Part shown: positions 1 through 64,000 of the stretch, piece by piece
Layout of the letters: every line of letters starts with the position of its first letter
Numbering within the stretch: position 1 is the first letter of the stretch
DNA from: Dyadobacter luteus
Lineage (GTDB): Bacteria; Bacteroidota; Bacteroidia; Cytophagales; Spirosomataceae
Direction: 5' to 3'
DNA: 64,000 nt
NCBI RefSeq assembly: GCF_003383615.1
Contig: NZ_QNUL01000004.1
Coordinates: forward strand, 124,001-188,000
The notes under the pieces: generated by a model
Database searches by the model: none
Told to the model about the DNA's origin: nothing
What the model saw: only the letters and a program-made list of their open reading frames with translations
Translations under genes and position numbers: made by a program

Positions 1-120
1 CTTACCAGATTCTTACTCCATGTAGACGTAGGCGCGCCTTCGCACAAGGATTTAATGCGGACGATTGAGCTACTCGGAACAAAGGTAAAACCGGAAGTTG
101 ATAAGGCGCTCCGTAAGTAA
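1..120 (+). CDS. C-terminal end of a luciferase-like monooxygenase (partial)
   Basis: The window opens inside a plus-strand frame that reads 39 residues to a TAA at 118-120. The tail, with HVDVGAPSHKDLMRTIELLG and then VKPEV, resembles the C-terminus of LLM-class flavin-dependent oxidoreductases, where a 'phe-ml-RTIELLGTKV-P' ending is common. The start and the catalytic barrel lie outside the window, so substrate and operon cannot be judged. A strong terminator follows 33 bases later, so this is the last gene of its unit. The identification rests on a short tail and is tentative. Confidence 0.5.
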   Translation, partial: LTRFLLHVDVGAPSHKDLMRTIELLGTKVKPEVDKALRK

Positions 121-152
121 TTGACAGCTTAGGAGGATAGGGGATTAGAAGC

Positions 153-192
153 AGAGGCTGTGTCACTTAGCGACACAGCCTCTTTCTTTTTT
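153..192 (+). terminator. Intrinsic terminator after the partial monooxygenase gene
   Basis: A perfect 12-bp stem (AGAGGCTGTGTC at 153-164 with GACACAGCCTCT at 172-183) with a 7-base loop is followed by a T-rich run at 181-192. It sits between two converging genes and its tail overlaps the stop codon of the minus-strand gene, so it may serve both. Confidence 0.9.
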
Positions 193-1816
193 AAAATATA
201 AATTTGGTACTCAGGAAGTTCGATGTATCCTGATGCACGATTTCATTGATCAGTTGCTTATTGGCACTGTTCATCTTGAAAGCAACCAAAGAGCGGATGG
301 AAAAAGCACGGATGGCGTCAGCTACTGAAAGCGTTCCCTCGGCACTGTCTTTCCGGCCTGTAAAAGGAAATACATCCGGTCCGCGCTGGCATTGCGTGTT
401 GATATTCACACGGCTTACCTGGTTAACCAGCGGGTCGATCAGCGCTGCAACCTCTGAAGAATTATTACTGAAAATACTCACCTGTTGTCCATGCGTAGCT
501 TCGATCAGGTATTCAATCGTTTCTTCCAGATCATCAAAAGATACTACCGGCACTATTGGACCAAACTGCTCTTCGTGGTACAGTTTCATGTTTTTGTTTA
601 CAGGATAAACAACAGCCGGATAAAAGAAGGAACCTGCCGAGCTACCACCATTCTCATTCATTACACTTGCACCATGCGCTTTTGCGTCTTCAATACAGGC
701 GTTCAGGTATTCAATTTTGTTAGGTTCCGGTAGCGGAGTAAGCGATACTCCTTTTTCCCATGGCATACCAAATTTGAGGCCCGCTACAGCCTGATTGAAT
801 TGGCTGATGAATTCATCCGCAATGCTTCTGTGCACCCAAACGATTTTCAGGGCGGTGCAACGCTGTCCGTTGAAAGACAGTGAACCGGTTAGTGTTTCTT
901 TTACTGCAAGTTCAATATCGGCATTGGCCGTAACTATCGCAGCATTTTTTGCATCCAGTCCTAATACAGCACGCAGGCGGTTCACTTTCGGATGTTGTTT
1001 TTTAAGCTCATTGGCTACTTTACTGGATCCGATCAAAGTCAGTACGTTGATCTTGCCAGACTGCATCAAACCAGGTACAATTGTGTTGCCACGTCCGTAG
1101 ATGATATTAACTACTCCTTTAGGAAAACAATCTCTGAATGCTTCCTGCAATGGATAGTGCAGAAGTGTACCGAATTTCGGAGGTTTGAAAAGAATGGTGT
1201 TTCCCATGATCAGTGCCGGGATCAGGGTAGTGAAGGTTTCATTCAAAGGGTAATTGAATGGTCCCATGCACAGTACTACACCCAGCGGTGAACGGCGTAC
1301 CTGCGCTGCGATGCCATCAACAATGTCAAAACCGGACGAATCCCTGTCCAGATTTTTCAATGAATCAATGGTTGCATAAATGTATTCAACGGTACGGTCA
1401 AACTCCTTTACGGAGTCGGCAAATGACTTGCCGATCTCCCACATGATTAATTTGACAATAATCTCTTTTTGCTCAATCATCTTTCCGGTGAACTGCTCAA
1501 CACAGTGAATACGCTCTGCAACACCCATCGTCGGCCATTCACCGCGACCGTTATTGTAAGCAGCAACAGCTGCATCCAGTGACAACTGCGCTTCTTTTTC
1601 CGAGCAAACCGGATAGCTTCCGATTAATACTCTTTGCAAACCCTGCTCTGTCTGTGTGCAGATAGGGGAAAAAACTTCATGTACCTGGCCTTCCCAGGAT
1701 TTCATTTCGCCATTGCTCAGGTATTCCCGCTGGTGTACTGGTGCGTCCAGCTGATATTCAGCAGGGATCTGATCTGCCTGCGGGAAAATGTTTTGTAAGG
1801 TGGAGTTAAAATCCAT
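191..1816 (-). CDS. gapN: NADP-dependent glyceraldehyde-3-phosphate dehydrogenase-like aldehyde dehydrogenase
   Basis: A 541-residue aldehyde dehydrogenase superfamily protein of the long Bacteroidota GapN type, predicted to oxidise glyceraldehyde 3-phosphate directly to 3-phosphoglycerate with NADP in the cytoplasm. Visible motifs are the cofactor-binding segment with GPFNYPLNE (Asn about 188), the Rossmann segment LIGSSKVA, and the catalytic cysteine in FNGQRCTA (Cys about 320). The segment that is usually ELGGK reads LGLDAK here, so the usual general-base Glu position is Gly, with an Asp two residues on. The ATG at 1816 lacks a strong ribosome-binding site. It is monocistronic by context. 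Substrate assignment follows family resemblance and is less certain than the ALDH fold. Confidence 0.8.
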   Translation of the reverse strand: MDFNSTLQNIFPQADQIPAEYQLDAPVHQREYLSNGEMKSWEGQVHEVFSPICTQTEQGLQRVLIGSYPVCSEKEAQLSLDAAVAAYNNGRGEWPTMGVAERIHCVEQFTGKMIEQKEIIVKLIMWEIGKSFADSVKEFDRTVEYIYATIDSLKNLDRDSSGFDIVDGIAAQVRRSPLGVVLCMGPFNYPLNETFTTLIPALIMGNTILFKPPKFGTLLHYPLQEAFRDCFPKGVVNIIYGRGNTIVPGLMQSGKINVLTLIGSSKVANELKKQHPKVNRLRAVLGLDAKNAAIVTANADIELAVKETLTGSLSFNGQRCTALKIVWVHRSIADEFISQFNQAVAGLKFGMPWEKGVSLTPLPEPNKIEYLNACIEDAKAHGASVMNENGGSSAGSFFYPAVVYPVNKNMKLYHEEQFGPIVPVVSFDDLEETIEYLIEATHGQQVSIFSNNSSEVAALIDPLVNQVSRVNINTQCQRGPDVFPFTGRKDSAEGTLSVADAIRAFSIRSLVAFKMNSANKQLINEIVHQDTSNFLSTKFIF

Positions 1817-2100
1817 TTTAGTGCTAACGTGTTATTCTTAAATAATAAATTGGATATTATATGTCACAAAGACAATTATTTTAATGGGCACTTTTTTAGT
1901 ATTTTATATAAGCATAGGCTATAAGAATGAGTGGGAAATGGTTTAAAATCAGGTACTACCGGACTATCCGTTTGAGCTGGATGGGTAATCTCAGTTTGAA
2001 TAAGTCGAAAATGGTGTCAATTTACTTCTTGAATAAATAAATAGTTATACGCAAGAGACGAAATGAGTTACATTTTAACCTGATTCAAAAGTGTTTTAAA
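1817..2100. other. Intergenic stretch between gapN-like gene and the MATE gene
   Basis: About 280 A/T-rich bases that should hold the promoter of the minus-strand aldehyde dehydrogenase gene. I find no TAnnTTTG element on the minus strand close to the ATG, no convincing ORF and no RNA structure. Confidence 0.5.
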
Positions 2101-2102
2101 AT

Positions 2103-2134
2103 AAAAAAAACTGCGAATCGTGATCCGCAGTTTT
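2103..2134 (-). terminator. Intrinsic terminator of the MATE transporter gene
   Basis: AAAACTGCG (2107-2115) pairs with CGCAGTTTT (2126-2134) around a 10-base loop. Read on the minus strand, the stem is followed by a run of eight T residues (2110 down to 2103), placed just after the stop of the minus-strand gene. Confidence 0.85.
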
Positions 2135-2161
2135 ACTAACAATCTTATAGATAGTAGTTTG

Positions 2162-3499
2162 TTACTTATTTGGTTGCGTGTTTGTTTTCGTCATTTTGAA
2201 AAAACGTGTGATCAGAAATACCGAAGCAAGTGTAAGTCCCATAATCAACCCCAGCCACATACCGGGAGCTCCCATATTGAAGTGGAATGCGAGCAAATAA
2301 CCGAAAGGTATACCGACTACCCAATAAGCAATTCCAATCAGGATTGTTGGTGTTTTTACATCTTTAATGCCGCGCAGCAGTCCGGCACTGATTGCCTGCG
2401 TGCTGTCTGAGATCTGAAATACCGCAGCGAACAATAACAAAAGTGCTGCCATTTCCACAACCATTGTGTTGTTGTTGAAGGCGATGGGAAGATAGTTTCT
2501 GAATACCGCAAATCCTATCGCGCAAACAATACCATATCCCAGCGCAGTGATAATGGTGCTTTTGCCGATCACAAATATTTTTCCCCAGTCATTACGTCCG
2601 AATGCATTACTTACACGTATGGAACCGGCTTGGGCAAGGCCCATTGATACCATAAATGTAAAAGATGCACAGCTGAGTGCGATTTGATGGGAAGCTTGTG
2701 CAACAGCACCCAGCGTACCAATGATGATTCCGGAAACCGCAAAAGCACCTGCTTCCATACCAATCTGCAAACTGCTCGGCACGCCGATATGCAATAGTTC
2801 TTTGATTGTAGTCATTTTCAGTTTCCATTGACTACGGCTTACAGCAATGTATTTGCTGAAAGTTTTATGTCTGAGAATAACAAGCAACAATGCCAGAAAC
2901 ATACAGGTCCTGGTAATTAACGTGGCCCAGCCTGCACCGGCAAGTTCCAGTCTTGGAAATCCCCAATTGCCATAAATCAGAAGCCAGTTCAGTAATATGT
3001 TCAGTGGCATACCAGCCAAAGACAGTATCATTGCCGTTCGGGTATATTCAAGTCCGTCGGCAAATTGCTTCAACGTCATAAACAGCAACATTGGAATGAT
3101 CGACAAACCCATGAGTCTCATAAAAGGCATGGCAAGCTCTGCCACTTCCGGGTCTTGTCCCAAATGGTGAAGAATATCTTTCCCGAACACCAATGTGAAG
3201 GAGATGGCCAGAGCCGTGAGCGCACAAAGGATAAATCCGTTGAACAAATAATGAGATACGAGTTGTGAATCGCGTCGGCCATGCGCCATGGACACCATTT
3301 GAGATACGGAAATGGTCATACCTATTCCTATTACAAAAGGGATATTCATCGTATTGATAACCAGTGCCGCTGCTGCCAGTTGCTTGTAGCTGATAGCACC
3401 AACCATGGCGCTGTCGATCAAATGGAGCGCCATTTGTGCCAGTTCTCCGATTATAATAGGAAGTGCAAGACGGATCGTTTGTGATGCTTCGTTCTTCAT
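2162..3499 (-). CDS. MATE family multidrug efflux transporter
   Basis: A 445-residue protein with the twelve hydrophobic segments and the two-fold repeat of the MATE (NorM) family, which exports cationic drugs and metabolites across the inner membrane using a sodium or proton gradient. The N-terminus with LPIIIGELAQMALHLIDSAM is the family's typical TM1 region, and the repeat recurs near residue 240 with GVPSSLQIGMEAGAF. Length is normal for the family. A -7 promoter element lies 32 bases upstream of the ATG and a terminator follows, so it is a single-gene unit. The transported substrate cannot be read from the sequence. Confidence 0.93.
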   Translation of the reverse strand: MKNEASQTIRLALPIIIGELAQMALHLIDSAMVGAISYKQLAAAALVINTMNIPFVIGIGMTISVSQMVSMAHGRRDSQLVSHYLFNGFILCALTALAISFTLVFGKDILHHLGQDPEVAELAMPFMRLMGLSIIPMLLFMTLKQFADGLEYTRTAMILSLAGMPLNILLNWLLIYGNWGFPRLELAGAGWATLITRTCMFLALLLVILRHKTFSKYIAVSRSQWKLKMTTIKELLHIGVPSSLQIGMEAGAFAVSGIIIGTLGAVAQASHQIALSCASFTFMVSMGLAQAGSIRVSNAFGRNDWGKIFVIGKSTIITALGYGIVCAIGFAVFRNYLPIAFNNNTMVVEMAALLLLFAAVFQISDSTQAISAGLLRGIKDVKTPTILIGIAYWVVGIPFGYLLAFHFNMGAPGMWLGLIMGLTLASVFLITRFFKMTKTNTQPNK

Positions 3500-3531
3500 A
3501 GCTTGTGTGAATCAGTAATCAAAAAGTCTGC

Positions 3532-3539
3532 AAAGGTAC
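3532..3539 (-). promoter_or_regulatory. Bacteroidota-type -7 promoter element for the MATE gene
   Basis: Minus strand reads TACCTTTG, matching TAnnTTTG, 32 bases upstream of the ATG at 3499. I find no clear TTTG -33 element at the usual spacing. Confidence 0.5.
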
Positions 3540-3723
3540 GGAAGTTTAAATCAAGCAGCAGCCGATGCAGGAAAGATATTGCTGACGTAACATAGATCAC
3601 TTGTGCAGGTTTACGGTCAATATCATCGTCTGACTATAAACTTTATAGAGTAAAATAAAAGAATACAGGGTTTTTATAGAAAGCATTTAACATAGCACAT
3701 TGGCTGCCTGACGGTCGTTAAAA

Positions 3724-6192
3724 ATGAAATTAATCTTTACCAGCGTATTGAATACATCCGGACAATTTGGTGCCGGCCGCTACCTGTTCCTGTTATCATT
3801 GATATCAGCGTTTTTTGTATCTGCCGGGGTACAGGCACAAGGCGAAAAATCCAAAGTTACCGGCAAAATTGCCGACACTTCCAACGGTGCTCCTCTGGGT
3901 TACGCCAGTGTACGTTTATTTAAATCCGTTGACAGTTCCTTTGTTGCAGGAGCTATTACCGACGAGACCGGTGGATTTGTGATTGAAGTTGTTGCCGGTA
4001 ACTACTATGCATTATCAGAGTTCATAGGCTATAAACCACACTTTTCCTCAGGTGTTCGTGTGCAGCAGGGGGCGAAAGTGTTGAATTTGCCGGATATTAA
4101 ACTGACTGCCTCTGCAAGAAACCTGGACGAAGTAACTGTGCAGGCCGAAAAGAGTAGTATGGAGCTTTCACTTGACAAAAAGATTTTCAATGTAGGGAAG
4201 GATCTTGCTAACTCTGGTGGAACAGCGGTGGATATTCTTACCAATGTGCCTTCCGTAGCGGTGGACGTAGAGGGAAATGTGAGTTTGCGTGGATCGGGTA
4301 ACGTAAGGATTCTGATTGACGGAAAACCATCAGGCCTGGTAAGTCTGAAAGGGGGAGCGGGGTTACAACAATTGCAGGGAAGTATAATAGAAAGAGTGGA
4401 GATTATCACAAATCCATCGGCGCGATATGAAGCTGAAGGAATGGGAGGGATTATCAATATTGTGCTTAAAAAGGAGCGGAAAGAGGGCTTTAATGGATCT
4501 TTTGATATTATTACTGGTCATCCAACGAATTATGGAGCGGCTGCAAATGTAAACTACCGTAAAAACAAACTCAACTTTTTTATCAATTATACCTTATCGT
4601 TCCGAAATACACCGGGACGTAATAATGTGTATCAGGAAACTTACAGAAATGACTCAACGATTATTATGCAGCGGGATATGTCCAGTAAGCTGAAAGGCAT
4701 GAACAACAGTGCACGGGGCGGAATCGATTACTATTTTAATGCTAAAAATATTCTTACCGGGGCATATACCTGGCGTACCAGCAAGGGAAAGAGATATTCA
4801 ACGCTTACTTACAGGGATTATCTTTTTTCCACCAATAATCCGACCGGGATCACAACCAGAACCCAGGATGAAACTGAGACGGAGCCTAATTCCGAATATG
4901 CGATTACCTACAGAAAAACTTTTGACAGAAAAGGACGTGAATTTACTGCTGATGTTCGCTATCTTGATAATTGGGAGAATTCGGATCAGTATTACAATGA
5001 GCATATTTTTAAACCCAATGGTACTCCAAGTGGGATTCCCTCTATTCTTCAGCGTGCCCTTAACTTCGAAACAGAAAAGCAATTACTTTTTCAGATTGAT
5101 TATGTCCACCCTTTTGGTAAAGACGGAAAAATGGAAGCAGGACTTCGCAGCAGCTCGCGTGACATGACCAACGATTACTCAGTAACGCAAAGAGACGAAT
5201 CGGGAGGCTGGTTCGAACTGCCAAATCTGACCAATGATTTCCTTTATGAAGAAGATATCCATGCGGCCTACGCCATTATCGGTAATAAGACAGGTAAGTT
5301 CTCTTATCAGGCTGGTCTTCGTGCGGAATGGACGGGTGTTACCACTGAGCTGCGGACTACAAAAGAAGTTAACGACAGGAACTATGCCAACTTATTCCCG
5401 AGCGCGCATATCACCTATGATCTGGCAAAGCAAAATGCATTACAGCTCAGCTTCAGCAGAAGGGTGAGAAGGCCTCAATATAATGATCTCACGCCTTTTG
5501 CAACATTTAGTGACAACAGAAATTATTGGAGTGGAAATCCGGATTTGAATCCTGAATTTACAAATGTATTTGAAGCAGGGCATATCAAGTACCTTGAAAA
5601 AGGCTCGGTTACCTCATCAATCTATTACCGACATACTACCGGCAAAATAACAAGTATCCGGCGTGTAGAGGATAACGGCAATTCTTACACCCGGCCGGAA
5701 AACCTGGGAACCGAAGATTCCTACGGTGCAGAGTTTACCGGCTCGCTTGTTCCTTATAAGTGGTGGAAACTGGATGGAAGCGTGAACTTTTTTCGTGCCG
5801 TTACCGACGGGACAGACGTAGATCAGACTTTTCAAAGTGATACTTATAGCTGGTTTGTGCGAATGATGTCACGGTTTACTTTATGGCAATCAGCTGATGT
5901 TCAGTTGCGTGGTAATTATGAAGCTCCTCAGCAGACCCCGCAGGGTAGAAGGAAAGCACTGGCAACCCTGGACCTGGCTGCAACAAAGGATATTCTCAAA
6001 GGAAACGGTACACTAACACTTAGTGTAATTGATGTTTTTAATTCCAGAAAATTCAGATCTATCACTGAAGGACCGAATTTCTATGCACGTACTAATTCAC
6101 AAGGAAGGCTACGCCAGATTAACTTAACATTAAATTATCGTTTGCATCAGGCCAAAAAGAAACCCAAAGAAGGTTTGGATGGTGAATTTTAA
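3724..6192 (+). CDS. Outer-membrane TonB-dependent receptor family protein with carboxypeptidase-regulatory-like domain
   Basis: An 822-residue outer-membrane protein. After a signal peptide ending at VQAQG (about residue 39) comes a carboxypeptidase-regulatory-like beta domain (about 43-120: KVTGKIADTSNGAPLGYASVRLF), then a plug domain (about 150-245: VDILTNVPSVAVDVEGNVSL, LIDGKPSG, RVEIITNPSARYEAEGMGGI) and a large beta-barrel of the outer-membrane beta-barrel family to the C-terminus (ending QINLTLNYRLHQAKKKPKE). Proteins of this type take up nutrients with TonB energy. No SusD partner follows, so it is not a classic Sus pair. The ligand is unknown. It has no obvious operon partner. Confidence 0.9.
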   Translation: MKLIFTSVLNTSGQFGAGRYLFLLSLISAFFVSAGVQAQGEKSKVTGKIADTSNGAPLGYASVRLFKSVDSSFVAGAITDETGGFVIEVVAGNYYALSEFIGYKPHFSSGVRVQQGAKVLNLPDIKLTASARNLDEVTVQAEKSSMELSLDKKIFNVGKDLANSGGTAVDILTNVPSVAVDVEGNVSLRGSGNVRILIDGKPSGLVSLKGGAGLQQLQGSIIERVEIITNPSARYEAEGMGGIINIVLKKERKEGFNGSFDIITGHPTNYGAAANVNYRKNKLNFFINYTLSFRNTPGRNNVYQETYRNDSTIIMQRDMSSKLKGMNNSARGGIDYYFNAKNILTGAYTWRTSKGKRYSTLTYRDYLFSTNNPTGITTRTQDETETEPNSEYAITYRKTFDRKGREFTADVRYLDNWENSDQYYNEHIFKPNGTPSGIPSILQRALNFETEKQLLFQIDYVHPFGKDGKMEAGLRSSSRDMTNDYSVTQRDESGGWFELPNLTNDFLYEEDIHAAYAIIGNKTGKFSYQAGLRAEWTGVTTELRTTKEVNDRNYANLFPSAHITYDLAKQNALQLSFSRRVRRPQYNDLTPFATFSDNRNYWSGNPDLNPEFTNVFEAGHIKYLEKGSVTSSIYYRHTTGKITSIRRVEDNGNSYTRPENLGTEDSYGAEFTGSLVPYKWWKLDGSVNFFRAVTDGTDVDQTFQSDTYSWFVRMMSRFTLWQSADVQLRGNYEAPQQTPQGRRKALATLDLAATKDILKGNGTLTLSVIDVFNSRKFRSITEGPNFYARTNSQGRLRQINLTLNYRLHQAKKKPKEGLDGEF

Positions 6193-6531
6193 TTGATTGA
6201 ATTTCAGCGCTTTGTTGGTTTGTGAGATTTTTTATGTAGCTCTCAGCAAGCCTGGTATTGCTTTCAGTTCGAATAAAAAAGATCGAAGAACTTGTTCCCT
6301 GCAGTTTGATTCGTTATATTTATGTAGAATTTATTTTAGTACTGCACTGTTCTTCTACGTATTTATCTGTTAAAAAACAGATAAAGTATACCTGCATTTC
6401 GCAAATAACGGGCATTTCCAGATCCCGAAAATGGGTGCTTTATATCGGTAGTGTGTTTCAAAATTCCAACATGATTTAATGAACCTGCACTTATCTGGTG
6501 TATACCAGGGAGTTCAGAAAATGAAGATATT
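6193..6531. other. Intergenic stretch between TonB receptor and response regulator
   Basis: About 340 bases. The only open frame of note (6258-6479) would need a TTG start and has no recognisable protein character. No terminator hairpin, riboswitch or promoter box is evident. I see no gene here. Confidence 0.5.
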
Positions 6532-6981
6532 ATGATGATAAAATCAAATAAATCAATCTATCTGGCCGACGATGATGCAGACGACTGCATGCTCTTCGAG
6601 GATGCGCTGAGAGAAGTTTGTGATACCACAGAACTCACCATGGCAAATGATGGCGTCGAGCTTTTGGATCTGATGGAGACGACTGTACCACCGCCACCGG
6701 ATGTGATTTTTCTGGATTTGAATATGCCCAGAAAGAATGGTTTTGAGTGTCTGGAGCAGATCCGGGCTACGCTAAAATGGAAAGATATACCTGTGGTTAT
6801 TTTTTCTACAAGTGGTCAGGAAGATATGATCCGAAAAGTACATGATCAGGGAGCCAATTATTTTATCCGTAAACCGGGATCATTCCCTAAACTCAAACAG
6901 GCCATCCGTCAGATTCTTGATATCGATTGGAGTACTCATAGTTGGGTGCCGGTTACTGATAATTTAAGATATCATTACTAA
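6532..6981 (+). CDS. Single-domain response regulator (receiver only)
   Basis: A 149-residue receiver (REC) domain with no output domain, of the group common in Bacteroidota next to or distant from hybrid kinases. The acidic pocket is ADDDADD (residues 12-18), the phospho-acceptor is Asp about 62 in FLDLNMPRKNG, the switch Ser/Thr is in FSTSG, and the conserved Lys is in YFIRKPGSF (about 118). It should accept phosphate from a kinase and act through protein contacts. No kinase is adjacent. ATG codons at 6532 and 6535 are both possible starts. Confidence 0.9.
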   Translation: MMIKSNKSIYLADDDADDCMLFEDALREVCDTTELTMANDGVELLDLMETTVPPPPDVIFLDLNMPRKNGFECLEQIRATLKWKDIPVVIFSTSGQEDMIRKVHDQGANYFIRKPGSFPKLKQAIRQILDIDWSTHSWVPVTDNLRYHY

Positions 6982-7036
6982 CATTGCCTGATAAGCCGAA
7001 AGATTGATTTTGAAATCTTCGGATGAGGCTATATCA

Positions 7037-7079
7037 AGAATCGCCTGTGAGAGAAGTTCTTTCACAGGCGATTCTTTTT
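7037..7079 (+). terminator. Intrinsic terminator after the response regulator
   Basis: A perfect 14-bp stem (7037-7050 with 7062-7075) followed by TTTTT. It also lies just before the stop of the converging flavin oxidoreductase gene. Confidence 0.92.
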
Positions 7080-7094
7080 GATGGAAGGTAGGAA

Positions 7095-8162
7095 TCAGAG
7101 TTTGGCTCTTTCATACTGCACCGGCCACGCAATATCATCATGAAGCTCTGCTGCTGCATTAATAGGGAAATAGGGATTTCTCAGTACCTCACGTGCCAGA
7201 AAAATTAGATCAGCTTCTCCGTTCTGTAAGATACCTTCAGCTTGTTCACTTGTGGTGATTAACCCCACTGCACCCGTCGAAATATTCGCTTCCTTTTTCA
7301 CCTGTGCGGCAAAAGGAACCTGATACAGCGGACCAATAGGTATTTTGGTATGTGGAACCAGTCCGCCGGTTGAAACATCTATGATGTCAACGCCCTTGTC
7401 TCTGAGAATTTTCGACAATTCAACGGATTGTTCCGGATTCCAGCCATTCTCTGCCCAGTCTGTAGCTGAGATACGAACGATTAATGGCAGATCCGAAGGC
7501 CATACTTTCTGAACCTCTTCAATAATTTCAAGAAGAAGGCGGATGCGGTTTTCGAATGAGCCTCCATAATTGTCGTTTCTATGATTACTTAGCGGAGAAA
7601 GAAACTGGTGGATCAGATAGCCATGTGCTGCGTGTAACTCTATCACTTCAAAACCAGCCTGCAATGCTCTTTCTGTAGCTTTCGCAAAGTCTGTAATGAG
7701 CTGATTGATGTCAGATTGTGACATTTCAAGTGGCGCTTCATCTGCCTGATTGAAAGGGACAGCAGAGGCGCTCAGGGTTTGCCAGCCTCCCTGATCTTTT
7801 GGTACCTGCCCGCGTCCTTTCCAGGCGGCATTGGTGCTTGCTTTGCGGCCTGCATGCGCAAGCTGAATTCCAGCCACAGAACCCTGCTGTTTGATGAAAG
7901 TGGTGATTTGTTTCAGTTTGTCAATATGCTCATCACGATAAATCCCCAGATCGTCCGGAGAAATTCGTCCCTCGGGCGACACAGCCGTCGCTTCAGAAAT
8001 AATGAGTCCTGCTCCACCCACAGCACGGCTGCCCAAATGCACCAGATGCCAGTCAGTAGCAAAGCCATCTACCGAGGAATACTGGCACATAGGAGATACC
8101 ACGATCCGGTTTTTAAGTGTAATTCTTTTTATTGTAAGAGGTGAGAATAACAACGAAGCCAT
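7095..8162 (-). CDS. namA: Old-yellow-enzyme family NADPH dehydrogenase (YqjM/NamA-like)
   Basis: A 355-residue FMN-dependent TIM-barrel oxidoreductase of the old yellow enzyme family, YqjM/NamA branch, which reduces activated C=C bonds with NADPH. Seen: the N-terminal LFSPLTIKRITLKNRIVVSPMCQYSS region (the Cys is the YqjM-type flavin-contacting residue), the substrate-binding HAAHGYLIHQFLSP motif (about residue 175), NDNYGGSFENR(I/R), and the phosphate-binding C-terminal segment. Length fits the family. It follows the carB terminator on the same strand, so it probably has its own promoter. Confidence 0.92.
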   Translation of the reverse strand: MASLLFSPLTIKRITLKNRIVVSPMCQYSSVDGFATDWHLVHLGSRAVGGAGLIISEATAVSPEGRISPDDLGIYRDEHIDKLKQITTFIKQQGSVAGIQLAHAGRKASTNAAWKGRGQVPKDQGGWQTLSASAVPFNQADEAPLEMSQSDINQLITDFAKATERALQAGFEVIELHAAHGYLIHQFLSPLSNHRNDNYGGSFENRIRLLLEIIEEVQKVWPSDLPLIVRISATDWAENGWNPEQSVELSKILRDKGVDIIDVSTGGLVPHTKIPIGPLYQVPFAAQVKKEANISTGAVGLITTSEQAEGILQNGEADLIFLAREVLRNPYFPINAAAELHDDIAWPVQYERAKL

Positions 8163-8206
8163 TAGTAAAGAGTGAAATGTGTAACAATAGTTTACCTATG
8201 CATATA

Positions 8207-8239
8207 TAAAACAAAAAGCCCGGCTCAACACCAGGCTTT
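8207..8239 (-). terminator. Intrinsic terminator of carB
   Basis: On the minus strand AAAGCCTGG pairs with CCGGGCTTT (one T-G wobble) around a 7-base loop and runs into TTTTTGTTTT. It sits 20 bases past the carB stop. Confidence 0.85.
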
Positions 8240-8258
8240 CAAATACTATCATTAGAAC

Positions 8259-11102
8259 CTATCGGCTCAGATATAAATTCCTTTCGCTGTAAACCTTTTG
8301 GAAGAACTCGTCTTCAAGATCATCAATGAAATAGATCCCTTCACCCGTAGATTTCATCTCAGGCCCAAGTTCCTTATTTACATTCGGGAATTTGTTGAAA
8401 GAGAATACAGGGATTTTAATTGCCCATCCTTTTTTCACTGGGTTGAAAGTGAAGTCAGAAACCTTCTTGTCTCCAAGCATCAACTTTGTAGCATAGTTTA
8501 CGTATGGTTCCTGGTATGCTTTACATATAAATGGAACCGTACGTGAAGCTCTTGGATTGGCTTCAATTACATATACAATTCCGTTCTTTACCGCAAACTG
8601 TACGTTGATCAGACCTTTCACATTCATTGCTTTGGCAATTTTGCGTGTATGATCTTCAATTTGTCTTACCTCATCATCCGAAAGGGCAAAGTGAGGAAGT
8701 GTTGCATGGGAGTCACCTGAGTGAATTCCGGCAGGCTCAATATGCTCCATTACACCAATGATGTAGGAATCTTCACCGTCGCAGATCGCATCAGCTTCAG
8801 CTTCAAGAGCACCTTCCAGGAAGTGGTCAAGAAGAATATTGTTATCAGGAATGTCATGAAGGATTTTCACTACGTGTTGTTCCAGTTCTTTCTCGTTAAG
8901 AACAATTTTCATGTTCTGTCCACCCAATACATAACTCGGACGAACCAGTAGCGGGAATCCAAGTGTGCGGGAGAGCTCAACGGCAGCATCAGCAGTTCTT
9001 ACTGTTCCGAATTTAGGATAAGGAATGCCAAGTTCTTCAAGCAGTGGAGAGAAGCGGCCGCGGTCTTCAGCCCAGTCTAACGAATTGTAGCTGGTTCCGA
9101 TAATTTTGATACCATATTTTTCCAGCTTTTCTGCCATTTTCAAAGCAGTTTGTCCACCAAGCTGTACAATCACACCTTCTGGTTTTTCATGCTGTATGAT
9201 GTCATAGACGTGCTCCCAGAAAACAGGCTCAAAATATAGTTTGTCGGCAATATCCGGATCTGTTGACACAGTTTCAGGATTACAGTTGATCATGATTGTT
9301 TCATAACCAGCTTCTTTCGCTGCCAATACGCCGTGAACACATGAGTAATCAAATTCGATACCCTGACCGATACGGTTAGGACCAGAACCTAATACAACCA
9401 CTTTCTTTTTATCACTCACTATCGATTCGTTATCAGGCATTTCCTGAGAAGAATTGAAAGTAGAGTAGTAGTAAGGTGTTTTCGCTTCAAACTCAGCAGC
9501 GCAGGTATCCACACATTTGTATACACGCTGTATGCCAAGATCTTTTCTTCTGTCGTAAACCTTACTTTCTTTCGTATTCAAAAGGTGAGCGATCTGGCGA
9601 TCCGCATATCCTTTTTGTTTTGCATTAAGCAGAAGCTCTTTCGGCAGATCTTCAAGATCAAATTTTCCGATCTCGTGTTCTAGTTCGATCAGTTCTTCAA
9701 TCTGGCGAAGGAACCATGGATCGATTTTGGTAAGATTTTGGATGGTTTTGAACGACAAACCAATTTTGAATGCATCGTAGATATGAAACAAACGATCCCA
9801 GCTCGGATGCTTCAGACTGTGCTTGATTGCTTCCTGGTCACGTAGTTCACGTCCGTCAGCTCCTAATCCGTTACGACGTATTTCAAGAGACTGACATGCT
9901 TTTTGAAGTGCTTCCTGGAAGTTACGTCCAATACCCATCGCTTCACCAACAGATTTCATCTGAAGACCAAGTGAACGGTCTGCACCTTTAAATTTATCGA
10001 AATTCCAACGTGGAACTTTTACAATTACATAGTCAATTGATGGCTCGAAGAAAGCAGAAGTGCTTCCTGTAATCGGGTTGGTAAGTTCATCCAGATTGTA
10101 TCCGATTGCCATTTTGGCGGCGATTTTCGCAATTGGATAACCCGTTGCTTTTGAAGCAAGTGCTGAAGAGCGCGATACACGAGGGTTAATTTCAATAGCA
10201 ATAATCATGTCATCTTCAGGATTTACTGAAAACTGAACATTACAACCTCCTGCAAATTTTCCGATTCCATCCATCATTTTGATAGCCAGATCGCGCATTT
10301 GCTGATAAAGTGTATCAGGCAATGTCATCGCCGGAGCTACAGTGATACTGTCGCCAGTGTGGACACCCATCGGATCAAAGTTCTCGATGGAGCAAATGAT
10401 GATAAAGTTTCCTTTATTATCACGAAGTAACTCAAGTTCATACTCCTTCCATCCCGTCACACTTTGTTCAACCAACACCTCATGTACCGGAGAAGCATGA
10501 AGCCCGTTGTTCAAAGCCTGATCGAAGTCCTCTTCTTTTTCAACAATACCGCCACCTGTACCTCCCAGGGTGAATGAAGGGCGGATAACAAGTGGAAAAC
10601 CTATTTCCTGAGCAATTTCTTTTCCTTCCAAAAATGAACGGGCAGTACGTCCTTTACAAACGTTCACATCCAGTTCAAGCATTTTAAGCCTGAATTTTTC
10701 CCTGTCTTCGGTAGTTTCAATTGCCTTAATATCAACACCAATGATCTCCACATTATACTTTTTCCATACACCTGCTTTGTCACAGTCAATGGCAAGGTTC
10801 AATGCAGTTTGTCCACCCATAGTCGGAAGTACAGCATCAATAGGCTTACCCATCGCAATGTGCTGTTCCAGAATTTTAACTATGGATTTCTTTTCCAATG
10901 GAAGCAGGTAAACATGATCCGCACTGATGGGGTCGGTCATGATCGTTGCAGGGTTGGAATTGATCAATACTACCTCAACACCTTCCTCGCGAAGAGAACG
11001 GGCGGCCTGAGAACCGGCATAGTCAAACTCGCACGCCTGACCGATGATAATTGGACCTGAACCGATAATTAGAACGGACTTGATATTCGTATTTTTGGGC
11101 AC
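8259..11102 (-). CDS. carB: Carbamoyl-phosphate synthase large subunit, without the C-terminal allosteric domain
   Basis: A 947-residue CarB that makes carbamoyl phosphate from bicarbonate, ammonia delivered by CarA, and two ATP, feeding pyrimidine and arginine synthesis. Both ATP-grasp halves are present: the first begins KSVLIIGSGPIIIGQACEFD and has FTLGGTGGG, and the second begins VVVLGSGPNRIGQGIEFDYS (about residue 570) and has RPSYVLGGQNM. The protein stops soon after GPEMKSTGEG, so the MGS-like regulatory domain of about 140 residues found in E. coli CarB is absent. I chose the GTG at 11102 because the family starts with (M)PKNTNIKSVLIIGSGP there and a -7 promoter box lies at 11199-11206, downstream of which the longer frame could not begin. 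carA is not in the window. Confidence 0.95.
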   Translation of the reverse strand: MPKNTNIKSVLIIGSGPIIIGQACEFDYAGSQAARSLREEGVEVVLINSNPATIMTDPISADHVYLLPLEKKSIVKILEQHIAMGKPIDAVLPTMGGQTALNLAIDCDKAGVWKKYNVEIIGVDIKAIETTEDREKFRLKMLELDVNVCKGRTARSFLEGKEIAQEIGFPLVIRPSFTLGGTGGGIVEKEEDFDQALNNGLHASPVHEVLVEQSVTGWKEYELELLRDNKGNFIIICSIENFDPMGVHTGDSITVAPAMTLPDTLYQQMRDLAIKMMDGIGKFAGGCNVQFSVNPEDDMIIAIEINPRVSRSSALASKATGYPIAKIAAKMAIGYNLDELTNPITGSTSAFFEPSIDYVIVKVPRWNFDKFKGADRSLGLQMKSVGEAMGIGRNFQEALQKACQSLEIRRNGLGADGRELRDQEAIKHSLKHPSWDRLFHIYDAFKIGLSFKTIQNLTKIDPWFLRQIEELIELEHEIGKFDLEDLPKELLLNAKQKGYADRQIAHLLNTKESKVYDRRKDLGIQRVYKCVDTCAAEFEAKTPYYYSTFNSSQEMPDNESIVSDKKKVVVLGSGPNRIGQGIEFDYSCVHGVLAAKEAGYETIMINCNPETVSTDPDIADKLYFEPVFWEHVYDIIQHEKPEGVIVQLGGQTALKMAEKLEKYGIKIIGTSYNSLDWAEDRGRFSPLLEELGIPYPKFGTVRTADAAVELSRTLGFPLLVRPSYVLGGQNMKIVLNEKELEQHVVKILHDIPDNNILLDHFLEGALEAEADAICDGEDSYIIGVMEHIEPAGIHSGDSHATLPHFALSDDEVRQIEDHTRKIAKAMNVKGLINVQFAVKNGIVYVIEANPRASRTVPFICKAYQEPYVNYATKLMLGDKKVSDFTFNPVKKGWAIKIPVFSFNKFPNVNKELGPEMKSTGEGIYFIDDLEDEFFQKVYSERNLYLSR

Positions 11103-11198
11103 AGTAATTGGTAATTTGTAGAAATGTAGAAAAAACTTTTTAGCAACTTTCGGTGATGCCTCCAGCCTGTATAAGTAGGTGTAGGTCCAAAAATTCCA

Positions 11199-11206
11199 CA
11201 AAGTTA
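11199..11206 (-). promoter_or_regulatory. -7 promoter element upstream of carB
   Basis: Minus strand TAACTTTG (TAnnTTTG). It implies a leader of roughly 90 bases before the GTG start at 11102. No clear -33 TTTG is visible. No pyrimidine-responsive attenuator was recognised in the leader. Confidence 0.45.
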
Positions 11207-11385
11207 ATTCGTATATCTGAAAAAGACCACTGGCAGAGCATATTTAATGTTAACTTTTTAAGAAAACTGTTTTTGAAAGCTTTGTTTTCACTTCGAGGAA
11301 AATCTGTGTTTCTTGCCGTTTGAAAGAGAAGAAAATGATTTGTCGTCAACCCTTTTTAATTGCTAACTAAATCATAATGAGTTAA

Positions 11386-11811
11386 ATGAGTATTTATAAA
11401 TCGCAGGTAGTAGGGTTTGAACAAACATTCCAGATTGGTCAGGATGCCTACTTTACAAGTGTAGCCCCTGTAAGCTCTTTTGTAGTATCTTTTGAAGATG
11501 ATACAGAAACAGGCTATTTCTATTCTGTAGCTGTAGGAGAGCAAATCACAATTCTTGACGCTTTGCATATCTACAACGTAGGCGATGTTATTCATAGAGA
11601 TAAGCCATGTAAAATTCAGATTATGTGGACGGAAGATGGACAAATTGCTTCTTTGCTGATCAATGGATATTGTCAGGCGGTATTTGATTTTTCGCAGAGA
11701 GCGGGTTTTTGCAGAAATAACTTTCCCGAAAACAAAGGTGTATGGAAGCAGACAGGCTCCCGGCTTTTGACAGATGAGCTTATAGCAGAAATATTTTCTA
11801 AACAGAGCTGA
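11386..11811 (+). CDS. Conserved protein of unknown function, DUF2251-like
   Basis: A 141-residue soluble protein with no signal peptide or membrane segment. The central FEDDTETGYFYSV followed by ILDALHIYNV is the pattern I associate with the DUF2251 family, whose role is unknown. The ATG at 11386 follows a leader without a clear ribosome-binding site. It converges on the Omp85-like gene with a 9-base gap. The family label is from memory of the motif and not from a search. Confidence 0.7.
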   Translation: MSIYKSQVVGFEQTFQIGQDAYFTSVAPVSSFVVSFEDDTETGYFYSVAVGEQITILDALHIYNVGDVIHRDKPCKIQIMWTEDGQIASLLINGYCQAVFDFSQRAGFCRNNFPENKGVWKQTGSRLLTDELIAEIFSKQS

Positions 11812-11820
11812 TACCTTCTT

Positions 11821-13665
11821 TTATTGAAGAGGTACAATGGAAGGAGCTGAAATATCAAAGTCGCGCAGCCGGAGCGGAACATTGCCGGCGGCTCCGAAAC
11901 GCATCGTGCTGCTGTTGCCGGGAATATTAGGATAGTAGCCAAAATGAATCTGAAATGTATTGAATGTCAGGTTTTCATTTCTGAGTCTCAACCCTAAACC
12001 ATAGCCCTGGTAAAGCGGACTGTCTCTGAGTCGCCCCACGCCATTGACCAGTCCAAGGTCCGCAAAAACAAAGTAGGCAATACGAAATCCGAGTAAACTT
12101 TTATCAGAGAAAAAAACTGTTTCTGTTCCGATCGTAAATCTTTTGGTGCCTATCAGCTGATCACTGTATATACCTCTGATTCCCTGGTCTCTGCTTATAT
12201 TCAAGTAATCATACGCATCGCGGTCTATCCCATGGGTATAACGGAGCGTAAGAAACTGACGAAAAAAGCTGTACCGAAAGGGTATCAGGTTACTAATGTA
12301 GTTCATTTGTCCGCTGATAACGCCCTGCCTTGCTTCACCACTCTGGTAATAGCTTCCTGTATTAAACAAGAGGTACATATAGCCCAGATTGTGTGGCAGA
12401 TAATTGCCAGTCGCATATTGCAAACCGGCATAACCACGCTGACCGTATTCCGTTTTTTCTTTTCCAATTGTAAGTGAAAACAGGTTTCCTACAGGAACAT
12501 CTTCCGTCCGTCCGAAACCATAGATCAATACGTCCCGTTTATAATTCCTGTTTGAGTAACCTAAACTGAAAAGCAGAGCGCTTCTGTTCCAGTAAATTTT
12601 ATTAGAGTCCGCCGACACCGGAGGTCTGTCAAGATATTTGTAATTGTTGTAACGTACCGCGGTGACCAACCGCGAATTTTCCGATAAAATGGTATTTTTG
12701 AAAGGGAACTTGAAAGAACGTCCCAACCACATGTCGTAATAATTATATTTAGTTTCAAAAAGGGGGATGGGCTGTTTAGCATCCAGAATATTACGTTTAT
12801 AGTGCCTCTGTCTCAAACTCCCTGCTTCAGCAGCACCGGCATATTTTGTCTCAGTGGTAAGAAATGGCCGGAAAAACCTTATAGATTGCTCTTTCAGGTC
12901 ACGTTCATAGATGAAACTTGCCTGGCCGGTAATGAATGTCTTTCCGATATAGGGAACAGTGTAAATCGTTCTGAACTGAAACTTTTGAAGCGTGTCGCGG
13001 CCATCCCAGCGGATTGCTGTAAGTTGGGAATGCGTGGTTCCGTTGGCGTTGATATTATTGAGCCCTATGTGGAATTTATTAAAAGAACTGAATCCGCCTG
13101 AGAAGTTAAGCGACCAGGCATCCTGAATCAAAACCACGACATCGGCCATCCAGGTTACATCCTGTCTGGGGATCACCAGTATCCTCGCATCAGTAATCAG
13201 TTTATTAGATCGCAGCAGACGTTCATTGTCCTTCAAAACCTGAGCACGGATATCGTCGCCTTCGGAGAAGAGCAGAAAAGACTTTCTGATAATGCCCTCT
13301 CTGGTATTTGTATGGAAGTTCTTGCTGAGAAATCTTTCGAGCCTGTTCCCTTTTCGGGTTGTATCATATACAGATTCACCAAGCATATTAAGCTGGTGAA
13401 TAACGATGTTTCTGATCACCATCCCCTCGTAGGGAGTAAAAGGATTTTTTTCAATTTCCTTTACCTCACTCACCTTGCCCTGGTTATACACATCCCTGAA
13501 AAGCAGTCTGTATACAGCCTTGGAGAACTTGGTTTTGGACATACGCATCTTCAGATTCGTATATCTGATACTGTCCTTTTCATGTGTAACCCTTTTCAGA
13601 CTGTCCGGATTTTGGGCAGTAGCTATCGTAGTTACAAATAAAAAAAGAATCAAATATCTATACAT
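11821..13665 (-). CDS. Omp85/BamA-like outer-membrane beta-barrel protein
   Basis: A 614-residue exported protein: signal peptide about 1-17 (LILFLFVTTIATAQ), a short region with POTRA-like character (about 75-175: GMVIRNIVIHQLNMLG, then FSEGDDIRAQVLKDNERLLRS and DARILVIPR), and a C-terminal barrel with many alternating strands and aromatic residues (about 185-614). The order POTRA-like then barrel suggests an Omp85 superfamily protein. It is shorter than BamA, with room for perhaps one or two POTRA domains. Bacteroidota encode several such proteins; the role, whether assembly or export, is not clear. It is transcribed alone, or after the gene at 13770 with a 104-base gap. Confidence 0.72.
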   Translation of the reverse strand: MYRYLILFLFVTTIATAQNPDSLKRVTHEKDSIRYTNLKMRMSKTKFSKAVYRLLFRDVYNQGKVSEVKEIEKNPFTPYEGMVIRNIVIHQLNMLGESVYDTTRKGNRLERFLSKNFHTNTREGIIRKSFLLFSEGDDIRAQVLKDNERLLRSNKLITDARILVIPRQDVTWMADVVVLIQDAWSLNFSGGFSSFNKFHIGLNNINANGTTHSQLTAIRWDGRDTLQKFQFRTIYTVPYIGKTFITGQASFIYERDLKEQSIRFFRPFLTTETKYAGAAEAGSLRQRHYKRNILDAKQPIPLFETKYNYYDMWLGRSFKFPFKNTILSENSRLVTAVRYNNYKYLDRPPVSADSNKIYWNRSALLFSLGYSNRNYKRDVLIYGFGRTEDVPVGNLFSLTIGKEKTEYGQRGYAGLQYATGNYLPHNLGYMYLLFNTGSYYQSGEARQGVISGQMNYISNLIPFRYSFFRQFLTLRYTHGIDRDAYDYLNISRDQGIRGIYSDQLIGTKRFTIGTETVFFSDKSLLGFRIAYFVFADLGLVNGVGRLRDSPLYQGYGLGLRLRNENLTFNTFQIHFGYYPNIPGNSSTMRFGAAGNVPLRLRDFDISAPSIVPLQ

Positions 13666-13769
13666 AGGATCAACAGGGCAAAACCTCAGGCTGTATAATA
13701 AATGTTATGTATGATAGATGTGGAAAGTTAAGGGTTGGTTAATATACAAAAACAGAAGCATTTAAATTA

Positions 13770-15449
13770 CTATTTGCCTCTTGCCTGCCAAATGGCCTGA
13801 ATGGTTTTGTCAAGTTCTGCAGGTGCAGGCGCATTTTTCTGGGCAAATTTTCCGTTTGGCCTGATGATAGCATAGGTTCCCGACTCAATAGGGTTAAGCT
13901 TGAAGAGTAAATCTATCGCCTGCCCGCTGGACAAAAACATATGTACTCCTTTCAAACGATGCCTTATGATATATTGTTTTACCAGATCACCCGAAACAAA
14001 TACTTCATCGGCTGGAAGGTGAAGGAACAAAAAGACTACATCTGTCGGAAGCTGTGCTTGCATAGCGGCAATGAAGGCAAGATCATCGCGGCTTTTAGGG
14101 TCGTCAAAACTCCATTTGACCACATAAATCGTTTTTCCTTTGTAAAGATCCGTCATGCGGTTGAGCCATGTCGTACCTCTTTCATTGGAAGCGCTGATAA
14201 AATAGCCCGGCAGCGCCTCGGTAGGTTCTGTCCGCACATCTTTAAAAGCAATAAACTTCTCAATATTGATACTGTCCCTCACTTCCATTTTGACGATTTC
14301 ATCCAGAGAATTACGAAACTGAGGAATAGTCAGCGTGCTTTTGATATGCTGGCTCAATCTTAACTGCTGACTATAGGTATATTTATGGAAGTTGCGGGGC
14401 AGGAACCTTGCCTTAAGAAATTCTCTTGCGGTACTGTCAAACATTTCACCATAAAACCTGCTTTCTCTTTCATAACTGAACAACAGATTAAGCAGCATTT
14501 CATTTTTCGCATACATATTACTCAGGAAATCGAGTTCCACTTTTTCGGCTGTTCCTTTTGAAATGATTTCATCAAGTCTTTCTCTTTCTGATGCAGTAAG
14601 TTTGGATGAATTTGAGCGAATCAGATATGCCATTCTCCTGACCGGCAACGAGTTGTTGCGCGAGGGAATTGTCGCTTTTTTCTCATCAATTTGCCTGTCC
14701 GCGAAGGTACCGAAGCGGCTGGCCCAGGTAACTCGTTGCGTTGTCAATGGCGACTGGGCAAGGCGATTCAAACTGTCGAGCAAATCTTTGCCGAGCGCAT
14801 ACTGGTTTGTGAGGGCATATTCATACAAATTCTGAAGCATTTCGTCGTTGGCCAGCGCCTGTGCCCAATTCTTTAAAGTTGGGTCAACTATACCGGTTGC
14901 TGCTACTGCCTGTAATGCAGAAAGCTTAAGCTCAGCTCTTTTGCTGGAAAGACTTTGTGCTTCTGTCGGACTTTTTGCCCAAAAGGTTTCATAGAAACGC
15001 GTTCCCAGAACTGAATTAGCCCTGATGCGTTTTGCTTCTTCGTTGACCAGCGTGTAGTTCTGGTTATTGGCTTCAGCATTTACACCTGCGAAGTAAAACA
15101 AGCGATTTTTGCTAGCAAGAGAGTCTCCGTTGAATGTAATCTCAATTGTGCCGGGAGATCCCAGAAATGTAGCGAAAGCCTTACCGCTATAGTCCAGATA
15201 GATTTCCTCTTTTCCGTAGAGCATTGGTAATGAAACACGGAAGCTTCCGTCCGGGGCTAATGGCGCCTGTTTGCTCAGTTCTGATTGTGGCTGAAGTATA
15301 TTGTTTCGGGAAAAGGTGATGGAAGGAGCCTGTCTGTAAAGGCGGCCATTCAGATTCAGAATACGCCCTTGAATGATCAGGGAGTCTGTCGCAGCAAATG
15401 CTGATGCGGACAGGCAAACAAGGATGGCAAGTGAGATGACGAAGCGCAT
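13770..15449 (-). CDS. Secreted thioredoxin-fold protein lacking the CxxC active site
   Basis: A 559-residue protein with a signal peptide (LAILVCLSASAFAA). An N-terminal beta-rich segment (about 25-115) is followed by a long helical middle and a C-terminal thioredoxin-like domain (about 415-559: GKTIYVVKWSFDD, then DVVFLFLHLP and GTYAIIRPNGKF). Where TlpA-like proteins have WCxxC this one has WSFDDPK, so it cannot be a thiol oxidoreductase of the usual type. It lies 51 bases after nuoC on the same strand and could be read through from nuoBC. Function unknown; a periplasmic binding or scaffold role is inference. Confidence 0.7.
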   Translation of the reverse strand: MRFVISLAILVCLSASAFAATDSLIIQGRILNLNGRLYRQAPSITFSRNNILQPQSELSKQAPLAPDGSFRVSLPMLYGKEEIYLDYSGKAFATFLGSPGTIEITFNGDSLASKNRLFYFAGVNAEANNQNYTLVNEEAKRIRANSVLGTRFYETFWAKSPTEAQSLSSKRAELKLSALQAVAATGIVDPTLKNWAQALANDEMLQNLYEYALTNQYALGKDLLDSLNRLAQSPLTTQRVTWASRFGTFADRQIDEKKATIPSRNNSLPVRRMAYLIRSNSSKLTASERERLDEIISKGTAEKVELDFLSNMYAKNEMLLNLLFSYERESRFYGEMFDSTAREFLKARFLPRNFHKYTYSQQLRLSQHIKSTLTIPQFRNSLDEIVKMEVRDSINIEKFIAFKDVRTEPTEALPGYFISASNERGTTWLNRMTDLYKGKTIYVVKWSFDDPKSRDDLAFIAAMQAQLPTDVVFLFLHLPADEVFVSGDLVKQYIIRHRLKGVHMFLSSGQAIDLLFKLNPIESGTYAIIRPNGKFAQKNAPAPAELDKTIQAIWQARGK

Positions 15450-15500
15450 TTTATTCTGTATTGACGATTACTTGGACGAAATGATTAGGGGTAAGGTGAG

Positions 15501-16022
15501 CTATTCTGCCAGTCGCGGCCCATCTTCATATTTGACATAAATGCCATGGTATCTGTCCTGTGCCGCATAATCTTTTCTGAGCGGATGACCTTCCCAGTCC
15601 TCCGGAAGCAAAATACGACGCTGGTCAGGATGTCCTTCAAAATGGATACCCACGAGATCAAAAATTTCGCGCTCATGCCAGTCTGCAGTTCTCCATATGT
15701 GGCTCACGGTAGGTACGGCAGGCAGGGGTTCACACTCCGTATTACGTGGAAAAACAATTTTGATCATCAGGTCGTGACCGTAGGGAATTGAAGTCAGGTT
15801 ATAAACCAGCTCCATCGTATTCAGGCCGGGGCCGTTATCGATTCCGGTAATGCAAGCCAGGTAGTCAAAAAAAAGCCTGTCATCATTGTGCAGGAATTGA
15901 CAAACGTCAGCAATTGCATCGGATGGCAGAATCAGTATAGGCTGAGGCCCTTTCAGGTCTCCGTCTATTTTTGTCTGAGGAAAATGGTTTGTTATTACTT
16001 CTGTTATTTCCTGAAATGTCAT
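15501..16022 (-). CDS. nuoC: NADH-quinone oxidoreductase subunit C
   Basis: A 173-residue subunit C (30-kDa type) of respiratory complex I, part of the peripheral arm next to NuoD. The family signature is visible: HIWRTADWHEREIFDLVGIHFEGHP then RRILLPEDWEGHPLRKDY. It is separate and not fused to NuoD. It follows nuoB by 52 bases. The next gene downstream is not nuoD but a thioredoxin-fold protein, which is unusual, and subunits D to N are not in the window. Confidence 0.96.
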   Translation of the reverse strand: MTFQEITEVITNHFPQTKIDGDLKGPQPILILPSDAIADVCQFLHNDDRLFFDYLACITGIDNGPGLNTMELVYNLTSIPYGHDLMIKIVFPRNTECEPLPAVPTVSHIWRTADWHEREIFDLVGIHFEGHPDQRRILLPEDWEGHPLRKDYAAQDRYHGIYVKYEDGPRLAE

Positions 16023-16074
16023 TCTTACTAAATATTTAATCTGAAGAGGTACTTTACCGAAGGTGTCTGCAGCC

Positions 16075-16599
16075 TTAAGAAACTACTGCGAACTTCTCTT
16101 CCACTTCCAGAAACAATTCCGGTGCCAGAGGGTGCTCTCCGCGGATTTTTTCCTGTAATTTCATAAATCCTCCGATCAGCGCTTCCGGACGGGGAGGGCA
16201 GCCGGGAACATATACGTCCACGGGGATAATTCTATCCACACCTTTCACCACATGATAACCATGTTCCCAGTAGGGACCGCCACAATTTGAGCAGCTTCCC
16301 ATCGAAATAACATAGCGTGGTTCAGGCATTTGTTCATACAAACGTCGGATACGATCGGCCATTTTAAAGGTTACAGTGCCGGCAACTATCATTACGTCCG
16401 ATTGCCGGGGGGAAGGGCGGGGCATGATGCCAAAGCGTTCCAGATCATAGTGAGAAGCATATGTAGCCATCATTTCAATGGCGCAACATGCTAATCCGAA
16501 ACCCATCGGCCACAGCGAAGATAATCGCGCCCAGTTCATCAAATCTTCTGCATTTGTCAGAATGATTCCTCCGTCACCGTTTTTTATTCTGTCACTCAT
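16075..16599 (-). CDS. nuoB: NADH-quinone oxidoreductase subunit B
   Basis: A 174-residue NuoB, the complex I subunit that carries the terminal 4Fe-4S cluster N2. The cluster ligands are visible: the adjacent cysteines in GLACCAIEM, then the Cys in [10 protein letters not shown] and in [11 protein letters not shown]. Length is normal. It begins the nuoB-nuoC unit, with a candidate -7 promoter box upstream at 16666-16673. nuoA is cut off from it by an opposite-strand gene. Confidence 0.97.
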
Positions 16600-16665
16600 T
16601 TTGAAAGCACTTTTGTGAGGTAATGCTGGTATAAAATTTTTAAGTCAACCAGTACCCGATTATTA

Positions 16666-16673
16666 CAAATGTA
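16666..16673 (-). promoter_or_regulatory. -7 promoter element upstream of nuoB
   Basis: Minus strand TACATTTG (TAnnTTTG), 66 bases upstream of the nuoB ATG, in the gap between the divergent genes at 16599 and 16740. The -33 spacing is poor. It suggests nuoBC can be transcribed apart from nuoA. Confidence 0.45.
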
Positions 16674-16739
16674 ATCATTATCGCCTATAAACGATGTCAC
16701 AACCGGCTCATCATTCACAGTAACATATCAACATAATCT

Positions 16740-17498
16740 ATGAAAAATAAATTACTTCTTTGCTTTACATTGGCGTTTGCCCACGTTGGCATTCAGGCAC
16801 AGGATGTTGCAGATACTACGACTTCAAAGACATATAATAGTGGCTTTGCCGTCTATGCAGAGATAGGTGTTCTGCGCAATAATAGTTTTAGCGGTATCCG
16901 GGACCGCATGAGGGAGCTCAATATTCGTCCATTTGAGTCTGTGATGACTTCAATTGTACTGGCAAAAAGGAGGGAAACCGATAAGTTCTACATGGAGCAC
17001 AGGCTGATTCTGGCCAACAGCACAAAATATAACCGGGATAAAGATATGCCACGGAGCATGTTCAGGGGAATCGGTATTGGTGTGGACGCGAGCCCTAAAT
17101 TTGTAAATACGAAAAGGTGGAATGTACTGGTTCCGTTGGGCTGGGATCTGATGCTGTATCAGCTTCGAATTAAAAATGACCAGTCTGCGAGTCTGTCGCA
17201 GGTAATTCAGAATCCTGGTCAGTTTAAATCAATGAGATTGTACAACGGTAGCCTGAATTTGCATGGCGGGGTAGGGGTAGACTATAAAATGAATTTTCTT
17301 CCCCGCATACACGATAAGGTTTACATCAGTGCAAAGGCAACGTATCATCTGCCTGTGTTGCGCAGAGGACTTTGGAGAGGTGAGGATGTGACGGTTAACG
17401 ACCTGCCTTCTTTCAGAGCAAATCAGTTGTACGCTCAGCTTGGTTTGGTTTTCTTTCCCAAAGGAAGCAGAAAGGTATGGCGCGGAATGCACAGATAG
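16740..17498 (+). CDS. Secreted or outer-membrane protein of unknown function between nuoA and nuoB
   Basis: A 252-residue protein with a signal peptide (KLLLCFTLAFAHVGIQAQ, cleaved near residue 21). The rest alternates short hydrophobic strands with charged turns (GFAVYAEIGV, KFYMEHRLIL, GGVGVDYKMNF, KVYISAKATYHLP, NQLYAQLGLVFFP), as in small outer-membrane beta-barrels. I do not recognise the family. It is the only plus-strand gene within the nuo region and splits nuoA from nuoBC. A hairpin at its stop codon is shared with nuoA. Confidence 0.65.
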   Translation: MKNKLLLCFTLAFAHVGIQAQDVADTTTSKTYNSGFAVYAEIGVLRNNSFSGIRDRMRELNIRPFESVMTSIVLAKRRETDKFYMEHRLILANSTKYNRDKDMPRSMFRGIGIGVDASPKFVNTKRWNVLVPLGWDLMLYQLRIKNDQSASLSQVIQNPGQFKSMRLYNGSLNLHGGVGVDYKMNFLPRIHDKVYISAKATYHLPVLRRGLWRGEDVTVNDLPSFRANQLYAQLGLVFFPKGSRKVWRGMHR

Positions 17499-17519
17499 GG
17501 GATTATCAGACCCTATCTG
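17492..17519. terminator. Hairpin shared by converging genes
   Basis: A perfect 9-bp stem, CAGATAGGG with CCCTATCTG around a 10-base loop, spans the stop codons of the outer-membrane protein gene (plus) and nuoA (minus). Neither side has a strong T tract, so termination efficiency is uncertain. Coordinates may be off by one. Confidence 0.6.
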
Positions 17520-17983
17520 GACTTATACCTTTCATTTACATTCTTGTAAAGATCAGCAGGTACAGGGGATTTCACTTCGGGAATCAAAGGAGCTGGTCTG
17601 ACCCAATCAAGATATCCCTTAACCCATGCGTAGGCAAGTCCGAGGATAAGAATGGCGACAAAAACTGTCATTTCAATCATTGCAAACCATCCCCATTGAC
17701 CATTCGTCTGCTCAATCAGATTTTCATTTCCAAATACAACTGCCCAGGGAAAAAGGAAAAGAAGTTCGATTTCAAATAGGACGAAGATCAACGCAATTAC
17801 ATAAAATCTGACATTGAACCGGATATTGGCATTGCCCAAAGGGTCTTCACCGGATTCGTACGTAGTCAGCTTCTCTTCATTAGGGCGATGAGGACGTAGG
17901 AATTTGGCTATTGTCAGCATGAGTCCCATAAGAACTATAGCCGCAATAATGAAAAGTAATATATAGCCGAAATCAGAAGTCAT
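17513..17983 (-). CDS. nuoA: NADH-quinone oxidoreductase subunit A
   Basis: A 156-residue NuoA, a small membrane subunit of complex I with three transmembrane helices (about 6-26, 75-95 and 105-125). The conserved loop KLTTYESGEDPLGNANIRFNVRFY, with the family's YESG.(D/E)P and RF-RFY features, is clear. It has its own well-formed promoter at 18003-18034 and ends at a shared hairpin, so it appears to be a single-gene transcript, separated from nuoB by 913 bases and an opposing gene. Confidence 0.96.
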   Translation of the reverse strand: MTSDFGYILLFIIAAIVLMGLMLTIAKFLRPHRPNEEKLTTYESGEDPLGNANIRFNVRFYVIALIFVLFEIELLFLFPWAVVFGNENLIEQTNGQWGWFAMIEMTVFVAILILGLAYAWVKGYLDWVRPAPLIPEVKSPVPADLYKNVNERYKSR

Positions 17984-18002
17984 AACAGGAAGCGGATTTG
18001 GA

Positions 18003-18034
18003 CAAATCTACTGATTTTGCTTTCAATGCCCAAA
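18003..18034 (-). promoter_or_regulatory. Promoter of nuoA
   Basis: Minus strand TTTG (18031-18034), 20 bases, then TAGATTTG (18003-18010), matching the Bacteroidota TTTG-N19/20-TAnnTTTG pattern, 19 bases before the ATG. Confidence 0.75.
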
Positions 18035-18043
18035 AACGAAAAC

Positions 18044-18937
18044 TTATAATAAGCCTGTACTTTTAAGAATAGTGCGAAGGCTCAGGAAGATGACAAGGCA
18101 TCCCACGGTCAGCATCAACGGTTTACGTTTGATTTTTCCTACGACCAGAGCACCAAAAGGCGCAGCGATGACACCACCCACGATAAGGCCAAGAACGACC
18201 TGCCAGCTGTTAACACCATGGAATAAAAGGAAAGTGATACCGCTGGCAAAAGTAATTGCGAACTCAGCAGCGTTGACAGAACCTATTGTATAACGAGGAT
18301 CACGGCCTTGTCCGAGCAGGGTGGAAGTCACGATTGGTCCCCAGCCACCGCCACCGATGGAGTCCAGAAAACCGCCTGATGCAGCCAGCAGACCAATTCT
18401 TTTGGTCTTGTTTTTAACACGATTTTTCTGAACTGCTTTGCGGATAATGATCAGTCCGAGAATGAGCATGTAAAATGCGATAAAAGGCTTGATAATATCG
18501 CCATCGATAACATCTGACAAAAGGTATGCACCGATAACCGCACCCAATACACCCGGAATCAGCAGGCTTTTAAAAAGCTTTTTATTGATATTTTTAAACC
18601 TGAAGTGAGAAATTGCTGATGCGCCCGTAGTGAACATTTCCGCTACGTGGACACTTGCGCTGCTGACAGCGGGAGTCACACCAAGGCTCAGCAGAAAGGA
18701 AGTACAGGTAACACCGTAGGCCATTCCAAGGGCCCCATCCACGAGCTGCGCACCCAGACCTACTAATAAATACAATGCAAAGTCACTTTGAATAAAAGAC
18801 TGAACACTTTCCTGATCAATAGTCACCGTCCCGTTTGATAACAGCAGGATGACAGCAGCCAGAGCCAGAATACCAACAGGAAGAATAACCCAAATATTAA
18901 GTGAAGGCAGTTTAAGGGAAAGGACTTTTTGTAACAT
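18044..18937 (-). CDS. TauE/SafE family sulfite exporter-type membrane protein
   Basis: A 297-residue integral membrane protein with about eight hydrophobic helices. The repeat-like segments LVGLGAQLVDGALGMAYGVTCTSFLLSLGV and GLLAASGGFLDSIGGGGWGPIVTSTLLGQG are typical of the TauE/SafE family, which moves organosulfur anions, sulfite or related small anions. I placed the start at the ATG 18937 and not at the upstream TTG 18970, because the promoter at 18978-19008 puts transcription start near 18970. Substrate is unknown. It stands alone. Confidence 0.88.
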   Translation of the reverse strand: MLQKVLSLKLPSLNIWVILPVGILALAAVILLLSNGTVTIDQESVQSFIQSDFALYLLVGLGAQLVDGALGMAYGVTCTSFLLSLGVTPAVSSASVHVAEMFTTGASAISHFRFKNINKKLFKSLLIPGVLGAVIGAYLLSDVIDGDIIKPFIAFYMLILGLIIIRKAVQKNRVKNKTKRIGLLAASGGFLDSIGGGGWGPIVTSTLLGQGRDPRYTIGSVNAAEFAITFASGITFLLFHGVNSWQVVLGLIVGGVIAAPFGALVVGKIKRKPLMLTVGCLVIFLSLRTILKSTGLL

Positions 18938-18977
18938 TGATAGTTTTGTTTGTTGCGTGCTAAATATCAAGTGAATG

Positions 18978-19008
18978 CAAAACTACTAAAACGATCTAAT
19001 CTACCAAA
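18978..19008 (-). promoter_or_regulatory. Promoter of the TauE/SafE gene
   Basis: Minus strand TTTG (19005-19008), exactly 19 bases, then TAGTTTTG (18978-18985): a textbook Bacteroidota promoter, 40 bases before the chosen ATG. Confidence 0.8.
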
Positions 19009-19057
19009 CTTATAGAGTTATTATTTAAAGAATAATTTTCTAAAAGTACAGGTAACC

Positions 19058-20197
19058 TCAAATCTGTCCGGTTATGAAATCCAGGTAGTTGTCCTGGGAG
19101 ATCCAATGCTTTTCAGCATCGGGATATGCGTCTACGAAAGCCTTAGGGAATTTTACACGTGTATCTTTCCATTTGAATTCATAGCCTGCAAGTTGTTCAT
19201 TCTTTAATTCAAGCCAGTCCATTTCCTGCTGGTCATAGGTGCGCCAAAAATAGGTGTATGGGTGTTTCCCTGAATAGGCATTGAATTTCATTCGTTCAGC
19301 CACCAGATAATTCTCCCATAGAGGCCCAATGTCTTTACGTTGGATTATTGGAGAAAAATCGTTAATCAGGGCATTTCTGATACCATTGTCATAAAAATAC
19401 CACTTAGAGGATTTAGTAACTTCTTTTCTCAGGTTCTTACTGTAACCTCCTATGCGGAAAATGATGAATACCTTGGAAAATAAATCAAGGTATCTTTCCA
19501 CAGTGTTACGGTCAATCTGTAGTGACTTTGAAAGCTCTTCATACGAAACTTCCTGTCCTGATTGATAGGCAACAAGCTGTAGTAATTGAAGCATTTTATG
19601 TGAGTAACGTACTTGCTCATAACTCAGTATGTCTTTGAGCAGGTAGGCATTAACCAGTTCTTTCAGGTAACTGATTCGCTCTTCTTCTGAAGAGATTTTA
19701 AGGATATCAGGATAAGATCCGAAAACAAGCCTTGTTTCGAGTTGCTGTTTGGTTTCGAAGTAATTTTCTGTTTTGGAAAGTTCAATTTGTGCTAACGGGA
19801 ATAGTTGAAAATTGATCTGGCGTCCAACTAATGGTTCTCCTGTCTGATTTGATAGTTCGAAGGCTGAGGAGCCACTTGCTAAAATAGTGAGCTTAGAAAA
19901 TGAATCGATTAGTAATTTGAGCGATTTTCCGATCTCAGGTATTGCCTGAGCCTCGTCTATAATGAGTAAATCCAGATTCTCGGCCCAGCGCCGGTAAGAG
20001 GCTACGCGTCTATCAGTCAGCAAATCCCTTACGTCTAAATCCTCTCCATTCAGAAATAGGGATTCTTTCTTAAAATCATCTTTTATAGTATTCAGCAGAT
20101 ATGTTTTACCCACCCTTCGTGCCCCTGTTAGTACAAGCACCTTATTGGAGGAAAGCTTTTGAGTGAGTTGGGGAAATATGTATCTATCAAAGGCCAT
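19058..20197 (-). CDS. AAA-type ATP-binding protein with DUF4143 domain
   Basis: A 379-residue protein: N-terminal AAA_14 ATPase (Walker A GARRVGKT near residue 25, Walker B LDLLIIDEAQA near residue 80, sensor LASGSSAFEL), a winged-helix-like middle (SYEELSKSLQIDRNTVERYLDLF) and a C-terminal DUF4143 nuclease-like domain (ENYLVAERMKF, FWRTYDQQEMDWLELKN, GYEFKW). The D/E pattern in that last part (EMDW ... EFKW) resembles a PD-(D/E)xK core. The biological role of this abundant family is not established. Start set at ATG 20197; a TTG start at 20224 would lie inside the upstream repeat. Preceded by a tandem 26-bp repeat. Confidence 0.88.
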   Translation of the reverse strand: MAFDRYIFPQLTQKLSSNKVLVLTGARRVGKTYLLNTIKDDFKKESLFLNGEDLDVRDLLTDRRVASYRRWAENLDLLIIDEAQAIPEIGKSLKLLIDSFSKLTILASGSSAFELSNQTGEPLVGRQINFQLFPLAQIELSKTENYFETKQQLETRLVFGSYPDILKISSEEERISYLKELVNAYLLKDILSYEQVRYSHKMLQLLQLVAYQSGQEVSYEELSKSLQIDRNTVERYLDLFSKVFIIFRIGGYSKNLRKEVTKSSKWYFYDNGIRNALINDFSPIIQRKDIGPLWENYLVAERMKFNAYSGKHPYTYFWRTYDQQEMDWLELKNEQLAGYEFKWKDTRVKFPKAFVDAYPDAEKHWISQDNYLDFITGQI

Positions 20198-20204
20198 AGC
20201 TGTT

Positions 20205-20262
20205 AATTCATTGAGTTTATTCAACGAATTTAGCTAAATTCATTGAGTTTATTCAACGAATT
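20205..20262. repeat. Two direct copies of a 26-bp dyad-symmetric element upstream of the DUF4143 ATPase
   Basis: Copies at 20205-20230 and 20237-20262 are identical and separated by TAGCTA. Each copy is itself an inverted repeat: AATTCATTGA, then GTTTAT, then TCAACGAATT, whose arms match in 9 of 10 positions (the mismatch is a G-U pair in the minus-strand RNA). It fills most of the 80 bases between the thiF stop and the ATPase start. It could be an operator, or an RNA hairpin pair. Confidence 0.9.
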
Positions 20263-20277
20263 AACGAAAATGTCCGC

Positions 20278-21315
20278 TTATTCCTCTTTCATCCAATAAA
20301 TTTCGCCTCCGAATTTTCTTCCGGTTGCCAATTTAGCTGCCACTTTGCTCCGGACACCACTTCGACAGTAGAATACAATCGTCTTTCCTGAGGGTAAATT
20401 ATCTATCTTTTCGGGAAGATCAGGTAATGGAATGTTTATGCCTGCCGTAAAATCTTCTTCAAACTCATATTCTTCACGCACATCAATAAAAAGGAATTGT
20501 TCAGGATTGACGGCAAGACGAGTTGTATATTCGGAAAAAGCCAGCTGGTTCGGGTCGGATGCCGCTCTCGGAGAAGGTGTAGGCTGAACATCCGATACCT
20601 GGGGTATAACCCTGTTGAAAGAAAAAATGTTAGTAGTATTATAAAGTGTGTTGATAACCAATAGTTTTCCTGATAATGTCTCGCCAATATTGCAGATCAT
20701 TTTAATCACTTCATTAGCCATATATGAACCGATGATACCCGGCAGAATGCCCAGCACGCCAGCTACTTCACAGTTATCTCCTTCTTCAGCTTCGGGAAAA
20801 AGACACCTGTAAGTAGGCCCACCCTTGTAATTGAATACTGAAACTTGTCCTTCAAATCTTAAAATGGAACCGAAGACCAGCGGTTTGCTGAGCCGGACGC
20901 AGACATCATTGGCAAGATAACGGGTCGGAAAATTATCCGAACCGTCAACAACGATATCATAGCCGGTCAGGATTTCTTCTGCATTCTGCTCATCAAGCCG
21001 GACAGGTAATGCGTGCAACTTCACAAACGGGTTCATCTGCGAGAGTTTTTCAACCGCTGTGATGGCCTTGCTTTTACCAACATCAGCAGCTGAATACAGT
21101 ATCTGTCTGTGCAGATTGGTAACGTCAACTGTGTCGTCGTCAACAACGCCTATGGTTCCCACGCCTGCCGCGGTCAGGTATTGCAGCAAAGGACAGCCTA
21201 ATCCACCCGCGCCGATTACAAGCACGCTGGCTTGCTTCAGTTTTTGCTGGCCATCCAGCCCCATCTCTGGAAGCGTGATCTGCCGTATATATCGTTTTCT
21301 TTCAAGTGGTTCCAT
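20278..21315 (-). CDS. thiF: ThiF/MoeB-type E1-like enzyme with C-terminal rhodanese domain
   Basis: A 345-residue protein that should adenylate the C-terminal glycine of ThiS so it can accept sulfur for the thiazole ring. The E1 domain (1-about 240) has the nucleotide loop VIGAGGLGCPLLQYL, the (D/N)xxNLHRQ motif and the conserved Cys before GVLG (DNCEVAGVLG). The rhodanese domain (about 265-345) has the active-site loop FYCRSGVRS, a built-in sulfur carrier. The two CxxC zinc pairs usual in MoeB/ThiF are not complete: PTYRC has only one Cys and the second pair is absent. Last gene of the thiamin operon, 16 bases after thiH. Confidence 0.9.
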   Translation of the reverse strand: MEPLERKRYIRQITLPEMGLDGQQKLKQASVLVIGAGGLGCPLLQYLTAAGVGTIGVVDDDTVDVTNLHRQILYSAADVGKSKAITAVEKLSQMNPFVKLHALPVRLDEQNAEEILTGYDIVVDGSDNFPTRYLANDVCVRLSKPLVFGSILRFEGQVSVFNYKGGPTYRCLFPEAEEGDNCEVAGVLGILPGIIGSYMANEVIKMICNIGETLSGKLLVINTLYNTTNIFSFNRVIPQVSDVQPTPSPRAASDPNQLAFSEYTTRLAVNPEQFLFIDVREEYEFEEDFTAGINIPLPDLPEKIDNLPSGKTIVFYCRSGVRSKVAAKLATGRKFGGEIYWMKEE

Positions 21316-21331
21316 AGCGCTATTCGATCAT

Positions 21332-22447
21332 TTAACATTGCATCACTTTATCCCAATCCTTCCAAACAGGCTCGTAACCATTCTTTCTGATCATGTTAGC
21401 AATCATTTCAGGACTTCTTTCATCAGAAATTTCAAACTGTTCCAGTGATTCGGGCTCTACAGCATATCCGCCAGGGTTTGTTTTGGAGCCTGCACTAATG
21501 GAAGTAATACCCAATTGTATACAATGATTCCTGAAACTTTCCGATTCCCTCGTAGATAGTGACAGTTCTACGTCCTCATTGAACAAACGGTAGGCGCAGA
21601 TCAGTTGCACGAGTTCACGATCATTCATTTCAACCTTTGGCTCCAGCCCTCCTGAAAATGGCCTCAGGCGTGGGAAGGAAAGGCTGTAGCGGGTTTGCCA
21701 GAAAGTTTTTTCCAGGTATTGCAGATGTAACGCAGTGAAAAAACTATCAGTTCGCCAGTCTTCCAAACCAATCAGAACACCGAGTCCCATTTTATGGATT
21801 CCTGCCTGTCCCAATCTGTCCGGGGTTTCGAGGCGATAATTGAAGTTTGCTTTTTTTCCCTTAGGATGATGTTTACGGTAATCATCCTTATGGTAGGTTT
21901 CCTGATAGACCAGAACAGAGGTAAGTCCGAGCGGGATCAATTCTGTGTATTCTTCGGTATCCAAAGGCTGCACTTCCATAGACACATGAGCAAAATGCGG
22001 GCGAATCAGGTATAATACCTTTTTAAAATACTCCACATGTACAGTCTGGTTGGCTTCTCCGGTAACCAGCAACACATGGTCATATCCCAGACTTTTGATC
22101 ATTTCAACTTCCCGAAGAATCTCCTCTTCCGTCAGTGTCTTGCGGCGCACCTTATTATCCAGACTGAACCCGCAATATGTGCAGATATTGGTGCATTCGT
22201 TGGATAAATAAAGTGGAATGTAAAGCTGAATGGTTTTACCAAACCTTTTCTGGGTCAGCTGCCTACTGAGTTGCGCCATAGGTTCGAGGTAAGCGGCGGC
22301 GGCAGGTGAGATAAGTGCTTTAAAATCTTCCAGCGTGCGTCTGGTCGTAGCTAAAGCATGTTCAACATCCGACTTAGTTTTCGAATAAATGCTGCCTTTA
22401 ACCAGATCCCAATCATAGGTTTCGAATATGTCTTTAAAACTACTCAT
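21332..22447 (-). CDS. thiH: 2-iminoacetate synthase
   Basis: A 371-residue radical-SAM enzyme that cleaves tyrosine to give 2-iminoacetate (dehydroglycine) for the thiazole ring, with p-cresol as by-product. The cluster motif is visible as CTNICTYC (CxxxCxxC, about residue 90), followed by the [13 protein letters not shown] region and the C-terminal [11 protein letters not shown] segment conserved in ThiH. Overlaps thiG by 8 bases. Presence of thiH, not thiO, indicates the tyrosine-dependent route. Confidence 0.96.
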
Positions 22448-23204
22448 CTAAAAATGCGGTTAAAGGGCTGCTTGCAATGGCATAATTTCCCCGGCTGGCC
22501 AGGCGGGATTCAAATGCGATTCGTCCGGCTTCTACGGCCAGTTTAAACGCAATTGCCATTTGTACCGGATCACCGGCTACGGCAATAGCCGTATTGACAA
22601 GCACAGCATCTGCACCTATTTCCATGGCTTTTGCCGCATCCGAGGGAGCGCCTATGCCGGCATCCACAATCACCGGAATATGGCTTTGTTCAATAATGAT
22701 CTCTAAAAAATCGATCGTTTTCAAACCCTTATTGCTGCCAATAGGAGAGCCCAATGGCATAACAGCTGCCGCGCCTGCATTTTCTAATCGTTTACAGAGA
22801 ACAGGGTCAGCGTGGATGTAGGGAAGTATTACAAATCCAAGTTTGGCCAGTTCCTCGGTAGCGATCAGTGTTTCTATGGGATCAGGCATCAGATACTTTG
22901 GGTCGGGATGTATCTCCAGTTTGAGCCAGTTGGTTTCAAGCGCCTCACGTGCGAGCTGTGCAGCGAAAACGGCTTCCTTAGCTGTCCTCACGCCAGATGT
23001 ATTGGGAAGCAGATGCATATCCGGATTTTTAAGATGACTGAGAATATCATCCTGGCGGTCGTGCATGTCTACTCTTCGCAATGCTACAGTTACGAGCTCA
23101 GACCCTGATGCGATCAGCGCTTCTTCCATCAGGATCGAGGAACTGAATTTACCTGTGCCCGTGAATAATCTTGAAGAAAATGTTTTATCTGCGATTTTTA
23201 ACAT
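22440..23204 (-). CDS. thiG: Thiazole synthase
   Basis: A 254-residue TIM barrel that condenses 1-deoxyxylulose 5-phosphate, 2-iminoacetate and ThiS thiocarboxylate. Seen: [14 protein letters not shown] near the N-terminus, VTVALRRVD with the family's segment before the Schiff-base Lys ([16 protein letters not shown]), and the C-terminal phosphate-binding [29 protein letters not shown]. Full length. Overlaps thiE by 7 bases at its start. Confidence 0.97.
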
Positions 23205-23827
23205 AATGTTTTTTGAATTTGTGAAACGAGCTCCTTTGGATTCTTGGATTGGATAACCAGACTCGAAACTGCAATACCATGTATTCCGATTTCGGCCAAA
23301 TCGGCTACGTCGTCAACCTGAATACCCCCAATGGCGATAATTGGAATTTGCCTGGCTTCCTGGTCCAGATTTTCCACAATATTTCGGTAACCTCTCAATC
23401 CCAGAATCGGACTCAGATTTTGCTTTGTATTCGTGAAGCGGTAAGGGCCAAGTCCGATATAATCTGCTCCTTCCTCAATTCGTTTTTGGACGTCTGCTAA
23501 AGTGTTGGCCGTTCCGCCGATGATGATTTTTGATCCCGTTAATTTTCTTGCTTCAGTAATTGACATGTCGTTCAGCCCAAGGTGCAGGCCATAGGCGTCT
23601 ATCAGTCCTGCAATATGAGCAAAGTCGTTTATTATCAACTTAGCGTCATATTGATCACATAATTGCTTTGCTTCGGTAGCTGTCAGTACGACGATTTCAT
23701 CAGACTCATCTTTCATTCTAAGCTGAATCCATCTGCATCCTGCGTCCAGTGCGAGGCGGATACTGTCGAGATGGCTCAGATCACCCGACTGATTGGATAT
23801 AAATTGTAATTTGTCTATTGTGTTCAT
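23198..23827 (-). CDS. thiE: Thiamine-phosphate synthase
   Basis: A 209-residue TIM barrel that joins the pyrimidine (HMP-PP) and thiazole phosphate moieties. Seen: [11 protein letters not shown] (the Q-R-K pyrophosphate-binding region), [22 protein letters not shown] and the C-terminal [11 protein letters not shown]. The usual GxTANT motif is present as [11 protein letters not shown]. It is followed 21 bases upstream by a second, more divergent ThiE-like gene, and this one is the better candidate for the synthase. Confidence 0.92.
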
Positions 23828-23848
23828 TTGTATTCTGTCTGGTGGGGT

Positions 23849-24462
23849 CTACATTTGAATGGGATGATTAACCATGGTGTTAAACGATTTAAAAACTCCG
23901 ATTGCCTTCGAAGGATTGTGCCATAAGGTTCCCAGAAGCGCAGCTCCGTCGAAATTCATGTTTCTAACCCGTTGAATATTCGAAATGTCAATTCCTCCAA
24001 GCGCCATTACCGGTATTCTTTTGTATTTCTTTTCGAGAAAAAAATCCTGATTCAGCTCACTTTTATAACCTTGCTTTGAAATGCTGTCAAATACAGGTCC
24101 GAAAAATGTATAACTAAAATGACTGCTTAAATCTGCGATTTCATCCAGATGATGAATGGAAGTGCTTAAGACAATACCCTGATTCTTCATACTTTCAAGT
24201 TCATAATGATCTATTGTTTTTCGCGCTGATTCGGTTAGATGCAGCCTTCTTATTCCAAAACCAGATGCCAGCTCATGATGTTGGTGAATGGCAATCCGGC
24301 TGACAAATTCTTCCTCTATTCCGGAAAGTAAAGTCTTCAACTGATCTGCATTGCTTCCGGGTTTTCTGATATGCATATATTCCAGCCCCTCCCTGAAAAG
24401 TCCGTTGATGATCCGGGCTTCGTCAGGGATATAATCGGGGCTGGATATGGCTAATAGTTTCA

Positions 24463-24463
<1 letters not shown>
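23849..24463 (-). CDS. ThiE/TenI-like protein of the thiamin operon
   Basis: A 204-residue ThiE/TenI superfamily protein: MKLLAISSPDYIPDEARIIN, YMHIRKPG, RIAIHQHHELASGFGIRRLHL, FGPVFDSISKQGY and MALGGIDISNI. It lacks some of the phosphate-binding residues of ThiE, for example NDF is replaced by HQHHE, which fits TenI (thiazole tautomerase) better than a second thiamine-phosphate synthase. It sits between thiC and thiE, with an abutting stop/start with thiC. The exact activity is not certain. Confidence 0.85.
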
Positions 24464-26391
<1,928 letters not shown>

Positions 26392-26424
26392 TTAATAAAA
26401 GCGGATATTGGGGTAAACCAGATG

Positions 26425-26628
26425 CTAGCCACCCTGGGTAGCTCTGATCAATGTGACTTTATCGTCAGGTAGCAGGATACGCTCTTCCCATTGAGATTTG
26501 GGAATAATGCTCTGATTGATCGCTATTGCAATTCCTTTTGACGGATTGCTAAACAGAGATGACAACAGTTTTTGAACTGATACATTTTCTGCAATTTCCG
26601 TAAGCTGCTGGTTAATGCTGATTTCCAT
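26425..26628 (-). CDS. thiS: Sulfur carrier protein ThiS
   Basis: A 67-residue ubiquitin-like sulfur carrier ending in the required Gly-Gly (RATQGG). The beta-grasp pattern is visible (MEISINQQL, GIAIAINQSIIP, WEERILLPDDKVTLI). ThiF adenylates the terminal Gly, and ThiG uses the thiocarboxylate. It is the first gene behind the TPP riboswitch; the ATG at 26628 lies about 80 bases past the aptamer. Confidence 0.95.
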   Translation of the reverse strand: MEISINQQLTEIAENVSVQKLLSSLFSNPSKGIAIAINQSIIPKSQWEERILLPDDKVTLIRATQGG

Positions 26629-26707
26629 TCTGAATAACGTTTTGTATATAAAACTTCAGGAATGGACCTTGCGAAAGATTCATAAGGATACCGTGATAGT
26701 ATCTCTG

Positions 26708-26786
26708 ACTTTTCCCTATCGGCAGTACTAACTGCATCAGGTTCAAAGGGTATTATCTCAGTCCGCATACGGGACACCCCTAAAGT
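26708..26786 (-). ncRNA. TPP riboswitch (THI element)
   Basis: The minus strand carries the conserved thi-box core: GGGGTGTCC, CTGAGATAATACCC, then TTGAACCTGATGCAGTTAGT and ending TAGGGAAAAGT. ACTTT (5' end) and AAAGT (3' end) can form the closing P1 stem. It precedes thiS and should lower expression of the whole operon when thiamin pyrophosphate is plentiful. A small stem (GATAC with GTATC) follows at about 26687-26703; no strong terminator is seen, so control may be at translation start. Confidence 0.96.
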
Positions 26787-26791
26787 TTGGA

Positions 26792-26799
26792 CAAAGCTA
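26792..26799 (-). promoter_or_regulatory. -7 promoter element for the thiamin operon
   Basis: Minus strand TAGCTTTG (TAnnTTTG), ending 5 bases before the first base of the riboswitch P1 stem, so transcription would start almost exactly at the aptamer. A -33 TTTG is not evident. Confidence 0.6.
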
Positions 26800-26861
26800 T
26801 TGGAAAAATTCAGGAATAGAAAATAAATTGTACAAACTTCCTGTGCAGACAGTCCGAATAA

Positions 26862-26891
26862 TTTGACTTTTAGGATTTTGAACTAACTTTG
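26862..26891 (+). promoter_or_regulatory. Promoter of the GNAT acetyltransferase gene
   Basis: TTTG (26862-26865), 18 bases, TAACTTTG (26884-26891), 37 bases before the ATG at 26929. It is divergent from the thiamin operon promoter. Confidence 0.7.
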
Positions 26892-26928
26892 AATTTTAAC
26901 ACCACGAAAACAACAGTATATAGTTTTG

Positions 26929-27432
26929 ATGGATCTGATCATAAGAAATGCCTCTCCAAAGGACCTTCCCGTTATTCTCGACATCATCAATCAGGCGATT
27001 CTAACCACTACCGCTATCTACGACTACGAAGCCAGGACGCTGGAGGAGCAGACAGCATGGTTCGAAAAAATGATCGAGGATGGTATGCCTGTAATCGTTG
27101 CTGAGCATGACAAGAAAGTAATCGGTTATGGCTCTTATAATATATTTAAACCGAAAATCGGATACAGATTCAGTGTCGAACATTCGATATATCTTGATGA
27201 AAAGTCGAGAGGATTGGGCGTGGGAGGCAGATTGTTAAAAAGCCTTATTCAGCGGGCAGGTGAGTCGGGTATACATACCATGATAGGAGTAATTGACGCG
27301 TCCAACAGAGGAAGTATCGAGTTTCACAAAAAATTCGGATTTATTGAAAAAGGCTATCTGCGGGAGGTAGGATTTAAATTCGATCAGTGGCTTGATGCGG
27401 TGTTTATGCAATTGATACTGGAGGAAGATTAA
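26929..27432 (+). CDS. GNAT family N-acetyltransferase, phosphinothricin-acetyltransferase type
   Basis: A 167-residue GNAT enzyme resembling the Pat/YncA group, which acetylates amino groups of phosphinothricin, methionine sulfoximine or similar amino acids. Seen: IRNASPKDLPVILDIINQAI at the N-terminus, TLEEQTAWFEKM, the acetyl-CoA loop SRGLGVGGRLLKSLI (about residue 95-109), and DASNRGSIEFHKKFGFIEKGYL near the C-terminus. I start at ATG 26929 and not at the overlapping TTG one codon earlier. Single gene between promoters. The natural substrate is unknown. Confidence 0.87.
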   Translation: MDLIIRNASPKDLPVILDIINQAILTTTAIYDYEARTLEEQTAWFEKMIEDGMPVIVAEHDKKVIGYGSYNIFKPKIGYRFSVEHSIYLDEKSRGLGVGGRLLKSLIQRAGESGIHTMIGVIDASNRGSIEFHKKFGFIEKGYLREVGFKFDQWLDAVFMQLILEED

Positions 27433-27574
27433 TACTATACGGTGTCAGAAAAGAAACACCCCGGGCTATTCGTCTACGATTTTTCAGAGATTTTACTTGT
27501 CAGCAATGTTGGAATGATTCTTTGACTTTAATAGCTGTAATTAAGTAGTAATCACTAACTAAATTTCAATCATT

Positions 27575-27754
27575 ATGGCACGTCAACGAGGAGAACCAGC
27601 AATATTAGAAAGAAGCAAAGCAATTGGAGAGCCACCGGTATTTCCGGATGTGCCAACGAATACACAGCCAACAAGGAAACCAGCCGATGATCCGGATTTA
27701 CTGCGGAAAAGTGAGGATGAGTCGAAAGACGAAGAGGAGCAAGATCTGGATTAA
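27575..27754 (+). CDS. Small highly charged protein of unknown function
   Basis: A 59-residue frame starting MARQRGEPAILERSKAIG and ending in an acidic tail (DESKDEEEQDLD). Low hydrophobicity, several prolines and no predicted fold suggest a disordered protein. A strong intrinsic terminator begins 38 bases after its stop, which supports a real short transcript. No family recognised. It is preceded by an A/T-rich leader with no clear ribosome-binding site, as usual in this phylum. Confidence 0.6.
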   Translation: MARQRGEPAILERSKAIGEPPVFPDVPTNTQPTRKPADDPDLLRKSEDESKDEEEQDLD

Positions 27755-27791
27755 GGCTGATATAGGACTGTCTCAGGAAAGTCTTATGAGT

Positions 27792-27828
27792 ATAATCCCC
27801 GAGCCACACGGCCGGGGATTATTTTTGT
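27792..27828 (+). terminator. Intrinsic terminator after the small charged protein gene
   Basis: ATAATCCCCG (27792-27801) pairs with CGGGGATTAT (27813-27822), extended by an inner GCC/GGC, and is followed by TTTTTG. Confidence 0.92.
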
Positions 27829-27849
27829 TAAAGCCACCTGATTTGATAA

Positions 27850-28587
27850 TTACTCAAATATCAGAGTACCGAATTTCTGAAACTCATGGAAGCTGCCGCT
27901 GGTTTTTTTCCATGAATAATAGGCTGGATCCTGATCATAATCTATACGGTAAAAATTCCCCCTCCACTTTGTGCCTGATACCGGGATTTGCGGAATCATA
28001 GGGTTCATCAAACTAAATGGAATGAAAAATTCAGCTTTCCAACCTTCCACTGCGGCCATACTTTTTTTCTGTGGACCTACCGCGCTCGTAGCATGCCTCA
28101 CACGCGTGTCACCTTTGTAATTCCAGGGCAACCAGCCTTGCATTCCGCCCTTCAGGTTAGGAACAATGAGTACCAATTCATGATTGAGTGGCGAAATTTC
28201 GTATTCGAAATAGATAGGAACTGCAGTATCCGGCCAAAGAAAAACCTCAACTACATCTTCCTTGTATAGCGGCGCGAAATCTTCCAGCAAGGTAGAAGTA
28301 AGCCTTTTGTCTTCACAATCGAAGAGGAAATAGATTCCGTTTTCGGAGTAAAGTACCTTCGTTCTGGTAGTATAGCGCCTGTCTGGCTGTTTTTGATGAG
28401 GAGCATTTTGTAAAGTAAGGTTCAGCCATTCAGTTGCAGACCAGTTCGCTGCTGTTCCTTCACCGTCCACCTCGAAATCTGTAGTTTTTTTGATAACTAT
28501 GGATGAGTCCGTTTGCAATGGCTGAGACTGGGCTTTTAAACAGACAAGGCAAATTGTAAGTAAGAGTAGCGTAAGTATTTTATGCAT
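27850..28587 (-). CDS. Secreted CBM9-like carbohydrate-binding family protein
   Basis: A 245-residue exported protein: signal peptide about 1-20 (ILTLLLLTICLVCLKAQS) followed by one domain of the family 9-like carbohydrate-binding fold (DFEVDGEGTAANWSATEWLNL, TRTKVLYSENGIYFLFDCED, EDVVEVFLWPD, YFEYEISPLNHELV, WKAEFFIPFSL, WRGNFYRID). Such stand-alone domains in Bacteroidota bind or help process glycans at the cell surface, but the ligand is unknown. No glycan-degrading gene is adjacent. Confidence 0.85.
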   Translation of the reverse strand: MHKILTLLLLTICLVCLKAQSQPLQTDSSIVIKKTTDFEVDGEGTAANWSATEWLNLTLQNAPHQKQPDRRYTTRTKVLYSENGIYFLFDCEDKRLTSTLLEDFAPLYKEDVVEVFLWPDTAVPIYFEYEISPLNHELVLIVPNLKGGMQGWLPWNYKGDTRVRHATSAVGPQKKSMAAVEGWKAEFFIPFSLMNPMIPQIPVSGTKWRGNFYRIDYDQDPAYYSWKKTSGSFHEFQKFGTLIFE

Positions 28588-28871
28588 AGTTGTTAAAGGA
28601 TACTTCTGACTGCAAGGTCAATTTCCAGAGGTTTCTGCAGATTACCAAATATCGATTCCAGCGATGAGTTTAGGATTACCAATCAGGGCCTGATTCTAAG
28701 CAGATTACCTTTTGAGCAGATTACAGCAGCATGAAAATGCATGTTTTTGTAGGGTAGTATGAGTAATGAAGTGTGGATTGTGACTTTCGTAGAAATTAGT
28801 TTATTATTCCGGGTTTTAATAGCCGTGTGAATCAAAGCTGAATCTGCTTCTACATCTATCTTAATTTGCTA

Positions 28872-30404
28872 ATGAGTTCAAACAAAAACAGTGTTACACA
28901 AAGTATCACTCAGGTCATTGCCGCCTCTTCTTTGGGTACACTCATTGAGTGGTATGATTTCTACATCTTCGGTAGTCTTGCCGTAATCATCGGTCAACAG
29001 CTTTTTCCCAGTGACGCCGGCGCTTCCGCTTTAATCAATACACTGGCTATTTTCGCTGCGGGCTTTATCGTTCGCCCATTCGGAGCTTTGGTATTTGGAC
29101 GTTTGGGAGATTTGATCGGGAGAAAATATACTTTTCTGCTTACACTGGTTTTGATGGGAGGCTCCACTTTTCTGATCGGTCTGATACCTTCCTATGAAAC
29201 GATTGGTTATGCTGCTCCGATTCTCGTGCTTATTCTACGCCTCGTGCAGGGACTTGCTTTGGGAGGAGAATATGGCGGCGCGGCTACGTACGTGGCTGAA
29301 CATGCTCCTGTAGGGCGGAGAGGTTTTTTTACCAGCTGGATTCAGACCACAGCCACGTTGGGACTGTTTTTGTCACTTGGCATTATTGTACTCACAAAAA
29401 ATATCATAGGTGCCGATCAGTTTGCTGACTGGGGATGGCGTATACCATTTCTTTTATCTATTCTTTTGGTTGGTGTATCTATTTACATTAGAATGAAGAT
29501 GCACGAATCCCCCGTTTTTACAAAGCTGAAAGCAGAAGGCAAGGTCTCTGCCAATCCTTTAAAAGAGAGCTTTCAGAAAAAGGCCAATTTTAAAATGGTA
29601 CTACTTGCCCTGTTTGGAGCTACAATGGGACAGGGGGTCATTTGGTACACCGGGCAGTTCTATGCGCAGTCATTTTTGGAGAACACCTGTAAACTGGATT
29701 TCAACGAGTCACGTTACATACTGCTTTGGGCTATTGCATTGGCAACGCCTTTCTTTGTCGTTTTCGGATCCTGGAGCGATAGGGTGGGTCGTAAATGGAT
29801 TATGCTCACTGGCATGCTTCTTGGAATTGTCTTCTACAGGCCTATCTATCAGTATTTTCTTGATGCAACAAATGTAAAGGAGCTTCAGCAATCTCAGCTC
29901 GAAAAAACATCTGAACCATCGGTGAAAACGTCTATGGTTAACGGCGGAAAAGATTCGTTGATTTCGGTAGCTGTTCATAAAACATTGAAGAATGGAATGT
30001 CTTTCAACGAGATCAATACCCGAGTTGTGCCGGATGATGTGCTGGCGCCCATCGAAACAAAAACGACCATTGCAGATGTAACCCTGCCGTCAGATACCTA
30101 CCTGGTTTTTATAGCGCTGGTATTTTTTCAAATATTACTGGTAACGATGGTGTACGGACCGATAGCAGCTTTTTTAGTAGAATTGTTCCCGACTCAGATC
30201 AGGTATACGTCCATGTCATTACCTTACCATATAGGCAATGGAGTGTTCGGCGGATTGGTACCTTTTATAGCCACGCTGGTTGCATCTTATCCGGGTTCTA
30301 CACCGCTTTCAGGATTGTGGTATCCCATAGGAGTAGCCGCATTGTCCTTTGTGATAGGAGCTGTCTATATCAATAACAGGGGCGATGAGAATGTCATGGA
30401 TTAA
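28872..30404 (+). CDS. MFS transporter of the metabolite:H+ symporter type
   Basis: A 510-residue inner-membrane transporter. The N-terminus SSLGTLIEWYDFYIFGSLA, and then GRLGDLIGRKYTFLLTLVLMGGSTFLIG, is characteristic of the metabolite:H+ symporter family (proline/betaine, citrate, ketoglutarate). Helices 1-8 occupy about residues 15-325, then an unusual hydrophilic insert of about 75 residues (about 330-405) sits before helices 9-12. Start set at ATG 28872. It is followed 29 bases later by a small two-helix membrane protein that probably belongs to the same transcript. Substrate unknown. Confidence 0.9.
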   Translation: MSSNKNSVTQSITQVIAASSLGTLIEWYDFYIFGSLAVIIGQQLFPSDAGASALINTLAIFAAGFIVRPFGALVFGRLGDLIGRKYTFLLTLVLMGGSTFLIGLIPSYETIGYAAPILVLILRLVQGLALGGEYGGAATYVAEHAPVGRRGFFTSWIQTTATLGLFLSLGIIVLTKNIIGADQFADWGWRIPFLLSILLVGVSIYIRMKMHESPVFTKLKAEGKVSANPLKESFQKKANFKMVLLALFGATMGQGVIWYTGQFYAQSFLENTCKLDFNESRYILLWAIALATPFFVVFGSWSDRVGRKWIMLTGMLLGIVFYRPIYQYFLDATNVKELQQSQLEKTSEPSVKTSMVNGGKDSLISVAVHKTLKNGMSFNEINTRVVPDDVLAPIETKTTIADVTLPSDTYLVFIALVFFQILLVTMVYGPIAAFLVELFPTQIRYTSMSLPYHIGNGVFGGLVPFIATLVASYPGSTPLSGLWYPIGVAALSFVIGAVYINNRGDENVMD

Positions 30405-30433
30405 TACAAGTCATCTATAAAAGATCTTAAATT

Positions 30434-30688
30434 ATGAACGCATTAAAAAAAATACTGGGTGCTGTCTGGATTGTGTTGGGCCCGGTTATTATCCTGTTTT
30501 TAATATCTCAGGCTATTGATAAAATAGGCGTGGCGGAGTCAGATATTGACCGTTTGAACACTTCCCTGCAATGGGGAATTATTATCCTGATTTTTATCCC
30601 GATTTGTGCAGGTCTTGTCATTTTCGGACTTTACAGCTTCAAAGGAGAATATGATAAGTTACCAACGACTTCGGATGAACTGAAATAA
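30434..30688 (+). CDS. Small two-helix membrane protein, DUF6814-like
   Basis: An 84-residue protein with two transmembrane helices (about 8-26 and 48-68) joined by a short charged loop (DKIGVAESDIDRLNTSLQ) and with a polar C-terminal tail (KGEYDKLPTTSDELK). It matches the pattern I recall for DUF6814, found beside MHS-type transporters in Bacteroidota. Its position right after the transporter suggests an accessory subunit. Function is not known. Confidence 0.75.
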   Translation: MNALKKILGAVWIVLGPVIILFLISQAIDKIGVAESDIDRLNTSLQWGIIILIFIPICAGLVIFGLYSFKGEYDKLPTTSDELK

Positions 30689-30739
30689 GTTTTCCAGTGC
30701 TTGTCGGTACCTGTAGGATGTTACTTTCAGAATAGTTTC

Positions 30740-30747
30740 TATTTTTG
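30740..30747 (+). promoter_or_regulatory. -7 promoter element for the thiolase gene
   Basis: TATTTTTG (TAnnTTTG), 21 bases before the ATG at 30769. No -33 element at normal spacing was seen. Confidence 0.45.
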
Positions 30748-30768
30748 AGTATCATCAAATCGGAAACC

Positions 30769-31953
30769 ATGAAGCAAGACGTATTTATTCTGTCAGCAGC
30801 ACGTACACCAATCGGAAGTTTTGGAGGAAGTTTGTCGGGCATCCATGCGGCTCATCTCGGTGCTGCGGCCATTAAAGGTGCATTGTCTAAGACGGATCTG
30901 GCGGCTGAGCTGGTGGATGAGGTATATATGGGAAATGCCATTTCGGCTAATCTCGGCCAGGCTCCTGCCCGGCAGGCGGCTATTTATGCAGGTTTGAAAC
31001 CTGACGTAATATGTACAACCGTCAATAAAGTTTGTGCTTCGGGCATGAAAGCTGTCACACTTGCGGCTCAGTCCATTCAATTGGCAGATGCGTCGGTGAT
31101 CGTGGCCGGTGGAATGGAGAATATGTCGCAGATACCCTATTATCTTCCCAAAGCGCGTTACGGACAAGGTTATGGTCATGGCGAAATGCTGGATGGCTTG
31201 GTCAAAGACGGTTTAACAGATGTGTACGATCAGGTTGGGATGGGTGTTTGTGGCGATAATACAGCCGTTAAATATCAGATTACCAGGGAGCAGCAGGATG
31301 CATTTGCTATTCAATCCTATCAGAGAAGTGCATTTGCCACAGAAAATGATTATTTCAAAAATGAGATAACGGCAGTTGAAGTACCCGGGATAAAGGGAGC
31401 GGAAAGTACCTTTATCAATGAGGACGAAGAATACAAGCGTGTCAAATTTGAGAAGATCCCTTTTTTAAAGCCCGTGTTTTCAAAGGATGGTACGGTAACA
31501 GCTGCCAATGCTTCCACTATCAATGATGGTGCAGCTGCATTGATAGTCGCCTCCGGAGAAGTTGTGCAGTCGCAAAATTTGAAACCTGTTGCACGTATCG
31601 TGGCTTATGCCGATGCTGAGCAGGAGCCTGCATGGTTTACGACAACCCCGGTTCTGGCAACCAAAAAGGTACTTAAAAAAGCAGGATTGTCTGTCTCTGA
31701 TATTGATTACTTTGAAGTGAATGAAGCGTTTGCTGTTGTCGCACTCGCCTATATCTCCGAGCTGAATTTGAGTCAGGATAAGGTAAATGTATTTGGCGGA
31801 GCCGTTTCACTGGGTCATCCGCTTGGTGCTTCAGGCGCGCGGATCATCACTACGCTGTTGTCTGTCTTGCAACAGAAAGGTGGGCGTTATGGTCTTGCCT
31901 CGATTTGTAACGGGGGAGGTGGAGCTTCAGCCGTGATTATTGAAAAACTGTAA
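30769..31953 (+). CDS. Acetyl-CoA C-acyltransferase (thiolase)
   Basis: A 394-residue thiolase that interconverts two acetyl-CoA with acetoacetyl-CoA or cleaves longer beta-ketoacyl-CoA. Catalytic residues are visible: the nucleophilic Cys in NKVCASGMKA (about residue 87), the His in GHPLGASGAR (about 350) and the second Cys in CNGGGGASA (about 380). Full length. Start at ATG 30769; an upstream TTG lies inside the promoter box. No other fatty-acid degradation gene is adjacent, so biosynthetic versus degradative role is open. Confidence 0.95.
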   Translation: MKQDVFILSAARTPIGSFGGSLSGIHAAHLGAAAIKGALSKTDLAAELVDEVYMGNAISANLGQAPARQAAIYAGLKPDVICTTVNKVCASGMKAVTLAAQSIQLADASVIVAGGMENMSQIPYYLPKARYGQGYGHGEMLDGLVKDGLTDVYDQVGMGVCGDNTAVKYQITREQQDAFAIQSYQRSAFATENDYFKNEITAVEVPGIKGAESTFINEDEEYKRVKFEKIPFLKPVFSKDGTVTAANASTINDGAAALIVASGEVVQSQNLKPVARIVAYADAEQEPAWFTTTPVLATKKVLKKAGLSVSDIDYFEVNEAFAVVALAYISELNLSQDKVNVFGGAVSLGHPLGASGARIITTLLSVLQQKGGRYGLASICNGGGGASAVIIEKL

Positions 31954-31955
31954 AA

Positions 31956-32453
31956 TTAGCGGATCAATACCTTCAACCGGTTGTAGAAACCTGTGCTTTT
32001 AAATGTAAAGGTTTTGTGCAGAATATAGTTGCTGATAAAGCTGAATCCCATACCTACTGTGTAGCAGACCATTTCATTGAAATTGACCATTTTCTCTGAA
32101 TAAGGAAGCAGGAATTGGTATGTTTCAAAATAGTTGTTCGAAATGTAATAGGCAGCGTTGGAAAAGATGTAGGTTACAAAGCCGGAGAACACTGCAACCA
32201 TCAAAAATTTCACCATTTCACGGCGTGTCTGGTTGGTTTTGCGTGCGTCGAAGGCGAAAAGTTTGGTAAGAGCAAAGCCGACAATGAAGGAGGCCGCATA
32301 GGCAGGCATGATGGATTCCTGAAAGGTAAGTCCGAACCAATCCTGAAATAAACTGCTGCAAAGTAGCTGAACTGCAGCGCCGGTACCTGCAACGAGGAAA
32401 TAGGCAATTAAGTCTTTTGAATTGAAAATCTGGCTCTTTTTACCTTCCGACAC
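31956..32453 (-). CDS. GtrA family membrane protein
   Basis: A 165-residue protein with four transmembrane helices (about 15-35, 45-62, 75-95 and 120-140) of the GtrA family, linked to flipping or transfer of lipid-linked sugars in surface polysaccharide synthesis. Typical features are LIAYFLVAGTGAAVQLL and the C-terminal FISNYILHKTFTFK. Start is a GTG at 32453, the only start before an in-frame stop at 32466-32468. No glycosyltransferase is next to it. Ends 2 bases from the converging thiolase gene. Confidence 0.88.
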   Translation of the reverse strand: MSEGKKSQIFNSKDLIAYFLVAGTGAAVQLLCSSLFQDWFGLTFQESIMPAYAASFIVGFALTKLFAFDARKTNQTRREMVKFLMVAVFSGFVTYIFSNAAYYISNNYFETYQFLLPYSEKMVNFNEMVCYTVGMGFSFISNYILHKTFTFKSTGFYNRLKVLIR

Positions 32454-32645
32454 TGTTTTGGAAAATTAGTATGTGACATTGCGTTTCTGGCGCAATATTA
32501 AAGATAAAATGGTACTGAAACAATTTATTGAAGATAAGTTGAGCAAGTGGTTTCTCTGGAACAAAAATTTAGATGTGACCATATTGCTACTTATAAGTCT
32601 TAAAATATCATGAATGCCGTTGACTGTGTTTGAATAAATCTTTCT

Positions 32646-32653
32646 TAGGTTTG
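32646..32653 (+). promoter_or_regulatory. -7 promoter element for the outer-membrane protein/lipoprotein pair
   Basis: TAGGTTTG (TAnnTTTG), 65 bases before the ATG at 32719. A TTG at 32620-32622 is 23 bases upstream, longer than the usual spacing. Confidence 0.4.
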
Positions 32654-32718
32654 CGGAATTCCGGTTATCAGTTATTGAAATGACAGGAGTTGTTGCTCCT
32701 GGTTAAAAATGATCAGTT

Positions 32719-33237
32719 ATGAAAAAGTACTATTTCGCTTCTTTATTGATTTTAAGTGTATTATCAGCAAATGCACAAACGCAAAAGTGGGCTTTGGGCT
32801 TCAAACTTGGAGAGCCAACGGGTGTCAGTCTTCGTAAATATGGGGATCGCAACGGATTGGATATTTCAGTTGGGACGTATACGGGGCTTTTAAAAAATAA
32901 GACCACCTACAAAACTTCGAATGATGATCTGGGAGCCATCGGGATTTCTTTCAACGGAACCTATCTCTGGTATGTACCGATGTTCAATGAGCGCATGATC
33001 GCTTACGGTGGGGTGGGCGTTCAGCTTAATTCCCGTCGTTATTATCCTGATCGTAATGTAAAGAGTGTTCATACGACCAATATCTCTACCGGGCCTTCAG
33101 CAACGGGTGGTCTGGAGTTTTTCTTCGCCAATAAGCCCACTTCATTTTTTGTAGAAACCGGTGCGTACATTGAGCTACTGCCAAAAATATTTTATTTCAA
33201 TCCCAATCTGAACATTGGTTTAAGACATAACTTTTAA
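32719..33237 (+). CDS. Small outer-membrane beta-barrel-like protein of unknown function
   Basis: A 172-residue protein with a signal peptide (YYFASLLILSVLSANAQ, about 1-19). The mature part alternates hydrophobic and polar residues in short strands (WALGFKLGEPTGVSLRKYG, RMIAYGGVGVQLN, ATGGLEFFF, SFFVETGAYIELLP) and ends NIGLRHNF with a C-terminal Phe, as outer-membrane barrels do. No specific family recognised. It precedes the lipoprotein gene by 12 bases, so the two are likely co-transcribed and may act together at the outer membrane. Confidence 0.7.
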   Translation: MKKYYFASLLILSVLSANAQTQKWALGFKLGEPTGVSLRKYGDRNGLDISVGTYTGLLKNKTTYKTSNDDLGAIGISFNGTYLWYVPMFNERMIAYGGVGVQLNSRRYYPDRNVKSVHTTNISTGPSATGGLEFFFANKPTSFFVETGAYIELLPKIFYFNPNLNIGLRHNF

Positions 33238-33249
33238 CCTCTAATCCTG

Positions 33250-33843
33250 ATGAGAAATAAAATTTTACCGTGCTATGCGTTTCTCGCCGTTCTTGTGATT
33301 TCGTCGTGTACTGGTGTGAAAAATATGTCCAGTACACTTAATAAGTCGGATGGTCACACCCAGGCAACATCTTCAGATACAAGACATGCCAACTATATTT
33401 CTCAAACGCGGACGGATACAGCATCTGCTCTGGCAGCAAGCCGTACAGGAGATGTTCGGAAATCGGACAGTGAATATAGAAAAGACTATGCGAAACTGAC
33501 TAATGGAGCATCAGACAAGTCGCCTGCTTTGTCAAATGAAGGTGCCGGGCAGACCAGTCAGTTGGTAAAGCTATATGAAGATATGGATAAACTGGCTGAT
33601 GTGGTTTTGTATGAGATAGATATAACTGAGAGACGGTATAATAAGCTTCTCTCAGATTTCAAGACAGCCAGTGCATCTGACAGAGAAGCAATTTCCGCTG
33701 AACTTGATAAGCTTAGTACCAACCAGACCACTCTGTATAAGTCTTATGTAAGTATTTATAAACAAGGCAAAGCGGACTGGCCAAAGGTAAAGGCTGAAGT
33801 TGACCGCACATTATTGCGGTTGAGGGGAGTCACAGATAAGTAA
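33250..33843 (+). CDS. Lipoprotein of unknown function with a helical C-terminal half
   Basis: A 197-residue protein with a lipoprotein signal peptide: FLAVLVISSC, with Cys at residue 20 as the lipidation site. The part after the Cys is Ser/Thr-rich and low in complexity (about 21-95), followed by a predicted helical or coiled-coil region (about 105-190: LYEDMDKLADVVLYEIDITE, then AISAELDKLSTNQTTLYKSY). Second gene of a pair with the small outer-membrane protein. Family unknown. Confidence 0.65.
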   Translation: MRNKILPCYAFLAVLVISSCTGVKNMSSTLNKSDGHTQATSSDTRHANYISQTRTDTASALAASRTGDVRKSDSEYRKDYAKLTNGASDKSPALSNEGAGQTSQLVKLYEDMDKLADVVLYEIDITERRYNKLLSDFKTASASDREAISAELDKLSTNQTTLYKSYVSIYKQGKADWPKVKAEVDRTLLRLRGVTDK

Positions 33844-33860
33844 TTGTAAAGCATTAAAAG

Positions 33861-33896
33861 GGGAGCAAACGATTAAAATCTGCTCCCTTTCTTTTT
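33861..33896. terminator. Intrinsic terminator between converging genes
   Basis: GGGAGCA (33861-33867) pairs with TGCTCCC (33881-33887), extended by flanking A/T pairs, with TTTCTTTTT after it on the plus strand and CCTTTTAA on the minus strand. It can end both the lipoprotein gene and the converging gluconolactonase-like gene, whose stop codon it overlaps. Confidence 0.85.
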
Positions 33897-34914
33897 ACCA
33901 GCCAGCGCCGGTTACTGCTGTTTTAATTCTGCAGATGTAACCATTTACGGTCATATAAAGAACCGAGCCGTCGTCGCCCCAGGCGCAGTTGGAAGTGAGT
34001 TCACCCATCTCAATTCTTCCCAGTAATTTTCCCTTCGGAGAGAAGACCAATAATCCACCAGGCCCCGAAGACCAGATATTACCTTGTTTGTCAACTTTTA
34101 ACCCATCCGGCAGGCCCGCTTTTCCGGCTTTCACCATAGGCGTTCCATCAAAAAGTAAAGTGCCTTTTCCGATATTCCCTTTGTCGTCTACCGGATAAGA
34201 CATCCAGATTGCTCTATCAGGATCGGATTGGGCAACGTACAGCGTTTTACCATCAGGGGAGAAAGCAAGGCCGTTTGGTCTGGTCAGGTCGGCAATTTGC
34301 AGACTTGTTTTTCCTGCTTTATCAATACGGTAAACTCCAAATTCCTTCAGTTCCCGAGAGGGATCATCCTGTTTTTTAGGTAGTCCATAAGGTGGATCGG
34401 TGAAATAGTAGTCGCTATTGCCTGCATGTTGCACGATATCGTTGGGGCTATTGAATCTTTTTCCGTTATACCCGGCACTCAGAGTGATTTTACCACCGGT
34501 AGTGAGCGGCATCGCCGATATTCTGCGGTCACCGTGCTCACATGAAATAAGTCTTCCCTGGTTATCAATGATCAGGCCATTGCTGCCCCGTTCGTCGCTG
34601 TATTCACCCAAACCCGTATATCCCGATGGAGTAAGAAATACAGATAAACCAGATTTCTGGTCCCATTTATAAATCTTGTTTTCTGGTACATCGGAGAACA
34701 GAAGATAGTTTCCGGAACGGTTCCATACAGGCCCTTCCGACCAGGTAAAACCGGATGCTATGACTTCAACCGAGGACGATTTTGGTAAGAGCTTTTCAAA
34801 CTCAGCATCTTCATAAATTACTTTCCCCATAGTGGGATATACTTTTTGAGCCATTGCACTGAGGTTTAATGTGCAGGAAAATAATGCCGTACATAGAAGG
34901 AAATTTATTTTCAT
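33895..34914 (-). CDS. Secreted SMP-30/gluconolactonase-like protein
   Basis: A 339-residue exported protein: signal peptide about 1-22 (LLCTALFSCTLNLSAMAQ), then a six-bladed beta-propeller of the SMP-30/gluconolactonase/LRE family, with GFTWSEGPVWNRSGNYLLFSD, the metal-site Asn in FNSPNDIVQH, YFTDPPYGLP, RPNGLAFSPDGKTLYV and LPDGLKVDKQGNIW. Such enzymes hydrolyse sugar lactones using a divalent cation. It is located 46 bases downstream of the GH13 gene on the same strand, so co-transcription is possible. Substrate unknown. Confidence 0.9.
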   Translation of the reverse strand: MKINFLLCTALFSCTLNLSAMAQKVYPTMGKVIYEDAEFEKLLPKSSSVEVIASGFTWSEGPVWNRSGNYLLFSDVPENKIYKWDQKSGLSVFLTPSGYTGLGEYSDERGSNGLIIDNQGRLISCEHGDRRISAMPLTTGGKITLSAGYNGKRFNSPNDIVQHAGNSDYYFTDPPYGLPKKQDDPSRELKEFGVYRIDKAGKTSLQIADLTRPNGLAFSPDGKTLYVAQSDPDRAIWMSYPVDDKGNIGKGTLLFDGTPMVKAGKAGLPDGLKVDKQGNIWSSGPGGLLVFSPKGKLLGRIEMGELTSNCAWGDDGSVLYMTVNGYICRIKTAVTGAGW

Positions 34915-34960
34915 AGTGGTTTTAAAAGAGTCATTTGCTAATAAAGGATACGTAAGCAGA

Positions 34961-36478
34961 CTACTTACTTATTCTGTCCTGCGAAGCGAGTACAATGGAC
35001 GACCATGCGGGAAGAACAAACTGCTTTTCAATACGTTCGGAAGGAATATTGGTTGCAAACAGCACTGTAGTGAATCCTGTTTCTTTCTCAGGAAGTGTTA
35101 TACTGACAGCTGTCTCGCTCAGATTATGAATAACCAACACGGGATGCTGAGGATCATCACGTAAAAATGCCAGTAGTCTGTTATCTGTAATACTTACTTC
35201 TTCAATATTAGGATGAAGTATACGGGACAATGCTGGCTGACTTTTTCTTAGCGCGATCAAGGATTTATAATGCGTGAAGACCGAGTCCGGATGATGCTGT
35301 TGCCGGGAAAGTGGCACGACGGTTTCTGCCGTGGAGAATACAGGATCAATCCAATTGGTTTTTTCGGGATCCGCAAAGCGTTCACTCCACATAAAAGGTT
35401 CCCTTATATTAGGATCCGGCTTCATGCCCAGCATGCCGATTTCCTCACCATAGTATATATAAGGTTGGCCGGGCAGGGTCAACAGGATAGATGCGGCCAG
35501 CTTTATTTTTTCCGGATTTCCACCAACAACACTGCCAATACGGCTTTGATCATGGTTGGTGAGCATAATGGCGTCCATAAACCTGGGATTGTACTTTTCA
35601 AACAAAGTATAACTCGCTATGAGTTTTGCGGTCAGATCTTCATTTTTTTCATTGATCAGCATGCGCTGAAGTGCGAAGCTGAGATCGAAGTTGAAAGCTG
35701 CATTCAGGTTTTTGAAATAGGGCGCGACTTCTTCTGTAGTTGCCCATATTTCGCCTACTGTATAGGCTTCCGGTTTAATGTTCCTGACGAAATAGTCGAA
35801 ATACCACCAGAAGTTCTGGTTATTGAACTCAACCCAGGGCGGATAAATGTGGCGGGCAGCGTCCAGTCGGAATCCGTCTACACCGATGTCAATCAGCCAG
35901 AAGTAAATAATTTTAGAAAGTTCGAATCGAAGATTTTCTGAATCATAGTTCAGATCAGGCATTCCTTTCCAGAACATCCCATAAAAGAGTTCTTCGTCTC
36001 CGGGATTTTCGTGCCAGGGATATACCTCATCGGAATCGGCTGATGTTTCCCTTTTTTCGATTCCCATTGCTTCAATTTTCTCGGGAGTCATCCACCAGAA
36101 AAATTCCCGGTAAGGATTGTCCGGGCCTTTGCTGGCTTCTACAAACCAGGGATGAAGTGTACTGATGTGGTTGACAATCAGATCAAGATATACCGCTATG
36201 TTTCTCTGATGCGCTTGTCGGAGAAGCTCTCTGAAATCGTCGAGACTGCCATATTCCGGATCGACTTCGTAAAAATCAATAACATCATACTTATGATAAC
36301 TAGGCGAGGGGTGTATCGGGGTGAGCCATATGGCTTCAATACCCAGGTCTGCCAGATAGTCAAGCTTTGAAATGATGCCATTGATATCACCAATACCGTC
36401 TCCATTTGAATCACAAAAAGATCTGACAAATATCTCGTAACAAACTCCTGGAATTTTTTCGGGATGGTCTGTGATCAT
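34961..36478 (-). CDS. GH13 alpha-amylase family glycosidase
   Basis: A 505-residue GH13 enzyme without a signal peptide, so cytoplasmic. Catalytic (beta/alpha)8 barrel motifs in order: DLIVNHIS (region I), GVDGFRLDAARHI with the Asp nucleophile (region II), YTVGEIWA with the Glu acid/base (region III), MLTNHDQSRI with the third Asp (region IV). An insert with HENPGDEELFYGMFWKGMPDLNY and a C-terminal beta domain (about 420-505) follow the pattern of oligo-1,6-glucosidases, alpha-glucosidases and related enzymes. The exact substrate cannot be fixed. It may be transcribed with the downstream gluconolactonase-like gene. Confidence 0.92.
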   Translation of the reverse strand: MITDHPEKIPGVCYEIFVRSFCDSNGDGIGDINGIISKLDYLADLGIEAIWLTPIHPSPSYHKYDVIDFYEVDPEYGSLDDFRELLRQAHQRNIAVYLDLIVNHISTLHPWFVEASKGPDNPYREFFWWMTPEKIEAMGIEKRETSADSDEVYPWHENPGDEELFYGMFWKGMPDLNYDSENLRFELSKIIYFWLIDIGVDGFRLDAARHIYPPWVEFNNQNFWWYFDYFVRNIKPEAYTVGEIWATTEEVAPYFKNLNAAFNFDLSFALQRMLINEKNEDLTAKLIASYTLFEKYNPRFMDAIMLTNHDQSRIGSVVGGNPEKIKLAASILLTLPGQPYIYYGEEIGMLGMKPDPNIREPFMWSERFADPEKTNWIDPVFSTAETVVPLSRQQHHPDSVFTHYKSLIALRKSQPALSRILHPNIEEVSITDNRLLAFLRDDPQHPVLVIHNLSETAVSITLPEKETGFTTVLFATNIPSERIEKQFVLPAWSSIVLASQDRISK

Positions 36479-36531
36479 GGAGGGATAATTTGATCTTCTT
36501 TAATATGATTGTTAAAATGGACTGCAGATCT

Positions 36532-37125
36532 TCATTTGCTTTCGGCCGGAAGGAGCAGATAAGGCTTCAGTATCTGATATACCAGATGCACCGGCAGACC
36601 CATAATCGTATAAAACGAGCCCTGGATTCTATCTATGCCTATCATACCAATCCATTCCTGTATGCCATAGGAACCTGCCTTGTCAAATGGATTGTAATGG
36701 TCAATATAGTAGTTAATCTCGAAATCTTCCAATATTTTGAAGGAAACTGTAGCAATGTCGGAGTAAGTGGTAAGCTTGCCGTGTGCCAAAAGAGAAATGG
36801 CCGTGACCACCTGATGTGTATTGCCGGATAATGCCTGAAGCATGGTGTAAGCCTCTTCGCGGTCAGCCGGTTTACCTAATATACGGTCTTCAAATACCAC
36901 TACAGTATCTGCAGTCAGGATGAGTTTGTCGTATTTATCAGCTCTGAATACTTCTGCTTTTTGCTGAGCTATATAGGCGGCCACCTGATCAGGCTTTGTG
37001 TCGGCAGGATACGTTTCGTCGGTAGACCTTACTTCTACCTCAAAATCGAATCCGGCTTCCTGTAGTAATTGTTTTCTTCTCGGTGAATTGGATGCGAGAA
37101 CCAATGGCGTGTTCAGCTTAAACAT
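36532..37125 (-). CDS. Maf family nucleoside triphosphate pyrophosphatase
   Basis: A 197-residue Maf protein, a house-cleaning nucleotide pyrophosphatase acting on dTTP/UTP or modified nucleotides. Seen: LVLASNSPRRKQLLQEAGF at the N-terminus, the active-site region LILTADTVVVFEDRILGKP, and the C-terminal DKAGSYGIQEW then GSFYTIMGLPVHLVY. Length is standard. It lies 53 bases downstream of no gene, and upstream of the GH13 gene on the same strand with a 53-base gap. Confidence 0.94.
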   Translation of the reverse strand: MFKLNTPLVLASNSPRRKQLLQEAGFDFEVEVRSTDETYPADTKPDQVAAYIAQQKAEVFRADKYDKLILTADTVVVFEDRILGKPADREEAYTMLQALSGNTHQVVTAISLLAHGKLTTYSDIATVSFKILEDFEINYYIDHYNPFDKAGSYGIQEWIGMIGIDRIQGSFYTIMGLPVHLVYQILKPYLLLPAESK

Positions 37126-37260
37126 AAAAATATTTAAAAATAATTATTCAATCAATGTATTGTGTGTCAGTTGATTGTGAGGTCATCTGTCTGAGAATAG
37201 TGAAAATATACGAAAATATTTCTGCAGGGCATGAACGATTTTGAGATAAATACATGTTAC

Positions 37261-37273
37261 TACATTAAATGTA
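37261..37273. promoter_or_regulatory. Perfect palindrome upstream of marR-yceI, candidate MarR operator
   Basis: TACATT-A-AATGTA is a perfect 13-bp dyad, 36 bases before the MarR ATG at 37310. MarR proteins bind such symmetric A/T-rich sites and often repress their own operon. Functional role is inference. Confidence 0.4.
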
Positions 37274-37309
37274 CATACATGGGTATTGAATCTTATAAAC
37301 GACCAGGCT

Positions 37310-37786
37310 ATGTCTATTGAAACTGATATAAAGCAGAAAAAATTTCGAAGTGCGTTTCAACGTCTTGCCATTAACCTTACTTATACAAGCAATTGGTTGG
37401 GCTATAAGCAGCTGGAACTCTTCAAGGAACACGATATTACTTCGCAACAATATAATGTGCTGAGGATTTTGAGGGGACAGCAGTCCAATCCGATTAAGGT
37501 AAGTGATATTGCCGACAGAATGCTGGATAAAAACTCGAATACGTCCAGGCTGATCGACAAATTGCTGGTGAAGGGATTTGCAAAAAGAACGTCTTGTCCA
37601 AGTGACCGCCGCGCTGTAGACGTGGTCATAACGGAAACAGGACTGGAGCTGCTTTCACGCATCGATCCTATTCTGGAAGAGTGGGAGAATGGGTTGAGCG
37701 CATCTATTACAGAAGAGGAGGCTGAACTGGTAAGCAGTCTGCTTGATAAAATGAGAGAATCAGATTCAAACAATAAAAACCAATAA
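37310..37786 (+). CDS. MarR family transcriptional regulator
   Basis: A 158-residue winged-helix regulator with the MarR layout: N-terminal dimerisation helix (FRSAFQRLAINLTYTSNWL), a winged helix (LRILRGQQSNPIKVSDIADRML, then SNTSRLIDKLLVKGFAKRTSCPSDRRAVDVVITETG, the conserved wing) and a C-terminal helix (EEAELVSSLLDKMRES). MarR proteins usually repress and release on binding small aromatic molecules or oxidants. I start at ATG 37310. It is followed 41 bases later by a YceI gene, a recurring pair in Bacteroidota, which suggests it controls that gene. Confidence 0.93.
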   Translation: MSIETDIKQKKFRSAFQRLAINLTYTSNWLGYKQLELFKEHDITSQQYNVLRILRGQQSNPIKVSDIADRMLDKNSNTSRLIDKLLVKGFAKRTSCPSDRRAVDVVITETGLELLSRIDPILEEWENGLSASITEEEAELVSSLLDKMRESDSNNKNQ

Positions 37787-37827
37787 GAGTAAATAACAAT
37801 CAATTCAATTTTTAAATTAAAACCACA

Positions 37828-38442
37828 ATGAAATCAGTAAAAGCATTCGTAGCATCAGTTGCAGTTGCCCTTTTTGTATCTTCTAATGTATCTGCAGCTG
37901 ACGGCGGAAAAGCAAAAGCAGCTAATCTGAAAGTAAACACTGCAAAAAGTGAACTTACCTGGTTGGGTAAAAAAGTAGCTGGTGAGCACACAGGTAAAAT
38001 CAGCCTGAAAGAAGGAACATTGACACTGGATGGTTCTAAATTGACCGGAGGAAAATTCGTTGCAGATCTGAACACAATCACTTGTACTGATATCGCTGAC
38101 AAAGAATACAATGGTAAACTGATCGGTCACCTTAGATCTGATGATTTCTTTTCTGTTGAAAAACACCCTACTGCTACATTCGTTGTAACCAAGGCTGTTG
38201 CAAAAGGTGCAGATGCTTATGATGTTACTGGTAACCTGACTATCAAAGGAATTACCAAGCCTGTAACTTTCCCTGTAACTGTAAAATCAACTGCTACTGG
38301 TGCAGAAGCAACAGGTAAATTGGTTGTTGACCGTTCAAAATATGACATTAAATACAGCTCAAAATCATTCTTTGATAACCTGGGTGATAAAGTGATTGAT
38401 GACAATTTCTCTATCGACGTGAAATTGGTTGCTACCAAATAA
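37828..38442 (+). CDS. Secreted YceI family protein
   Basis: A 204-residue exported protein: signal peptide about 1-23 (FVASVAVALFVSSNVSAAD) followed by a YceI lipocalin-like beta barrel with LKVNTAKSELTWLGKKVAGEHTG, RSDDFFSVEKHPTATFVVTK, VTGNLTIKGITKPVTFPVTV and the ending SIDVKLV. YceI proteins bind isoprenoid or other amphiphilic ligands in the periplasm. Codon choice looks more uniform (ACT, GTT, GCA) than in neighbours, which may reflect high expression. Downstream of marR and followed by a terminator. Confidence 0.94.
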   Translation: MKSVKAFVASVAVALFVSSNVSAADGGKAKAANLKVNTAKSELTWLGKKVAGEHTGKISLKEGTLTLDGSKLTGGKFVADLNTITCTDIADKEYNGKLIGHLRSDDFFSVEKHPTATFVVTKAVAKGADAYDVTGNLTIKGITKPVTFPVTVKSTATGAEATGKLVVDRSKYDIKYSSKSFFDNLGDKVIDDNFSIDVKLVATK

Positions 38443-38464
38443 TTTAGAGTAGTAAGTAAGACGG

Positions 38465-38501
38465 AATGGTTTGTCGGATATGTGCCGGCAAACCATTTTT
38501 T
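38465..38501 (+). terminator. Intrinsic terminator of the marR-yceI unit
   Basis: A 13-bp stem with one G-U pair (38465-38477 with 38485-38497), loop of 7 bases, followed by TTTTATTATT. Confidence 0.9.
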
Positions 38502-38502
38502 A

Positions 38503-38955
38503 TTATTCAGAATTCAGGTTGCGGTAAGTCGGGAAATCGTCCATATAATGGATCTGGCCGTCAACGGCCTGGAAGCAATAGTGTGAAAAGCCGTTGGTAG
38601 TGGCCAGATAGGTAGGCCTGAGTGTAAAATTGTAACGTCCTATCTGAGCAAGTGTTGCTTCACCTATCTTTACAAACGGAGCCTTACATTCCACGAGTAA
38701 AAACGGAGTACCTTCCTGCGATAAAATCATGATATCTGTACGCTTGGCCAGTTTATTGTACTTCATTCCGGTTTCAATGGCGAACAGAGATTTGGGATAA
38801 CCATACTGATTAATAAGCAAATGTATGAAATGCTGACGCACCCATTCTTCGGGTGTAAGTTGGACGAATTTTCGTCGGATTATGTCAAAAATATGAGGTT
38901 TCCCGTTTACCTGTTTAACTTTGTACTCGAATGCGGGAAGGTTCAATGGTTCCAT
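38503..38955 (-). CDS. Small protein with type I restriction HsdR N-terminal (PD-(D/E)xK) domain
   Basis: A 150-residue stand-alone nuclease-like domain resembling the N-terminal region of type I restriction subunit R. The core is RTDIMILSQEGTPFLLVECKAP (Asp ... Glu-x-Lys) preceded by EEWVRQHFIHLLINQYGYP and followed by AQIGRYN. No methylase, specificity or helicase gene is next to it, so it is not part of a restriction system here. The family is widespread in Bacteroidota; its role is not established. Start set at ATG 38955, right behind a -7 promoter element. Confidence 0.85.
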   Translation of the reverse strand: MEPLNLPAFEYKVKQVNGKPHIFDIIRRKFVQLTPEEWVRQHFIHLLINQYGYPKSLFAIETGMKYNKLAKRTDIMILSQEGTPFLLVECKAPFVKIGEATLAQIGRYNFTLRPTYLATTNGFSHYCFQAVDGQIHYMDDFPTYRNLNSE

Positions 38956-38958
38956 GCA

Positions 38959-38966
38959 CAAATATA
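38959..38966 (-). promoter_or_regulatory. -7 promoter element abutting the start codon of the HsdR-N gene
   Basis: Minus strand TATATTTG, with only TGC between it and the ATG at 38955. If used, the transcript would have almost no leader. No clear -33 element. Confidence 0.5.
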
Positions 38967-39052
38967 GTGTATGACTGCGAAACGGAATTGAACTGACATG
39001 ACGGATGATTGGTCCGGGCGTGCCGCGCCAACAAACTATACCATTTGGATAC

Positions 39053-39823
39053 ATGACTACGAAAGAACAGATTGTAGAGAACTGGCTTCCCAGATATACC
39101 GGTACTCCTATAGAAGAGTTTGGAAGCTATATACTGCTTACCAACTTTGTCAACTATGTGACCATGTTTGCAGAGAAGTTTGATGTGGAGGTGAAAGGGC
39201 AGGGACGTGCCATGCAAACTGCTACAGCGCATGATATAACAATTATCAACTTTGGCATGGGTAGCCCTATGGCGGCTACAGTGATGGATTTGCTATCAGC
39301 TATAAGTCCTAAGGCTGTTTTGTTTTTGGGAAAATGTGGTGGACTCAAAAAGACGCAGATCGGTGATTTGATTCTTCCGATTGCGGCGATAAGAGGCGAA
39401 GGAACCGGCGACGATTACATGCCGGCTGAGATACCGGCCTTACCCTCATTCCGTTTGCAGAGCACGGTTTCAGCCAGTATAGCCAAGCATAAAATGGATT
39501 ACTGGACGGGCACGGTATATACAACCAACAGGCGCATCTGGGAGCACGACGACACCTTTAAGGAATACCTTCGTCAGATCCGTGCCATGGCCATAGACAT
39601 GGAAACGGCGACTATTTTTATTGTCGGATTTGCAAATTCAATTCCTCACGGGGCTTTATTGCTCGTGTCCGATAATCCTCTCGTGCCGGAAGGCGTAAAA
39701 ACGGAAGAAAGCGATAAGAAGGTAACCAATGATTATGTGAAAACACATTTGGAAATCGGAATTGAAGCACTTACCGAACTGCGCAAGTCGGGTGAATCAG
39801 TTAAACACCTTCGTTTTGAATAA
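39053..39823 (+). CDS. AMP nucleosidase
   Basis: A 256-residue phosphorylase-superfamily protein of the short Bacteroidota AMP nucleosidase type, predicted to cleave AMP to adenine and ribose 5-phosphate. Seen: GRAMQTATAHDITIINFGMGSP, the active-site region AVLFLGKCGGL, YTTNRRIWEHD, and the AMAIDMETATIF motif with catalytic Asp/Glu. The frame extends upstream to 39005, but ATG 39053 fits the family start MTTKEQIVENW. It is followed 3 bases later by the truncated haemoglobin gene, so the two form an operon. Confidence 0.9.
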   Translation: MTTKEQIVENWLPRYTGTPIEEFGSYILLTNFVNYVTMFAEKFDVEVKGQGRAMQTATAHDITIINFGMGSPMAATVMDLLSAISPKAVLFLGKCGGLKKTQIGDLILPIAAIRGEGTGDDYMPAEIPALPSFRLQSTVSASIAKHKMDYWTGTVYTTNRRIWEHDDTFKEYLRQIRAMAIDMETATIFIVGFANSIPHGALLLVSDNPLVPEGVKTEESDKKVTNDYVKTHLEIGIEALTELRKSGESVKHLRFE

Positions 39824-39826
39824 TAC

Positions 39827-40198
39827 ATGGAACATCTGACACTCTACGAACGGATCGGTGGAGAAGCTGCCTTGAGATTGCTGACAGACCGTTTTTATGA
39901 TCTGGTTTTTGAACACGAACTGATATCAAGGTTATTCAAAAGCGATAAAGAAGAAATTAAGGAAAAACAGCGACTTTTTCTCACTCAGTTTTTAGGAGGT
40001 CCTCAACTCTATTCAGAAGTACACGGTCATCCGATGATGCGGGCGCGGCACATGCCACATACCATTACCGAAGATGACGCAGTGGCCTGGCTGCAATGTA
40101 TGTCTGCGGCAGTGGGAGAGTTGCCTATCGAAAAAGAATTAAAAGATGAGTTGTTCGACCGTTTCCCAAGAACAGCTTTCTTCATGGTCAACAGCTGA
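39827..40198 (+). CDS. Group II truncated haemoglobin
   Basis: A 123-residue truncated globin. Visible: LTLYERIGGEAALRLLTDRFYDLV (helices A-B), FLGGPQLYSEVHGHP MMRARH with the proximal His (near residue 75), and AWLQCM with the conserved Trp of group II (HbO type) globins. Such proteins bind oxygen or NO and take part in oxygen handling or nitrosative stress. It abuts the AMP nucleosidase gene by 3 bases, so it is likely co-transcribed. Confidence 0.93.
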   Translation: MEHLTLYERIGGEAALRLLTDRFYDLVFEHELISRLFKSDKEEIKEKQRLFLTQFLGGPQLYSEVHGHPMMRARHMPHTITEDDAVAWLQCMSAAVGELPIEKELKDELFDRFPRTAFFMVNS

Positions 40199-40209
40199 TC
40201 TGATCTTTC

Positions 40210-40235
40210 CGGGGACAAAATTCTTCCTGTCCCCG
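40210..40235 (+). terminator. Hairpin after the truncated haemoglobin gene
   Basis: An 8-bp GC-rich stem (CGGGGACA with TGTCCCCG) 12 bases after the stop codon. It lacks an immediate T tract, so it may act as a weak or factor-assisted terminator. Confidence 0.55.
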
Positions 40236-40306
40236 ACTCTTATTCCCTCCAAAAAAATATTTTTTTAATGATCTAAAGTTACAAATGAAACGTATGTCGG
40301 TCTAAT

Positions 40307-40495
40307 ATGATAATTTTGTCATTAAATATGATAATAAAAGCTATGATGAATGATTTTATCGTTTACTTGTTGCGTGCTGTAGTGGGTTTGATCTGGGTTG
40401 TCGCAGCGATCCTCACAGCTATTCTTCTTGCTCCTTTTCAGATACTGATGATGTTGTCCTCTCATATATGGCAGCCTCAAAATATCAGATATTGA
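40307..40495 (+). CDS. Possible small membrane protein
   Basis: A frame of up to 62 residues with one long hydrophobic stretch (FIVYLLRAVVGLIWVVAAIL then TAILLAPFQILMML). The likely start is one of the clustered ATG codons at 40340-40345, which gives about 50 residues (MMNDFIVYLLRAVV). No family recognised. It is isolated and has no terminator, so it could be chance. Membrane-like character is the only support. Confidence 0.35.
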   Translation: MIILSLNMIIKAMMNDFIVYLLRAVVGLIWVVAAILTAILLAPFQILMMLSSHIWQPQNIRY

Positions 40496-40579
40496 GCGGT
40501 TTCGCTTGATATTGTCAATTGCTGACGGATTTTTACGATCGCATCATGGCTTAACAATTCCGTAAAGGTTAAGAAATGT

Positions 40580-40587
40580 ATACCTTT
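40580..40587 (+). promoter_or_regulatory. -7 promoter element abutting the start codon of the CCA-adding enzyme
   Basis: TACCTTTG (TAnnTTTG), then CGCGT, then the ATG at 40594. It decides the start: the in-frame ATG at 40576 would lie upstream of the promoter element. Confidence 0.6.
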
Positions 40588-40593
40588 GCGCGT

Positions 40594-42012
40594 ATGAATT
40601 TTAAAGAACAGTTAGTCCAATATCCCATACTGGAAGTAGTAGCGCAGGCCGCATCACGGCTTGGTGTTGACGTTTATATCATCGGAGGTTTCGTGCGTGA
40701 TCTGATATTGAAACGGGGAAGTAAGGATATTGATATTGTAGCTGTTGGTAGTGGAATCGAGTTGGCTGAACTGGTGGCGTCCGAACTGGGGCCTGATGTT
40801 CACGTCAGTATTTATAAAACTTTCGGAACTGCCCAGATCAGGCAGGGAGAGCTGGAAGTAGAGTTTGTAGGTGCCAGAAAAGAATCTTATCGTTCCGATT
40901 CCAGAAAGCCTGCTGTTGAAGACGGAACACTACAGGACGATCAGAACAGGCGTGATTTTACCATCAATGCGATGGGTATCAGTCTGAATAAAAGTACTTT
41001 CGGAGATTTGGTAGATCCTTTTGAAGGAGTAAAAAGCCTGCGTAAAAGAATCATCCGCACGCCCCTAGCTCCTGATATTACTTTTTCTGATGATCCTCTG
41101 CGTATGATGAGGGCCATTCGTTTTGCTTCCCAACTCAACTTTGACATTGAGCCGGATACATTTGATGCCATCATTGCCATGAAGGACCGCATCAGCATTG
41201 TTTCTATGGAAAGGGTGTCAGATGAGCTCAATAAGATAATCCTGTCGCCGACACCTTCCTATGGATTTAAATTACTCTATCACGCGGGTATTCTCTCCAT
41301 TATTTTTCCTGAATTGGTAGAACTGCAAGGTGTGGAGACCAGAGACGGAAAGGGACACAAAGATAATTTTTACCATACTTTGCAGGTTCTGGATAATGTT
41401 TCGGAACATACAGATGATTTATGGTTACGGTGGGCGGCTATTTTGCATGACATCGCCAAGCCTGCGACTAAAAAGTTTGACAAAAAAGTAGGCTGGTCGT
41501 TTCATAACCATGAAGAGATCGGGGCAAGAATGGTCCCATCTATTTTCAGAAGAATGAAACTGCCTCTGAACGAGAAGATGAAGTTTGTGAAGAAGCTTGT
41601 CAGACTCCACCTGAGACCCATCGTTCTTTCCAAAGAAGAAATCACAGATTCTGCTATGCGGCGCCTTCTTGTTGAAGCAGGAGAGGATATAGAGGCATTG
41701 ATGAAACTTTGTAGAGCAGATATAACTTCGAAGAATCCTGAAAAAGTAAAACGTTTCCTGCACAACTTTGATATTGTGGAGCAAAAGTTGAAAGACCTTG
41801 AAGAAAGGGATGCGCTGCGCAATTTTCAACCTGTTATTACCGGAGAGATCATTATTGAGGCATTTGGAATTAAGCCCTCCAAGGAAGTGGGTATTATCAA
41901 AGAAAGTGTGAGAGAGGCAATATTGGAAGGTATTGTACCCAACGAATACGAGCCAGCATTCGCTCTGATGATAGAAGAAGGGAAAAAAATGGGACTGGTC
42001 CCGGTAGTTTGA
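40594..42012 (+). CDS. CCA tRNA nucleotidyltransferase with HD domain
   Basis: A 472-residue class II nucleotidyltransferase that adds or repairs the CCA end of tRNA. Seen: YIIGGFVRDLILKRGSKDIDIVAVG with the GG and DxD catalytic motif (about 30-55), EFVGARKESY, RRDFTINAMGI (about 120), then SDDPLRMMRAIRFASQL with the ERxxxE-type motif IVSMERVSDELNKI, and a C-terminal HD phosphohydrolase domain (WAAILHDIAKPATK, HNHEEIGARM) as in E. coli-like enzymes. Full length. The start at 40594 is set by the adjacent promoter element. Confidence 0.94.
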   Translation: MNFKEQLVQYPILEVVAQAASRLGVDVYIIGGFVRDLILKRGSKDIDIVAVGSGIELAELVASELGPDVHVSIYKTFGTAQIRQGELEVEFVGARKESYRSDSRKPAVEDGTLQDDQNRRDFTINAMGISLNKSTFGDLVDPFEGVKSLRKRIIRTPLAPDITFSDDPLRMMRAIRFASQLNFDIEPDTFDAIIAMKDRISIVSMERVSDELNKIILSPTPSYGFKLLYHAGILSIIFPELVELQGVETRDGKGHKDNFYHTLQVLDNVSEHTDDLWLRWAAILHDIAKPATKKFDKKVGWSFHNHEEIGARMVPSIFRRMKLPLNEKMKFVKKLVRLHLRPIVLSKEEITDSAMRRLLVEAGEDIEALMKLCRADITSKNPEKVKRFLHNFDIVEQKLKDLEERDALRNFQPVITGEIIIEAFGIKPSKEVGIIKESVREAILEGIVPNEYEPAFALMIEEGKKMGLVPVV

Positions 42013-42034
42013 TTTGTATCAGAATCCAACACCG

Positions 42035-42065
42035 TTGTTCGGATAGCTCTGATTGTTTACTTTTG
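42035..42065 (+). promoter_or_regulatory. Promoter of a small membrane protein gene
   Basis: TTG (42035-42037), 20 bases, TACTTTTG (42058-42065), 35 bases before the ATG at 42101. The spacing fits the phylum's promoter pattern. Confidence 0.65.
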
Positions 42066-42100
42066 CAGCCTTAAAGTTAACCGGACACATTTTATCCCTC

Positions 42101-42301
42101 ATGGAAGCTACACGTTTCAGACGTTTTTTTGGTGCTCTTCTTACATTGCTTGGCATAGCAGTATTACTGTTTTCATGCGTTGCCTTTTTATCCGATAAAC
42201 CTGTGCTGGGACTGACGGTAAGCAAATGGGAGTCAGTAGTTCCCTTTCTGGTAGGTTCGGTATTTCTGCTTACAGGTGTCAATCTGATAAGCCGGTCTTA
42301 A
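42101..42301 (+). CDS. Small two-helix membrane protein of unknown function
   Basis: A 66-residue protein with two transmembrane helices (about 9-31: GALLTLLGIAVLLFSCVAFL, and 46-64: VVPFLVGSVFLLTGVNLI), N-terminal basic segment (MEATRFRRFF). I start at ATG 42101 because a good promoter lies just upstream; the frame continues to 42053 but that start would overlap the promoter. It overlaps the converging DUF2851 gene by 4 bases. No family recognised. Confidence 0.65.
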   Translation: MEATRFRRFFGALLTLLGIAVLLFSCVAFLSDKPVLGLTVSKWESVVPFLVGSVFLLTGVNLISRS

Positions 42302-43593
42302 TTTTTTCGGACTAACTCCATTCCGACGGCGCAGTTCAAACATTGCTTTTGCAGGCAGAATACATTGTATTGTTGAATAAGAGCCTGTGAGTCAGCCGAA
42401 GTCTGAACGTTGATTCCCAGCGATTTCCATTCTCTGATAATATGGTTGTCTTCTGACGGAATATCTGACAGCCAGTCAAGCGCTTTGTCGAAAAGATCCT
42501 GCTTTTCTCTTTGGCGGGCATAGGCTGTCAGAAGTGGTATGACTGCATTGATGATGAGTAGATTAGCTGCATCCATTCCCATGAACGGTACCGTCTTTTC
42601 AGACTTTTTGTGAAAGGTGTAATGATGCCTCCAGTAGTCTGACTGTTTCAGATGAAAAACCTGTTGCAGTTCAGTAATGTGATCGCATTCCAGCAACTGA
42701 GAGAAAATACTACCTGTATTAAAAATTAATGCGGCAAGTTGCGCCAGCCGGACTGTAGGAAACCCTGAAGGCCGAAGTCTCATGAACTTCCACTCATGAG
42801 GCTGAATTTGACCAAGATTATATTTCGCCTTTAAGAAGCGATATTCGCTGCGAAGTGCTGTTACATATACGTCTGCTCCGTCAGATGCCGGTGCATCACT
42901 TTCCGATGGTATCAGACCTGCGCAACCGAAAAGAAGGGACTCGACCTGAAAAATGTTGCTTCTGTGTTTGAGTAGCGTTTTGAGAGGCAGGAGCTGACTA
43001 AGTCTGAAAAATACCGGATCATTAAGTTTGAAACCAAAATGTTTTGTGATCCACTGATAACCGGTTTGTGCCCAATCCTGCTGATTCTCTTCCGCCAGCG
43101 TAAGGATTTGTGTGGCTTTGGATTCCATACGGCTCAGTAAAGCACGGTCCAGCATGGTGATTTTATATATTTTATCCACCTCAGAAAATTGTTGGCAACA
43201 GGCTATCGGATGCTTGTCTTCTATCAGGCTGGTGTATCGTTGCAATACCGACAATTTTACCAGACTTTTCAGCGTCAGTGTTGGAATGACAGAGCCTTCC
43301 TGATGTTTCATCGGAATATCATTTTCCCACACCACATGCAGAATCACACTTCGGTAGACCGGATCATTCTCGTGGCGATGCTTTAACCAATGAGAGGATT
43401 GTGTATGAATTTCAATGGTGCCGGCCCACTCTACGCCTTCAATAGTAATACGGGCACCGGAGAAATCGGGCCCGGAATGAAGATTTTTGAGGCCTGGCCG
43501 GATAATCGTAAGAGGTAATCCGTCGTCAGTTCGCAGATCGGAGCGCTCAAAATACTGATAGCGCCAGATAAAACTAAGTATTTCTTCATTCAT
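42298..43593 (-). CDS. DUF2851 family protein
   Basis: A 431-residue cytoplasmic protein matching the Bacteroidota DUF2851 family: N-terminal MNEEILSFIWRYQYFERSDL, RPGLKNLHSGPDFSGARITI, WAGTIEIHTQSSHWLKHRH, VILHVVWEND and HPIACC, then a helical middle and C-terminal half. The N-terminal part (about 50-110) has spaced acidic and Lys/His residues suggestive of a nuclease-like core, but function is unknown. I start at ATG 43593; a GTG at 43605 is possible. Its C-terminus carries QKQCLNCAVG, a Cys pair. Confidence 0.9.
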   Translation of the reverse strand: MNEEILSFIWRYQYFERSDLRTDDGLPLTIIRPGLKNLHSGPDFSGARITIEGVEWAGTIEIHTQSSHWLKHRHENDPVYRSVILHVVWENDIPMKHQEGSVIPTLTLKSLVKLSVLQRYTSLIEDKHPIACCQQFSEVDKIYKITMLDRALLSRMESKATQILTLAEENQQDWAQTGYQWITKHFGFKLNDPVFFRLSQLLPLKTLLKHRSNIFQVESLLFGCAGLIPSESDAPASDGADVYVTALRSEYRFLKAKYNLGQIQPHEWKFMRLRPSGFPTVRLAQLAALIFNTGSIFSQLLECDHITELQQVFHLKQSDYWRHHYTFHKKSEKTVPFMGMDAANLLIINAVIPLLTAYARQREKQDLFDKALDWLSDIPSEDNHIIREWKSLGINVQTSADSQALIQQYNVFCLQKQCLNCAVGMELVRKN

Positions 43594-43725
43594 AGTACCT
43601 GACACTGAGTAAGAAGAAAAAATAGGACAGATATTGCTTAATATTTCTTTGTCTAAACCTGATTAGTTTCAGTTCTTTGTACGCTGTTTCATGCTTTAAG
43701 TATCTGTAAGGAAGAAAAAATATTT

Positions 43726-44412
43726 ATGCTCCGCCTTTTATCGTTCGTCGCGTTAAGAATCTTTATACTGTTTTTTGGAATCTCTATTGTCTGGGTAGTT
43801 ATCCTGAAGTTTTTGCCGGTCTGGTTTACGCCCTATATGCTCTCCTGTAAAATTGATGCTTTTAAAGCTGACGAGGATACCGAAATACACCACGACTGGG
43901 AACCTTATGAGAATATCTCGAAAGAAGTTGCGCTAGCTGTAGTGGCTTCAGAAGATCAGAATTTTCCTAATCACTGGGGGTTTGATTTCAACGAGATTTA
44001 CGATGCGATGACCGAGGACCGCAAACGTGCCCGTGGAGCAAGTACCATATCCCAGCAAGTGGCAAAGAATGTTTTTCTGTGGCATGGACGTAGCTTTATC
44101 CGTAAGGGGTTGGAAGCTTATTTTACTGTCCTTATTGAAATCGTCTGGGGCAAACAGCGAATTCTGGAAGTATACCTCAATGTGGCAGAAATGGGTAAAA
44201 TGACTTTTGGGGTAGAGGCAGCTTCTCTGCGCTATTACAATAAGTCTGCGAAGAATCTGGGGAGAGCGGAGGCAGCCCGTATTGCAGCGGTTTTGCCAAA
44301 TCCGATACGTTTTTCGATCAAAAATCCCTCGGCTTATGTCGTGAAACGGACCGGTCAGATATCGAGGCAAATGCGTGCATTGGGCGGTCAGAAATACATA
44401 GCTGATTTGTAG
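43726..44412 (+). CDS. mtgA: Monofunctional biosynthetic peptidoglycan transglycosylase
   Basis: A 228-residue glycosyltransferase family 51 enzyme: one N-terminal membrane anchor (about 8-30), then the GT51 domain with ALAVVASEDQNFPNHWGFDF (catalytic Glu in SEDQ), RARGASTISQQVAKNVFLW and ILEVYLNVAEMG(K/T), the family's standard motifs. It polymerises lipid II glycan strands and has no transpeptidase domain. A purine-rich stretch (AAGGAAGAAAAAA) precedes the ATG. Downstream gene (SDR) is 108 bases away and unrelated. Confidence 0.95.
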   Translation: MLRLLSFVALRIFILFFGISIVWVVILKFLPVWFTPYMLSCKIDAFKADEDTEIHHDWEPYENISKEVALAVVASEDQNFPNHWGFDFNEIYDAMTEDRKRARGASTISQQVAKNVFLWHGRSFIRKGLEAYFTVLIEIVWGKQRILEVYLNVAEMGKMTFGVEAASLRYYNKSAKNLGRAEAARIAAVLPNPIRFSIKNPSAYVVKRTGQISRQMRALGGQKYIADL

Positions 44413-44520
44413 CCGTCGGTTGCAACGTCATGTTAAATGCTGACACGGGTCATTTCCAAACGTTGTTGAAGTTGCCAATTTTACTACTGTGTTTATGTTC
44501 AACTTAAAACAAATTTGATC

Positions 44521-45270
44521 ATGGGAATACTGGAAGGGAAGGTAGCGATTGTAACGGGGGCAGGATCTGGCATTGGTCGGAGTGTTGCAGAAATATATGC
44601 ACGCGAGGGTGCGAAAGTAGTTGTTTCCGACATCAATGAAACACAGGGTTCCGAAACGGTAGACCTGATACTGGCAGCGGGCGGAGATGCTTTCTTTATA
44701 AAGGCCGATTCTTCTATTGCTGCGGATAATGAAAGGCTGGTAGAAGCCACGGTAGCTAAGTTTGGAGCGCTTCACATTGCTTGTAACAATGCCGGAATTG
44801 GCGGCCCGGCCGCACCTGTGGGAGAGTATCCTGTAGAGGGTTGGGATAAAGTAATAGCGGTTAATTTGTCAGGCGTTTTTTATGGAATGCGTTATCAGAT
44901 TCCTGCCATGCTGGGCTCGGGAGGAGGGGCAATTGTAAATATGGCTTCCATTCTTGGCAGTGTAGGTTTTGCGAACAGCGCAGCTTATGTAGCTGCAAAA
45001 CATGGTGTGGTAGGGATGACCAAAAATGTAGCACTTGAATACGGAACCCAAAATATCCGTGCAAATTCAGTAGGCCCTGCGTTTATAGTTACACCGTTGC
45101 TGAAAGATTTTGACGAAGCGACAATGAAATATCTTGAATCAAAACATCCTGTCGGAAGATTGGGTAAACCGGAAGAGGTAGCTGAGCTTGTTCTATTTCT
45201 GAGCTCAGAAAAAGCGTCTTTCATCACCGGGTCTTACTACCCCGTAGACGGCGGATATTTAGCGCAATAG
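44521..45270 (+). CDS. SDR family oxidoreductase
   Basis: A 249-residue classical short-chain dehydrogenase/reductase. NAD(P) motif GAGSGIGRSVA (about 13-23), NNAGIGG, the catalytic Ser in ASILGSVG and the YVAAKHG (Tyr-x-x-x-Lys) pair, and the C-terminal GSYYPVDGGY. The residue after the second strand is Asp (VVSDINE), which suggests NAD rather than NADP. Substrate unknown. I start at ATG 44521 and not at the in-frame TTG two codons earlier. Confidence 0.94.
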   Translation: MGILEGKVAIVTGAGSGIGRSVAEIYAREGAKVVVSDINETQGSETVDLILAAGGDAFFIKADSSIAADNERLVEATVAKFGALHIACNNAGIGGPAAPVGEYPVEGWDKVIAVNLSGVFYGMRYQIPAMLGSGGGAIVNMASILGSVGFANSAAYVAAKHGVVGMTKNVALEYGTQNIRANSVGPAFIVTPLLKDFDEATMKYLESKHPVGRLGKPEEVAELVLFLSSEKASFITGSYYPVDGGYLAQ

Positions 45271-45285
45271 CACGCTATACACAAA

Positions 45286-45323
45286 AAGATCCGTGAACAG
45301 TACATCCACCGTTCACGTATCTT
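45286..45323 (-). terminator. Intrinsic terminator of the EEP-family gene
   Basis: Arms of 13 bases (AAGAT-C-CGTGAAC and GTTCACG-T-ATCTT) pair with one mismatch. Read on the minus strand, the stem is followed by TTTTTGTG. It also lies just after the SDR stop on the plus strand. Confidence 0.8.
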
Positions 45324-45343
45324 CCTTCTCATTTACTGCTGAA

Positions 45344-46186
45344 TTATTTGATTTGTGCTTTGATCACAACAGGCTGGTGATCGGAAGGATAACGCTGCTC
45401 TTTGGCGTCGGTCAAAACGCCATATTTAAGTACATCCACGTTTTTACTTGTAAAGATGTAATCTATTCTGCTGTCCATAGGCGCATCAAATTTAAAGGCA
45501 TTAAATGTACCTTCAGGTCCGTATGGCGCCTGCTTTGATGTTGCATGCGAATCATTCAGCAGGGTCTGGACCATTTTGATCTGCTCAGTATCGGGTGTTG
45601 AGTTGAAATCCCCTGTCAGGAATGTAGTGGAGTTACCGGCTATCTCTTTGATTTTTTTCACCATTAAAATACCCGATTGCTTACGCGCTTCCACTCCCTG
45701 ATGATCAAAGTGTACATTGAAGAAGTAAAAATCTTTCTTGGTGAGGAGATCAGTGAATTTCCCCCATGAACAAATTCTGTTACAGCAGGTCGCATCCCAT
45801 CCTTTGCCTGGTTTTTCAGGAGTTTCGCTCAGCCAGAAATCACCGGACTGTACAAGTTTGAAACGGTCTTTTTTATAGAAAATGGCCGAATGCTCGCCGC
45901 CTTCTTTTCCGTCGTCACGTCCTTTGCCGAAATAGCCGAATTCAGTCAGTTCAGCAACATCTTTCAATTGTCCGGCCAATGCTTCCTGTACACCGAAGAT
46001 GTCGAATTCGTGGTATTTGATCAGCGCCTTTACATTTTCCTTGCGGTTTGGCCATGCGTTGACCCCATCTCCCTGATTGTTGTATCTGAGGTTGTAGCTG
46101 GCAACATTAAAGGTTGCATTTTTTTGCGCGCTCACACCCTGAACAATGCCACAGCTAAGCATGAGATAAAAAAGTATTCTCTTCAT
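45344..46186 (-). CDS. Secreted endonuclease/exonuclease/phosphatase family protein
   Basis: A 280-residue exported member of the EEP (DNase I-like) superfamily: signal peptide about 1-20 (ILFYLMLSCGIVQGVSAQ), then FNVASYNLRYNN with the Asn, FGVQEAL with the metal-binding Glu, HFDHQGVEARKQSG, FLTGDFNSTPD (Asp, Asn), and PSDHQPVVI with the catalytic His. It may cleave nucleic acids, phosphodiesters or sugar phosphates in the periplasm. Start at ATG 46186. Upstream, on the same strand, is the phosphodiesterase-phosphatase fusion (104 bases), and both could serve phosphate scavenging. Confidence 0.88.
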   Translation of the reverse strand: MKRILFYLMLSCGIVQGVSAQKNATFNVASYNLRYNNQGDGVNAWPNRKENVKALIKYHEFDIFGVQEALAGQLKDVAELTEFGYFGKGRDDGKEGGEHSAIFYKKDRFKLVQSGDFWLSETPEKPGKGWDATCCNRICSWGKFTDLLTKKDFYFFNVHFDHQGVEARKQSGILMVKKIKEIAGNSTTFLTGDFNSTPDTEQIKMVQTLLNDSHATSKQAPYGPEGTFNAFKFDAPMDSRIDYIFTSKNVDVLKYGVLTDAKEQRYPSDHQPVVIKAQIK

Positions 46187-46213
46187 AATTTGGTTAAGGA
46201 AATTGGTAATCTG

Positions 46214-46221
46214 CAAAAGTA
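46214..46221 (-). promoter_or_regulatory. -7 promoter element of the EEP-family gene
   Basis: Minus strand TACTTTTG (TAnnTTTG), 27 bases before the ATG at 46186. No clear -33 element. Confidence 0.5.
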
Positions 46222-46290
46222 AGCCAAGTTTGGTAATTTAGTTTAATCTGTAATCGATACCGACATTTTAAAATTCGGTATACTTTTAAA

Positions 46291-48150
46291 TCAACGTTTT
46301 ACCGGTTTAACCTTTGACTGATCTTTGTTATACAGACTGAGGATATTGTAAATTTTCTCAAAAATTGCTGTGTTTTCGAACGTTCCACGGAAATCCAGAG
46401 AGTGAGGACCATAGGCAAAAACGGGTACCATCACAGCAGTATGATCGTTGGTGCTGAAGTGCCCGTCAACGTATCCTGTTTTCAGATTTCCATCCAGCAG
46501 GGTAAGTCCACCTGTTTCGTGATCAGCAGTGACAATGACAAGTGTTTCTCCATTAGCGTCTGCAAAACGCATGGCATCCCCGATCAGCTTATCAAAATCC
46601 TGCATTTCCGATGCGACATAGGCCACTTCGTTAGCATGTCCGCCATAATCAATCTGAGCCCCTTCTGCCATCACAAACATTCCGGTTTTTGGCGTGTTCA
46701 GTTCTGTTATGGTTTTATTGAACGCTTCCGTAAGAAAGTTTCCACGGCCTTTCAAAACAGAGCCTGTTTTACTGTCGTCAAGCAAGATAAACGGCGCTTT
46801 CAGGGTGGCAAGATCTTCCCATTTGGCAGAAGTCCGGAATCCTCTTGATTGAAGTGTATCAATTGCTTTACTTTTCCTGAAGTGGTCAATGCCGCCTCCG
46901 ATGAGAATCTCAACCGGTGAAGTCAAAAAGTCACCAGCAATATCTGTTTCAAAACTTCGGTCGGGTTGGTGAGCGTAGAATGCAGCAGGGGTAGCATCAG
47001 TAATGCTTCCCGCAGAAATCAGACCGGAGCGAATCCCCAGCGGTTTAAGTCTGTCAGGCAGATTCGGAATGGCCACCAGATTGCTATCCACGCCGATGGC
47101 CCTGTTTCTTGTTTTTTTGCCAGTAGCCATAGCTGTACCACCTGCTGCCGAATCCGTTATGTAGCTATCTGATGCAGCTGTTTTTGAAAAACCGATGTTG
47201 AGAAACTGAGTTAGATTCAGCTCTCCACGGTTGGCGGTGAGCCCTGCGTAAATCTGGGCAAGACCCATTCCATCACCGATAAGGAGAATCACATTTTTAA
47301 CTTTCGAACGGCTGTCATTATTTCGGTAAGTCGGTTTGTAAGGTATGTGGAAATCATTAGCTTGATACTCAGCGCGATTTCTGTTTTTCAAATAGTTGCC
47401 CAGCTCTTCAACATGGTCCGTATTCAGGTAATCAACACCGTAGTTGAGCAGCATCTTCCATGCGTTGATATGATCAGGAGTTGCCCACAATCTAAGCTTT
47501 TTACCTTTTCTGTGTGTTTCTGAAACTACTTTATCAATAGCATCCTGTTCTTTTTCCGTGAGAATTCCCTTTCCGTTCCAACGGGAATAGGTATAAAACC
47601 CCTGGCTGATCAAACCAACACGTGCCAGTTCGGCAGTCGTATATTGGATTTCAGGACGGCCGTCAAAAAAAATATAATCAGGATATTTATCGAAATCACC
47701 TGGTTCGGGCATGTTCCCGCTGATGACAATTTTAACGGAGCCCCTTGGGAAAAGAATTTGCTTGTAAGGATCAAGCTTGCGAATTAAAACAGTCAGGGTT
47801 TCTTTGGCGGAAGTTTTAAGATCAATCAATAACTGTAATTGGCGTTGCTTTTCAGGATAGACAGATCCGCCGTGTTTTACAGTTTGTCCTACGATCGGGT
47901 TGAGGTACAGCTGTTCAAATGTTCTTGCCGGACTGATTCCGTGCAAGTCATGGGCTGTAAACAAAGTGTCATTTCTAAGGATAATATCGGCCTCTATTGA
48001 TCCGAAATTCTGATAATAGGCACGCCAGAATGGTATGTTCTGTTCGTAATCATTGTGAGAATGCGCCTCAGGTAAAGACCTGGAAATTTGTTGTGAAAAG
48101 GATGGAAGACAAGCGGTAAGGAAAATACCTAAGTAGAATATTGATCTCAT
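46291..48150 (-). CDS. GDPD-like phosphodiesterase fused to alkaline phosphatase
   Basis: A 619-residue exported two-domain protein. Signal peptide about 1-19. Residues about 25-255 form a PI-PLC/GDPD-like barrel: EAHSHNDYEQ (His 30, 32), IEADI (Glu 53, Asp 55), HD (67-68), LLIDLK and RLWATPDHINAW. Residues about 283-605 form an alkaline phosphatase: VILLIGDGMG (Asp 293), the nucleophile Ser in TDSAAGGTAMATG (about 334), DATPAAFYAH, MAEGAQIDYGGH, VTADHETGG and the final His in NDHTAVMVP. The fusion could release and then dephosphorylate a phosphomonoester from a phosphodiester. Both parts look complete. Confidence 0.9.
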   Translation of the reverse strand: MRSIFYLGIFLTACLPSFSQQISRSLPEAHSHNDYEQNIPFWRAYYQNFGSIEADIILRNDTLFTAHDLHGISPARTFEQLYLNPIVGQTVKHGGSVYPEKQRQLQLLIDLKTSAKETLTVLIRKLDPYKQILFPRGSVKIVISGNMPEPGDFDKYPDYIFFDGRPEIQYTTAELARVGLISQGFYTYSRWNGKGILTEKEQDAIDKVVSETHRKGKKLRLWATPDHINAWKMLLNYGVDYLNTDHVEELGNYLKNRNRAEYQANDFHIPYKPTYRNNDSRSKVKNVILLIGDGMGLAQIYAGLTANRGELNLTQFLNIGFSKTAASDSYITDSAAGGTAMATGKKTRNRAIGVDSNLVAIPNLPDRLKPLGIRSGLISAGSITDATPAAFYAHQPDRSFETDIAGDFLTSPVEILIGGGIDHFRKSKAIDTLQSRGFRTSAKWEDLATLKAPFILLDDSKTGSVLKGRGNFLTEAFNKTITELNTPKTGMFVMAEGAQIDYGGHANEVAYVASEMQDFDKLIGDAMRFADANGETLVIVTADHETGGLTLLDGNLKTGYVDGHFSTNDHTAVMVPVFAYGPHSLDFRGTFENTAIFEKIYNILSLYNKDQSKVKPVKR

Positions 48151-48505
48151 GAATACTTAAATGACAACCGGAACATGGTCAGGACTTGCTACCAGGCTGG
48201 TTGTTGGCTACTTGAATAATGAAAATACAAAGCTGGCTCAGAAATAATCTAAAAGGGGACATTAGCGATTAAGGATTTGTTAAACTTTTCCTGCTGGTAC
48301 TAGTTGAATAATCAATGGCAAATAATCGGCGAAAACAGAATGGTAATGGCATCCTCCAAGGCTACGAAAAAGTTCCTGGGTACTCAGCATTTGCTAATAT
48401 GTAACCGTTTAATAACTTTTTTGAAAAAAAATGGAGGTTTTAGTAATACGAATCTAAGCTCTATTGTAACTTGGAGGCAATTAACACTACATACCTCTAT
48501 CCCAT

Positions 48506-48730
48506 ATGAATTTCTTTCTGGTAACTACAAGTCCTTTTGCCAAGTATACGGAGGAATCTTCTTTTATAATGTGGACCGAAGAGTCCATATTATCGACTGA
48601 GGTTGCGAAAAGGCAGTTTGAGCATGTTTATGATGTTTGCGGGGTAAAGGTGCTATCTGTTAAGAAGGTAGCAAAAGAAGAGGCCAATAAGCTTCGTGCC
48701 AGATTTATGGCTTTTGGGGCTAGCAAGTAA
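48506..48730 (+). CDS. Small ORF of unknown function
   Basis: A 74-residue frame starting MNFFLVTTSPFAKYTEESSF and ending LRARFMAFGASK. The second half (VYDVCGVKVLSVKKVAKEEA) reads like protein, with Lys/Glu-rich helix content. No family recognised. It lies in a 667-base stretch that looks more A/T-rich than its surroundings and is followed 8 bases later by a 30-residue frame. It may be real, or a remnant. Confidence 0.4.
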   Translation: MNFFLVTTSPFAKYTEESSFIMWTEESILSTEVAKRQFEHVYDVCGVKVLSVKKVAKEEANKLRARFMAFGASK

Positions 48731-48738
48731 ATTTTTTG

Positions 48739-48831
48739 ATGACCGCATACTATGAAGTAAAATTGGTAAAGGAAGTACAGATAGTAGGTTCAGTTTCTGT
48801 GATGATGGACTACGGATATGGCGAATATTAA
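48739..48831 (+). CDS. Very small ORF overlapping the 2'-5' RNA ligase start
   Basis: A 30-residue frame, MTAYYEVKLVKEVQIVGSV then ending DYGYGEY, whose last 14 bases overlap the ATG of the next gene at 48818. The overlap could allow translational coupling. Too short for firm support and no family recognised. Confidence 0.3.
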   Translation: MTAYYEVKLVKEVQIVGSVSVMMDYGYGEY

Positions 48832-49378
48832 CAATCTTTACTTCATAGCTATCGTTTTACCCGGGCATGTAAGCGAGAAGGTGAGAGCCGTTCAACAATA
48901 CATAGCCGGCAAATTTGAAAGTTCTAAATCCCTGAGTGTGGTTCCTCATATCACGCTTAAGGCTCCTTTTACTGCGGACAGCTCCATGCATGATGAGATA
49001 CTTTCATGGTTCAGGAGTTTGCACATTGACGTGGAGCCCTTTCAACAGGAATTAAGTAATTTCGGAGCATTTGAAAATAAAAAGAGTCCTGTAATCTACA
49101 TCCGGCCGGCCGCTGTGCAGCAGCTCTGCTTTTTACAAAATCAGATTGTTACGCAGTTTGAGTATACATTTTCCGGTCGGTTTCTCAGCTTCACTGACAA
49201 GCGCTTTTCTCCACATGTGACGGTAGCTTACCGTGACCTAAGTCCGGATCAATTCAGGGAGGCCTGGAAAGAATTCAGTCAGTATGATTTTACGGACGAA
49301 TTTAAAGTTCAGGACTTTCAGCTGTTACAGCACGATGGCAGGCAATGGAACATAATTGAAACTTATGCAATAGGTTGA
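48818..49378 (+). CDS. 2'-5' RNA ligase family protein
   Basis: A 186-residue 2H phosphoesterase superfamily protein. The two HxTx motifs are visible as PHITLKAPF (about residue 44) and PHVTVAYR (about 131). Such proteins act on 2',3'-cyclic phosphate RNA ends or cyclic nucleotide-derived phosphoesters. The natural substrate is unknown. The ATG overlaps the end of a 30-residue frame. It sits just upstream of the arabinose regulator but is separated by that gene's promoter. Confidence 0.9.
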   Translation: MANINNLYFIAIVLPGHVSEKVRAVQQYIAGKFESSKSLSVVPHITLKAPFTADSSMHDEILSWFRSLHIDVEPFQQELSNFGAFENKKSPVIYIRPAAVQQLCFLQNQIVTQFEYTFSGRFLSFTDKRFSPHVTVAYRDLSPDQFREAWKEFSQYDFTDEFKVQDFQLLQHDGRQWNIIETYAIG

Positions 49379-49381
49379 AAA

Positions 49382-49413
49382 TTGTGGTCGTAGTGAAATG
49401 GACAGTATATTTG
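49382..49413 (+). promoter_or_regulatory. Promoter of araR
   Basis: TTG (49382-49384), 21 bases, TATATTTG (49406-49413), 40 bases before the ATG at 49454. Spacing is slightly longer than the optimum. Confidence 0.6.
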
Positions 49414-49453
49414 CCGCTGTAGTTCTGCTAGTTTTGACAATTATAAGATTATT

Positions 49454-50167
49454 ATGACCAGTTACCCGAATGCATCCGGCATTATCCTGGCGCTCGATTG
49501 TATCATTTTTGGTTTCGATGGAAAAGACATCAAACTGCTTCTGATCAAAAGAAACTTTGAACCCGAAATGGGGAAGTGGTCTCTGATGGGTGGTTTTCTG
49601 GAACCACAGGAGAATCTGGAAGATGGGGCGAGCCGTATTTTACACGATTTAACCGGACTTAAGAATATTTACGCTGAGCAGTTGGGCGTCTATGGTAATG
49701 TAGGGCGCGATCCCGTCGCAAGAACGGTCTCGGTTGTTTTTTTTGCACTCATCAACATCGATGATCAGGATAAAGATGCAGTCAGAAACCATAATGCTTC
49801 CTGGATTGCTCTGGATAAACTGCCGTCATTGATTTTTGACCATAACGATATGGTCGGCCAGGCTATTGAGCATCTTCGGTATAAAGCCGCAATGCATCCC
49901 ATCGGTTTTGAGCTTCTTGCGGAACAATTCACAATTCCTCAGCTTCAAAAGCTTTATGAAGCTATTTACAATACGCCGATAGATCGCAGAAATTTTAGCC
50001 GGAAGCTCCTTTCAACCGGACTCTTAATAGATACCGGTCTGAAAAACAGCCATTCGGCAACCAAAAAAGCGACACTTTATAAGCTTGATACGGTCAGGTA
50101 TAAGAAGAAATTCAACTCTTTCTGGAACTTCATGCCTGAGTCAAGAGAAAGCCTGATGAGTAATTAG
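49454..50167 (+). CDS. araR: Nudix-fold transcriptional regulator of arabinose use (AraR type)
   Basis: A 237-residue protein with an N-terminal Nudix fold (about 8-135) and a C-terminal winged helix (about 150-235: FTIPQLQKLYEAIYNTPIDRRNFSRKLLSTG). The Nudix box reads GFLEPQENLEDGASRILHDLTGL: the Arg is kept but the catalytic Glu residues of RExxxEExGU are replaced by Ile, Asp and Leu, so hydrolase activity is unlikely. This is the known Bacteroidota design of AraR, a NrtR-related regulator whose Nudix fold binds arabinose. Its position directly before araBAD supports this. It probably represses araBAD from a site at 50213-50227. Confidence 0.9.
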   Translation: MTSYPNASGIILALDCIIFGFDGKDIKLLLIKRNFEPEMGKWSLMGGFLEPQENLEDGASRILHDLTGLKNIYAEQLGVYGNVGRDPVARTVSVVFFALINIDDQDKDAVRNHNASWIALDKLPSLIFDHNDMVGQAIEHLRYKAAMHPIGFELLAEQFTIPQLQKLYEAIYNTPIDRRNFSRKLLSTGLLIDTGLKNSHSATKKATLYKLDTVRYKKKFNSFWNFMPESRESLMSN

Positions 50168-50212
50168 AAATTTTTACGCAAAGATACGGACATATTTCCT
50201 GTAAAATTAAAT

Positions 50213-50227
50213 GTGTCATATGTACAC
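50213..50227. promoter_or_regulatory. Candidate AraR operator
   Basis: GTGT-CATATGT-ACAC is a 15-bp inverted repeat with 4-base arms, lying where the -33 region of the araB promoter should be, 17 bases upstream of the -7 box. Position and symmetry fit a repressor site. Role inferred. Confidence 0.55.
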
Positions 50228-50243
50228 TATGTATAGATATGTT

Positions 50244-50251
50244 TATATTTG
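50244..50251 (+). promoter_or_regulatory. -7 promoter element of araBAD
   Basis: TATATTTG (TAnnTTTG), 45 bases before the ATG at 50297. The -33 region has no TTTG, which would fit a regulated promoter overlapped by the operator. Confidence 0.65.
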
Positions 50252-50296
50252 TCCGATGATTAATTAAAAAACGGAATTTAATTATACGCTTATCAG

Positions 50297-51976
50297 ATGC
50301 ATAGCATGGAGGATAAATATGTAATAGGTATTGATTTTGGTACTGATTCAGTGCGTGCCCTGGTTGTGAATGCGGTTACGGGTGAAACTGCCGGTACGGC
50401 TGTTAGTGAATATCCCCGTTGGAAATCAGGTTTGTATTGTAATGCCGCATTGTCCCAATTCAGACAACACCCGCTTGACTATACTGAGAGTATGGAAGCC
50501 TCCGTGAAGGCGGCTTTGTCCGGGGTTCCGGATAAGGTGCGCCGGAGCATTAAAGGTATTGCAGTTGACACGACGGGCTCTACGCCGGTGGCAGTAGACA
50601 GAGCTGGTACTCCTCTTGCCTTATTACCGGAATTTGAGACAAACCCTAACGGGATGTTCATATTGTGGAAAGACCACACCGCCAACGCAGAGGCGGAAGA
50701 AATCAACGAACTGGCACACCGGTGGGAAACGGACTATACACAGTTTGTCGGAGGAGTATATTCCTCGGAGTGGTTTTGGTCGAAGATATTGCGGACACTG
50801 CGTATAGATGAAAGAGTCAGAGAAAAAGCGTTTTCATGGGTAGAGCATTGCGACTGGATATCAGCAGAATTGGCAGGTAATACAGATCCGTTGTCAATGA
50901 AGCGTTCGCGTTGCGCGGCGGGACATAAAGCACTATGGCACCAGGATTTTGATGGTTTGCCTTCCAATGCATTTTTTGAAGAGCTCGATCCTTTATTAGG
51001 TGGCTTACGTGAACGATTGTTCGAGTATACATATACATCCGATCAGTCTGTCGGAACGATAGCTCCTGAATGGGCCGACAGACTGGGACTCCCAGAAGAC
51101 GTGGTGATCGGCGTGGGGGCGTTTGACGCACACATGGGAGCTGTGGGTGCGTTGGCAGAACCTTACGCTTTATGCAAAGTAATTGGCACTTCCACCTGTG
51201 ATATGCTGGTTGCACCAAATGAAGAGGTAGGGCATTTGCTGATCAAAGGAATCTGCGGACAGGTAGATGGTTCAATTGTACCGGGTATGCTGGGCATGGA
51301 GGCGGGGCAGTCTGCTTTCGGGGATGTATATGCGTGGTTCGCCAAATTAGTAATTGAGCCGGTAAAGTCGCTTCTCGGAGAAGAACAAGCCAAAGTTGTT
51401 GCAGATAAACTGATTACCCATCTGGCGGCAGAGGCCGCTCTTTTGCCTGTTTCAGAAAAAGATTTACTGGCAGTAGACTGGCTGAATGGCCGCCGCACAC
51501 CGGATGCCAACCACACGCTGAAAGGTGCGTTGCTTGGTCTTAATCTTGCCACAAATGGAGCCGCTATTTTTAAGGCGCTTGTGGAAGCTACGGCTTTCGG
51601 TTCAAAAAGTATAGTGGAAAGATTCAAAGCGGAAGGTGTCCCCGTACATGAGGTAATTGCTATAGGTGGGGTGTCCAAAAAGTCCCCGTTCGTAATGCAA
51701 ACGCTGGCCGATGTGCTTAATATGCCGATCAAAGTAGCGGTTTCAGAGCAGGCTTGCGCACTTGGGGCTGCTATGTTTGCCTCGGTGGCGAGCGGGATCC
51801 ATCAGTCTCTTCCACAGGCACAGCAGGCGATGAGTTCGGGCTTCGATGCGGTTTATCATCCGCGTCCTGATATCGTCGGCATTTACGACAAGTTGTACGA
51901 TAAGTACCTGAAAGCCGGTGATTTTATTGAAAAAGAATTTTTAAAGGAAAGCACATTTCCGTTACAAATAGGTTAA
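50297..51976 (+). CDS. araB: Ribulokinase
   Basis: A 559-residue FGGY-family kinase that phosphorylates L-ribulose. N-terminal [18 protein letters not shown] is the phosphate-binding motif, [15 protein letters not shown] and LWKDHTA(N/D)AEAEEIN follow in typical AraB order, the catalytic Asp is in [13 protein letters not shown], and the C-terminal adenosine motif is [23 protein letters not shown]. Length is normal. First gene of araB-araA-araD (gap to araA 10 bases). Confidence 0.97.
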
Positions 51977-51986
51977 TAGTTTAGAT

Positions 51987-53489
51987 ATGATACTTGATTT
52001 AAAGCAGTTTGAGATCTGGTTTGTTACCGGTAGTCAGGATTTGTACGGAGAGCAGACACTCCGGCAGGTCGACGAACATTCCAAAGAAATAAGCCAGTTT
52101 TTTGATAGGTCTGAAAAGGTGCCTGTGCGGGTCGTTTTCAAACCAGTGGTGAAATCTTCGGATGAAATATACAAGGTAATTCAGGAGGCAAACACCGCTC
52201 AGCATTGCGTAGGAATCGTAGCGTGGATGCATACATTTTCTCCTGCTAAAATGTGGATTCGTGGTTTGCACGCGTTACAAAAACCTTTACTTCATCTGCA
52301 TACACAATACAATCAGGACATACCATGGAACGAGATTGATATGGATTTCATGAACCTGAACCAGTCCGCACACGGCGACAGAGAGTTTGGGTTTATGATG
52401 ACCAGAATGAGGTTGAACAGAAAGGTGCTTGTCGGGCACTGGAAACAGGATCAGATTCTGGAAGGTCTTGGTCAATGGGCGAGGGTAGCGGTTAGTAAGT
52501 ATGATCTGAACGGCGCTAAGTTTGCCAGGTTCGGTGATAATATGCGCGAGGTGGCTGTTACAGACGGTGATAAAGTCGCGGCAGAAATGGCATTCGGTTT
52601 TTCTGTAAATACTTACGCGGTGGGAGATCTGGTGGCGGTGATTAATCAGGTAGGTGATCAGGAAACCGAAAGATTGGTAACTGAATACGGGGATACCTAT
52701 AAATTGGCAGATTCCTTGCTAAAGAACGGAGCGCAACGAGCTTCCTTGTACGATGCCGCGAGAATAGAATTGGGCATGAGACAATTTCTGACAGATGGCG
52801 GTTTCAAAGGCTACACCAATACGTTTGAGGATTTACACGGAATGAAACAGTTGCCCGGAATTGCTTCACAGCGATTGATGGCTTCAGGCTACGGTTATGC
52901 AGGTGAAGGCGACTGGAAAACGTCGGCGATGGTAAGGGCATTAAAAGTAATGGGATCGGGACTTGAAGGTGGAAATTCCTTTATGGAAGATTATACTTAC
53001 CACTTTAATCCGGCAAACAACCTGGTGTTGGGATCGCATATGCTTGAAATCTGTCCCACAATAGCATCTGGCCGTCCTTCCTGCGAAATTCATCCGTTGG
53101 GGATAGGAGGGAAGGAAGACCCTGTTCGGTTGGTATTTAATTCAGGTGCAGGAGCCGCTATGAATGTTTCACTGATTGACATGGGTAACAGGTTCAGATT
53201 ACTGGTAAATGAGGTGGAAGCGGTCGAAGCCGAACATGAATTACCAAAACTACCTGTTGCGCGCGTATTATGGAAACCTGCGCCTGATATACATACAGCA
53301 TGCGCCGCGTGGATTTATGCAGGAGGCGCTCACCATACAGTTTACAGTCAGAACCTGAATGCTGAACACATGGAAATGTTTGCGGAAATGTTTGATATTG
53401 AACTCGTGGTAATAGACCAGGATACAAGATTAAGACAGTTTAAAAATGAGCTGCGCTGGTCAGAAAGTCACTATGGCCGTAAAGTTTAA
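51987..53489 (+). CDS. araA: L-arabinose isomerase
   Basis: A 500-residue isomerase that converts L-arabinose to L-ribulose using a divalent metal. Recognisable signatures: [18 protein letters not shown] at the N-terminus, [40 protein letters not shown], the metal-ligand region [19 protein letters not shown], and MEDYTYHF then [11 protein letters not shown] with the catalytic Glu and His residues. Full length, in the araBAD operon. Confidence 0.98.
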
Positions 53490-53512
53490 TTTACTTAGTT
53501 AAAACCATTACT

Positions 53513-54217
53513 ATGTCGCAATTCAGATATTTGAAAGAGCTGGTCTATGAGGCCAATATGGAAATACCCAGAGAGCAGCTGGCCATTGTTACTTTTGGCA
53601 ATGTAAGCGGTGTAGACCGGCAGCACGGTGTAGTGGCGATCAAACCTAGTGGCGTACCTTATCACCGCCTTAAAGTGGATGACATTGTTATCGTTGACCT
53701 TGACAATAAGCTGGTGGAAGGAGACATGAGGCCTTCATCCGATACGAAAACACATACTTTATTGTATAAGCATTTTCCGGAAATAGGTGGTGTATGCCAT
53801 ACGCATTCGACCTATGCAGTGGCATGGTCGCAGGCGATGAGATCAATTCCGAATCTGGGAACAACTCATGCTGATCACCTGACCAAATCGGTTCCTGTAA
53901 CTGAGGTGATGTCGGATGAAGCGATAGAAAGGGATTATGAATTGGAAACAGGGCATCAGATACTCCATCTTTTCAACAGAGAAAATCTCAGTCCGCAGGA
54001 AGTAGAAATGGTGCTTGTTGCCTGTCACGGACCGTTTACCTGGGGAAAAGATCCTGCCAAGGCTATATACAATTCTATAGTTTTGGAGGAGGTAGCAAAA
54101 ATGGCATTTTTGACCCTGCAGATTAATCCGGCTACGCCAACCATCAAGCAAAGTCTTATTGACAAGCATTATTTTCGTAAGCACGGAAAAGACGCTTACT
54201 ATGGGCAGGGTTGTTAA
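53513..54217 (+). CDS. araD: L-ribulose-5-phosphate 4-epimerase
   Basis: A 234-residue class II aldolase-like zinc epimerase that turns L-ribulose 5-phosphate into D-xylulose 5-phosphate, closing the arabinose route into the pentose phosphate pathway. Visible: FGNVSGVDRQHGVVAIKPSG, SSDTKTHTLLYKHFPEIGGVCHTHSTYAVAWSQA with the zinc His residues, GTTHADHL, ACHGPFTWGKD(P/A) and HYFRKHGKDAYYGQ at the end. Last gene of the operon. Its stop overlaps a converging small frame by 4 bases. Confidence 0.98.
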   Translation: MSQFRYLKELVYEANMEIPREQLAIVTFGNVSGVDRQHGVVAIKPSGVPYHRLKVDDIVIVDLDNKLVEGDMRPSSDTKTHTLLYKHFPEIGGVCHTHSTYAVAWSQAMRSIPNLGTTHADHLTKSVPVTEVMSDEAIERDYELETGHQILHLFNRENLSPQEVEMVLVACHGPFTWGKDPAKAIYNSIVLEEVAKMAFLTLQINPATPTIKQSLIDKHYFRKHGKDAYYGQGC

Positions 54218-54363
54218 TCTGCTTTTTTATCCCGCCTGGAAGCAAGGTTTCTGAATTGTTGCAATGCTTCCTGGCGGGACATTTTGTTTTGATTGGACTT
54301 AACCTCATCTATTGCCTCTTTCGAAAAGCGTCCTTTCAAAAAACTTAATACGGTGAAAATCAT
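54214..54363 (-). CDS. Possible small basic protein
   Basis: A 49-residue frame from the ATG at 54363: MIFTVLSFLKGRFSKEAIDE then a Gln/Arg-rich tail (QEALQQFRNLASRRDKKAD). It has a hydrophobic N-terminus and a basic C-terminal half. It overlaps the araD stop by 4 bases. No family recognised. Confidence 0.4.
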   Translation of the reverse strand: MIFTVLSFLKGRFSKEAIDEVKSNQNKMSRQEALQQFRNLASRRDKKAD

Positions 54364-54446
54364 GATTGCCTGTGATTGATATTGAATAGTTGTCAAAAAT
54401 AACAAAAGTCACCGGCTATTAATCATTACTCTAATTTGATTTTTCA

Positions 54447-54635
54447 CTAAGCTTCTTTTCTCTTTGATTTAGAGCTGCCCGGAGAGAACTCGTCTCTTAT
54501 CCATCTCACAAAATTGTAGGAGTTGTTCTTGTAAATGTTAGCGGAGAGAGGCTTAATTCCGCTATGATCAATTTCCTTTACATACTCAGTATGCAATTTG
54601 ATAATTTCATCAAGGGTTTTGTTATCCGTTTTCAT
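54447..54635 (-). CDS. Small protein of unknown function
   Basis: A 62-residue frame from a clear ATG at 54635: MKTDNKTLDEIIKLHTEYVK, NIYKNNSYNFVRWIRDEF, basic tail SSKSKRKEA. The middle resembles the SAM-like N-terminal helices of site-specific recombinases, but this is weak. Isolated between araD and the signalling operon, with a possible -7 element (TAATTTTG) directly against its ATG. Confidence 0.45.
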   Translation of the reverse strand: MKTDNKTLDEIIKLHTEYVKEIDHSGIKPLSANIYKNNSYNFVRWIRDEFSPGSSKSKRKEA

Positions 54636-54877
54636 TCAAAATTATGTAATTGGTTTCAAGAGTACGTATATGGTCAATATCGTACCCGCGCTGCCTTTCT
54701 TCGAGAATTGCTTGGCAAAATTACTTTTTGTGTAGGAAATGTTATACAGGCGGGTTCGTACACGCAACGACAGACACTAACATAGGATGTGCAATTGTAC
54801 TATTTATAAGCAATGTGGGGATTCAAAAAGATTCAATTCGCAGTATTCCTGATAGTTGTGAAAACAGAGCTGGATCG
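54636..54877. other. Intergenic stretch after the signalling operon
   Basis: About 240 bases between the small protein gene and the last gene of the five-gene operon. No hairpin with a T tract, repeat or convincing ORF was found; the operon's terminator is not evident. Confidence 0.4.
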
Positions 54878-55273
54878 TTAGAGTCCGATGGAAAGCCTGT
54901 CTTTTAAAAGTGGAATATCAAGAGGTTTGGACAGCAAATCAATGATATTGGGGCTTGACTTTGCTCTTTCGATATCCCGGGAATCAATGGTGGATGAGAG
55001 CATATATATCTTGATCTTGCTTTTTAAGCGATCTGATACATTGTCATAACTGTCAACAAATTCAAAACCATTCATATCCGGCATCTGCAGATCCAGCAAT
55101 ATCAGAGTTTCAGGCAGGCGCTCTTCTTCCGCTATCAGATATTGAAGCGCCTCTCTGGCCGAATTGAATGTTTTTACCGAACGTGTCAGTCCACTCTTTT
55201 GCAGCAGCTTTTCGTAGATAAATAAGTCAAAGGCACTATCATCTATAAGTATGACATCTAAAAGATGATCCAT
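54878..55273 (-). CDS. Single-domain response regulator
   Basis: A 131-residue receiver domain: acidic pair DD at 11-12, phospho-acceptor Asp 61 in ILLDLQMPDMNGF, switch Ser in YMLSST, conserved Lys in LLSKPLD. No output domain. It begins 5 bases after the hybrid kinase and is the last gene of the five-gene run, so it is probably the exit of that phosphorelay. Targets unknown. Confidence 0.92.
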   Translation of the reverse strand: MDHLLDVILIDDSAFDLFIYEKLLQKSGLTRSVKTFNSAREALQYLIAEEERLPETLILLDLQMPDMNGFEFVDSYDNVSDRLKSKIKIYMLSSTIDSRDIERAKSSPNIIDLLSKPLDIPLLKDRLSIGL

Positions 55274-55278
55274 AGCGA

Positions 55279-56370
55279 CTATTTATTTATAGAAGGTATA
55301 CGTATCTCAAAAATACTTCCTTCACCATAGGTGGAGGTAATATCAATAGTACCTTCCAGTTTTGTAATCGCTTCATGAACTATGTACAGACCGATTCCCG
55401 ACCCGCTGTTAGTCGCACCTGCCCGGTAAAACATTTTAAATATTTTGTCCTGGTCAATCTCCCTGATCCCCATTCCATTGTCCTGAATAATTATCCTGGC
55501 GTATTCCGGCGTTGATTCAACCTTGATATGTATATAAGGATCAGCTTTGGAAGGGTCCTGAAACTTAACTGAATTATTGATCAGGTTACTGAATATAATT
55601 CTCAGCTTCATCACATCAGATCTAAAGACACCTTTCTCATCAATCTCGGAGGTAATTCTCAGGTTGCCAAACTCGGGAAGGTATTGGATTGTAGCCTGAA
55701 CCTCTGTGATCAGCTCATCAAAATTGATGTCTGTAATTACAGCAACCCCACGGGCATTCTTGTAGTAATCAATGACGTTAATAATGAATGTATCGAGTTT
55801 TTTAACCGACTTTCGGATCAATTCAAGATATTCATTTTGTGATTTGAGATCTTCTTCCATCAACGCTAGATTCACAATCCCGAGTACAGACATCAAAGGA
55901 GCGCGTAAGTCGTGGGAGGCACTGTAAACAAACTTGTCAAGTTCTTCATTAGCCTTTTGCAGTTCAATATTTCTCTGCTTCAGGTCTTCTCTTGTTTTGT
56001 AAATATCAAAAGCGTGGGTGATAGCATTTTCAACATATACATAGTCCCAGGGCTTATCAATAAAGCGGAATACCTCTCCCTTGTTGATCGCATCAATAGC
56101 TGCGCCTATGTCCGTATGTCCTGTGATCAGTATCCTGATGATATTGGGATACTGGTCTCTGATTTTTTCAAAAAACTGCACGCCTGTCATGATCGGCATA
56201 CGCTGATCGGCCAGAATGATGTTGAAATCTTTTTTCGTTAACAGTTCTTCAGCTTCAAGCACCGAGATAGTTGTTGTGATATCCCACTGTTTTCTGAAGC
56301 TGGCTTTAAACGACTGAAGGTTATGTTCTTCATCGTCTATATAAAGGATTCTAATTGGTTTCTCAGTCAT
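55279..56370 (-). CDS. Receiver-histidine kinase hybrid
   Basis: A 363-residue protein: receiver domain about 5-125 (LYIDDEEHNLQSF, phospho-Asp 55 in ILADQRMPIMTG, Lys 106 in FIDKPWDY), a coiled segment (about 128-147), the dimerisation/phospho-His domain (VYSASHDLRAPLMS, His 153) and the HATPase_c domain (NLINNSVKF, DNGMGI, SGSGIGLYI). No membrane segment. It overlaps the 7TM-DISM kinase gene by 8 bases. Its receiver is a close relative of the stand-alone receiver at 61883-62350. A cytoplasmic kinase that could take its input from the membrane kinase. Confidence 0.94.
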   Translation of the reverse strand: MTEKPIRILYIDDEEHNLQSFKASFRKQWDITTTISVLEAEELLTKKDFNIILADQRMPIMTGVQFFEKIRDQYPNIIRILITGHTDIGAAIDAINKGEVFRFIDKPWDYVYVENAITHAFDIYKTREDLKQRNIELQKANEELDKFVYSASHDLRAPLMSVLGIVNLALMEEDLKSQNEYLELIRKSVKKLDTFIINVIDYYKNARGVAVITDINFDELITEVQATIQYLPEFGNLRITSEIDEKGVFRSDVMKLRIIFSNLINNSVKFQDPSKADPYIHIKVESTPEYARIIIQDNGMGIREIDQDKIFKMFYRAGATNSGSGIGLYIVHEAITKLEGTIDITSTYGEGSIFEIRIPSINK

Positions 56371-58543
56371 TGATCGTCAAGATAGGGTTCTTTTTCTTTA
56401 AAATAGGCAGGGAAATTACAAATTCTGTTCCTTCTCCCGGCGCTGAATTTACATTAATTGTTCCGTTGTGAACTTCAATAATCTTGAATACAATTGAAAG
56501 ACCCAAACCTGTTCCTTCTCCTACCGGTTTAGTTGTAAAGAAAGGCTCAAATATTTTAGCCTTCACTTCCGGAGTCATTCCTGAGCCATTGTCTTTGATG
56601 GAAATGGACACATGATCAGGGCCGCTCATCCAGGTTTTCACCCAAATGATTGGTTCAGGGTGTTCTGTATCTTTCTGAAGCACATGAACAGAATTGGTGA
56701 TAATATTCATGAACACCTGATTGAGCTTACCTCCAAAACCTTCAACGTTAGGTATATTATCAAGATCGACAATCATCTTAAGTTTTGTTCCGATTTGATA
56801 ATTGAGGATAATCAAAGTCGATTCAATTCCTTCATTGATGTTGACCATGTTCAGATCTGTATCATCTACCCGCGCAAACAGCTTCAATCCTTTCACAATT
56901 TCAACTGTACGATGGGCTCCGTCTTCAATTCCTTTCATCAGGGTATTAAGCTCAGTTTTGAGGTAATCCGGATCAAGCTCTTCTTTCAGCTCTTCTATTT
57001 CCTGCAGCTGTTCTTCTGTGACGGTATTTGTTCCGGGGGGTAACATTTTTTCGTAAGCATCAAGAATCATCACAAGTTCGCCGATGTCTCTTCTGAGGGG
57101 GCGGATGTTGGAGCTTACAAAATTAATGGGGTTGTTGATCTCATGAGCAATACCTGCGGTGAGTTGACCGAGGGAAGCCATTTTTTCGGACTCGATCAGT
57201 TGAGTCTGCGTGTCTTTTAGTCGTGTAAGCGTGTCGATGAGTTCAGTGTTAGCCAGTAAAAGCTCCTTGGTTCTCTCCTGTACATTCTGTTCAAGCACCA
57301 CGTTTTGCTCTTTGATAATCCGCTCATTCTCTTTGGATATCAAAAGAGCCTGTTCCTGGGATAGTTCTTTCTCCCGTTTCAGAATATTGATTCTGTCTGC
57401 GAGTGCGAAGGAAAGTAAAATCACCTCAATAGCAGTTCCTGCCTGCATTGTATAATTGGTGAAGGTATTGTAGGGCAAAATGTTCAGATTACGGAGAACG
57501 AACAGTGCCAGTCCCAGAAAGAATACTGACCATGCTATCAGGAAATACATGGCCGGGCGGTACCCGTTTTTAAGTATTATCGCAGAAATAGTCAGAGCCA
57601 GAACGATAGAAGCTATACCGGACACATTCGTAAGCATAAAGCTGACCGACTCGTTGCCTGCCAGTTTGAAAACAACTGAAAGGAAATAGCATGCTATCAC
57701 AAGATACAAGCCCTGGTGAAGTACTGGTGTTCTGGTTCTGGTGGACAGGAAATTCTGAAAGAACAGTATTGCAAATAATCCGGATACCGCAGAAAAAAAT
57801 GTAGGTGAAAAGGTATTAAAGCCCGGCTGGTCAGACCACAATAATTTAAAACCGTATCCGGTTAGTGCTAATTGGGTGAGACCAATAAAAAGAATGTACA
57901 GTACGTAAAAGAGGTAGCTTTTCTCCTTGATCGAAAAGAACAGGAAGAGGTTATAGAACAGCATTACAAGAAGGATTCCAATATACACCCCCATCAGAAT
58001 TTCTCCTGTAAGTACTGTCGAGAGAAATCCGCTCTGACTTCTGAGAAACAATGGCAGCACTATCTGCGTATGCTCTCTGATCTTGATGTAGTACGTAGTG
58101 CTTCCGCCAGCCGGAATGGAGAGGATAAATGCAGGATTCTGATACCGGGTAATTCTTTTATCGAACGAATCGGATTCAGCTATTTTCTGAGAATGTCCGG
58201 GATCATTTGTATCGAAGAGTTCAATGTCGTGGATCATGGGATATCCCAGCTCCAGATAAAGGTTCTTGTGTCTCGTATTGTTTTGGACAGTAAATCTGAT
58301 CCACCAGGTGGAGTTGCTGAAGCCGAAGTTAGGGGAGACTTCTTTGCTTCTGGTAAACTGAAGCTGGTTTGCCTCACTAAAGGTGATCTGGTTGGTGGGA
58401 TCTTCGGCAATTTCCAAAGACTTACCTATCAGTATATCCTGACCTTTAAACTCAATCTGCTCCCCGTAAGTGACAAAAGATACGCTCAGGAGTAGAAAAA
58501 GCAGGAAGTATAGTCTCCGTAAATGCCTAAATCTTTGTATCAT
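56363..58543 (-). CDS. 7TM-DISM membrane histidine kinase
   Basis: A 726-residue sensor. Signal peptide about 1-27, extracytoplasmic 7TMR-DISMED2-like domain about 30-165 (STWWIRFTVQNNT, YLELGYPMI), seven membrane helices about 180-385 (7TMR-DISM), coiled coil 388-450, then HisKA with SLGQLTAGIAHEINNPINF (His about 467) and HATPase_c about 590-712 (NIITNSVHV, DNGSGM, GEGTGLGLSI). DISMED2 domains are thought to bind carbohydrate or other small ligands. The frame overlaps the upstream GNAT-like gene by 17 bases and the hybrid kinase by 8, strong evidence for one operon. Confidence 0.95.
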   Translation of the reverse strand: MIQRFRHLRRLYFLLFLLLSVSFVTYGEQIEFKGQDILIGKSLEIAEDPTNQITFSEANQLQFTRSKEVSPNFGFSNSTWWIRFTVQNNTRHKNLYLELGYPMIHDIELFDTNDPGHSQKIAESDSFDKRITRYQNPAFILSIPAGGSTTYYIKIREHTQIVLPLFLRSQSGFLSTVLTGEILMGVYIGILLVMLFYNLFLFFSIKEKSYLFYVLYILFIGLTQLALTGYGFKLLWSDQPGFNTFSPTFFSAVSGLFAILFFQNFLSTRTRTPVLHQGLYLVIACYFLSVVFKLAGNESVSFMLTNVSGIASIVLALTISAIILKNGYRPAMYFLIAWSVFFLGLALFVLRNLNILPYNTFTNYTMQAGTAIEVILLSFALADRINILKREKELSQEQALLISKENERIIKEQNVVLEQNVQERTKELLLANTELIDTLTRLKDTQTQLIESEKMASLGQLTAGIAHEINNPINFVSSNIRPLRRDIGELVMILDAYEKMLPPGTNTVTEEQLQEIEELKEELDPDYLKTELNTLMKGIEDGAHRTVEIVKGLKLFARVDDTDLNMVNINEGIESTLIILNYQIGTKLKMIVDLDNIPNVEGFGGKLNQVFMNIITNSVHVLQKDTEHPEPIIWVKTWMSGPDHVSISIKDNGSGMTPEVKAKIFEPFFTTKPVGEGTGLGLSIVFKIIEVHNGTINVNSAPGEGTEFVISLPILKKKNPILTIND

Positions 58544-59213
58544 AAATAATATCTAGTTCACCCTTGGGTCCTTTTTCTACTGCAAACTGGTTAGGGTTAT
58601 TGCGTAGATCAAGGATGCGGTCCCTTTCTTCAGTTGTTGCGTTAGGCAAATTTACTACATCTTTAATGACCAACGCGGTTGCAATCAGACTTTCCCTTGG
58701 ATAATAAAAGGTCCCGTTGTTTCCCAGGTCGCGTAATATCTCGAATCCAACTCTTAAACTGTTACGCAGGGTAGCAGGGGAGCAAAGTCCCATCATGTGA
58801 TCAACGCCAAGGTTAGCAGCAATGGCGATAGCAATTCTGCCTAAAAATATACTACCTATTCCGAACCCGGCTACTTCTTTGGAATTGAATAAACCACAGA
58901 ATTCAGCCAGTGTTTTGTTCTCATAATTGTCCATATAATCATATATGTTCGGGTCTATTTTGGCAATAGCGTCCTCCATGGGCATCTTCAGATCGTTGGA
59001 GCGTATCTGAACTCTTGTTCCACCAAATATTCTGTCCCCGTCTTCTGACTCCACAATGACCACGTAAGTCTGGTCATCATAAAGCCAGTTATGATTAGCA
59101 GAGGTTACCTTTTTTACTCCATAAGATTCCAGCACTTTTCTGTGTCCCTCAATATATCTCAGGCTGGTTTCAATGTCATCAGGAGATTTGTAAGCTCTGA
59201 TTTTTGCGACCAT
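58527..59213 (-). CDS. GNAT-like protein resembling acyl-amino-acid or acyl-homoserine-lactone synthases
   Basis: A 228-residue protein without signal peptide or membrane segment. N-terminal half: ALRY-type start (KIRAYKSPDDIETSLRYIEG), YVVIVESEDGDRIFGGTRVQ. Centre: LAEFCGLFNSKEVAGFGIGS followed by IAIAIAANLGVDHMMGLC and SLRVGFEILRDLG, the order of beta4, acyl-CoA-binding loop, helix and 'GF' motif of GNAT folds. Acidic residue before a variable loop and the overall length recall FeeM/LuxI-type N-acyltransferases. No search was run, so the family is tentative. It is placed between an E1-nitroreductase fusion (14 bases) and a kinase (overlap 17 bases). Confidence 0.5.
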   Translation of the reverse strand: MVAKIRAYKSPDDIETSLRYIEGHRKVLESYGVKKVTSANHNWLYDDQTYVVIVESEDGDRIFGGTRVQIRSNDLKMPMEDAIAKIDPNIYDYMDNYENKTLAEFCGLFNSKEVAGFGIGSIFLGRIAIAIAANLGVDHMMGLCSPATLRNSLRVGFEILRDLGNNGTFYYPRESLIATALVIKDVVNLPNATTEERDRILDLRNNPNQFAVEKGPKGELDIIYDTKI

Positions 59214-59227
59214 TAGATACTTTCTTT

Positions 59228-61501
59228 TTACAGGAATAAAATTTCACTCAACGGAAGCCGTTTTGTGGGAATCACCTGTTTTTCAGTTCTGGATAATTTA
59301 AATAAAAATACTTCTCTTTTATCGCCCTCTAATTTAGTAATACTTCTAAAAATCTCCCTAAGATTTGTCAACTTCTCTTTCTCATGATGATCAAGGTCTG
59401 TTCCGGACTCTAATCTTAGAAATAGCGATACAGGAGAGAAAACCGGTTGTAATGTATAACCCATCTGAGTCGAGCGGAGCCATAGTTTCTGCATATTCCT
59501 GCCGGCAAGGAAATAGTTTTCCACCGTTTCTTTTTGCACCCATAAAACACCAGCACATGATGCAGTCATAAGCGATTGCATCGTGGCCTGCACCACAGCA
59601 TTGCCGCCTCCCACTTTACGTAGGGCAGCAGCTACTTTCTGGTCGCGTAATACCGACAGGGTGGCTAGTATAGCAGGAGGGGTAGTGGCAGGCTGTAACG
59701 GAACGCCATCATACGTTGCTGAATAGTCTGTTGGTGTCCACCGGATATTTCGCTCAAAGAAATCGTAATGACCGTGTTCGTTGAGTATTGAAATCAAGTC
59801 ACATTCTCCGGCCAGTGAACCTATCTGAACGAGTTGTTCCCGGTCTGTGATGATCGACAGACCGACCATGTCCTGATCCTGCAGAGTTAACTGTAGATTG
59901 TGCACCTCTTGCTCAGAGGTTGGTTGGGCATCACCAAATGCCCGGTTGGTACTTCTGGTATGTATAAATTCAGCAAGTTCTTGAAAACTTACCGGTTCTG
60001 TAAGCTTGCTTGCTGATGAATGGAAAGAGACTACGGCCACCAGCTCCGAATCACTGCCCAGAGGGAAAATGTCCGCAGATACATTCAGTCCCATCTCTTT
60101 GCTTTTTAAAGTGAGGTTCTCGTAGGCTGCTCCAAGACTTAAATAAGCCGATAAATTGTCTACGTTCGCGAACGCAAACGAGCGGGAAGGGTCATGAAAC
60201 AGATGTAATCTGCCATTACGAAAGACCCATTTCCACGGTTGATCATTTCCATAAGAGGGAGCTGCACTTGCTGCCTCCACCAGTTGTTCAATCTGCTGTG
60301 AAGAAGGTATGCTGTTGGCCACTTTTTGGGGTAACGAATCACATATACGAATCGCAATTTCCGGATAGAATGGCAGTATACTTTTTCTGAAAATCAGTGG
60401 TTTTTCACTTATTTGCCGATTGGAAATGAGCTCTTCCAGATCAACATAATATCTGCCCGAATCCGTGAACTGATTCAACAGAATTCTCCGGCATACATCG
60501 GTAACCACGCCTCCGCCAAGTGTAACTGCGCTCGCCAACTGAGGCCATGTGGATATAGATTGTCCTACTTCAAGCAAAGAAGCTCTTCCGCGTACTGATC
60601 CTTTGTTGGGTTCAACAATTTTCATGACCAGCCCCAACCGTTCCTGAGGAAGTATGTTCCGGAATTTTTCATCAGGGATTCCTTTCAGTAAACCATGAAA
60701 AATGGGACGGGTTGGATCCAGATCAAATCTTTCGACATCCAGCATGCCTCTGTCGCTGGTTTCCATCACGACCGGAATATTGTTTTCTCTGGCAAATTGG
60801 CGGCTTGCAAGTTTTATCTCGACATCATCACACTCATCGATAAGAATGTCAAGTTTTCCACCGTCAAGAAGAAATCCAGGCAGATTTTGAGCTGTTATAC
60901 CATCAGTGAAACATTCTATTTCAATGAACGGATCAATTTCTGATATCTCCCTTGCAGTTACGATACATTTATTGAGCCCTATGTTATGAAGTCCGGTCTT
61001 GAGGCGATTCAGGTTGCTGAGTTCAACGGTGTCAAAGTCGGCGAGTTTCAGCTTACTGCAAATCCGTTCAGTTGCGATGCTGACTGCGACAGCATGGCCG
61101 ACCGATAGACCGATTATACCGATTTTCTTTTCCGAAAGCTCTGTCTGTTCTTCAGGAGATATTTTGTAATGGTTACGGCTGGTGCGTAATCTTACAAACT
61201 CTTCTCTTTCAAGTAGATGAATAATCTTGTTGTTCCAGGGATAAAAGAACCAGGTACCTTGCAAGAGGGGATCTTTATCTCCAAGCCAGTTGTTGTACAT
61301 TGTTTGCAATTCTTCCTCTGAAAAACGGGAACGCGGATGCTGGATTTTGAACAGTTCTTTCTTCTGAGAAGAAAATAAGTCAATTACAGATACCCCGGGA
61401 TATTCTCCTTTAAGCAGCCCGATTTCAGAACTGATACTATCGGAAGTTTTGTTTAAGGCAACAGGTAAAAATATTTTATCTAATTCTTCTATTTGGTACA
61501 T
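59228..61501 (-). CDS. E1-like (ThiF) and nitroreductase fusion, Rv1355c family
   Basis: A 757-residue two-domain protein matching the Rv1355c family. Residues about 1-120 are an unassigned N-terminal region. The ThiF/E1-like domain is about 121-345: KIGIIGLSVGHAVAV (Gly-rich loop, GxSxGH in place of GxGGxG), LKLADFDTVELSNLNR (155-166), DILIDECDD and VVMETSDRG. The nitroreductase-like domain is about 395-720, with AAPSYGNDQPWKWVF at its start. No CxxC zinc pair. The two activities, carboxylate adenylation and flavin redox chemistry, suggest modification of a small molecule or peptide. First gene of the operon. No substrate is known. Confidence 0.85.
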   Translation of the reverse strand: MYQIEELDKIFLPVALNKTSDSISSEIGLLKGEYPGVSVIDLFSSQKKELFKIQHPRSRFSEEELQTMYNNWLGDKDPLLQGTWFFYPWNNKIIHLLEREEFVRLRTSRNHYKISPEEQTELSEKKIGIIGLSVGHAVAVSIATERICSKLKLADFDTVELSNLNRLKTGLHNIGLNKCIVTAREISEIDPFIEIECFTDGITAQNLPGFLLDGGKLDILIDECDDVEIKLASRQFARENNIPVVMETSDRGMLDVERFDLDPTRPIFHGLLKGIPDEKFRNILPQERLGLVMKIVEPNKGSVRGRASLLEVGQSISTWPQLASAVTLGGGVVTDVCRRILLNQFTDSGRYYVDLEELISNRQISEKPLIFRKSILPFYPEIAIRICDSLPQKVANSIPSSQQIEQLVEAASAAPSYGNDQPWKWVFRNGRLHLFHDPSRSFAFANVDNLSAYLSLGAAYENLTLKSKEMGLNVSADIFPLGSDSELVAVVSFHSSASKLTEPVSFQELAEFIHTRSTNRAFGDAQPTSEQEVHNLQLTLQDQDMVGLSIITDREQLVQIGSLAGECDLISILNEHGHYDFFERNIRWTPTDYSATYDGVPLQPATTPPAILATLSVLRDQKVAAALRKVGGGNAVVQATMQSLMTASCAGVLWVQKETVENYFLAGRNMQKLWLRSTQMGYTLQPVFSPVSLFLRLESGTDLDHHEKEKLTNLREIFRSITKLEGDKREVFLFKLSRTEKQVIPTKRLPLSEILFL

Positions 61502-61791
61502 TTTTTAGAAATTATAATACATCTCCCGATACCATCATACATAATTCTACAAGATACGGATCAGGTATAACTATTCTTTGCTGAAACTGTAAGGTATCAG
61601 CGGACAAACAAAATAATTCTTAAGTGTGCGGGGTGCAATTTTAGAGAATTCCAACGGTGGATCAAAAAAAGACCAGCCGTACTCCTTGCGTAAATGTATA
61701 CTTCTATTGACAAGGAACAAAATATTTAGCAGTTTACCATTAATTGTTTACCATGAAGTAGTAATATAATATAGTTTTACAAGCGATGTAG
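61502..61791. other. Intergenic region between divergent signalling genes
   Basis: About 290 A/T-rich bases that must hold the promoters of the minus-strand operon and of the plus-strand receiver. I see no TAnnTTTG box for the operon and no strong inverted repeat. No ORF. Confidence 0.45.
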
Positions 61792-61799
61792 TACTTTTG
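61792..61799 (+). promoter_or_regulatory. -7 promoter element of the stand-alone receiver gene
   Basis: TACTTTTG (TAnnTTTG), 83 bases before the ATG at 61883. The -33 region is A/T-rich without a clear TTTG. Confidence 0.5.
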
Positions 61800-61882
61800 C
61801 ACTACTGGAAGGTTTTCTGAAAAGAAGACTATATTTACCCGCCTTTATTGGTTATACCTTAAAGATTAAGAAAAATACCCCC

Positions 61883-62350
61883 ATGGAACAGTCAGAAAAA
61901 ATCAGCATTCTATATGTTGATGACGAGATAAACAACCTGAATTCATTTAAAGCCGCATTTCGTAGAGATTTTAAAGTTCTGCTTGCTTCCTCAGGACAGG
62001 AAGGATTAGCGCTTCTGGAAAGCAACGTCGTGCACGTAATTATTACAGATCAGCGCATGCCGGAAATGACGGGTGTAGACTTTCTGATTGAAGTGTTGAA
62101 AAAGCACACAGACCCGATCAGAATTTTGCTGACAGGCTACACAGATATCAATGCTGTGATCGATGCAGTCAACAAGGGACATATATACTACTATCTGAAC
62201 AAGCCGTGGGATGAGCAGCAATTGAAAATTATTATCAAAAATGCTTATGAGATATTCAGACTAAGGGAAGAGAACAAAGAATTGATTAACAAACTTATTG
62301 ATGCGAATAATCAGCTCGAATTTTTATTGCGTCAGAAGCTAATTTCTTGA
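61883..62350 (+). CDS. Stand-alone receiver protein, RpfG-type
   Basis: A 155-residue receiver with a short helical tail: LYVDDEINNLNSF, phospho-Asp 56 in IITDQRMPEMTG, the Thr in LLTGYTD, and Lys in YYYLNKPWDE (about 108), then a coiled-coil tail (ENKELINKLIDANNQLEFLL). The 'ITDQRMPEMTG ... LTGYTD ... KPW' pattern is that of receivers normally fused to HD-GYP domains, but no HD-GYP follows. Close relative of the receiver in the hybrid kinase at 55279-56370, and divergent from that operon, which suggests a shared pathway. Confidence 0.92.
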   Translation: MEQSEKISILYVDDEINNLNSFKAAFRRDFKVLLASSGQEGLALLESNVVHVIITDQRMPEMTGVDFLIEVLKKHTDPIRILLTGYTDINAVIDAVNKGHIYYYLNKPWDEQQLKIIIKNAYEIFRLREENKELINKLIDANNQLEFLLRQKLIS

Positions 62351-62543
62351 AGTTGTGAATTTTATGGTTGGCGATTCGGATTGCTATCCTATATTTTGAC
62401 AGATAGATCCCGGCCATTTTCTCTCCAAGTTGTTTGAGCAGATGCGTAAATATAAACATGCAGGTAGTCATAATGACTGCCGTGAATAATATTGCTGCGA
62501 AAAGTAAGTTGCCAATCGCTTCGAAAAAAATAACCACGTCCAT
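62295..62543 (-). CDS. Possible small membrane protein
   Basis: An 82-residue frame from ATG 62543: MDVVIFFEAIGNLLFAAILF, then TAVIMTTCMFIFTHLL (one long or two short membrane segments) and a basic C-terminal half (YLSKYRIAIRIANHKIHNFK). It overlaps the end of the stand-alone receiver gene by 56 bases on the opposite strand. No family recognised. Hydrophobic character is the main support. Confidence 0.4.
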   Translation of the reverse strand: MDVVIFFEAIGNLLFAAILFTAVIMTTCMFIFTHLLKQLGEKMAGIYLSKYRIAIRIANHKIHNFKKLASDAIKIRADYSHQ

Positions 62544-62692
62544 GTTCACATAGTGTTTGTTTGGAATGAGTTATTTAAAAACCGTACCAGTTTTTGAAAT
62601 CTTCGGAACATAGCATCTACACAAATCATGTTGGTATTGTTTTTTATGGTAATCAGTCAACAAGAAATACTAACCACGTAAAATATAGAATT

Positions 62693-62821
62693 ATGAAAAA
62701 GATCGTAGCAGTAGGAGTTGTAACTGGTGTAGTGATGTATACATTTTTCAGATCTCTTTCCAAAAGAGTAAGCGAGAAACTGGAAACCGGAAGTCCTGAG
62801 GTACAGCCATTGATACATTAA
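62693..62821 (+). CDS. Small single-helix membrane protein
   Basis: A 42-residue protein: MKKIVAVGVVTGVVMYTFFR forms one membrane helix with a basic N-terminus, followed by SLSKRVSEKLETGSPEVQPL. The ATG has a good A-rich leader, and a near-perfect 18-bp terminator starts at its stop codon, which argues that it is expressed. No family recognised. Confidence 0.6.
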   Translation: MKKIVAVGVVTGVVMYTFFRSLSKRVSEKLETGSPEVQPLIH

Positions 62822-62862
62822 AATGATTGCCTGCAAAGTGGAAGCTTTGCAGGCAATCATTT
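62821..62862. terminator. Bidirectional intrinsic terminator
   Basis: A perfect 18-bp stem (62821-62838 with 62845-62862, loop TGGAAG). It is followed by TTAATTTTC on the plus strand, and on the minus strand the stem itself ends in ATTT. It separates the small membrane protein gene from the converging dienelactone hydrolase gene. Confidence 0.9.
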
Positions 62863-62868
62863 TAATTT

Positions 62869-63726
62869 TCAGGAGATGCTCTTGCTGAAAAGATCCAGGG
62901 TACGGCTCCATGCCAGTTTAGCAGCCTCGGGGTTATATCTGGTAGGTGCGCTGTCATTGAGAAATGCATGTTGTGCACCTTCGTATACATAAACTTCATA
63001 TTTGATGCCAGCAGCTTTCAGAGCTTCCTCATAGGCAGGAATTCCGGCATTGATTCGCTCATCCAAACCACCATAATGTAGCTGAACGGCCGCTTTGATC
63101 TTGGCTACATCTTTCTGTTCTGGCTGCCGTCCGTAGTAGGCTACAGCAGCATTCAATTTAGGATCATGTACAGCAAGTTGATTGGAAAGTGCCCCTCCCC
63201 AGCAAAAGCCCACAACCGCAGTTTTGCCATTACTTTCAGGACGTGCACGCAGGTACGCAAGACCTTTAATGAAATTGTCGAGATTTTTGGCCGGGTCGAT
63301 CTTAGCAAACAAGGCCCGCGCCTCATCTTCATTTTCAGGAGTACCTCCAAAAGGACCAAGTGCATCTGCGGCCAGTGCAGTGTATCCGGCTTTGGCAACT
63401 CTTCTGGCCACATCCTTAGTATGCGGATTCAAACCCCTGTTTTCATGAATTACCAGTACACTACCTTTTTTTGCGGTTCCCTTCGGGCGCACAAGGTAGC
63501 CTTTCATCGTACCGCCTTCCACAGGATAGGTAATATCTTCTGCAATAATGTCCTGATCCTGTTCCGATACAGTTGCCGCGTTGGCATAGCTGACTTCCAA
63601 TAACGGAAGTAACGCCAGTGCAGCACTGGTACCGCCTGCGAGTTTTGCCAGTTTTTTCAGGAAGGTGTCCCTGGACAGTGGCTTGTGGGTATACTCATCG
63701 AAAAGATTGATAATGCGTTGATCCAT
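62869..63726 (-). CDS. Dienelactone hydrolase family protein, exported
   Basis: A 285-residue alpha/beta hydrolase of the dienelactone hydrolase family. N-terminal part (about 1-50) has RDTFLKKLAKLAGGTSAALALLPLL, a hydrophobic stretch after basic residues, similar to a signal anchor. Catalytic residues: Cys in VVGFCWGGALS (nucleophile, about residue 174), Asp in LHYGGLDERI (about 219), His in EGAQHAFLND (about 251). These enzymes cleave dienelactone or other esters. Full length. Substrate not determined. Confidence 0.9.
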   Translation of the reverse strand: MDQRIINLFDEYTHKPLSRDTFLKKLAKLAGGTSAALALLPLLEVSYANAATVSEQDQDIIAEDITYPVEGGTMKGYLVRPKGTAKKGSVLVIHENRGLNPHTKDVARRVAKAGYTALAADALGPFGGTPENEDEARALFAKIDPAKNLDNFIKGLAYLRARPESNGKTAVVGFCWGGALSNQLAVHDPKLNAAVAYYGRQPEQKDVAKIKAAVQLHYGGLDERINAGIPAYEEALKAAGIKYEVYVYEGAQHAFLNDSAPTRYNPEAAKLAWSRTLDLFSKSIS

Positions 63727-63911
63727 TGATATAGAAGTTAGTAGGTCTTGTAAATATAGTTAAAGTTGGGATCAGAAATTCTACAATTTTAATGGTGCAT
63801 ATTAGTCATATCAAGAATGTGATTTAGGGAGCTGGCATTGTATTTTGAAGCAAGTTTAGTTATTACCGTTCGCTATTAAAACGGCTTCAGGCCCTTAAAT
63901 TTTAGACTCTG

Positions 63912-64000
63912 ATGAAAAAACGTAATGTTATAAAGGATGTCAGTATTAATGCTCCTGTGAGTAAAGTGTGGGAAGTGCTGATCGCTCCCAAATTTATACG
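63912..64000 (+). CDS. Start of an SRPBCC/AHSA1 family protein (partial)
   Basis: A frame open to the window edge: MKKRNVIKDVSINAPVSKVW, then EVLIAPKFI. The 'I-APVSKVWEVLI-P' pattern is the N-terminal strand of the START/Bet v1-like SRPBCC (AHSA1) family, often involved in stress or hydrophobic ligand binding. Only 29 residues are visible. Confidence 0.65.
   Translation, partial: MKKRNVIKDVSINAPVSKVWEVLIAPKFI

Follow-up and report, generated by a model that had tools for sequence, protein, structure and literature searches.

In the Bacteroidota genomes examined here, linkage between a predicted acyltransferase and a 7TM-DISM sensor histidine kinase is near-obligate. Because predicted builders of fatty amino acids are tied in this way to a sensor kinase and a relay, the gene set has the look of a chemical signalling system that has not been described before. 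We suggest that it is probably a self-contained system for signal synthesis and sensing, in which the kinase senses the acyl-amino-acid product of the enzymes encoded beside it.

The gene set was analysed in a 64,000-nucleotide stretch of the Dyadobacter luteus genome, here called the window, and all coordinates refer to this stretch. The host is a soil bacterium. The features are:

59228..61501, minus strand: gene 1, 757 aa, putative trzS-like gene encoding a fusion of a ThiF/E1 cyclase and a flavin nitroreductase-type (FDO) desaturase domain
58527..59213, minus strand: gene 2, acyltransferase with a modelled FeeM/AHL-synthase (GNAT) fold, predicted N-acyl amino acid synthase, 228 aa
56363..58543, minus strand: gene 3, 7TM-DISM sensor histidine kinase, 726 aa (PF07696, PF07695, PF00512, PF02518)
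57344..58543, minus strand: sensor half of the gene 3 kinase, residues 1-400, with an N-terminal hydrophobic helix, periplasmic DISMED2 and 7TM
55279..56370, minus strand: gene 4, REC-HisKA-HATPase relay protein, 363 aa (Pfam/NCBIfam)
54878..55273, minus strand: gene 5, REC1, single receiver domain, 131 aa (PF00072)
61883..62350, plus strand: REC2, divergent single receiver with a C-terminal helix-like extension, 155 aa (PF00072)
61502..61882, no strand: divergent intergenic region from gene 1 to REC2, 381 bp, possibly a shared control region

An earlier note on this DNA had described the five genes on the minus strand, and recomputation of the gaps and overlaps between them gave the same values (14, -17, -8 and 5). 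The families it named for genes 1, 3, 4 and 5 agree with the Pfam and NCBIfam domains, and its label "GNAT-like" for gene 2 is correct, yet visible in a structure model only. The five genes stand but the set was incomplete, with REC2 missing; the note also lacked the TrzS and TyzABC chemistry known from 2023-2025 and the swappable enzyme slot described below.

Predicted enzymes and relay proteins

By sequence, gene 1 is assigned to the TrzS/Rv1355c family. It matches the NCBIfam model NF005901 ("Rv1355c family") with 713.8 bits over residues 8-755, above the curated cut-off of 476, has ThiF (PF00899) and nitroreductase (PF00881) domains in Pfam, and shares 30% identity with a Mycolicibacterium "Rv1355c family protein" in an alignment of 682 columns. 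Asp225 in the ThiF adenylation motif is invariant in 81/81 aligned fusions and in 21/21 aligned ThiF relatives in which no nitroreductase domain is recognised, and is also aligned in two actinobacterial Rv1355c-family proteins; it is equated with Asp217 of M. smegmatis TrzS by motif, not by alignment to the M. smegmatis sequence. M. smegmatis TrzS has the FDO residues Arg540 and Gln651; Arg520, which could not be matched to Arg540, is present in 79 of the 81 fusions and in both actinobacterial relatives. A role as a molybdopterin/thiamine or tRNA-modifying E1 was rejected because the ThiF, MoeB and TcdA models reach at most 61.5 bits, far below the Rv1355c equivalog model. According to the available part of the TrzS study (PMC12856293), TrzS converts N-acyl-tryptophan to an acyl-oxazolone, oxazolones are mainly retained in cells while acyl-amino acids are more abundant in the supernatant, oxazolones are discussed as linked to stress, and the group behind TrzS and TyzABC calls the physiological role of acyl-oxazolones a "major unresolved question".

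Gene 2 has no Pfam or NCBIfam match at E<=0.01 and no significant match among PDB sequences (phmmer best E 0.71, profile best E 0.44, unrelated chains). Judged from its AlphaFold model (pLDDT 88.2), it has the FeeM/AHL-synthase fold: in a Foldseek search of the PDB, ranks 1-6 are FeeM (2g0b; E 3.2e-9 to 6.7e-8, TM-score by target 0.70-0.78) and ranks 7-17 are AHL synthases. The model leads us to predict that gene 2 encodes an N-acyl amino acid synthase. LuxI-type enzymes have catalytic Trp, Arg and Glu residues; in the gene 2 alignment, which is not aligned to the LuxI positions, Trp43 and Glu104 occur in all sequences and Arg67 in 107/108. A LuxI/LuxR-type system is not supported for the window, with gene 2 sharing the fold only and no LuxR-type family match in the six window genes. 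Gene 2 is not similar to the hypothetical protein (259 aa) encoded beside a Rhodococcus TrzS relative, a protein that is not necessarily TrzA.

The gene 3 kinase matches PF07696 (7TMR-DISMED2; 98.3 bits), PF07695 (7TMR-DISM_7TM; 173.2 bits) and PF02518 (HATPase; 87.5 bits) above the respective cut-offs and HisKA (PF00512) with 23.6 bits, slightly below the cut-off of 26.9; this architecture of DISMED2, 7TM and kinase domains fits the definition of a 7TMR-DISM histidine kinase. The predicted phosphorylation site His467 is invariant in 108/108 aligned loci. The sensor half (AlphaFold pLDDT 92.0) has no match in a sequence search of the PDB, and its best Foldseek matches are to the RetS periplasmic domain (2xbz/3jyb); the DISMED2 fold is RetS-like and, weakly, like carbohydrate-binding modules. 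Among the domains compared between Dyadobacter loci, DISMED2 is one of the fastest evolving and REC2 is the most conserved.

In the relay proteins, the predicted phosphorylation sites Asp55 and His153 of gene 4 and Asp56 of REC2 are invariant in 108/108 aligned loci, as is Asp61 of REC1 in the 71/71 aligned loci having REC1. No DNA-binding domain was found in gene 4 (Pfam, NCBIfam) or in any window relay protein (Pfam), and no exporter is among the six window genes. A search of plasmids with gene 4 returned nothing specific: hybrid kinases and response regulators, 25-41% identical, made up most of the best 25 of 3,702 records. REC2 belongs to the gene set as its sixth member: it adjoins the operon, in opposite orientation, in 48/50 kinase-holding loci on genome contigs, placed either upstream and divergent or downstream and convergent. 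REC1 is less constant than the other members (called in 34/73 kinase loci in the family of genome G383). At loci L010, L011 and L023, REC1 is masked by antisense ORFs and present by tblastn.

In 24 other Dyadobacter loci, the intergenic region between gene 1 and REC2 is of comparable length (278-386 bp) and contains short conserved blocks, and in the window this 381-bp region is possibly a shared control region for the two genes. No match to a -33/-7 Bacteroidota-type promoter was found before gene 1 in this region of the window; elsewhere in the window there are 4 matches with 3.28 expected from shuffles, which is uninformative.

Linkage of enzymes and kinase across genomes

The proposal in the earlier note turned on whether the enzyme and kinase genes are linked beyond one strain, and a neighbourhood search found them linked in 50 of 53 related loci, the remaining three being cut by contig ends. 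Linkage was likewise found in 9/9 fetched loci from a sample of the phylum. Ten of the 395 genomes in this sample have an E1 at a score of at least 397 bits, and the nine besides the window's own all have an adjoining acyltransferase, 7TM kinase and REC-kinase. Searched with the kinase, the same 395 genomes gave 13 matches of at least 489 bits, the next score being 281; these are the 10 E1 genomes, one genome with a ThiF piece at a contig start (G109) and two genomes whose E1 slot holds an ICMT. Within one family, 76 of 244 genomes have the acyltransferase and the same 76 have the kinase, which is whole in 73 and represented in the other three by pieces beside the acyltransferase, cut by a contig end. 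In two of the 76 genomes, the genes lie on different contigs, with the kinase contig stopping 71 and 11 bp before the kinase. This co-occurrence is more than chance.

The spread of the set is patchy. In a family sample, the acyltransferase was found in 17/150 genomes, all from one genus of 36, and a gene-1 match was found in 48/48 genomes of that genus. Between loci, the gene order is permuted and REC2 switches side while linkage persists. Several loci and genomes are identical or almost so (for example L038 and L213, L059 and L214, L032 and L033) and, therefore, tallies from different collections are not additive. The generalisation that an E1 and an acyltransferase always occur with the kinases was rejected, as four Dyadobacter second-copy loci (L117, L138, L139 and L140) carry ThiF or ThiF-NTR without the kinase set; the second copy at L117 also has an acyltransferase with 32% identity to gene 2.

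The enzyme slot and the kinase sensor half

Across loci, the slot held by gene 1 in the window contains a ThiF-NTR, a ThiF, an ICMT or class-I methyltransferase, an FAD oxidase, or nothing, and some loci are without any tailoring enzyme; the acyltransferase and the kinase stay paired while the head-group enzyme changes. The class-I methyltransferase was recognised by a profile match in five loci, plus L178, where tblastn found acyltransferase and methyltransferase both present, and was checked against Pfam on three. At L177, a 648-bp gap lies between acyltransferase and kinase, and the slot was counted as "none".

The sensor half of the kinase co-varies with the enzymes while the catalytic half does not, and linkage contributes to this co-variation. 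The underlying table started from 140 loci, of which four were without a kinase and 28 were excluded (acyltransferase, REC-kinase or REC2 not called; under 3.3 kb of sequence upstream of the kinase; duplicates or incomplete rows); the 108 loci kept became 94 once rows at >=93% kinase-domain identity were dropped. Five of six methyltransferase-type loci, none of which had a called REC-kinase, were lost from the table, and the label and row shuffles in these counts ignore phylogeny. After controls, in 62 non-redundant ThiF-NTR loci, the correlation with NTR was 0.76 for both DISMED2 and 7TM, in contrast to -0.06 for the kinase domain and -0.15 for REC2. Modularity is imperfect in that the REC-kinase was also positive (0.34 with GN and 0.35 with NTR); for Dyadobacter alone (15 loci), REC2 and the kinase domain gave 0.38 and 0.28 with NTR. 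The REC1 control came out negative, as much so with the acyltransferase (-0.37) as with the sensor.

The correlation of the acyltransferase with 7TM exceeds that of NTR where the acyltransferase adjoins the kinase and is lower where NTR adjoins it; because the correlation depends on adjacency, block recombination contributes to the co-variation. REC2 is on the enzyme side in 47/62 ThiF-NTR loci, yet does not co-vary with the enzymes overall. Nearest-neighbour concordance with enzyme type did not single out the sensor (DISMED2 0.745, 7TM 0.819, REC2 0.787). A natural swap within a genus is seen between L186 and L198, which have different enzyme slots: the REC-kinases are 95% and the REC2 proteins 92% identical, while DISMED2 is 26% and 7TM 38% identical. 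In two of the four closest different-slot pairs, DISMED2 is 56% identical, not below the same-slot median of 53%, and 7/73 same-slot pairs have a DISMED2 identity below 35%.

A model for signal synthesis and sensing and its relation to known systems

The idea of the earlier note that genes 1 and 2 make a molecule detected by the kinase is supported, and it is strengthened by the TrzS family membership of gene 1, the modelled FeeM/AHL-synthase fold of gene 2 and co-variation of the sensor rather than the catalytic half. In this model, the FeeM-fold acyltransferase would couple an acyl group and an amino acid; the ThiF domain would, with ATP, activate the carboxylate and close the oxazolone ring, and the FDO domain would then desaturate the oxazolone in an O2-dependent step, as in TrzS. 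The acyl-amino-acid or oxazolone product would exit or partition in the envelope and be bound by DISMED2 and 7TM. Phosphate would pass from the kinase to the REC-HisKA-HATPase protein, REC1 and REC2, and these might act via protein contacts, like the single-receiver protein PhcQ on the LysR regulator PhcA in Ralstonia.

Regulators next to biosynthetic genes are common, and the kinase could instead sense an environmental cue (e.g. a glycan or envelope stress) and regulate acyl-oxazolone synthesis, the product being a membrane lipid, stress metabolite or antimicrobial. The likeness of DISMED2 to RetS and, weakly, to carbohydrate-binding modules fits this explanation, as does the description of oxazolones as mostly in cells and stress-associated in the available part of PMC12856293. 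We consider it unlikely, as the window relay proteins are without a DNA-binding domain, co-variation with the enzymes and the tailoring-enzyme type is a property of the sensor half and not of the catalytic one, and the acyltransferase-kinase pair is constant despite the change of head-group enzyme. Co-transfer only, i.e. a mobile selfish operon with co-variation arising from contiguous-block recombination without ligand-receptor coupling, would account for the confinement of the acyltransferase to one genus of 36 and for the dependence of the best 7TM correlation on which enzyme adjoins the kinase; it is decidedly improbable given REC2, which lies mostly on the enzyme side without co-varying overall, the persistence of linkage through permuted gene orders and changes in REC2 side, and the gene-1 match in every genome of the genus. 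Although E1-like and GNAT families have protein-modifying members, it is highly improbable that a protein or peptide (e.g. the kinase or a receiver) is the target of the ThiF-NTR/GNAT pair and that no diffusible small molecule is made, because the gene 1 family has a demonstrated small-molecule reaction, the nearest folds to gene 2 are FeeM and AHL synthases, and an ICMT or class-I methyltransferase in place of ThiF fits a small-molecule free carboxylate.

Building on the reading that the kinase senses the product of the enzymes, these loci may represent a Bacteroidota-wide modular lipid-signalling (probably quorum-sensing) family, in which an invariant FeeM/LuxI-fold acyltransferase and a conserved kinase relay work with head-group enzymes that can replace one another (forming or desaturating an oxazolone, methylating, oxidising, or absent), while a matching sensor half is swapped in. 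If so, acyl-oxazolones would be extracellular signals with DISMED2/7TM domains as their receptors; this recently discovered lipid class would gain a testable role, 7TM-DISM receptors a ligand class and Bacteroidota a signalling system based on a LuxI-like fold, while the natural head-group variants, which differ in their sensor halves, would form a series for studies of receptor specificity. Because the predicted oxazolone synthase comes with a receptor-like kinase and relay as fixed partners, the signalling hypothesis can be tested directly in environmental bacteria. A synthase-kinase coupling of this kind was not found among the matches listed in a literature search of titles and abstract starts, with subscription papers mostly outside it, nor did the titles and abstract starts matched by a search on oxazolone pathways describe one.

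The closest working analogue is phcBSRQ quorum sensing in Ralstonia. The available part of PMC8578825 describes the Phc operon as encoding a signal-making enzyme, a sensor kinase, a protein with REC and histidine kinase parts and a receiver without a DNA-binding site. To that extent, the window set is similar in having a sensor kinase, a REC-kinase and a stand-alone receiver without a DNA-binding domain beside presumably signal-making enzymes, and a signal that would be lipid-like. However, its signal module consists of an acyltransferase and a ThiF-NTR without a PhcB-type methyltransferase, and its sensor is a 7TM-DISM protein with a periplasmic domain. Where the slot holds a class-I methyltransferase, the relatives seem still closer to Phc by enzyme class, not by comparison with PhcB. 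We liken the system to PhcS/PhcR/PhcQ by layout, not sequence orthology, and do not file it as a Phc member.

The mycobacterial and rhodococcal TrzAS tryptazolone pathway similarly has a TrzS-type ThiF-FDO fusion beside an acyltransferase gene. In the available part of PMC12856293, c-di-GMP genes adjoin TrzAS in M. tuberculosis and no kinase is mentioned; by contrast, the fixed partners in the window set include a 7TM kinase and relay proteins. A GGDEF gene lies near the TrzS relative on the Rhodococcus plasmid L211. TyzABC of M. tuberculosis and OxzAB of P. rubra also combine an acyltransferase, a ThiF cyclase and a desaturase of the NTR superfamily, whereas the word kinase is absent from the text of PMC10404671, which describes them. 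FeeM and LuxI-type AHL synthases have the modelled fold of gene 2 in common with it, with no significant sequence similarity found; unlike in LuxI-type systems, a LuxR-type regulator was not found among the six window genes (Pfam, NCBIfam). The 7TMR-DISM kinases RetS and LadS share the combination of DISMED2, 7TM and kinase domains; RetS and LadS have attached receivers, whereas the window kinase is without one and has a synthase operon as its partner. Staphylococcal agr has a peptide signal and unrelated proteins but resembles the window set in that, between its specificity groups, the kinase core is conserved while the signal genes and the kinase sensor half change in concert.

The enzyme and kinase gene set across genomes

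Based on the analyses reported here, the best-supported reading of this gene set is a putative make-and-sense system, in which the acylated amino-acid product of the enzymes would be detected by the sensor half of the kinase. In this model, the acyltransferase and a head-group enzyme would generate a small acylated amino-acid molecule, the periplasmic-plus-7TM half of the kinase would sense it, and the kinase would drive a relay of three receivers with output by protein contact. The genes in question, in a genome of 6.95 Mb, are as follows.

59228-61501, minus strand: gene 1, trzS-like fusion of ThiF and nitroreductase (NTR) domains
58527-59213, minus strand: gene 2, predicted acyltransferase
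56363-58543, minus strand: 7TM-DISM kinase, with residues 1-400 (DISMED2 and 7TM) as sensor half
55279-56370, minus strand: REC-HisKA-HATPase protein (REC-kinase)
54878-55273, minus strand: single receiver REC1
61883-62350, plus strand: REC2, a 155-aa receiver, with 381 bp between its start and gene 1

The earlier note had described the first five as same-strand genes separated by 14, -17, -8 and 5 bases, and the window ORFs bear out genes, coordinates and spacing, all on the minus strand. Its domain assignments agree with Pfam and NCBIfam searches except for gene 2, which has no family match in either at E<=0.01. By eye, one flank (51987-54217) has genes resembling L-arabinose isomerase and ribulose-phosphate 4-epimerase, and the other (62869-63726) a dienelactone-hydrolase-like protein; ORFs of ~234 and ~496 aa lie downstream of the set in many Dyadobacter loci.

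A search with the gene 1 model in a 395-genome phylum sample returned 10 genomes at >=397 bits, the window's own included. In all nine others, the acyltransferase, 7TM kinase and REC-kinase adjoin the gene 1 match on the same strand, with REC2 in 7/9 and REC1 in 3/9 of these loci; ThiF stands alone, without a nitroreductase domain, in 6/9 of the fetched phylum-sample loci. A kinase search of the same genomes gave 13 at >=489 bits (the next scored 281), namely the 10 gene 1 genomes, a contig-cut locus with a piece of ThiF (L122) and two loci (L133, L134) in which a 213-aa ICMT-family methyltransferase replaces ThiF. A kinase search and an acyltransferase-profile search also covered the 244 genomes of a single family, possibly Chitinophagaceae, to which sampled genome G383 belongs. 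The kinase was found in 73 and the acyltransferase in 76, which take in all 73; in the three extra genomes a kinase start adjoins, cut by the contig end. In 71/73 kinase loci, the acyltransferase lies no more than 2.72 kb upstream of the kinase and on its strand; in the remaining two, the contigs stop 71 and 11 bp short of the kinase, and a different contig of those genomes carries the acyltransferase. The neighbourhood check that the earlier note called for thus finds enzyme and kinase genes adjoining well beyond this strain. Within the window's genus, gene 1 has a match in 48/48 genomes, 46 of them at >=700 bits, and the two weaker members (L136, L137) carry the full set; across the window's family, the acyltransferase is present in 17/150 sampled genomes, all within one genus out of 36. 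Thus, the set has a scattered distribution among genera and is apparently fixed in the window's genus.

A gene 1 search of named genomes gave 53 loci, 50 of which have the kinase. The three others are all cut: L049 is on a 3.6-kb contig, and L038 and L059 apparently correspond to L213 and L214 (contigs of equal length, gene 1 proteins 99.7-100% identical), where kinase starts were seen. Among the 50 kinase-bearing loci, 49 have REC-kinase, 44 have REC1 as judged by profile, and 48 have REC2 next to the set, on the opposite strand every time. Dyadobacter and Daejeonella have a divergent, upstream REC2, and Pedobacter and most Mucilaginibacter a convergent, downstream one; it therefore accompanies the set from either side. 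Short blocks of the divergent spacer (61502-61882), e.g. around AAATATTTTG, are conserved across most of 24 further Dyadobacter loci, and the window copy has repeated ATGGTAAAC; these blocks and the repeat are possible regulator binding sites.

Predicted signal-making enzymes and the swappable slot

The Rv1355c equivalog model matches gene 1 with 713.8 bits (cut-off 476). Rv1355c is TrzS (PMC12856293), and tyrazolones are made by TyzABC via separate proteins (PMC10404671). Tyrazolones and tryptazolone are reported to absorb light at about 360-400 nm. The aspartate of the adenylation motif (Asp225 in gene 1) is invariant in 81/81 aligned fusions and in 21/21 other aligned ThiF relatives. For gene 2, a structure model (37-sequence alignment, pLDDT 88.2) has FeeM chains as its best six PDB matches and acyl-homoserine lactone synthases as the next eleven. 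FeeM is an N-acyl amino acid synthase. Because these two groups top the matches, we infer from the model that the gene 2 product would be an N-acyl amino acid.

Alongside the acyltransferase stands an enzyme, ThiF-NTR in the window, that varies between loci. Of the 73 kinase loci in the 244-genome family, 66 have 3.5 kb or more of sequence upstream of the kinase; in these 66, this slot holds ThiF-NTR in 26, ThiF in 15, ICMT in nine, a class-I SAM methyltransferase in six (L178 included), an FAD-linked oxidase in two and no enzyme in eight; family names come from Pfam on representatives (two ICMT, three methyltransferase, two oxidase). ThiF and ICMT chemistry would both be aimed at a free carboxylate, as an N-acyl amino acid offers. 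By parsimony on a FastTree tree of relay proteins from 94 loci, the slot changed at least 20 times (shuffled mean 30.7, least 26), compared with 15 changes on the sensor tree and 18 on the acyltransferase tree.

Second ThiF or ThiF-NTR copies without the kinase set occur in other Dyadobacter (L117 8378-10306, L138 8950-11283, L139 9441-11375, L140 9341-11353); that of L117 adjoins an acyltransferase with 32% identity to gene 2, and those of L139 and L140 adjoin genes of 249 and 281 aa, respectively, the 281-aa one scoring for GNAT under the Pfam cut-off. The ThiF proteins of L155 (4190-6271, 693 aa) and L137 (9859-11760, 633 aa) possibly have a different tailoring domain fused to ThiF, or one that has diverged strongly: the C-terminal region of the former has no nitroreductase match in Pfam or a custom profile, and the BLAST match of the latter to gene 1 stops at residue 363. 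An M20-family peptidase follows REC-kinase in L113 (13219-14595), with ORFs alike in size alone at this place in L199, L209 and L210. The M20 family includes N-acyl amino acid hydrolases, and the L113 enzyme is a possible candidate for signal turnover. In L108, an inorganic pyrophosphatase gene (15045-15620) follows REC-kinase, with ORFs alike in size alone in L109 and L110; this enzyme would clear the pyrophosphate given off by ThiF adenylation.

Sensor, relay and sensor-enzyme co-variation

In a structure model of the sensor half (40-sequence alignment, pLDDT 92.0), the RetS periplasmic domain accounts for both PDB matches at E<=0.001, followed by weak matches to TMEM87A and Wntless. TMEM87A, whose entry is titled as PE-bound, and Wntless handle lipids, which is at most a hint. 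No variation occurs at the phosphorylation sites: His467 of the kinase, Asp55 and His153 of REC-kinase and Asp56 of REC2 are each kept in 108/108 aligned loci and Asp61 of REC1 in 71/71. Pfam finds no DNA-binding domain in any window relay protein. As relay variants, L122 (3244-4653) has its 7TM kinase followed by a REC-PAS-HisKA_3-HATPase protein, and L135 (8229-11097) has a 4HB_MCP-HAMP kinase, 45% identical to the catalytic part of the window kinase, then a REC-guanylate cyclase protein.

We compared pairwise identities in 94 non-redundant loci after removing the part explained by relay and kinase domains with cubic terms. Against the acyltransferase, DISMED2 (0.37) and 7TM (0.31) remain correlated, and the kinase domain (-0.05) and REC2 (-0.06) do not. 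Against the nitroreductase domain (62 ThiF-NTR loci), DISMED2 and 7TM both reach 0.76, the kinase domain -0.06 and REC2 -0.15, yet in 40/62 of these loci the gene next to gene 1 is that of REC2. REC1, which served as a control from downstream of the relay, shows negative correlations with both the sensor (-0.38, -0.17) and the acyltransferase (-0.37). Both inside Dyadobacter (15 loci) and beyond it (47), and under either gene order (41, 21), the sensor-NTR correlation persists, with p = 0.001 in each subset (999 row permutations; row and label permutations ignore phylogeny). At equal relay identity, pairs that differ in enzyme type tend to be less alike in the sensor (partial 0.29, 0.35; maxima of 300 shuffles 0.17, 0.15), and neither acyltransferase identity (-0.04) nor, clearly, kinase-domain identity (0.09) is lower. 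In matched triplets (means of 30 draws), the same-type partner is the closer one for 7TM (17.3 vs 5.7) and DISMED2 (16.3 vs 7.6), and the acyltransferase gives 9.5 vs 13.9. There are two natural within-genus swaps: L186, which lacks a tailoring enzyme, and L198, which has ThiF-NTR, are 95% identical in REC-kinase, 92% in REC2 and 80% in the kinase domain versus 26% in DISMED2 and 38% in 7TM, and L145 (FAD oxidase) and L180 (ThiF-NTR) share 85% identity in the acyltransferase and 28% in DISMED2.

Other results run contrary to sensor-enzyme matching as the sole source of this co-variation. With the acyltransferase next to the kinase, 7TM correlates more with the acyltransferase (0.71) than with NTR (0.62); with gene 1 next to the kinase, more with NTR (0.87) than with the acyltransferase (0.42). 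The strongest 7TM partner is thus the enzyme adjoining the kinase, which argues that exchange of contiguous blocks contributes. REC-kinase also co-varies (0.34 with the acyltransferase, 0.35 with NTR), as do REC2 (0.38) and the kinase domain (0.28) with NTR in the small Dyadobacter subset of 15 loci, and nearest-neighbour concordance with enzyme type does not single out the sensor. Only four different-slot pairs have >=80% relay identity, the two swaps among them; in the other two, L166/L177 and L037/L111, which differ in the slot by the nitroreductase domain only in the latter case, DISMED2 identity is 56%, not below the same-slot median of 53% (73 pairs), and DISMED2 falls under 35% in 7/73 same-slot pairs. 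L177 has a 648-bp gap of ICMT-gene size (9135-9783) between acyltransferase and kinase, possibly a remnant, in which no tailoring gene was recognised.

Comparison with known systems

Judged by titles and abstract starts, no paper among the matches listed in literature searches describes this coupling of oxazolone or N-acyl amino acid synthesis to a 7TMR-DISM histidine kinase. For signal synthesis and reception, passages of a Dyadobacter study name darA/darB and LuxR solos rather than this set (PMC9430724). The parts are of known kinds; their combination, the exchange of enzymes in the slot and the co-variation of the sensor are new as far as these searches show.

The nearest working analogue is Ralstonia phcBSRQ, from which the window set differs in not sharing the PhcB feature. 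A methyltransferase there makes a fatty-acid methyl ester signal, and the remainder comprises a sensor kinase, a protein with REC and kinase parts and a receiver that lacks a DNA-binding site (PMC8578825). PhcQ reportedly binds PhcA, a regulator, and stabilises it (PMC13320629); by this precedent, the output of the window receivers would be a transcription factor encoded elsewhere in the genome. In layout, the window set resembles phcBSRQ.
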